A DNA stretch of 23,127 bases from a virus. The stretch is taken from positions 1 through 23,127 of IMG/VR virus record IMGVR_UViG_3300031841_003025, one strand, 5' to 3'. Shown piece by piece: positions 1 through 23,127 of the stretch. Both the position numbers and the translations under genes were made by a program. Below the pieces are notes generated by a model. The model saw only the letters and a program-made list of their open reading frames with translations, was not told the origin of the DNA and ran no database searches. Within the stretch, counting starts at the first letter, position 1; every line of letters begins with the position of its first letter.

Positions 1-1746
1 TTCAATTAAAGTAGGAGCTTCATCACCTACGGTAGGACCGCCATATTCTCTAACGGAAAGTAAAGTTTGAGGAATGCCATATGTATTCATCAACGCTTTT
101 ATAGAACGTTCAGTACCTTTAGTTTTAAGCAAATAAGGTAAATTATTTACTATTCTACGCCATACCTCTGTCGTTATCTCTTCGTCTGTTTTAGAAAACA
201 AAGAACCGGTACTAGCATACGAACCGGACGTATTGACACCTAACGCATATTGCCAGAGTGACGATGCTTGCTTACCATTAGCCAATTTCCAGCCTAATGA
301 CTCAGCAACATCATATAACGTTTCTTTGCCAACACCTAATTTAGGATGTTCTTCGGGCTTATATGTTTTTGTAAGAGCATCTACATACGAATAAATAATA
401 TCGAAATGATGTCCAATCATATTAACGAACAGTTCATATTCGCTATTATTTTCGTCATTACGTATATGTTCTGGTATAGTTTTTACTAAAGCCGTTTCAC
501 TTTCTCTATCATAAATAACTGCATTATCATATAACGACGTATACCAGTCTTGTGCAATTGTAGAATCTACTTTATGATTAACATAAGATCCGTTAGATAA
601 ATACTTTGGCCATGGTGTAACCGTATATCCCTGTGCTCCTAGAATTGAACCTGATACGCCATGAGTGGATAAACTAGCTGTCGGTTCGTAATAAAGCCAA
701 CGTTCCCATGCATCAAACCCCCCAATCACCGAATCTAATCTAGTTTGATTCGTTGCAATATTTCCAGATAGCGAACCAGAATCTGACCCAGACGCTGCTT
801 GTAATGTAGAAATACTACCGCTATAATATTCTATTAATTCTAACTTGTATTTAAAGTTATTTAAACGCTCAGTCGCTGACGAATAAAATACAAAATTATT
901 AAATGCAGAATAATCAACACCGACATCGACACCAGCTAATGAACCAGAAAAATATCTATCAATTATTTGTTGGGACGTCGATGTATTAGAACCTAATAAT
1001 GAATTCCATGATTGGAAATCTGTTTCTGTAATAGTTGAATATCCGGGGTCGATCTCAAAATTAGCACCACGTAAATATGTAGGCGTAATTGTAGGGTCTT
1101 CTTTAAATATTGAAATGTTATCAACGAATGGATCAATCATTTCCTCGACAATCCATGCCGTATCATTTTCGTTAATAGTCGCCGGCAATGGTGTATATAA
1201 CCTAACAACTATATCATCCGGTTCTCTCCAATCACGTTGATTGATGATTTTAAAGATATTATTTTGACCGAAGTTTAATGCTAACGAAAACGCTTCAACT
1301 GCACCATATTCATCTAAATATTCATCTACAATGCCGTCCAATGAATCGTCATCCGTAGGAATAAGTTTAAGTTGTAATTCACGTCTATCTGGCGAAATTT
1401 CTTTAATAAAAACTAAAGGATTTGATTCATTACCTAGAATAGGCTCATGTACATTGACAGTAACTTCAAACTCACCCCGTTCAATTCCAAATTTGGACAT
1501 TGCTGTGGCATGGTCGATCCAAATAGTATCATTTTCGAATACAAAATCTTGAATTGAACCACCGACAATATAATCTCCGACATCACGAACATATGCATGT
1601 AATTCAACAACTAATGTATCGGTTAATGTAACATTTTGAGCTGACAGTTGTAATATATTAATATCAGATTGCTTCCACGTAATGCCGGCAGTTATACCAT
1701 CCTTTTGTAAAATCTCATCTCGGTTAGTAAATCTATCTAAGCTCAT
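1..1746 (-). CDS. Large tail/baseplate structural protein, C-terminus outside the window
   Basis: The frame runs from an ATG at 1746 to the left edge without a stop (582 codons read), so the C-terminus is missing. An AAGGAT ribosome-binding site lies just upstream, and the start is 2 nt after the stop of the preceding gene. I see no membrane segment or signal peptide. The protein is rich in Ser, Thr, Asp and Tyr, as phage fibres and baseplate proteins often are. Around residues 527-572 it has VWRRIVNNLPYLLKTKGTER, then YGIP and REYGG; I recall this segment from large structural proteins of marine T4-like phages, with a loose resemblance to P2 gpI-type tail proteins. It is the last visible gene of the tail operon, downstream of gp25, gp6 and two other structural genes, which suggests a peripheral baseplate or fibre-attachment role. 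The precise role is inference. Confidence 0.75.
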   Translation of the reverse strand, partial: MSLDRFTNRDEILQKDGITAGITWKQSDINILQLSAQNVTLTDTLVVELHAYVRDVGDYIVGGSIQDFVFENDTIWIDHATAMSKFGIERGEFEVTVNVHEPILGNESNPLVFIKEISPDRRELQLKLIPTDDDSLDGIVDEYLDEYGAVEAFSLALNFGQNNIFKIINQRDWREPDDIVVRLYTPLPATINENDTAWIVEEMIDPFVDNISIFKEDPTITPTYLRGANFEIDPGYSTITETDFQSWNSLLGSNTSTSQQIIDRYFSGSLAGVDVGVDYSAFNNFVFYSSATERLNNFKYKLELIEYYSGSISTLQAASGSDSGSLSGNIATNQTRLDSVIGGFDAWERWLYYEPTASLSTHGVSGSILGAQGYTVTPWPKYLSNGSYVNHKVDSTIAQDWYTSLYDNAVIYDRESETALVKTIPEHIRNDENNSEYELFVNMIGHHFDIIYSYVDALTKTYKPEEHPKLGVGKETLYDVAESLGWKLANGKQASSLWQYALGVNTSGSYASTGSLFSKTDEEITTEVWRRIVNNLPYLLKTKGTERSIKALMNTYGIPQTLLSVREYGGPTVGDEAPTLIE

Positions 1747-1748
1747 TG

Positions 1749-4052
1749 TTATCCTTCAGACTTCTGATAATTTGTAAACTTTTTGCCGGGCGAATATTTT
1801 TCTATTATTTCTCGTGCATTTGCAGTCCATAGAATAGCAAATTTATTACCGTTGCCGACGCCGTTATATATTCTTTTACGAAGAAGTTCTATAGACTCAT
1901 ATACGTTATTAACATATGCTTTAGTATTCGATCTCAGCGTGAAGACAAAGTCATTAACGGCGTCAACTGACTGCTCATATGCTATATACGACGATCTTAT
2001 GTTATTTAATGTATTTAAAATTTCTTGGAATTGTTCTACTGTGTCGCTGGTTGCAATTGCATTTGTAATATCATTAAATTGACTAGAAAATGAATCGAAT
2101 TGATTTGCTGCCGCTAACCGAGTGTTATCAATACCTTCTGCCAATCCTCGCACAACTTCACGCGTTCCAGAATTGACATCATCACCAGCAACATCCCATT
2201 TATAATAAAATGCAGATAACATACTAGCACGCATATATGCATTACTTTTCATCGAAGGCCTATCACGACCATTGTTATCTCTAGGAAGTGCAAAACTACT
2301 AGGGTTCCCGGCATTGCCAGGAATATCTTCGACAAACTCTTCTGGTAATGATGTAGTGGCCGAAGTAACAACTCTAGACCATTCGCCTGCAATTTCATCT
2401 TCCTGAGCGTCAGATAATTGTAAAGTTATACGCTGATTTTTTTCGACTAGCTTTAATAAGCTATACTCGGAACCTTTAACATTGATATTACCGTTATTTT
2501 TAAACTTGACAAATTTCCATTTATCTTCCGAAACACCTATTTGAATTATATCATTTTCGATCTCATCTAAGACATTTGCTAAAACAGTCGGTGTACTATT
2601 TAGCATAACAGCTGCGTTGGCTACGATACTAGCAACTTCTTCATATCTAGTATTAATCGAATCAACCAGATTGTTTATTAAACTTTGTTCTATAGATTGT
2701 TCACGTAAAATGTTTAACGTGTCTTGATCATAATACTTAACGCTACCACGTGGTTCATATGGCTGAAGATAATCTACATCGAATGGGTTGTTACTGTAGG
2801 AATCGACATAGTCTTTATACTCGTCTATATCCATTCGATCTGCTTCAATAATATGTGCAAATTCATTCCATACCGGATCTAAACCTTCTCTAGCATCTAC
2901 AACATCTTCACCTGATAATACAGTAATGCCTCCATTTTGTATTAACAAGTTGATATATCCAGCACGTCCATATCTACCATTAGGATCTTGATAACCGCTT
3001 ACGTCTAGATCATTTACGTATGCATATGACCGAAATACTTCCCCGTCCGTAACTTGTTTCCAGTAACCATTTGTCATGATACGTACACCGTTAACTAAAT
3101 CATTTAACTGATTATTATCGTTTTGTATAACTTCTGAATTGAATTCCTCATCTGTTAATGATGAAGGTGGCCATGATAAAATTACCATCTTTCCTTCAAA
3201 TCTAGATCTTAACGATTCTTGATATGTCTGTTTACTATAAACTGCGTTAAAGTATTTTCTAGATACTGGATCAATATATTCGCCCGGATCACGCACGAAT
3301 GGTGATAATGGTCTATATCCACTTTCATATCTGATACGGAAATTCCATTCTGCACTTCTATCAAATAAACTGCGAGCTGCGAATTCCGCTTCTGGCGATA
3401 CTACTTCATCTGTAATACTAGTTTTGCCATCCATGGATAAATCAAACTGTTGCAATTGAGTACTATCAGCTATTGTTATATCGCGATATGTTAATCTACG
3501 CTCCACTAACATAACCTCTAACGTCTTGTAATTAGGTATAGGATATGCAACATCGTTACGAATAAAATATACACAGAAAATATCATTTACGGAATCAAAT
3601 GAACCTAAGTTCTGAGGTCCAGCTTGAATATATGCATCATGATAATCTACCGGCTTTTTTAATTGATCTGGATGGATTAAGAATAAGTTAGATACGCCAG
3701 GCTGATACTCTGTCACTTCATCTAAAAAGAAATTCCATTCTTCATCTAATAAATCATCTAGTATATCTTCGTCAACAGTTGGAATTGTTTTTGTAAGTTG
3801 ATAGTTTGTATGTTGTACAACAGACGGTGATACTTGTAACACTTGTCTTGAGTTACGTGATGTAGATTCGAATTCAGGTAATGTAACCTGGTCAATAAGT
3901 TCCTGGTTAGGCTCTACATCGTCAGTTAAAATGCCGGCTTTAAAATTAGGGTCATCCGGAAACTCCTCTCGCATTATCTCAAGCAAGAGACTATCTAGAG
4001 TAGGAGATGTATGTTCTGGTTTATTAGCTATTGTAAATCGATTTTTTGCCAT
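1749..4052 (-). CDS. Large baseplate-region structural protein, unknown family
   Basis: A 767-aa soluble protein whose ATG overlaps the stop of the upstream gene as TAATG, implying coupled translation; no clear Shine-Dalgarno is seen. The N-terminal ~125 residues are acidic and low in order; the middle (about 150-460) is rich in Tyr, Asp and Asn; the C-terminal third (about 470-760) is mostly helix-like with long stretches compatible with coiled coil. I find no enzyme motif, membrane segment or signal peptide. It sits directly after gp6 and the DNRLRE-like protein, where T4-like phages keep further wedge genes (gp7, gp8), so a large wedge or fibre-connector subunit is the best guess. I cannot show homology to T4 gp7 by eye. 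Confidence is high for the gene and moderate for a virion role. Confidence 0.7.
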   Translation of the reverse strand: MAKNRFTIANKPEHTSPTLDSLLLEIMREEFPDDPNFKAGILTDDVEPNQELIDQVTLPEFESTSRNSRQVLQVSPSVVQHTNYQLTKTIPTVDEDILDDLLDEEWNFFLDEVTEYQPGVSNLFLIHPDQLKKPVDYHDAYIQAGPQNLGSFDSVNDIFCVYFIRNDVAYPIPNYKTLEVMLVERRLTYRDITIADSTQLQQFDLSMDGKTSITDEVVSPEAEFAARSLFDRSAEWNFRIRYESGYRPLSPFVRDPGEYIDPVSRKYFNAVYSKQTYQESLRSRFEGKMVILSWPPSSLTDEEFNSEVIQNDNNQLNDLVNGVRIMTNGYWKQVTDGEVFRSYAYVNDLDVSGYQDPNGRYGRAGYINLLIQNGGITVLSGEDVVDAREGLDPVWNEFAHIIEADRMDIDEYKDYVDSYSNNPFDVDYLQPYEPRGSVKYYDQDTLNILREQSIEQSLINNLVDSINTRYEEVASIVANAAVMLNSTPTVLANVLDEIENDIIQIGVSEDKWKFVKFKNNGNINVKGSEYSLLKLVEKNQRITLQLSDAQEDEIAGEWSRVVTSATTSLPEEFVEDIPGNAGNPSSFALPRDNNGRDRPSMKSNAYMRASMLSAFYYKWDVAGDDVNSGTREVVRGLAEGIDNTRLAAANQFDSFSSQFNDITNAIATSDTVEQFQEILNTLNNIRSSYIAYEQSVDAVNDFVFTLRSNTKAYVNNVYESIELLRKRIYNGVGNGNKFAILWTANAREIIEKYSPGKKFTNYQKSEG

Positions 4053-5221
4053 TATCTGTCTACTCTAAAGTAATATCTATTATCATGAATTTGCACATCA
4101 TCGCCGCCTTCACGTTCAACACGTAATACTAATTTGTAATACCGTTCCGTTAAAAACGAATTAAAATCTATATTAATATAGTTACCCACTGAATCACATG
4201 ATATGCGCGTAGAACCTGTATCAAAAGGAATTATTGTTTCATCAGTAACCGAATCTAAAACGCTCCAATATGACGACGTCGGTAACCTATAGTTATCTAA
4301 ATATACTGACGATGTTTGATATGTACGAGTTGGAAATTCTGGCCGTGTTTGAATACGTAGCTTAGCTTTTTCAAATTCATGATATGCAGATCTCAAATTT
4401 GTAAAGTACGGAACATAAACATTACTGTTAATTTCAGTAAACGAACCGGTGCCGGATAGGATAGAATTGTCATAAGCTACTTCGAGTTTAGGAACGTAAA
4501 TCGTATTCGATTCTCGACCAAAGAATTTTAGGCTACCGGCTAAGTCACCGGATGTTTCAACAGCCGTTGGCCATTTAATAATTAACCCATGATTTGAAAT
4601 ATCATTAGATATCCATGCATTCATTATTGCAGTGATGTTCAAACGTACATCTATAGTTTCTGCATTACTAAATGATTGGCTAGCTCGATAACTTATGCTA
4701 TTATCTGCAGAACTAGTTAGCCATGCGCCGCCTCCAATTGAATTGGTAACACTTTCTTGGCCAGCGGATTGAGCTGATCCAGTATTCCATGCTAATGGTA
4801 AACTAACATCTGTACCATTACGATAATACCACGATGCACCTACACGCGCTTCTGGATCAGAATCGAACGTACCAGTACCCATTGTCCATGATTCTGAAAT
4901 AGGATATGCTTCGATTGAGAAGTTAGCCGGAATGGAGTTAGCATCAGCTAATCGTAATGTTAAATATGCTGATGATGATAGAGGATGAGATGCAAATGCA
5001 GGTATAGTACCATTATTGACATCAGTGCGCAACGCCGTTACATTATTTCCTAAATCTAACAATACACGTGTATTGTATGTGTTACTTAACACATTGCCCA
5101 TATCATCACGAGAACCGCATGCGATCTTTGTTAATTCAAGTATAGAATCTAACCCAGTATTACGTTCTGGATACTTTTCGTATAATGTCGTATCACGTTC
5201 TATGTAATAAAGTTTATACAT
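4052..5221 (-). CDS. DNRLRE-like beta-sandwich structural protein
   Basis: A 389-aa protein between gp6 and two large structural genes. Residues about 50-220 follow the layout of DNRLRE-type beta-sandwich domains known from cell-surface proteins: SAYLTLRL at 84-91, IEAYPISESW at 103-112, GASWYYRNG at 128-136, LAWNTGSAQ at 143-151, a run of Ser-rich strands, then VRLNITAIMNAWISN (192-206) and HGLIIKW (211-217). The last ~130 residues form a second beta-rich region ending YYFRVDR. No signal peptide or membrane helix is present. The ATG at 5221 lies 1 nt after the gp6 stop, with AAAGG a few bases upstream, and the stop overlaps the next gene as TAATG, so it belongs to the tail operon. Inference: a baseplate decoration or host-surface-binding subunit. 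Homology to the DNRLRE family is by pattern only. Confidence 0.65.
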   Translation of the reverse strand: MYKLYYIERDTTLYEKYPERNTGLDSILELTKIACGSRDDMGNVLSNTYNTRVLLDLGNNVTALRTDVNNGTIPAFASHPLSSSAYLTLRLADANSIPANFSIEAYPISESWTMGTGTFDSDPEARVGASWYYRNGTDVSLPLAWNTGSAQSAGQESVTNSIGGGAWLTSSADNSISYRASQSFSNAETIDVRLNITAIMNAWISNDISNHGLIIKWPTAVETSGDLAGSLKFFGRESNTIYVPKLEVAYDNSILSGTGSFTEINSNVYVPYFTNLRSAYHEFEKAKLRIQTRPEFPTRTYQTSSVYLDNYRLPTSSYWSVLDSVTDETIIPFDTGSTRISCDSVGNYINIDFNSFLTERYYKLVLRVEREGGDDVQIHDNRYYFRVDR

Positions 5222-5222
5222 A

Positions 5223-7100
5223 TTATGCCTTTACTATTCTTCCTTTAATATCAGAATCGGGATACTTAACTTCAAAAATGCAAGGATCTAAACTCGGATA
5301 TACAATACCATTTTTAGTCGCGCCGGCGATGCTGTATACATTACCGTTATAACCTTTATTAGCATCATATAAATTTGTTATATCTAATTTTGGTACACTT
5401 TGAACGCCGTCAATTTTATCAAGTTCTGTTGTTAAATTAGATATGTTAAGGCTACCATTAATCTGCATACGATCGTTATTTAATAACGTCTTAAGCCTAT
5501 TTATACAACGTATTAACACCTCATTACTATTAGCATTAGGCCTAGGTATGATTTCAAACTCTACGCCAATATTAATCACGTACGCAGTTTTAATATTGAT
5601 AGCATCCGTTAACATTCTATAATTTGATAAATATGTACGTAAATTTTCTTTTACTGCAGTATTAAGTGACGTAAAGTTACCAGCCGCATCATAACCTAAT
5701 GTATATAAATTTAAAGCTAAGGGATTAGTTATTGTTTCACGCGGATAGTCATTATCTGACGTATCAATTTGAATATCGCCGACAATATATGCTTTTGCAA
5801 CTGACCCGTACTTTGTTGGCATTGCGTAGCATCTAGATATATAATCTTCACGTGTAATAGCTCTATTCTGAGCAGCAAATGCTGCAATTGCCGATTGACG
5901 TATGTTTTCGACGTCGTCTTTAGCTTTGCCGCCACGTGCTGGAACAGGATTATTTACAGCTAATGAAGCTTTTGTATCTGTCAAATCTATACCATAAATT
6001 TCTGTTGTAGTATTATATGGAACAGATAAAATTGTTGTTAACGAATTAACACTTACATTTTCTTTTGTGCCGCCGCCGACTGAGTATGTAACGGTCAATG
6101 TTTCATTGTTCGGTGCTAAACCATATGTACTAGTATATAAAAAGTTTGACGGATCTATGTTATTATTTGTAGTACGGTTTAAGTATTCTAATCCACTTCC
6201 TATATTTTTAGGATTTGGAATCAATTCTTCATCGGCATCCGAACTTACGCCCGCTCCAAATTGTATCTCAGTACGTAAATCTTCTCTAAGTCTAGTGACA
6301 AATCTTCTAGGTGTACGCCGTAACTTTAAGATATACGGTACAGAACTTCTAAATACAGATAACGTCGGATCATTAAATGGAATATTTTCTATATCTTCAA
6401 ATACCGTATCTTGTGCTAAATAATCAACTTGATGCCATGTTGAACCTTCATCGCTAGTAACACTGATTATATCTAATACGTTAGTATCTGTTAATGTAAT
6501 TTTATCGTATATCTTAGGATCACTGAATGTAAATGTTGCTGTTTTAACTTCGCCAGAAATTGCCGGCACGGATTTTTTATACAAATAATACTGTACATTA
6601 CCATCATTATCAATTTCATATACAGAGATATCTAATGGATCAATAGAACTTGAAGATGAAAAATCGACAGTTGATAATGTACGGAATGTGACATTGTCAT
6701 CGCCTGTTACTGTCATGCCCGGTTGAATTGATAACGCATATCTTTCATCCGGCCGTGCAGATGTGCCAGATCCAATTGCCGGTACAAGTTGATATACATC
6801 TAAGTCGACTAATGCAGGAGAATTTAACTTAGGCTTATATCCTAGCATTTGAGACAACTGCAACACGTTAGCATCTTCTTTAGCACTATTAAGTAATGAC
6901 TCTCTATAAGATGTATCAGTGTAATATGATAATACATCGCCGACATACGATGCCATTTCCATGAACATCATGCCAGGCGAAGATTCGTTAAAATCATTAT
7001 ATGTATCTGGATAATACGTACGCGCAAAGTTTATTAAATTTTGTCTAAACTGCGCAAAATCTTTATTGAGATATTTTACGTCTTTTTTAACTAACGTCAT
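5223..7100 (-). CDS. gp6: Baseplate wedge protein, T4 gp6-like (Baseplate_J family)
   Basis: A 625-aa protein, close to T4 gp6 (660 aa), which dimerises to form the inner ring that ties the baseplate wedges together. The N-terminus has the typical T4-like opening: YLNKDFAQFRQNLINFARTY (10-29), then DFNESSPGMMFMEMASYVGD and a YRESLL segment near 65. The Baseplate_J-like signature AITREDYISRCYAMPTKYGS lies near residues 412-431. The C-terminal part (about 510-600) has the alpha/beta segment seen at the end of gp6/J proteins. The start has a strong GGAGG site and overlaps the gp25 stop as TAATG. Gene order gp25 then gp6 is the T4 order. Identification is secure at family level. Confidence 0.93.
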   Translation of the reverse strand: MTLVKKDVKYLNKDFAQFRQNLINFARTYYPDTYNDFNESSPGMMFMEMASYVGDVLSYYTDTSYRESLLNSAKEDANVLQLSQMLGYKPKLNSPALVDLDVYQLVPAIGSGTSARPDERYALSIQPGMTVTGDDNVTFRTLSTVDFSSSSSIDPLDISVYEIDNDGNVQYYLYKKSVPAISGEVKTATFTFSDPKIYDKITLTDTNVLDIISVTSDEGSTWHQVDYLAQDTVFEDIENIPFNDPTLSVFRSSVPYILKLRRTPRRFVTRLREDLRTEIQFGAGVSSDADEELIPNPKNIGSGLEYLNRTTNNNIDPSNFLYTSTYGLAPNNETLTVTYSVGGGTKENVSVNSLTTILSVPYNTTTEIYGIDLTDTKASLAVNNPVPARGGKAKDDVENIRQSAIAAFAAQNRAITREDYISRCYAMPTKYGSVAKAYIVGDIQIDTSDNDYPRETITNPLALNLYTLGYDAAGNFTSLNTAVKENLRTYLSNYRMLTDAINIKTAYVINIGVEFEIIPRPNANSNEVLIRCINRLKTLLNNDRMQINGSLNISNLTTELDKIDGVQSVPKLDITNLYDANKGYNGNVYSIAGATKNGIVYPSLDPCIFEVKYPDSDIKGRIVKA

Positions 7101-7642
7101 TAAATTCCTCCATATACCTGTACTAATCTACTCGATGCCGGCGAATATGTGTCCTGAATAGGCTCCGAAACTATTATCGAATTTTCTTGAGCCAATACGT
7201 TAATGACTAAATTAGCGCCATTACGTGTTGTACGAAAACGTATTCTTATATCTATTCTATGTTCGTTGTTAACCACATCAACTGAGTCAAGTATAATATA
7301 CGGAAGCCATGTATTAATATCACTAGTGATAGATTCTGATAAATCGGATGATAAAGATTCATATGACTGCCGGAATAAAAATTCACGAATCCTTGTGCCG
7401 AAGTTTGGCTGCATGAAGCGTTCGCCTTTTAATGTATGTAATAAATTTCGTAAATTGCTTATAGACTGTTCCTGTGTCGTATATGATTGTACAAACACGC
7501 CTTTACCATTTGTACCAGCATTGTCATAAGACGACTCTTCTTTTAGTCGCCCGGTAACTGGTCTATTGAAAGGTAGAAGTACACCTACGCCTCTATCCGG
7601 CGTTTCATTTAATGGTTCATATCTATAAACACTACGTGCCAT
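7100..7642 (-). CDS. gp25: Baseplate wedge protein, T4 gp25-like (GPW/gp25 family)
   Basis: A 180-aa protein against 132 in T4 gp25; the excess is an N-terminal extension of about 50 residues. The family core spans about 55-155: SISNLRNLLHTLKGERFMQP (60-79), NFGTRIREFLF (80-90), then the C-terminal strands. In T4 and related contractile systems a conserved Glu-Pro-Arg holds the gp6-gp25 core bundle together; here the equivalent position reads EHR (127-129), a His in place of Pro. Despite the old 'lysozyme' label, the role is structural, in the wedge core. No clear Shine-Dalgarno precedes the ATG at 7642; the stop overlaps gp6 as TAATG. Family assignment is firm; the EHR comparison is from memory of the motif. 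Confidence 0.92.
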   Translation of the reverse strand: MARSVYRYEPLNETPDRGVGVLLPFNRPVTGRLKEESSYDNAGTNGKGVFVQSYTTQEQSISNLRNLLHTLKGERFMQPNFGTRIREFLFRQSYESLSSDLSESITSDINTWLPYIILDSVDVVNNEHRIDIRIRFRTTRNGANLVINVLAQENSIIVSEPIQDTYSPASSRLVQVYGGI

Positions 7643-7645
7643 TTA

Positions 7646-8074
7646 TTATTTCTTTTTATCCATTGCCTTCATTAACGAAGAATAATCGCGTGTAAGAGCG
7701 TTAACGACGGCCTCGCCGCCTTCTTTAGATTTTAATGCATCTGTAGAAATAGCATTACCGGATACATCTTGTACCGCTGCCGGTTCAGCAGATTGCATTC
7801 CGAATGCTTGTGCCATTTCAGATCTAAAGTTCATAGTAGACCATTCATCTGATGGCATTGCGGATGTTTCATTTAAGATATCATTTAACATTGGATTTTT
7901 TACGTACTGCTTCTGAGGTTGCGTCGCTTGCTTATGCATACGCATGCCATGGTCTATAACTTCGTTATGAGATTTTTTTGGTTCCGTATGCTCGTTTAAT
8001 TCATGACGAATTGCAGTACGTACTTCTTCTCGGATTATTGTTCGTAACGCTTTTAGAAATACTTTAGAGTTCAT
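7646..8074 (-). CDS. Unknown protein with N-terminal IIREEVRT helix
   Basis: A 142-aa protein between the hub-like gp5 gene and gp25. The first ~30 residues form a charged amphipathic helix, LKALRTIIREEVRTAIRHEL; the rest is low-complexity and helix-prone, ending in a Lys tail. The IIREEVRT segment recurs in the unrelated 131-aa protein at 18896-19291, down to a 17-nt DNA identity. Start ATG 8074 has an AAAGGAT ribosome site and, directly upstream, the ATATTTAT motif proposed here as a late promoter. Its place in the virion operon suggests a minor structural or assembly protein. I do not recognise the family. The N-terminal helix, with Ile-Arg-Glu and Leu-Asn-Glu triplets, would fit a T4-style capsid-targeting peptide, but that is inference. 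Confidence 0.75.
   Translation of the reverse strand: MNSKVFLKALRTIIREEVRTAIRHELNEHTEPKKSHNEVIDHGMRMHKQATQPQKQYVKNPMLNDILNETSAMPSDEWSTMNFRSEMAQAFGMQSAEPAAVQDVSGNAISTDALKSKEGGEAVVNALTRDYSSLMKAMDKKK
8016..8032. repeat. 17-nt direct repeat, copy 1 (copy 2 at 19236-19252)
   Basis: GTACGTACTTCTTCTCG on plus; codes for the REEVRT part of the N-terminal helix. Surrounding DNA differs. Confidence 0.8.
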
Positions 8075-8089
8075 AAAATATCCTTTATA

Positions 8090-8097
8090 ATAAATAT
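8090..8097 (-). promoter_or_regulatory. Candidate late promoter motif ATATTTAT (internal to tail operon)
   Basis: Minus-strand sequence in the 24-nt gap before the gene at 8074 reads ACATATTTATTATAAAGG, then ATATTTT and the ATG. It matches the 9635 site in sequence and spacing to the ribosome-binding site. It would give an extra start point for the IIREEVRT gene, gp25 and gp6. Confidence 0.4.
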
Positions 8098-8098
8098 G

Positions 8099-9247
8099 TT
8101 ATTGCTTTAGACTTGCAATTGTAGAATCAATCTTAGATAGATTTGCTTTGATAGTACTAAGCCTAGTTAAAATAGAAGTTGTTTGTCCAGTAACAATACC
8201 AGATGCAGCTGCTAAAGCTCCAGGCGCCGGCGCTAATGGAGCAAGTATTACGAGACCTGCCGCAACCGATGCTTGCGCAGATCCAAATGTAGTAGTCGCT
8301 ACTGATAAAGTATTAACCTGAGTCGTTAGGGCATTAACTTGCGATTGTAAGCTTTTTAGTTCATTTTGTATGTCTTCAACCATAGTAAAAAACTTATCCA
8401 TGTCTGATGCCCACCCAGGCGTCGCAATAGATACGGTACTTTTACCTGAAATAATTACTTCATCTGCCTTGCTATTAATAGTAATACGATCGCTATTTAA
8501 AACGATTTGCGGTTCTGAGTAATTACGTATCGATGATACATTGCGCCCGACGTTTTGTTGTGAAGTATCTAATTCTAGCTTCTGCGATGTTGATAAAATA
8601 ATAGATGATGCATCGGTTTGAAAGTTTTCAACATTCGAATCTTGACTATTACCTGCAGTAAGTATCATCAAAGGTTCATTAATTGGCCCATCCCATGGCG
8701 GCAATGTATTATACAATAATGAACCGTTAGACGCACGTGAATTGGTATCTACACCAGACGAAAATCGTATTGAAGAACCGAATCGATCATTAATAATCAG
8801 ATCTCCTTCATACGGCTGTAATGCATTGATAGATTTTTCTGTAAACGAACTTTGTTCTGGTACTTTAGCACCTTCCGCCGATATAAACGAATCTAACGCC
8901 GAGCCTTTGGCTACTGTATTCATAATCCATGGGAGCTGATTTATGTTGCGCGAGCCATGTAAGTTTAACGTAGTCGTGTAATAAAATCGATTATCATTGT
9001 ATTTGCTTTCGGCATTACCTGATGGTAACATATGAAGTTGTACTATTTCGCCATGCAAGGGAACTCGAGTAATGTAATCTAATAAAGGTAAGACATACGT
9101 TTCACTAGCAGCTTGCGTACGGTTATTTTGAGTACGGACTAAAATTTCACCTGGAAGTCGTTCTCTCTGTACACCATTCTGATCAGTGATTGGTAGATTA
9201 TTATACGGTCCGCCATTACCTTCATCTATCACTTGAGCGTACGTCAT
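8099..9247 (-). CDS. gp5: Baseplate hub / central spike protein, gp5-like OB-fold
   Basis: A 382-aa protein. Residues about 33-110 look like the OB-fold that opens T4 gp5 and other central spike proteins: LPGEILVRTQ (31-40), YVLPLLDYITRVPLHGEIV (51-69), then the strand FYYTTTLNLHG. The region about 130-280 is beta-rich, with repeating short strands such as RITINSKADEVIISGKSTVS, which may form the start of a spike prism. The last ~100 residues are a coiled coil (SLQSQVNALTTQVNTLS) followed by an Ala/Leu-rich helix. No lysozyme domain is present, as in many T4-like cyanophages. I chose ATG 9247, preceded by AAAAAGGAT, over the in-frame TTG one codon upstream. It overlaps the upstream gene by 26 nt. 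Assignment is good for the OB-fold, moderate for full gp5 equivalence. Confidence 0.75.
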   Translation of the reverse strand: MTYAQVIDEGNGGPYNNLPITDQNGVQRERLPGEILVRTQNNRTQAASETYVLPLLDYITRVPLHGEIVQLHMLPSGNAESKYNDNRFYYTTTLNLHGSRNINQLPWIMNTVAKGSALDSFISAEGAKVPEQSSFTEKSINALQPYEGDLIINDRFGSSIRFSSGVDTNSRASNGSLLYNTLPPWDGPINEPLMILTAGNSQDSNVENFQTDASSIILSTSQKLELDTSQQNVGRNVSSIRNYSEPQIVLNSDRITINSKADEVIISGKSTVSIATPGWASDMDKFFTMVEDIQNELKSLQSQVNALTTQVNTLSVATTTFGSAQASVAAGLVILAPLAPAPGALAAASGIVTGQTTSILTRLSTIKANLSKIDSTIASLKQ

Positions 9248-9620
9248 CAATATCCTTTTTTATATCACTCTGTTCAGTTTTTAATGACTTAACTTCGTCT
9301 TCTGCTTCTTGCAATAATCTAGACCGTTCTTCATCTGACAATCCAAACTCACCGCCTTCTTCTTTCGTTCCAGCAGACATTAACCGCTGTACAATGCCAG
9401 CTAACTTAACTAATGCATCGTCGTTTTTAACGGATACTTCAATATAGTCCTTTATCATAGGAACTAATAGAGTAGCATCACTTATGTTTTTAACTAAAGG
9501 CTGTAATTCTTGAATAAGGCCGTCTATCTGTCTAGATTTCTTTTTAGAGTTATGATAGACATCTTTCATTAGGTCTGAAAACGTCGTACCCTTAAAAAGT
9601 TCAAAGTCATTAGGATCCAT
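9222..9620 (-). CDS. Unknown phage protein, first gene of the tail operon
   Basis: A 132-aa, mainly helical, acidic protein. It opens FELFKGTTFSDLMKDVYHNS, has a central LVPMIKDYIEVSVKNDDALV, and ends in a Glu/Lys/Ser-rich coiled-coil tail that overlaps the gp5-like gene by 26 nt. I recall similar short proteins beside tail genes in marine T4-like phages but know no function. No catalytic motif, membrane helix or signal peptide. The ATG has an AAAGGGG ribosome site; immediately upstream is an ATATTTAT motif (9635-9642), the proposed late promoter, so this gene probably begins the late tail transcript. A hub chaperone or minor tail component is possible; not demonstrated. Confidence 0.75.
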   Translation of the reverse strand: MDPNDFELFKGTTFSDLMKDVYHNSKKKSRQIDGLIQELQPLVKNISDATLLVPMIKDYIEVSVKNDDALVKLAGIVQRLMSAGTKEEGGEFGLSDEERSRLLQEAEDEVKSLKTEQSDIKKDIDDVRSSDR

Positions 9621-9634
9621 ATCACCCCTTTAAA

Positions 9635-9642
9635 ATAAATAT
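9635..9642 (-). promoter_or_regulatory. Candidate late promoter motif ATATTTAT before the tail operon
   Basis: On the minus strand the gap between gp55 and the tail operon reads CATATTTATTTTAAAGGGG and then the ATG. The same ATATTTAT-(3-5 nt)-AAAGG layout recurs before other genes here. There is no TTTG box 19-20 bases upstream, unlike the other promoter class in the window. T4 late promoters have only a -10 box, read by gp55. The motif's reverse complement contains the T4/cyanophage late box (N)ATAAATA, so orientation is open. Confidence 0.45.
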
Positions 9643-9655
9643 GTATATATCTATT

Positions 9656-10411
9656 TCAGTCTAGGATACGGCCGGTTTTCCTATATACAGAAAACATTTT
9701 TATAAAGTCTTTACGCATTACGTTTATTACCTTAGTAATGTTTTGAGTCTTAAGGCCAGTGCGTTCTCGTATAAGAATGTATAACGCTTTTTTATTAAAA
9801 TCTTCAATGTTTTCGCGCATGCGAAATAACTCAAGTATTGCATCGGCTACTGCAATATCTCTACTATTTGTAAATATAGATGTAAGATTTACATCATACC
9901 AATCACACCAAAGATTGGTAAAATCACGTAATTGAGATTGCTGATCATTTAATGAACGTTCAATATTTAGATCACGCGAATTGTCAATTTCATCAACTTC
10001 AGCCCTCGCCTTTAATTTAGCGTAGTTTTGGTTATTTTGAATAATGAGATAATTCTTTGCAATAATAGAAAAGTAAGAAAAGGCTTTTCCCTTACCTGCT
10101 TTATATTTATGTATTTTCTCATTAAGAAATGCAACTACTTCGCATTTCACATCCTCGTATGGAATATCAAAATAACTAAATTTAAATGTATGATAAATAT
10201 TTTCTACTAACTTATCAAACGGATAGTGAATGTGTTCTCTATAAAGTTTATTACGAGCCGACTGGTCATTTTCGTTATTATACGCAATAATTGCATTTTC
10301 CGTAACAACAGTGAAGTACTGTTTTTTTGACGGTTTTCGTCCTCGCTTAGAATTAGGATCTACAGGTTCATATTGTTCTAGCCATTCATAAAACGCCTCA
10401 GCTGATTTCAT
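9656..10411 (-). CDS. gp55: Late-transcription sigma factor, T4 gp55-like
   Basis: A 251-aa protein, longer than T4 gp55 (185 aa). The central segment GKGKAFSYFSIIAKNYLI (106-123) is the conserved sigma region 2-like core of gp55 homologues in T4-like marine phages, preceded by helices at 58-105. A basic N-terminus (SKRGRKPSKK, 21-30) and a C-terminal helix bundle (185-245) frame it. gp55 binds host RNA polymerase and directs it to late promoters that have only a -10 box. In T4 the last residues carry a sliding-clamp-binding hydrophobic peptide; here the C-terminus (KTGRILD) shows no such motif. The start has an AGGAG site and overlaps the upstream gene as TAATG. It is last in the clpP-HD-membrane protein-sigma operon and directly precedes the tail operon it probably switches on. 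Confidence 0.85.
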   Translation of the reverse strand: MKSAEAFYEWLEQYEPVDPNSKRGRKPSKKQYFTVVTENAIIAYNNENDQSARNKLYREHIHYPFDKLVENIYHTFKFSYFDIPYEDVKCEVVAFLNEKIHKYKAGKGKAFSYFSIIAKNYLIIQNNQNYAKLKARAEVDEIDNSRDLNIERSLNDQQSQLRDFTNLWCDWYDVNLTSIFTNSRDIAVADAILELFRMRENIEDFNKKALYILIRERTGLKTQNITKVINVMRKDFIKMFSVYRKTGRILD

Positions 10412-10695
10412 TAAAAACTCCTATTGAGTAGCTCAACTATATCTCTAATCTCTTTAAACACAAATCCAATTTCATCGTCAGCCTCAAAAGAACCGCGATG
10501 GTCAATGGCTCTAATTCTAGAATTAGATTCGGACATTTTAGTTTTTAACTCTTTAAAGAAATTGTAAAACTCTGTATTAGACTCTTCTAATTCACGTATA
10601 TAGTCTTCTAATTTTTCTTGTCTACGTATTGCAACTACGTTACCAATTATAGAGGCTACTAATACAATAGCCATAGTTATAACTGCATATTCCAT
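10411..10695 (-). CDS. Small membrane protein with cytoplasmic coiled coil
   Basis: A 94-aa protein: one transmembrane helix (about residues 3-23), a basic anchor IRRQEK, a coiled coil (28-62), then a conserved-looking DHRGSFEADDEIGFVFKEI (65-83). I recall this last motif from unnamed proteins of marine T4-like phages; function unknown. I chose ATG 10695 rather than the TTG at 10719, because a GGAGA site lies just upstream of the ATG and it starts 1 nt after the stop of the HD gene, while the TTG would overlap that gene by 23 nt. It is co-transcribed with clpP, the HD protein and gp55. Confidence 0.75.
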   Translation of the reverse strand: MEYAVITMAIVLVASIIGNVVAIRRQEKLEDYIRELEESNTEFYNFFKELKTKMSESNSRIRAIDHRGSFEADDEIGFVFKEIRDIVELLNRSF

Positions 10696-10696
10696 A

Positions 10697-11434
10697 TTAT
10701 TCTCCAAATAAATCTTCAAACAACTTGTTCGTGTTTATCGTTGGCTTAGGACCGCTAGCCTTCTTCTTAGTAGTAGATTTAGCTGGAGCATTATCACGCC
10801 ACTGTTCATATTCAATTCTAGCAGCCATCATATCAGCATGATGTAGAATTACAGGTAAATTAGTACGTAACTTACTATCAGCACTTCTAGAAATGTAATA
10901 TGGTTTATTAGCATCGTCATATAATCCATCATGAATGCGGATTGCTTGGTACTCATTCCATGTTATTGGTACTTTAAAATTTTGAAGGACCCATAGCCCT
11001 AAATCTGGTACCATCGAAAATGGATTATTAGGATTGTATTTATACATCTTTCCTTGATTCTTACGATGCCATTCCGAATCATTGTAAATGTATACTTCGC
11101 CGCCATCATTAGGAAATCCAGCTTTACCTAAATCATGGTGCATTGCTGCAAACATAAGTTCTTCTTTTGTAAAGCCATCTAAACTAGCACCCATCTCTCC
11201 CCATGAAGTATATAACTTATCTGCACAATCCATTACTCGTAATACATGATCTACATAGCCGCCTTCGAAGGCATTATGATAATGATCTACACTCGATGCT
11301 GGCATCGTCATCATACGATCCTCAAAGAAGTCATACATTTTATTTAGCGCTGCTGCGCGTTCCGGAAACCACGATTCGACTCGTTCTCGATACGTTTTCC
11401 AATTTTCTGCAATTTGATCTAATGTTAAACTCAT
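10697..11434 (-). CDS. HD-domain metal-dependent phosphohydrolase
   Basis: A 245-aa protein with a clear HD-domain metal site: HNAFEGGYVDHVLRV (53-67, His53/His63), MHHDLGK (98-104, His100-Asp101), IHDG (167-170) and HHADMMAAR (198-206, Asp201). Members hydrolyse nucleotides, cyclic nucleotides or (p)ppGpp; the substrate here cannot be read from sequence. Similar proteins occur in T4-like marine phages. After a basic linker (STTKKKASGPK, 220-230) the protein ends KLFEDLFGE, resembling the C-terminal clamp-binding peptide of T4-type DNA polymerase (LFDMF in RB69). No Shine-Dalgarno is evident; the ATG lies 1 nt after the clpP stop, so translation is probably coupled. Role in nucleotide metabolism or host signalling is inference. 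Confidence 0.85.
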   Translation of the reverse strand: MSLTLDQIAENWKTYRERVESWFPERAAALNKMYDFFEDRMMTMPASSVDHYHNAFEGGYVDHVLRVMDCADKLYTSWGEMGASLDGFTKEELMFAAMHHDLGKAGFPNDGGEVYIYNDSEWHRKNQGKMYKYNPNNPFSMVPDLGLWVLQNFKVPITWNEYQAIRIHDGLYDDANKPYYISRSADSKLRTNLPVILHHADMMAARIEYEQWRDNAPAKSTTKKKASGPKPTINTNKLFEDLFGE

Positions 11435-11435
11435 G

Positions 11436-12032
11436 TTAATTAACTTGATTAATAATATCTAATTCAACGGCTTCTGTAGGCGATAACCACATATCCGTAC
11501 GTAGCTTTGTCATCCACCACTCTTTATCCTTATTGCTTCTAGCAGCTAATAACTCATACATATTATTTAATGATCTTTCATGAAAAGCAGCTTGTGCTGC
11601 GATATTAGAAATATTCGTATAATCGTTACTAGATGCTGGTTCATGTAGCATAATAGATGATCGTTTACTGGCAACACGAACACCGGTACCTGATAAAAGA
11701 ATTAATGCAGCTGCTGACCATGCACATCCGCGGCATATCGTGTTAAATTTTATACTTGCCGATTCCATGAAATCAATAATACCAAATGCTTCGAATAAAT
11801 CTCCACCAGGTGAATTGATAATTACATTGATCGATTCTGTATTATTTTCTTTTACTAATGCCCGGACTTTAAGTATAAATTGAGACAGCGCATTACCATC
11901 AATTTCACCATTAATAAAAATGACATTATCATCAAAGTCAATCAAATAATGTAGACGATCATTCAATGATGCAGCCTCCGTTGATTGACTAGAATTATCG
12001 CGCTGCGATATATTATCTCCGTATATACTCAT
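11436..12032 (-). CDS. clpP: ClpP-like serine protease
   Basis: A 198-aa protein of the ClpP/crotonase fold, near the size of bacterial ClpP. The catalytic triad is complete by motif: Ser106 in RGCAWSAAALIL (canonical GxAxS), His130 in SIMLHEP, and Asp180 in RTDMWLSPTEA. The oxyanion-side loop NSPGGDLF (73-80) and the C-terminal AVELDIINQV match the family. The first ~25 residues are polar and may be a propeptide. In phages such enzymes act either as a host-type Clp partner or as prohead proteases; no Clp ATPase or capsid gene is in the window to decide. It heads an operon with the HD protein, a membrane protein and gp55, behind a TTTG-N20-TATATTTA promoter only 4 nt from the ATG, so the mRNA may be nearly leaderless. 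Confidence 0.9.
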   Translation of the reverse strand: MSIYGDNISQRDNSSQSTEAASLNDRLHYLIDFDDNVIFINGEIDGNALSQFILKVRALVKENNTESINVIINSPGGDLFEAFGIIDFMESASIKFNTICRGCAWSAAALILLSGTGVRVASKRSSIMLHEPASSNDYTNISNIAAQAAFHERSLNNMYELLAARSNKDKEWWMTKLRTDMWLSPTEAVELDIINQVN

Positions 12033-12036
12033 AACC

Positions 12037-12068
12037 TAAATATATAAACTTCTTCTTAATAAGACAAA
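12037..12068 (-). promoter_or_regulatory. Bacteroidota-type promoter for the clpP-HD-gp55 operon
   Basis: Minus strand: TTTG (12065-12068), 20 bases, TATATTTA (12037-12044), then GGTT and the clpP ATG at 12032. It matches the Bacteroidota housekeeping consensus TTTG-N19/21-TAnnTTTG except for the final A. The expected start site falls at or next to the ATG. Confidence 0.6.
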
Positions 12069-12071
12069 GTA

Positions 12072-12593
12072 TTAGTTAAGTTTTTTCAACTTTCGTTGAA
12101 GTCGGCGCATCTTTACATGGCCGGCCTTAACATCCTTTTTCCACTTTGCTTTTTTTATTTCACCGCGCGTAAATGCAATCTGTTGAAGAATTTGATCTTT
12201 AAGTTCTTCCTTTTCTCTCTTTGAGAGTTTTTTGTTATTTTTAGGTTCGATTTTAGTAGGCTCTAATGTACCTTTGAGATGAGGTTGTTCTACACCTTTA
12301 TGGAATACATTACCTTGTGGATCTACGAATTCTTTCATAAACTGCCATCCACGTGGCCGGCCTTTGGAAACATATCCGCGTCGCGGAGATGGAGGCTCAA
12401 CAGTTTTTTGTGTACAGTTACTACATAAAACGGCAACGGTATCGGATCCGACCTCAGACCAATTTGCACATCTAGGTTTATCTTTAAACTGTTCCCATGA
12501 CCAATGATTTTTATCTTCAATGCTATTACGGCAGATCATAAAACGCTTTCCGTCACGTGTACGCGTTTTAAATGTATGTTTAGTTTTTTTCAT
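12072..12593 (-). CDS. Basic Cys-containing protein, possible zinc binder, unknown function
   Basis: A 173-aa Lys/Arg-rich protein. Four cysteines could form a zinc site: Cys21 (MICRNS), Cys42 (PRCANW), Cys57 and Cys60 (VLCSNC). It is followed by GRPRGWQFMKEFVDPQGNVF (78-97), HKGVEQPHLKG (98-108), and a basic coiled coil to the C-terminus. I recall the GRPRGW...HKGVEQP pattern from unnamed marine phage proteins. A nucleic-acid-binding role would fit charge and zinc site, but is inference. It lies 10 nt downstream of the membrane coiled-coil gene and is probably co-transcribed with it. Two GGCCGGCC palindromes (12119 and 12355) fall in this gene. No Shine-Dalgarno is evident. Confidence 0.75.
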   Translation of the reverse strand: MKKTKHTFKTRTRDGKRFMICRNSIEDKNHWSWEQFKDKPRCANWSEVGSDTVAVLCSNCTQKTVEPPSPRRGYVSKGRPRGWQFMKEFVDPQGNVFHKGVEQPHLKGTLEPTKIEPKNNKKLSKREKEELKDQILQQIAFTRGEIKKAKWKKDVKAGHVKMRRLQRKLKKLN

Positions 12594-12603
12594 AACTTAT
12601 GAT

Positions 12604-13725
12604 TTATGTCCAATACGAATTTCTAGAGTTAGACGATTTCTTTTGTTTCTCTAATTCAGTTTCTTTTGCAATTCGATCTTCTAGCCAACGTTTATCATCT
12701 TGGCTAAGACCTTCTATTGCATCATTAAGTGCCATATCTAACGCATGCTCTTCATCCCACTCCTCATGCTCCGTTTCAGATAAAGCCTGTTCTCTATCTT
12801 CTTGCTTCTTAATAAACTCGGCAAATGATTTATCTTTATCATATGTTAACCCGCCAGATATAACATCCGCGGTATCCTGTAAATGGTCTAGTTCTTCGTT
12901 AGTTGACTCTGAATCTTTCATTACTGTAGGTCCTTTAGTTTGATCAAACGCAAAATTAGCGGCTACTACTAAAGATATAGCCAAAGGGTCAAAAACAAAA
13001 ATTATTATCAATAAAAGTACATTAATAATCTTATCCATCGGTGCGCCGGTGAGGCCTGATAAGTATTTTAATGGACCCAATTCATTGGCTACATCGTTAC
13101 CGGTACGTGTCTCGACTATCTCCGTTTCATAATCAAATAGTTGATTATTTAATTCATCAATCTTGGAATTGATAACCGTTTGACGTTCTATTGCTTGGTC
13201 TAATTGGTTTTCTAATGCTCGTCTAGTCGATGATGATGTTGTAGTAATAATATTACCGTCATTGTCTTTATACTGTATAACGTTATTTGACAGCCCTTGC
13301 CGCAATTCCAATATAGCTGTAGTTACATTTGTTTTCTCATCTGTGTATACAGCCAATTGTTCTTTAACATTATCACGTTTAGTTTCTATTAACTCAATTT
13401 GAGCATCTAGGTTTCCGGCTAACGCAGCCGTTTCTTGATATGCTGCAGATAGGAATCCGTATATTCCAATCGAAGTGATAAGAATTAAAACAATACATGC
13501 AGTAGCTAAATACGCACGTAATAATTTATTTATACGACTCCAGTACTGGTATAGTAACGATGCAATGACCAATTTGGATACTTCCAAAGAACTAGCCATG
13601 ATCAGTACTTCTAAACTAGCGCCGGCAAATAACTTACTAAGTCCTGTAACAGAATAAAATGCCGCAGATGCGGACACCGAGAGTGCGCTAAGTGCAATTA
13701 TAAACGGTAATATCCTGCTCTTCAT
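12604..13725 (-). CDS. Membrane protein with periplasmic/extracytoplasmic coiled coil, unknown
   Basis: A 373-aa protein with four predicted transmembrane segments: about 6-24, 38-58, 72-93 and 232-258. Between the third and fourth lies a long coiled coil (100-205). The C-terminal ~110 residues are acidic, helical and end in a basic tail. The segment VTGLSKLFAGASLEVLIMA (26-44) and SLEVSKLVIASLLYQYW (46-62) is one I recall from conserved unnamed proteins of marine T4-like phages. By the inside-positive rule the KLLR side faces the cytoplasm and the coiled coil the other side. A holin or spanin is unlikely: it is too long and complex. Possible roles are superinfection exclusion or envelope remodelling, unproven. 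It follows the 57-aa gene by 5 nt. Confidence 0.75.
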   Translation of the reverse strand: MKSRILPFIIALSALSVSASAAFYSVTGLSKLFAGASLEVLIMASSLEVSKLVIASLLYQYWSRINKLLRAYLATACIVLILITSIGIYGFLSAAYQETAALAGNLDAQIELIETKRDNVKEQLAVYTDEKTNVTTAILELRQGLSNNVIQYKDNDGNIITTTSSSTRRALENQLDQAIERQTVINSKIDELNNQLFDYETEIVETRTGNDVANELGPLKYLSGLTGAPMDKIINVLLLIIIFVFDPLAISLVVAANFAFDQTKGPTVMKDSESTNEELDHLQDTADVISGGLTYDKDKSFAEFIKKQEDREQALSETEHEEWDEEHALDMALNDAIEGLSQDDKRWLEDRIAKETELEKQKKSSNSRNSYWT

Positions 13726-13730
13726 ACATG

Positions 13731-13904
13731 TTACGACGCGGTGACTCGATCAGTTATAATTTGCAATTTATGGCGCATTTGTCGAAATCGGTTACGAGCC
13801 TCCGCTGGATCAATTGGCATTTTCCGTTCAACTGCCGAATCAAAAATCATAACCATATTATCAACTTCATCAAGAAGTCGTAGTACATTTTCTCTATCTT
13901 TCAT
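13731..13904 (-). CDS. Small unknown protein, 57 aa
   Basis: ATG 13904 to a TAA at 13731-13733 gives 57 aa beginning MKDRENVLRLLDEVDNM and ending QIITDRVTAS, with a helical, charged composition. An AAAAGG ribosome site is spaced correctly, and an ATATTTAT motif (13921-13928) lies immediately upstream, so it looks like the first gene of a transcript running into the membrane protein and the Cys-containing protein. The overlapping plus-strand frame has no such signals. Possibly a small helical regulator or structural peptide; I know no homologue. Confidence 0.65.
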   Translation of the reverse strand: MKDRENVLRLLDEVDNMVMIFDSAVERKMPIDPAEARNRFRQMRHKLQIITDRVTAS

Positions 13905-13920
13905 AATTAAAACCTTTTGT

Positions 13921-13928
13921 ATAAATAT
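13921..13928 (-). promoter_or_regulatory. Candidate late promoter motif ATATTTAT
   Basis: Minus strand reads TTAATATTTATACAAAAGG before the 57-aa gene. Its first base overlaps the stop of the UV endonuclease gene. Same layout as 8090 and 9635: ATATTTAT, a few bases, then the ribosome site. Confidence 0.4.
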
Positions 13929-14980
13929 TAAGAAACTAACAATCTAGAATTTTCTTTGATTGCATCATTCTTATACCGTAAAACGGCTAACTCTTTGGCC
14001 TTGGCCTCGACAACGACATCGATACGATTGCCGTAGCTGTCGATAGGCTTAGTAATGTAATCAGAATGCGCCTGAGCCTTGATCTTCTGAAACTGCTCAT
14101 GCATCTTGGCAAATGTCGGCCAATTGGGCATATCGTCAATGCTAATGCCATGCGACTCACATACACGTTGCAAAGCTAATGTTTGCTCGTCACGTCGCGA
14201 TTCGGAGTAATGAGTACACTGCACGACGTCGTCAGGCCATGTCGAACCGGCTAACTCTAATGCCTCGCGCTCAGATAAGCCGCCGGTATGGAACGTATGG
14301 TGAAAGTAGTCGAATGTAATTGGAATACCAATCTCGCGATGAAATAACTCATACAATTGCACGACACTGTACATACTAGGTTTGTCGTCATTCTCAACAA
14401 CAAGTCGAGCCTTGCATGCATCGGATAGACGCTGCCAATTGGCAATCCATCGCTTGGCCGTTGTCTCATGGTCGCCATAAGCGCCGCCGATATGAATATT
14501 GATCTTGTTATGCGGCGATGGGTCAAAGCCCATGAGATCGAATATCTCAGAATGGCGCTCGAGGCCGATAATAGTCTTGTCTGCAACCGCTTGAGTAGGC
14601 GAACCTAATACATGAAACGGACCGGGATGTGTCGTAATACGATGGCCATGCTGCTTGGCATAGTCGCCAGCAATACGTAACGTATCTGCTAACTCGTCAT
14701 ACTGCGGTAGCTCATGTAGCTCGAATTGATCGTGCCATGGAACAAGCTCGGAGCCTAACCGAAACAAGCGAATATTGTTCTCTTCGTTCCATCGTAGATA
14801 CATAAGCAAGTCGTTGGCGTTAGCTAATGCTAGCTCACCTAACTTATGCAAATCGCGCGTAGGATACCATGTCGCTTTGCGGCAACCGCGAGACGTTGTA
14901 ACACGACCGCCTAACTTTTTGGGCCGGCTCGTCAATGTCATGTTAACACATGCATAACCGACTTGTACTAAATCACTCAT
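13928..14980 (-). CDS. uvsE: UV damage endonuclease (UVDE)
   Basis: A 350-aa TIM-barrel endonuclease that nicks DNA 5' of UV photoproducts and other distortions, starting alternative excision repair. Family hallmarks are all present: GYACVN (8-13), FRLGSELVPW (73-82), THPGPF (117-122), NIHIGGAYGD (161-170), LVVENDDK (193-200), FDYFHHTFH (223-231), CTHYSE (255-260) and DVVVEAKAKELAVLR near the end. Metal ligands by homology are His118, His163, Glu197, Asp224, His227, His257 and a late Glu in VEAKAKE. Local GC looks higher than the neighbours (37-58% in five 60-base lines counted by eye), which may mark recent transfer. A TTTG-N19-TATCTTTA promoter ends 3 nt before the ATG and there is no Shine-Dalgarno, so the mRNA may be leaderless. 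It would protect phage DNA in sunlit water. Confidence 0.95.
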   Translation of the reverse strand: MSDLVQVGYACVNMTLTSRPKKLGGRVTTSRGCRKATWYPTRDLHKLGELALANANDLLMYLRWNEENNIRLFRLGSELVPWHDQFELHELPQYDELADTLRIAGDYAKQHGHRITTHPGPFHVLGSPTQAVADKTIIGLERHSEIFDLMGFDPSPHNKINIHIGGAYGDHETTAKRWIANWQRLSDACKARLVVENDDKPSMYSVVQLYELFHREIGIPITFDYFHHTFHTGGLSEREALELAGSTWPDDVVQCTHYSESRRDEQTLALQRVCESHGISIDDMPNWPTFAKMHEQFQKIKAQAHSDYITKPIDSYGNRIDVVVEAKAKELAVLRYKNDAIKENSRLLVS

Positions 14981-14983
14981 ATA

Positions 14984-15014
14984 TAAAGATAATAACTATT
15001 TCTCAAAGATCAAA
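14984..15014 (-). promoter_or_regulatory. Bacteroidota-type promoter for the UV endonuclease gene
   Basis: Minus strand: TTTG (15011-15014), 19 bases, TATCTTTA (14984-14991), then TAT and the ATG at 14980. The TATCTTTA box is shared with the HAD and 53-aa gene promoters. The start site would fall on the ATG. Confidence 0.5.
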
Positions 15015-15474
15015 ATTGTCCTGGCGCAACTTGCATGCAAGTAATGTCATTTGCTCGCCACATATCTACCACTTTCTGTCTATCATCAAATACACAAAGA
15101 ATATCTGACTTATCGGTAAACAAATCATCCAACCATCCTTGCTTAAGTTTATCATCAGGCATAAATGCCCATGGATGTCCGGTTGGCCGCATCTTCAATA
15201 CATCACACGGAACATTGAATTGATCGAGCCATTTTCTAGTAGCATCTTTAGTTGCTTTACTGCGGCCACTAAAAATAATGATTGTATTACCAGCAGCTTT
15301 ACATGCACGTGCCATTTCAATAACTGGCAAATTCGGTTGGTCTAAATCAATGTTTTTTGGGTCAAAGAAAACATCCCAATCCATTTTACCGTTTGGCTTT
15401 GTCGCTAATTTGCGACGATCTTCGATCAATGCCAATGTACCGTCGAGGTCGAAGATTACAACTTTATTTTTCAT
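15010..15474 (-). CDS. HAD-family polynucleotide 3'-phosphatase (T4 PseT C-terminal domain-like)
   Basis: A 154-aa HAD hydrolase. Motif I is VVIFDLDGTLA (5-15; nucleophile Asp9, acid/base Asp11), motif II FSGRS (68-72), motif III the Lys in PDDKLK (107-112), motif IV CVFDDRQKVVDMWR (127-140, Asp130-Asp131). The tail DDRQKVVDMWR...QVAPGQF closely follows the end of T4 polynucleotide kinase/phosphatase as I remember it. Only the phosphatase half is present; there is no P-loop kinase domain. Such enzymes remove 3'-phosphates from DNA or RNA ends so repair or ligation can proceed. I chose ATG 15474 over an in-frame TTG at 15522, which would add non-family residues and lie upstream of the promoter. 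Neighbouring UVDE suggests a repair cassette. Confidence 0.85.
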   Translation of the reverse strand: MKNKVVIFDLDGTLALIEDRRKLATKPNGKMDWDVFFDPKNIDLDQPNLPVIEMARACKAAGNTIIIFSGRSKATKDATRKWLDQFNVPCDVLKMRPTGHPWAFMPDDKLKQGWLDDLFTDKSDILCVFDDRQKVVDMWRANDITCMQVAPGQF

Positions 15475-15491
15475 ATCTTTTATCTTATACT

Positions 15492-15523
15492 TAAAGATAA
15501 GAGAAAAAAAGTACGAATCCAAA
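15492..15523 (-). promoter_or_regulatory. Bacteroidota-type promoter for the HAD phosphatase gene
   Basis: Minus strand: TTTG (15520-15523), 20 bases beginning GATTCG, TATCTTTA (15492-15499). The 16-mer CTTATCTTTAAGTATA around the -7 box (15486-15501) is identical to the promoter at 21028-21043, and GGATTCG follows the -33 region in both. Confidence 0.6.
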
Positions 15524-15524
15524 T

Positions 15525-15719
15525 TTATTCAGAAATTATTTCCGCATCAGGCACTAAATTGCAAAAATAGAAATGGTCATCTTTTTGTAGTATCGTATCA
15601 CAATGTGCCCATTTCTTTAACAATTCACTATCCAATTCTTTTTTGAAATGACTCCTACGTATAACACGTTCTACAATAAAGAGTTGGTTCTGGTAATCTA
15701 TATACTGATATTGCTTCAA
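15525..15719 (-). CDS. Small unknown protein, 64 aa
   Basis: A short frame with a probable TTG start (15719); no ATG is available near the N-terminus and the Shine-Dalgarno is not obvious, so the start is uncertain. The product YQYIDYQNQLFIVERVIRRS... continues to KKWAHCDTILQKDDHFYFCN (35-54): mixed alpha/beta with two Cys. I recall short phage proteins with a similar KKW.xCDTxL...YFC pattern but no function. It lies between hsp20 and the HAD gene on the same strand. Its stop region overlaps the -33 area of the HAD promoter. Confidence 0.55.
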   Translation of the reverse strand: MKQYQYIDYQNQLFIVERVIRRSHFKKELDSELLKKWAHCDTILQKDDHFYFCNLVPDAEIISE

Positions 15720-15784
15720 AGCGTTGTTAATCGTTCTTAAAATAGGTCTAAGAGGCTGAATTGCGGGCCGGCCTACGTAACTAA

Positions 15785-16186
15785 TTACTTAATCGTAACC
15801 TTAAATGGTTTCTCTTCTTTTTTGAACGGAACGTCAATTGACAACAAGCCTTTTTCTAGGCCGGCCGTCGTACGTTCGACGTCAAATTTGCTAGCCAATC
15901 GCCAGCCTAAATCAAAATTGCGTTTTGCAATTCCACGTTGGATATATTCATCTTCATCGCGGTTATCTTTGCGATATGCGACCCGAATGGTATCGCCTTG
16001 AGCCAGAAGCTCAATATCTTCGCGCTCAGCTCCTACGACTGCAATTTCAATCAAAAGACCGTCTTCAGTCTCTCGAATATCTACTGGGTGATGAACTTTG
16101 GTTTGAAAAGCTGATGCAAAATCTGAATTTGCATTAAACATATCTCTAAACAAGAGATCGAATGAATGTAGTGGATATCTACTCAT
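15785..16186 (-). CDS. hsp20: Small heat-shock protein, Hsp20/alpha-crystallin family
   Basis: A 133-aa ATP-independent holdase. The alpha-crystallin domain spans about 32-122: HHPVDIRETEDGLLIEIAVV (32-51) and the signature AGLEKGLLSIDVP (108-120). The C-terminal FKVTIK (128-133) contains the V/I-x-I anchor used in oligomer assembly; the short N-terminal arm is PLHSFDLLFRDMF. Hsp20 genes are common in T4-like marine phages, where a role in folding virion proteins or protecting replication proteins has been suggested. The start has the strongest ribosome site in the window (AAGGAGGT) behind a leader of about 75 nt and a well-formed promoter, pointing to high expression. Confidence 0.92.
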   Translation of the reverse strand: MSRYPLHSFDLLFRDMFNANSDFASAFQTKVHHPVDIRETEDGLLIEIAVVGAEREDIELLAQGDTIRVAYRKDNRDEDEYIQRGIAKRNFDLGWRLASKFDVERTTAGLEKGLLSIDVPFKKEEKPFKVTIK

Positions 16187-16193
16187 GATTTTT

Positions 16194-16201
16194 ACCTCCT
16201 T
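16194..16201 (-). promoter_or_regulatory. Full consensus Shine-Dalgarno of hsp20
   Basis: AAGGAGGT on the minus strand, 7 nt before the ATG at 16186. Perfect anti-SD pairing is unusual if the host is a Bacteroidota member, where this interaction is mostly not used. Confidence 0.8.
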
Positions 16202-16225
16202 AGATGGTTAAACAAAAAATTTAAA

Positions 16226-16302
16226 AAAATGGCCGACCCGCAGTATCAACCCTTTTTCGAATATAAATATAATGACTATAACAATAAAGGTCAAGCCATT
16301 TT
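16226..16302 (-). repeat. Imperfect inverted repeat enclosing the hsp20 promoter
   Basis: Arms 16226-16238 (AAAATGGCCGACC on plus) and 16289-16302 (AAAATGGCTTGACC on minus) are near-perfect inverted copies about 50 nt apart. The distal arm overlaps the -33 box; the proximal arm lies in the expected 5' leader. Too long a loop for a terminator; an operator with two half-sites is possible. Confidence 0.4.
16264..16294 (-). promoter_or_regulatory. Promoter of hsp20
   Basis: Minus strand: TTG (16292-16294), 20 bases, TATATTTA (16264-16271). It can equally be read as a sigma-70 promoter: TTGACC, 17 bases, TATATT. It therefore fits both bacterial consensus types. An ATATTTAT motif overlaps the -7 box (16263-16270). 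Confidence 0.65.
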
Positions 16303-16310
16303 AATACTTT

Positions 16311-16703
16311 TTAATTTTCACAGATAGCATCAATTTGCGATGTCAATTTGTAGACACGTAAATACCGCCTTGTATCCCATTCTGTTTTTGTTTCGTTAAT
16401 CCGTGTCATGATTAACCCATCCATCCATAGTTTTTTAACAAATGTTCTTAGAAGTTTTAAGCTTGACGAATTTAACCGTAAAATATCACCGTACTGAATC
16501 ACACTCATATAGTCATCGCCATATACAACTTCTTGAAATTGAAACATCATACTGTCCTGACTGTACATGTCTTGCAGATATTTTTCAACTTCTACTTCGC
16601 CGTTGCGATGTATATCTTCAATGAATGCTATTTTTTGCGATGGCGATAACGCAATGAACACATCGAATTCTTCCTCATGTAATTGTAAGTCACTTAACTT
16701 CAT
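16311..16703 (-). CDS. Unknown protein, 130 aa
   Basis: A 130-aa, mostly helical protein. The N-terminal half is acidic (LHEEEFDVFIALSPSQKIAF at 8-27); the C-terminal half has alternating helices and two strands (LKLLRTFVKKLWMDGLIMTR, 82-101, then RRYLRVYKLTSQID), a layout that could be a winged-helix DNA-binding fold. That is a guess from secondary structure. No Shine-Dalgarno precedes ATG 16703; a 12-codon open frame with a GAGGG site ends 4 nt upstream, so re-initiation is possible. It is followed by 124 nt of hsp20 regulatory sequence. Confidence 0.65.
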   Translation of the reverse strand: MKLSDLQLHEEEFDVFIALSPSQKIAFIEDIHRNGEVEVEKYLQDMYSQDSMMFQFQEVVYGDDYMSVIQYGDILRLNSSSLKLLRTFVKKLWMDGLIMTRINETKTEWDTRRYLRVYKLTSQIDAICEN

Positions 16704-16707
16704 GGTA

Positions 16708-16746
16708 CTATAGATTATCTAATAGTAAAGAGAGTGACTGGGTCAT
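16708..16746 (-). other. Possible 12-aa leader ORF
   Basis: ATG 16746 to TAG 16708 encodes MTQSLSLLLDNL. It has a GAGGG ribosome site and the ATATTTAT motif (16766-16773) in the usual position, while the following 130-aa gene has neither. It may be a leader peptide or chance. Confidence 0.3.
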
Positions 16747-16765
16747 GAATACTACCCTCTTTAAA

Positions 16766-16773
16766 ATAAATAT
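16766..16773 (-). promoter_or_regulatory. Candidate late promoter motif ATATTTAT
   Basis: Minus strand reads CTAATATTTATTTTAAAGAGGG, the same layout as the sites at 8090 and 9635, ahead of the 12-aa leader frame and the 130-aa gene. A TTTG occurs 19 bases upstream, so a host-type promoter is not excluded here. Confidence 0.35.
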
Positions 16774-16778
16774 TAGAT

Positions 16779-17003
16779 TTAGTTAGTCTTATCAAACAGA
16801 ATGTCGTGAATATACTTGCATTTGTCTAGCTCAGAATCGAAATGAGAAAGGAAGATATTATGTATTTCAGCTGACTTAGCATCTCCTAGTGATAATACAT
16901 CATATCTTCCTTTCTTAAAAAGTTTCTCGAGTCCTTCGTATCCCAATCGCGAATATTCTAACTTGATAATATCAATATTAATACTGCGACGATGAAATCC
17001 CAT
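16779..17003 (-). CDS. Unknown protein, 74 aa
   Basis: A helical, Lys/Asp-rich 74-aa protein: RRSINIDIIKLEYSRLGYEG (5-24), LEKLFKKGRYDVLSLGDAKS (25-44), then KCKYIHDILFDKTN at the end. No known motif. Its ATG overlaps the upstream stop as TAATG, so translation is coupled to the 91-aa gene. Last gene of the operon that starts with the DUF4494-like gene at 18850. Confidence 0.6.
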   Translation of the reverse strand: MGFHRRSINIDIIKLEYSRLGYEGLEKLFKKGRYDVLSLGDAKSAEIHNIFLSHFDSELDKCKYIHDILFDKTN

Positions 17004-17278
17004 TATCTACTCAATCTCCCCATCATTCCTAAGCGGTACCGCTTCATTGTAGTTTCGCGCGCTGTTTTCATTGTCTCTTCGATAAGTTCCAGTTCATCCC
17101 ATGTAAGATCAAAAGATTTATTTCCGATCATAAATGTTCCAATGACCGGACGCTCTGGAGATTTTTGAAATAAGTTTGCATCGATTGATTGATTACATTC
17201 AAAATCAATTGTACCGTAATGCCGGCCGTAACGGCGAACCTTTTGCTGATCAACAGCATGTCTGTTGTTTATACTCAT
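17003..17278 (-). CDS. Unknown conserved-looking phage protein, 91 aa
   Basis: A 91-aa basic protein. Its second half, PVIGTFMIGNKSFDLTWDEL (44-63), reads as two beta strands followed by a helix, then METMKTARETTMKRYRLGMM-like helix to the end. I recall the GNKSFDLTWDEL pattern from unnamed T4-like phage proteins. No catalytic signature. It lies 3 nt after the methyltransferase stop and overlaps the next gene as TAATG. Function unknown. Confidence 0.65.
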   Translation of the reverse strand: MSINNRHAVDQQKVRRYGRHYGTIDFECNQSIDANLFQKSPERPVIGTFMIGNKSFDLTWDELELIEETMKTARETTMKRYRLGMMGRLSR

Positions 17279-17281
17279 AGT

Positions 17282-17992
17282 TTAGAATTTATAAATAATT
17301 AAAATGAACATGTCATCTGACATTGTATGGTCTAATGCAACATGCCCAAATGTTTTTTGTGCCCAATTAAATATATCACCTGCGTTCCAATTAATCAAGC
17401 CATCTTGTATATTTGTTATGTCAGAAGTTAAAGAAACAATAACGCCTAATTCAGCACATTCATACATTTTAGAAATAGTATCTTTTAGATAATCTAAATC
17501 TGATTTTGAAATGTCTGCATCATAACGCATATTATTTGAATTGACGTTAATACACCATTCGGACGTTACATCATCACTTAGATTAAACCAATCGGCTTGT
17601 GTAACATTAATTCCGTCATTTAATTGCGTACATGCATCGACTAACGGTTGATTAGACTCGATTCCCATATACTGAATATCATTAGTTGTAAGACCGTAAT
17701 TTGAACACAGCCACCGACCGAAATCTCCACGTCCAGATCCAAAGTCTAATATACTACGCGTCGGTTCATCGATATGAGTTGCAACTGCGTTATACATATT
17801 AAATTGTTGCTCTCTCGTTGCATATCCAACTGCCTCTGGAGCATATTGTAAATAGTCCGGATCATTTTGTATAGATGTTTCTAACTCGGACTGTTCTTGA
17901 TCTGTCAATTCAACTTCTTGTAAGTCGTCTGAAATAATCTCTTCCATTTCAGTATCTCGTTTTTTAAATTTTTTTCTTATTCGCTCGAACAT
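17282..17992 (-). CDS. Class I SAM-dependent methyltransferase
   Basis: A 236-aa protein with a Rossmann methyltransferase core. Motif I is RSILDFGSGRGDFG (79-92), which binds SAM; Glu112 in YMGIESNQ (108-115) is the expected ribose-binding acidic residue; QADWFNL (132-138) is the next SAM-contact motif. The N-terminal ~60 residues are charged and may be a separate helix. No NPPY/DPPY or Cys-Pro-Cys motif is seen, so a typical DNA adenine or cytosine methylase is unlikely; a small molecule, sugar or protein substrate is more plausible. The start overlaps the upstream gene by 29 nt; an in-frame Met at residue 16 is an alternative. It sits in a run of small unknown genes with no telling partner. 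Confidence 0.8.
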   Translation of the reverse strand: MFERIRKKFKKRDTEMEEIISDDLQEVELTDQEQSELETSIQNDPDYLQYAPEAVGYATREQQFNMYNAVATHIDEPTRSILDFGSGRGDFGRWLCSNYGLTTNDIQYMGIESNQPLVDACTQLNDGINVTQADWFNLSDDVTSEWCINVNSNNMRYDADISKSDLDYLKDTISKMYECAELGVIVSLTSDITNIQDGLINWNAGDIFNWAQKTFGHVALDHTMSDDMFILIIYKF

Positions 17993-18260
17993 TTGCTTTG
18001 CGTTTACGTCTATTAATTCTATTGATTTTTTCCTCTAATGAAGATAAATCCATACGCATGGGATGAGTACGATTAAAGTTTTGTGTTACTCTGCAAGCCA
18101 TAGCCGCATATTCCCATGCGGTGTCTTCATCATTAGTATCCGGCATGAAATATTCTTCGGCTAAAAAATTACCGTTCGCAACAACTTGCAAGCCAGACTC
18201 CGAAAACTCTATTCGTGCGCTCGGATATTGTTTAAGTACTTTACGTTTAAACTTATTCAT
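17964..18260 (-). CDS. Unknown basic protein, 98 aa
   Basis: A 98-aa protein with a compact N-terminal domain (ARIEFSESGLQVVANGNFLA, 15-34; then NDEDTAWEYAAMACR) and a very basic C-terminal helix (INRRKRKANVRANKKK). The tail would suit nucleic-acid or ribosome binding. Family not recognised, though the layout resembles short unnamed phage proteins. It starts 3 nt after the stop of the upstream gene and overlaps the methyltransferase by 29 nt. Confidence 0.65.
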   Translation of the reverse strand: MNKFKRKVLKQYPSARIEFSESGLQVVANGNFLAEEYFMPDTNDEDTAWEYAAMACRVTQNFNRTHPMRMDLSSLEEKINRINRRKRKANVRANKKKI

Positions 18261-18263
18261 GGC

Positions 18264-18638
18264 TTAGTATGATCTAGCACCGATGGTAGGGAAAATCAAG
18301 TCGTTATACTTTTCAAAATTGCCTACTTTTCCATCATCACCATCAATACGCATTTGTACATATTGACCGTAATTAGCACGCGTATGGCCTAAGCTCTTAT
18401 CAACATACATATGAGTAAACCCTCCATTATCGAGCCACATTTGTGTCATTTGTGGATCAATATACGTACCAGTACGTGATTTACTAACGGTTACAATAGG
18501 AAGGCCAGATCCGCGTTCTGTACGAATATCATAACCTACAATTGTATTCTTCTTTTTACGTACATTCGTAACTAGACCAATTTCGTAGCGGCCTTCGTTT
18601 AAAATAACAACATGATCGCCCTGTACATATTTACTCAT
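18264..18638 (-). CDS. Unknown SH3/KOW-like beta protein, 124 aa
   Basis: A 124-aa protein opening KYVQGDHVVILNEGRYEIGL (3-22) followed by VTNVRKKKNTIVGYDIRTER, a GD-x-V...G-x-V arrangement typical of SH3-like or KOW barrels. The second half has Tyr/Gly-rich strands (HMYVDKSLGHTRANYGQYV). A nucleic-acid or protein contact role is plausible but unproven. The ATG overlaps the stop of the DUF4494-like gene as TAATG. I recall similar unnamed marine phage proteins. Confidence 0.65.
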   Translation of the reverse strand: MSKYVQGDHVVILNEGRYEIGLVTNVRKKKNTIVGYDIRTERGSGLPIVTVSKSRTGTYIDPQMTQMWLDNGGFTHMYVDKSLGHTRANYGQYVQMRIDGDDGKVGNFEKYNDLIFPTIGARSY

Positions 18639-18850
18639 TATCCTTTGTTTTGTGATTCGATAACTTTCATGATTGGGCTAGCCGAAATTGATTTGACTTC
18701 AAAGTCAATTCCGCTATGTTGGAAATCCTCATTAACTAATGCCTCTGCATGTGTTACTGTAGCAGCATTTGCTAAATATGTTTCTGTTTGCCATTTAACT
18801 CCTTTAGGAGTATCTGTAGCGACCTTTACCTTTACTAGATAATAACTCAT
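18638..18850 (-). CDS. DUF4494-like protein
   Basis: A 70-aa protein with the alpha/beta pattern of DUF4494: an initial strand YYLVKVKVATDTPKGVKW (3-20), TETYLANAATVTHAEALV (22-39) matching the family's YLVDAxSFTEAE signature, then FEVKSISASPIMKVIES. DUF4494 proteins are small, of unknown function, and known mainly from Bacteroidota and their phages, so this supports the host guess. It is the first gene of a five- or six-gene operon (to 16779), with its own TTTG-N20-TATATTTA promoter. No strong Shine-Dalgarno; the leader is A-rich, which is the Bacteroidota style. Confidence 0.7.
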   Translation of the reverse strand: MSYYLVKVKVATDTPKGVKWQTETYLANAATVTHAEALVNEDFQHSGIDFEVKSISASPIMKVIESQNKG

Positions 18851-18862
18851 AACTTTTTGTTT

Positions 18863-18894
18863 TAAATATAATAACGATTTATTTAAATTCCAAA
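18863..18894 (-). promoter_or_regulatory. Bacteroidota-type promoter for the DUF4494-like operon
   Basis: Minus strand: TTTG (18891-18894), 20 bases, TATATTTA (18863-18870), then 12 nt of A-rich leader to the ATG at 18850. Same boxes and spacing as the clpP promoter. Confidence 0.6.
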
Positions 18895-18895
18895 T

Positions 18896-19291
18896 TTAAA
18901 ATTGCTTTGGAATCGGTGTTGTTCTACGTCCGCCTTGGGTACGTAATGCTTCTAATTGTTCTGCAATTTCTACTTCTGCTTTAATCAATTGCATTATTTG
19001 AGATCGTTCGCCTAACTCAGACTCTAAAACTTTGAACTTATCAAATGAACCAGTATCGCCGGCAGCTGCTTGTTTAGCAGTCTTTGCTAAACTAACTAAT
19101 CGTTTAGCAATATCATTTCGCAAAACGGAACGTGCCATTGTACCAAATCCAGTAACATATACTTCTGGGTCAACTGGATCAAAATTTTCTATATCTAAAA
19201 TACGTCCATGTTTGCCGTTACCTTCATCGACAATCGTACGTACTTCTTCTCGAATAATTTCTTTAAGTCTATTTTCTAAGTCGTGTTTCAT
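18896..19291 (-). CDS. Unknown protein with N-terminal IIREEVRT helix
   Basis: A 131-aa protein. It opens LENRLKEIIREEVRTIVDEG (5-24), sharing IIREEVRT and 17 identical nucleotides with the tail-operon gene at 7646-8074; the rest is unrelated. Residues 30-55 (ILDIENFDPVDPEVYVTGFG) are beta-like, followed by a long helical region (60-120) and a basic, Gly-rich tail ending PIPKQF. The presence of Ile-Arg-Glu and Val-Asp-Glu triplets near the N-terminus is compatible with T4-type prohead protease sites. Family not recognised. It starts 3 nt after the histone-like gene, without a clear ribosome site. Confidence 0.7.
   Translation of the reverse strand: MKHDLENRLKEIIREEVRTIVDEGNGKHGRILDIENFDPVDPEVYVTGFGTMARSVLRNDIAKRLVSLAKTAKQAAAGDTGSFDKFKVLESELGERSQIMQLIKAEVEIAEQLEALRTQGGRRTTPIPKQF
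19236..19252. repeat. 17-nt direct repeat, copy 2 (copy 1 at 8016-8032)
   Basis: GTACGTACTTCTTCTCG on the plus strand is identical at both places and encodes REEVRT in both proteins. Confidence 0.8.
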
Positions 19292-19294
19292 TTG

Positions 19295-19480
19295 TTACGA
19301 TCTTTTACTTTCAGCTACGGACTCTTTTCTATATTCAGTAACTAACTTTTTAAGTTCACCGATAGATTTACGAGCTCTGGTTGCAGCTGCTTTATTGCCC
19401 TTCTCAACATACTTAGTATGGTTGTCTACAAACTCATTCCAATGAGCTTCCATGTTTGTAAATAATTCTTGTGATGTCAT
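19295..19480 (-). CDS. Hc1/histone H1-like small DNA-binding protein
   Basis: A 61-aa, basic, fully helical protein. KGNKAAATRARKSIGELKKL (27-46) followed by VTEYRKESV is very like the Hc1 (histone H1-like) family known from Bacteroidota and Chlamydiae, whose typical core is NKAAGTRxRKALQELK. Those proteins bind DNA and compact the nucleoid. A phage copy could condense phage or host DNA or compete with the host protein. Unlike cellular Hc1 it lacks a long Lys/Ala-rich tail. ATG 19480 has an AAAGGAG site and the ATATTTAT motif upstream, suggesting late expression. The assignment is by motif memory. Confidence 0.65.
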   Translation of the reverse strand: MTSQELFTNMEAHWNEFVDNHTKYVEKGNKAAATRARKSIGELKKLVTEYRKESVAESKRS

Positions 19481-19496
19481 AACATGCTCCTTTGTT

Positions 19497-19504
19497 ATAA
19501 ATAT
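19497..19504 (-). promoter_or_regulatory. Candidate late promoter motif ATATTTAT
   Basis: Minus strand reads GATATTTATAACAAAGGAG in the 30-nt gap before the histone-like gene; no TTTG box at the expected distance. Confidence 0.4.
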
Positions 19505-19510
19505 CTTAGT

Positions 19511-19726
19511 TTAGATAAAATAATGATCTAACGGATCGACGTTCGTTTGAATAAAACATCTATTAAATGATAGTTCTAACTGTTCCTCATCTATAATATC
19601 CATGTCCTGATATATCAGCTCTCCGTCAAGATACACTTCTCCGATTAGCGTGTCATCATCGACAAAAAACTCTATATCATCGCCTTCGAAGATATCGCCC
19701 GTTTCTATATTTTCTAGAATAATCAT
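19511..19726 (-). CDS. Unknown highly acidic protein, 71 aa
   Basis: A very acidic 71-aa protein (IETGDIFEGDDIEFFVDDDT at 7-26, then MDIIDEEQLELSF). Strong negative charge and small size resemble DNA-mimic or anti-restriction proteins, but no family is recognised. It starts at ATG 19726 without a Shine-Dalgarno; an ATATTTAT motif ends 7 nt upstream (19733-19740). An out-of-frame ATG at 19730 gives only a short peptide. Confidence 0.55.
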   Translation of the reverse strand: MIILENIETGDIFEGDDIEFFVDDDTLIGEVYLDGELIYQDMDIIDEEQLELSFNRCFIQTNVDPLDHYFI

Positions 19727-19732
19727 TCATAT

Positions 19733-19740
19733 ATAAATAT
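19733..19740 (-). promoter_or_regulatory. Candidate late promoter motif ATATTTAT
   Basis: Minus strand ATAATATTTATATATG, between the 58-aa and the acidic genes. Here the start codon is only a few bases away and no AAAGG follows, so the match is weaker. Confidence 0.3.
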
Positions 19741-19742
19741 TA

Positions 19743-19919
19743 TCATCGATGTTGATTATCTCTAACTTTATCATACGCATATTCCCAAACTTCTAACATA
19801 TCTTTAAATCGGTGTTTGGACTGCGTACGCATCTTAGCAACTTGGGCATCAAATTGAGTTCGTAATTTGTGAGTTTCGACTAGAGTGTAAATTAACATAA
19901 AACGATCTTCACGATTCAT
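19743..19919 (-). CDS. Small unknown protein, 58 aa
   Basis: I start this gene at ATG 19919 (MNREDRFML...), which has a GGGGAGG ribosome site, instead of the longer frame from 19997 that merely runs through the 45-aa gene. The 58-aa product is helical: LIYTLVETHKLRTQFDAQVA (9-28) and HRFKDMLEVWEYAYDKVRD. No known motif. It starts 4 nt after the stop of the 45-aa gene and its ribosome site lies inside that gene's last codons. Confidence 0.7.
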   Translation of the reverse strand: MNREDRFMLIYTLVETHKLRTQFDAQVAKMRTQSKHRFKDMLEVWEYAYDKVRDNQHR

Positions 19920-19923
19920 GGCG

Positions 19924-20061
19924 TTACCTCCCCTGTCCTCGATATGCTTTTTTGTAGTTTTTAGAACGCTTGCTTTTACTATGCTTTGTTTTAGCATGAA
20001 CGCCTGGACGCTTCTTTGGGCTACGAGCTGCGTAACCTGTGATAGACATTTTTTTAGCCAT
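19924..20061 (-). CDS. 45-aa very basic conserved phage protein
   Basis: ATG 20061 to TAA 19924 encodes a 45-aa protein starting MAKKMSITGYAARSPKKRPG and ending NYKKAYRGQGR, over a third Lys/Arg. I recall near-identical short proteins (KKRPGVHAKTK...GQGR) from T4-like marine phages. Such charge suits RNA, DNA or ribosome binding; function unknown. An AAAGG site is well placed, and the start overlaps the stop of the upstream gene by 8 nt (ATGGCTAA). The overlapping in-frame shadow in another frame is rejected. Confidence 0.75.
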   Translation of the reverse strand: MAKKMSITGYAARSPKKRPGVHAKTKHSKSKRSKNYKKAYRGQGR

Positions 20062-20311
20062 TGTTAACCTTTGATTTTAAAACTTTTATTTTTACTAAAC
20101 GAAATTGACTATAAGCCAATCTAAAACGATTTTTTAACTCTAATAAATTCTGACGTGACCTAGGTTCGGGATGATCACAATGCATTGGATACTTTACCCA
20201 GAATCGTCCGCGTCGATTTTCAATTAAGCATTTATAAATATGAATGTAAGGAAATGGTTTAACCTTTTTTATGCTTGCCTCGTATGAAATTTCGTTGCTT
20301 TTCGATCTCAT
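20054..20311 (-). CDS. Unknown basic protein, 85 aa
   Basis: An 85-aa basic protein. The core PYIHIYKCLIENRRGRFWVK (21-40) and YPMHCDHPEPRSRQNLLELK continue to a basic helix. ATG 20311 implies a 53-nt overlap with the upstream gene and lacks a good ribosome site, so the true N-terminus may be shorter (a non-ATG start after 20259); only the part from about residue 18 is free of overlap. Function unknown. The ATATTTAT motif at 20234-20241 lies inside its 5' part and could alternatively serve the downstream 45-aa gene. Confidence 0.55.
   Translation of the reverse strand: MRSKSNEISYEASIKKVKPFPYIHIYKCLIENRRGRFWVKYPMHCDHPEPRSRQNLLELKNRFRLAYSQFRLVKIKVLKSKVNNG
20234..20241 (-). promoter_or_regulatory. 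ATATTTAT motif within a coding region
   Basis: Minus strand TTCATATTTATAAATG, inside the 85-aa frame but after the stop of the upstream gene. No AAAGG follows. It may be chance. Confidence 0.2.
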
Positions 20312-20585
20312 CTTTAAGCTTATTTTTATCCGTAGTGTGATCCATGGTATTATGATTCTCCGGAGACTTTACGTTAGTATCTTTGCCTAAGTATTCTTCA
20401 ATATACCATGCCGCTTTCTTCGGTGCGTCCTGCTTCCAAAAACAATTAGGAATGATAGTGCCGGTCCGCATGCGGAATTTATATGACTTATCTTTCATCA
20501 CTTCGATGACAACACACTCTTCGATACCGCCTAAAAAACGGACGGCGGCCATGTCACCTACAACTAACTTTTTCTTCCTGGGCAT
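20259..20585 (-). CDS. Unknown SH3/KOW-like protein, 108 aa
   Basis: A 108-aa protein beginning PRKKKLVVGDMAAVRFLGG (2-20) then EECVVIEVMKDKSYKFRMRT, a GD-x(3)-V barrel opening typical of SH3/KOW-like domains, followed by IIPNCFWK and a charged helical tail ending RGKHKKG. I keep ATG 20585 because the barrel needs residues before Met12; the internal ATG 20552 has a GTAGGTGAC ribosome site directly after the stop of the SWIM gene and may be used too. It overlaps the SWIM gene by 32 nt. Function unknown. Confidence 0.6.
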   Translation of the reverse strand: MPRKKKLVVGDMAAVRFLGGIEECVVIEVMKDKSYKFRMRTGTIIPNCFWKQDAPKKAAWYIEEYLGKDTNVKSPENHNTMDHTTDKNKLKDEIEKQRNFIRGKHKKG

Positions 20586-20847
20586 GTGCTATATGCTTAC
20601 AACGTTTATGAAACTTAAATCCGGTACAATCGCAACTCCAGCGATCGTTAATATTAGTTACCTTATATGTCGACTTACCGTTACTACTAGTAACATTAAA
20701 TGATTGAATCTTTGGCGGTTCTGGACGAATCCATTTAATATCGTTACGTGTAATATTAGACGGCACAGGAATCCAACCTGGGCAAAGATATGTACCAGAT
20801 GCTACCGTTACAATTGCTGGAGCAAAATTACCTTTATACTCAATCAT
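20554..20847 (-). CDS. SWIM zinc-finger protein
   Basis: A 97-aa protein with a SWIM-type zinc finger at its C-terminus: WSCDCTGFKFHKRCKHI (70-86), ligands Cys72, Cys74, Cys83 and His85 (CxC...CxH). SWIM domains mediate DNA or protein binding. The N-terminal half is beta-rich (AIVTVASGTYLCPGW). Short phage proteins with this finger are widespread and mostly uncharacterised. Translation is coupled to the 53-aa gene by a TAATG overlap. It is the second gene of the transcript that begins at the 21034 promoter. Confidence 0.8.
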   Translation of the reverse strand: MIEYKGNFAPAIVTVASGTYLCPGWIPVPSNITRNDIKWIRPEPPKIQSFNVTSSNGKSTYKVTNINDRWSCDCTGFKFHKRCKHIAHAQEEKVSCR

Positions 20848-21008
20848 TATGCAGCAAGATATTCTTCAACGCGCTTACACATTGTCTTGAACTTATAAAC
20901 CGCGTCATCTGCTTTACAAAGTTCGGACTTAACAAGCTCTCCGTTATTACGGACGTTGAGCAATGAACCGCTCAATTCAACTTCGATGTTACCAAAAGTT
21001 TTTGTCAT
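20847..21008 (-). CDS. Small unknown protein, 53 aa
   Basis: ATG 21008 to TAA 20847 encodes 53 aa: TKTFGNIEVELSGSLLNVRN (2-21) reads as two or three strands, followed by a helix ending MCKRVEEYLAA. An AAAGG site is well placed, the stop overlaps the SWIM gene start as TAATG, and a duplicated promoter lies just upstream, so it is a convincing gene despite its size. No homologue recognised. Confidence 0.7.
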   Translation of the reverse strand: MTKTFGNIEVELSGSLLNVRNNGELVKSELCKADDAVYKFKTMCKRVEEYLAA

Positions 21009-21033
21009 AACCTTTATCTTTTAATTATATACT

Positions 21034-21065
21034 TAAAGATAAGGATAATGCTATTCGAATCCTAA
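21034..21065 (-). promoter_or_regulatory. Bacteroidota-type promoter for the 53-aa/SWIM operon
   Basis: Minus strand: TTAG (21062-21065), 20 bases beginning GATTCG, TATCTTTA (21034-21041). The 16-mer CTTATCTTTAAGTATA (21028-21043) is identical to that of the HAD gene promoter. A TATAAT also follows (sigma-70-like -10). Confidence 0.55.
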
Positions 21066-21081
21066 GCTTTTGAAAACTTTT

Positions 21082-23127
21082 TTATCGAAAAACTGTTATA
21101 TGTCCCGTTGTTTCAAACGTATTAGCAGGGTTATAACCGATACCTTTTACTTTATAAAAGTAGATGCCATCGGCTACGTAATACCCGCCATTAAACATAC
21201 TACCAGGCCAAACTTCCCCAGGTGTTGTTGATTCCCATACCAATTGTCCCCATCTGTTAAAGATATAAACATTCCAGCGAAGCCAGCATTGAGGATCTGT
21301 TACTACAGCCCATCCGTCATTGACGCCGTCATTATTTGGTGTAAATGTATTGGGGGCAAAATATACGGCACCTAACATACCATCACATGGATCGTAAATA
21401 CAACTGCCGTCATCAATTGATGCAATGGGGTTGTAATTAATTGCAGAAGAATCGGTACAGCCGTATATATTGTATATACAACTGCCATCGTCAACATTAG
21501 CATCGGAGTTATAATTTATAGCTGCAGAATCTGTACAACCGTAGATATAATAGACGCAACTACCATCGTCGACATTAGCTGTAGGATCGTAATTATCTGC
21601 GGCCGGGTCTGTACATCCCAGAAAGGTACAGTTTCCATCATCCATATTCGCTGCTGGATTATAATTATCTGCAGTTGGGTCAGTACATCCGTATATACAT
21701 AATTCATCTGCTATGGATGCATATTCTATACCAGTTTCAATTTCAGTCCAACCGCCGCCTAATCCATTAATATCATTTACCTGAATATAGACACCGCCCA
21801 TACCGTCGGCAAACACCGGAGGAAATTGTAAATAAACTATTTGCCCGGGCTCTAAGATCCCGTTCCAACAAATTTCTTCATCGTAAAGAGAACCAAAGAT
21901 ATTGTAAGAAGCACAGAACTCTGTAATAGTAATATCACCTGTATTTTCATATGCAATTTCTGGGATGTAATATCCACCTTCCCATTCGAACTCACTACAT
22001 TCATATATAGGATTGATATCAATATATGTAAGTTCTAACTCGTCATACTCACACTCAATCTGATCTGGTGTAGGAGGTGTAGTATTAGGAAACTCAACTA
22101 ACCAATGATCTGGTATAGCATCGAACACATAAGGACTGTTAATATAATTAGTAGCCTCCGGATCAGTGCAACCCCAACAGTATAATAATATATCAAATGT
22201 TTGAGTATCAGTCTGCAGTTCTCCATTTTCGTCTATCCAACTTACGGTAACTGTTACTAGGTTTAGATCGCCGGTGAATACATCTGGCAAATCATCTATA
22301 TTAAGTATATCGCCAGGCTGTAATGTTGCATAATAGTCCTGTTCTACTTCTAATACAAGATCGCCGTCCCAAGTTGTTACATTAAAATTAAATGTTAAAC
22401 TATCAATAACGCCTTGACCAACATTTTCGATTAAAAAGTTTTGGTTAAAAAATGGATCTGTACAAGTACCTCCATAGGACCAAATTTCATCTGGGAGTAT
22501 ATCAAGTATTAATTGATCGATAATTTCACATGGATTGTCGTTAGGTTGATTAACATTAACTACTTGAATATTATTAATATCATCAGCAAAATATTCATCA
22601 CTAACGTTATATACGGTTACCGTAAATTGAGTTATACTATCAGGAATTGTATAGTATCCTATAAATTGAGCAGCGTTTGGTTCAATCCAAGACGCCCCAA
22701 ATACATTACCATCTAAGCAGGTGTCCACACCTAATTCAAGAATTTCTACACAATATTGATATAATGTATCTTCTCCATAATTGTATACAAATACTCCATA
22801 AGTTGGGTCATACTCTTCTCCGACGCATTCATTTCCAAAAAATGAAACATTAGGATCAGCATCAGGAAAGAAATATTCACAATTGTTGTTGTCATAAATA
22901 GCATCAGGATTATAGTTACTAGCATTTTCATCCATACATCCTATACATGAATAGTCACAACTGCCATCATTTGAGGTAGCAGATGAATCATAATTACAGG
23001 CAATAGGATCTGTACAACCTAGTACGGGGCCGTATAAACATGTCCCATCATCATAGCCAGCATCGACATCATAATTAGTAGCATCTTCATCCATACATCC
23101 TGGATATAATGGCGGTGGCGCTTCGCA
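21082..23127 (-). CDS. Cys-repeat surface protein with T9SS type B (gliding motility) C-terminal domain; N-terminus outside the window
   Basis: The frame stays open to the right edge (11 further codons beyond the Met at 23094, which lies inside a repeat), so the true start is not visible. Numbering from that Met: repeats of the type GCTDPxAxNYxPxAxxDDGSC occupy about -1 to 74 (three units), a degenerate one at 308-317, and four at 469-567. Between them are Ig/CARDB-like beta domains (about 85-185, 190-305, 350-460). Residues 572-670 match the gliding-motility C-terminal domain: APNTFTPNNDGVNDGW (580-595), VYIFNRWGQLVW (609-620), W-P-G (629-631), VADGIYFYKVKG (640-651) and a final GHITVFR. In Bacteroidota this domain sends proteins through the type IX system to the cell surface. 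In a phage it could mark a secreted surface protein or a captured adhesin used as a fibre. The Asp-rich DDGSC loops may bind calcium. Confidence 0.85.
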   Translation of the reverse strand, partial: CEAPPPLYPGCMDEDATNYDVDAGYDDGTCLYGPVLGCTDPIACNYDSSATSNDGSCDYSCIGCMDENASNYNPDAIYDNNNCEYFFPDADPNVSFFGNECVGEEYDPTYGVFVYNYGEDTLYQYCVEILELGVDTCLDGNVFGASWIEPNAAQFIGYYTIPDSITQFTVTVYNVSDEYFADDINNIQVVNVNQPNDNPCEIIDQLILDILPDEIWSYGGTCTDPFFNQNFLIENVGQGVIDSLTFNFNVTTWDGDLVLEVEQDYYATLQPGDILNIDDLPDVFTGDLNLVTVTVSWIDENGELQTDTQTFDILLYCWGCTDPEATNYINSPYVFDAIPDHWLVEFPNTTPPTPDQIECEYDELELTYIDINPIYECSEFEWEGGYYIPEIAYENTGDITITEFCASYNIFGSLYDEEICWNGILEPGQIVYLQFPPVFADGMGGVYIQVNDINGLGGGWTEIETGIEYASIADELCIYGCTDPTADNYNPAANMDDGNCTFLGCTDPAADNYDPTANVDDGSCVYYIYGCTDSAAINYNSDANVDDGSCIYNIYGCTDSSAINYNPIASIDDGSCIYDPCDGMLGAVYFAPNTFTPNNDGVNDGWAVVTDPQCWLRWNVYIFNRWGQLVWESTTPGEVWPGSMFNGGYYVADGIYFYKVKGIGYNPANTFETTGHITVFR
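21394..21690. repeat. Tandem GCTDP-type protein repeats (four units, DNA level degenerate)
   Basis: Four consecutive ~25-residue units, each opening GCTD and ending DDG(N/S)C. The last two are near-identical at protein level (GCTDSxAINYNxxAxxDDGSC), showing recent duplication. Three more diverged units lie at 22873-23100. Confidence 0.85.

Follow-up and report, generated by a model that had tools for sequence, protein, structure and literature searches.

The intergenic gaps of the sequence analysed here, from a T4-like virus of Bacteroidota-type bacteria, probably hold two classes of promoter that are used in sequence: class I, of the host sigma-A type, and class II, a variant T4 late promoter read by a sigma factor that the phage itself encodes. 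The window, by which we mean the whole stretch of DNA analysed, is the complete source record of 23127 bases and is a fragment. Motif classes, strand asymmetry, conservation, the segregation of the classes in Flavobacterium phage immuto, the kinship of the sigma and the agreement of sigma type with late motif across genomes were computed; from these we infer that transcription begins at the blocks, by which polymerase each class is read, and their early or late timing. In the proposed circuit, host sigma-A RNA polymerase would read the six class I sites (TTTG-N19/20-TAT[AC]TTTA) reported in the initial annotation. In immuto, class I would head genes with small ORFs, presumably early ones, and in the window the group clpP-HD-small protein-sigma. 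The phage sigma encoded at 9656-10411 would read class II (ATATTTAT(A), A-rich downstream and with no -33 element), on this view a modified T4 late promoter.

Class I sites and their host-type identity

The six minus-strand sites have the positions, letters and spacers that had been claimed for them:

12037-12068, minus strand: putative class I (host-type) promoter of clpP; TTTG 12068-12065, N20, TATATTTA 12044-12037
14984-15014, minus strand: putative class I promoter of UVDE; TTTG 15014-15011, N19, TATCTTTA 14991-14984
15492-15523, minus strand: putative class I promoter of the HAD/PNKP-type phosphatase gene; TTTG 15523-15520, N20, TATCTTTA 15499-15492 (longer block TATCTTTAAGTAT)
16262-16294, minus strand: putative dual site of hsp20, fitting class I and class II; TTG 16294-16292, N20, TATATTTA 16271-16264, within TATATTTATA
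18863-18894, minus strand: putative class I promoter of the DUF4494-like gene; TTTG 18894-18891, N20, TATATTTA 18870-18863
21034-21065, minus strand: putative class I promoter of the 53-aa gene; TTAG 21065-21062, N20, TATCTTTA 21041-21034 (longer block TATCTTTAAGTATA)

TTG stands at N19/20 in five of the six, and the TTAG of the sixth is TTTG, at equal spacing, in the 96% relative L082. Chance had been called unlikely, and the counts agree: TTG-N19/20-TAT[AC]TTTA occurs six times on the minus strand (five of the reported sites and one intragenic match at 17398) and never on the plus strand, against a mean of 0.20 and a maximum of 2 in dinucleotide shuffles; within the 12 gaps only, 5 were observed for a shuffle mean of 0.01. 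Neither coding DNA nor the plus strand has the motif at equal frequency. Motif discovery, which had been suggested as a check, returned TTG-N20-TAT by an unsupervised dyad count.

Relatives carry the same class before each corresponding gene, and most of the six sites are retained in the close ones. The clpP promoter is identical in relative L162 and has TTTG with TATATTTG in L161, and 7 of 9 listed relatives have the two-block form before UVDE. At hsp20, TTG-N19/20-TATATTTA is still readable in L162, L161, L087 and L084 despite diverged surroundings, and the TATATTTAT block alone is retained in L094, L100 and L093. An RNA thermometer in the hsp20 leader found no support (fold z -0.29, no Rfam match).

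The Bacteroidota sigma-A promoter has TTTG at -33 and TAnnTTTG at -7, and in F. psychrophilum TAnnTTTG lies at -12 to -5 (PMC9723704). The sites described here share with it TTG/TTTG and TAnnTTT, a spacer of 19-20, the coding strand and a place upstream of genes; they differ in that the -7 block ends in A and not G, here and in immuto, and in that GGTAT or AGTAT comes after this A, both in immuto and at two window sites. The window has 0 copies of the exact host form, TTTG-N17-21-TAnnTTTG, and carries TTTA in place of TTTG; this final A had been suspected of being a phage-specific variant and proved to be a feature of the clade. TTG lies exactly 20 nt 5' of TATnTTTA[AG] at 12 of 14 sites in relatives and at 10 of 13 in immuto. 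Moreover, in Tenacibaculum phage pT24, whose host is known to be one of the Bacteroidota, TTG-N19/20-TAnnTTT is found 38 times in sense and 3 in antisense, and phage Mel-JY01 carries the two-block form with the host's own TAnnTTTG (14:1). The six sites are most plausibly promoters of the host sigma-A type in which TTTA replaces TTTG, their activity being presumed from the sequence. E. coli-type sigma-70 promoters were also sought and rejected (42 found, 49 expected).

Class II blocks

The earlier list of six sites was correct in its entries but incomplete: AT[AC]TTTA stands in sense in 11 of the 12 gaps of 15-200 nt, and in antisense in none, about half of the time without TTTG, and it had been listed only with TTTG. 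The host-type reading holds for the two-block Bacteroidota sigma-A class; as a full account of the gaps it is not supported, a second class and the phage sigma most likely reading it having been overlooked. About seven window gaps have (A)TATTTAT, A-rich downstream, and six are without the TTG block:

8089-8097, minus strand: class II block ATATTTATT before 7646-8074; class II in 9 of the 9 relatives listed
9634-9642, minus strand: class II block ATATTTATT before 9222-9620, directly 3' of the sigma gene; class II in 9 of the 9 relatives listed
13920-13928, minus strand: class II block ATATTTATA before 13731-13904; class II in 9 of the 9 relatives listed
16765-16773, minus strand: class II block ATATTTATT upstream of 16311-16703
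19496-19504, minus strand: class II block ATATTTATA before 19295-19480; class II in 8 of 9 relatives
19732-19740, minus strand: class II block ATATTTATA before 19511-19726; class II in 7 of the 7 relatives listed
20233-20241, minus strand: class II-like block ATATTTATA in the 20258-19998 gap

Among 30 distinct regions 3' of the sigma gene, TATTTAT occurs in 23, against 2 in antisense. The T4 form TATAAATA has 0 sense occurrences in the window gaps, which carry TATTTAT(A) instead.

A putative late sigma factor

The candidate reader of class II, which had gone unannotated, is encoded at the end of a group of genes that starts, in the window, with a host-type promoter:

11436-12032, minus strand: ClpP-like protease, first of the group ending with the sigma gene (PF00574, E 4.5e-30)
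10697-11434, minus strand: HD-domain phosphohydrolase-like protein (phrog_5889, E 1e-19; Pfam HD, E 0.0012, misses the cut-off)
10411-10719, minus strand: small protein of the group (the ORF list gives it a TTG start, which is uncertain)
9656-10411, minus strand: putative phage late sigma factor, 251 aa, with a gp55-like region 2 and a C-terminal helix-turn-helix

In relatives, host-type sites at <=2.6 kb upstream of the sigma gene number 10 in sense and 5 in antisense of 23, which is no clear enrichment.

Comparison of the window sigma with gp55 by hhalign gave E 1.8e-4, while none of eight column shuffles, nor the reversed profile, did better than 0.09; the aligned segment sets the region-2-like core against gp55 residues 39-156. 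Run against the whole immuto genome, the gp55 profile phrog_234 finds the homolog of the window sigma (E 0.008), the only gp55-like match there. In the predicted fold, residues about 30-130 match mostly sigma factors (sigmaE 1or7_B, Z 8.5, rmsd 2.3 over 88 residues), a Z near 8 being common for helical models and the PDB Foldseek matches missing E 0.001; several whole-chain structural alignments reach into region 4. The window sigma has no significant match in PHROGs or Pfam, Pfam sigma families included. Phrog_234 does not match it directly and is not among the families listed for 51 aligned homologs, and neither PDB sequence searches (single and profile) nor direct BLASTP to T4 gp55 gave a useful match. 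It is because of the profile comparison, the one whole-genome profile match on the homolog and the fold that we link the protein to gp55, and we regard it as a sigma-family protein that is a distant, not a strong, relative of gp55 in region 2.

The C-terminal domain searched by itself has SigA region 4 (6onu_D) near the top of its matches, with Z 5.6 and rmsd 3.4 over 65 residues, level with SRP and PerR structures; since SigA region 4 does not rise above unrelated helical folds, we do not claim region-4 identity for it. Read by eye for the hydrophobic C-terminal sliding-clamp motif of the gp55 family, the chain ends in ...VYRKTGRILD. The window sigma is presumably a late sigma, and it could be a one-chain substitute for the split gp55/gp33 of T4.

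Sigma type and late motif across genomes

In genomes with the window-type sigma, tandem gaps carry TATTTATA at 15:2 (sense:antisense) in G001 and 21:6 in immuto, and TTATTTAA at 9:1 in RM378, whereas in the gp55 phages G010 and pT24 they carry TATAAATA at 9:2 each. Sigma type is associated with motif in the four genomes with 8-mer counts (Fisher p 1e-6), a link that rests on few independent events because genomes sharing a sigma are related. Mel-JY01 has the window-type sigma, yet shows CATATTTATT at 3:1 and TATTTATA at 7:9, and sigma-bearing UVDE-distant loci are weaker (TATTTAT 10:3). The partner gp33 was found only in the gp55 phage G010 and was not detected in G001, immuto, RM378 or Mel-JY01; the search of G009 gave E 0.016, near chance. 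A gp45-like clamp is present in G001 and G009, and none was found in immuto, RM378 or Mel-JY01; a PF02916 clamp search gave 0 matches.

It is unlikely that class II is late but read by another phage factor, the 9656-10411 protein being, for example, an anti-sigma or an early regulator. Sigma presence tracks the motif, the same gene is the sole gp55-like match in the complete immuto genome, and a Sigma70_r2 search detects no further sigma in nine of ten records and, in the tenth, matches a homolog of the window sigma. Such a factor would nevertheless agree with the want of a direct profile match to any named family and with the place of the gene in the clpP group, begun by a host-type promoter; the window being a fragment, other factors would also be unseen.

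Quite unlikely, too, is a single class in which all blocks are host sigma-A promoters, those without TTTG being weak or having a degenerate -33 element. In its favour, TATATTTAT coincides in part with the host -7 pattern TAnnTTT, the hsp20 site could belong to either class, and some phage genes must be served by host RNA polymerase; but TTG at N19-20 accompanies 27 of 34 TATnTTTA[AG] blocks and 8 of 182 TATTTAT blocks (Fisher p 5e-21), strict for the former and absent for the latter within one genome too. The classes also separate by gene region in immuto, where class I (TTG-N19/20-TATnTTTA, before small-ORF, presumably early genes) has 21 sites in the small-ORF region and 1 later, and class II (TATTTATA, before virion genes, among them the annotated terminase, portal, tail sheath and tape measure genes) has 2 and 14 (p 2e-7). 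Moreover, pT24, a Bacteroidota phage bearing gp55, does not favour TATTTATA (2:9) despite its 38:3 host-type sites.

We consider it very unlikely that class II is a translation or mRNA-stability signal, an AT-rich leader beside the AAAGG ribosome-binding site. The distance from block to start codon, although often 15-24 nt, spans 5-98 nt from the 5th to the 95th percentile, and the G+C-poor stretch just downstream (0.09 over +7..+12) fits strand opening. A host ribosome signal would not become TATAAATA in gp55 phages, as the block does, even if ATA-N10-AGG and TAT-N9-AGG are among the top dyads of the unsupervised count and in 40 of 163 sites the first purine-rich A[AG]G[GA] match stands at a single constant distance past the block. 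Finally, although these genomes have 30-40% G+C and their gaps are more AT-rich, a by-product of AT-rich intergenic DNA is ruled out by the strand test (11 sense and 0 antisense in the window gaps) and the shuffle counts, and block and class are conserved in gaps that have otherwise diverged.

Significance and comparison with known systems

Marine and freshwater samples commonly contain T4-like phages that infect Bacteroidota. A megablast of the window against phages gave no match, and our literature search found no description of late promoters or a late sigma in T4-like Bacteroidota phages. If the two-class reading is right, an early/late map would be readable from sequence for a large uncultured group, with sigma type as a marker predicting the late promoter, and Flavobacterium phage immuto with its host would be a cultured system for testing it. 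More tentatively, and at somewhat less than an even chance, a large T4-like group, Bacteroidota phages included, may have one late sigma with region 2 and a region-4-like part in place of gp55 and gp33, and TATTTATA in place of TATAAATA, early genes keeping host-type promoters. Such a one-protein late sigma would be the natural fused form that the T4 review calls nonexistent or so far unfound, and our reading would offer a natural test of the question posed there, why the T4 late sigma is split into gp55 and gp33 (PMC2988020).

The T4 late promoter TATAAATA is read by gp55 (PMC2988020; sequence from PMC7892883), shows no -35 conservation and is AT-rich just downstream (PMC2988020). Class II resembles it in being a single 8-nt block, with no -35 conservation and AT-rich DNA downstream, before virion genes, and differs in that the central AA of TATAAATA is replaced by TT, giving TATTTATA, the exact reverse complement of the T4 block; the late-promoter variant of Aeh1 (-13/-12, PMC2988020) leaves untouched the bases changed in class II. 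Compared with T4 gp55 (phrog_234, whose partner gp33 is phrog_254), the window sigma has 251 and not 185 aa, with an extra C-terminal helix-turn-helix domain, and the predicted fold of its residues 34-131 matches region 2 of bacterial sigmas of the sigmaE/ECF, sigma-B and sigma-70 kinds. Like T4, the window phage has T4-like baseplate genes and encodes a sigma of its own.

The record and its relatives

The window is the entire record, 23,127 bases, and its genes are encoded on the minus strand. Among their products are T4-like baseplate wedge proteins (phrog_219, phrog_43/261), ClpP, UvdE, a PNKP-type phosphatase and Hsp20. Another product carries a CHU_C type IX secretion domain:

21082-23127, minus strand: phage protein whose C-terminal domain is of the CHU_C type IX secretion sorting kind (PF13585 E 1e-14), with several CTDP-A-NYNP-A--DDGSC-kind repeats

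Among cultured relatives, Microcystis phage Mel-JY01 (52%) and Flavobacterium phage immuto (42%) rank best by comparison of the gp6-like protein; many IMG/VR contigs are nearer. Genes of relatives were called mechanically. On the coding strand of Mel-JY01 (L155, PP395634.1 140002-190001), the Bacteroidota-type motif TTG-N18/20-TAnnTTTG is biased 14:1, and the true host of this phage, labelled a Microcystis phage, may be a Bacteroidota bacterium.

Two classes of putative promoter

The six host-type sites that the initial annotation placed before the clpP, UVDE, HAD, hsp20, DUF4494-like and 53-aa genes (class I, TTTG-N19/20-TAT[AC]TTTA) were found in the window as described. TTG-N19/20-TAT[AC]TTTA occurs six times on the minus strand, at five of these sites and once within a gene, and never on the plus strand (shuffles: mean 0.20, maximum 2); within the 12 gaps it occurs five times (shuffle mean 0.01). 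The TTAG at the 53-aa gene is TTTG in a 96% relative, the clpP site of an 80%-type relative (L161) combines TTTG with TATATTTG, which is identical to the host -7 form, and the two-block site at UVDE is retained in seven of nine relatives despite altered gap sequence. The intragenic match, a seventh site, may be due to chance:

17375-17398, minus strand: TTG-N20-TATATTTA, within the 17282-17992 gene

The shorter block AT[AC]TTTA is present on the sense strand in 11 of the 12 window gaps and on the antisense strand in none; ATATTTA is the top strand-biased 7-mer of the window (9:0) and also of three related-locus groups (32:2, 64:2 and 81:5). The base 3' of the block sorts the sites into two classes. 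A TTG lies exactly N20 from TATnTTTA[AG] at 12 of 14 sites in group C and at 10 of 13 in immuto; TATTTAT (class II) has no favoured TTG distance. Pooled, 27/34 TATnTTTA[AG] blocks have TTG at N19-20 versus 8/182 TATTTAT blocks (p 5e-21), and an unsupervised trinucleotide-dyad scan over all dyads placed TTG-N20-TAT, TTG-N24-TTT and TTG-N25-TTA among the strongest. The class II consensus, from 163 non-redundant sites, is A-TATTTAT-W-W-A-A-A-A, with a G+C of 0.09 immediately downstream of the block; the -35 position lacks base conservation. Class membership is also conserved for individual genes: every relative listed has class II at 7646, 9222, 13731 and 19511, and eight of nine have it at 19295. 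One class II block, at 16773, may be followed by a short reading frame:

16707-16745, minus strand: possible 12-codon leader ORF (MTQSLSLLLDNL), read by eye, between that block and the 16311-16703 gene

The hsp20 site fits both classes. Read by eye, TTG-N19/20-TATATTTA is present there in the window and in four related loci (L162, L161, L087 and L084), and farther relatives retain the TATATTTAT block alone. The leader of this gene gave no match in an Rfam search, and its folding is not unusual:

16187-16262, minus strand: hsp20 leader, conserved in relatives, carrying ACTGCGGG(T/C) and ATC(A/T)AAGGAG-like stretches

Gene regions were compared in immuto, whose genes carry annotation. Class I precedes 21 genes in the 60-78 kb small-ORF region versus 1 later gene, and class II 2 small-ORF-region genes versus 14 later genes (p 2e-7 for class segregation). 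Among the class II genes, termed late from gene function, are those for terminase, portal, tail sheath and tape measure, and genes of the baseplate region.

A candidate late sigma factor

The starting lead was a weak Sigma70_r2 match (E 0.004) in one contig, to a 244-aa protein adjoining ClpP, whose window homolog (51%) is an unannotated gene:

9656-10411, minus strand: putative phage sigma factor, 251 aa

Homologs are found in immuto (40%), in Mel-JY01 (44%) and in most related loci spanning the sigma position. Profile-profile comparison with eight proteins of the T4 late sigma gp55 gave E 1.8e-4; controls, made by shuffling the columns eight times and by reversing the profile, all gave 0.09 or worse. 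The gp55 profile phrog_234, searched against whole genomes, recovers the immuto homolog (E 0.008). In the AlphaFold model (pLDDT 83), residues about 30-130 match sigma region 2 (sigmaE 1or7_B, Z 8.5, rmsd 2.3, 88 residues), and sigma factors are the majority of the fold matches listed. The C-terminal part, modelled alone, forms a helix-turn-helix bundle (pLDDT 87); SigA region 4 is second in its fold search (Z 5.6, 65 residues), tied with SRP and PerR, and the assignment to region 4 is only suggestive. A T4 review asks why a fused late sigma does not exist (PMC2988020); the window protein, with its putative C-terminal domain, is a candidate for one.

Class I sites, that of clpP among them, would be read by the host polymerase. 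The gene group headed by clpP has the sigma as its last gene, and the sigma would then steer the polymerase to TATTTATA sites; in the window, the first of these is found 14 nt past the sigma stop codon. TATTTAT is present in 23 of 30 distinct sigma-downstream regions of relatives (antisense 2). In relatives this clpP link is less marked: for host-type sites at most 2.6 kb upstream of sigma, the counts are 10 sense and 5 antisense, of 23.

Sigma type and late motif

Motifs were counted as sense:antisense in tandem gaps. Two genomes having this sigma, G001 and immuto, show TATTTATA at 15:2 and 21:6. Rhodothermus phage RM378, whose hypothetical protein Rm378p020 (L200, 17107-17814) is a distant homolog (E 8.6e-12), shows TTATTTAA at 9:1, and TATAAATA reaches 9:2 both in contig G010, with an ordinary gp55 (E 4e-59), and in Tenacibaculum phage pT24, with a gp55-like protein (E 1.4e-7). 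Since pT24 has a Bacteroidota host, the motif tracks the sigma rather than the host polymerase alone. Among UVDE-distant loci, TATTTAT is 0:11 where this sigma is absent and 7:0 where a 40% homolog is present. Mel-JY01 is a partial exception, and few independent events lie behind the link because the sigma-sharing genomes are kin.

G010, which serves as a T4-type control, encodes gp55, its co-activator gp33 and the sliding clamp gp45; in G001 a gp45-like clamp is present and a search for gp33 found none. The control contig (L183-L191, 178 kb) also has a distant UvdE, and TTGACA-type sites beside TATAAATA.

Comparison with known systems

Class I is of the same type as the Bacteroidota sigma-A promoter (PMC9723704) but ends in A, not G; on sequence grounds, it is that promoter with its final G changed to A. 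The T4 late promoter, TATAAATA, lacks a -35 element and is AT-rich downstream (PMC2988020), and class II resembles it in both respects but differs in the two central bases, which are unaltered in the reviewed T4 late promoter variants (PMC2988020). Judged from its consensus, class II counts as a T4 late promoter variant.
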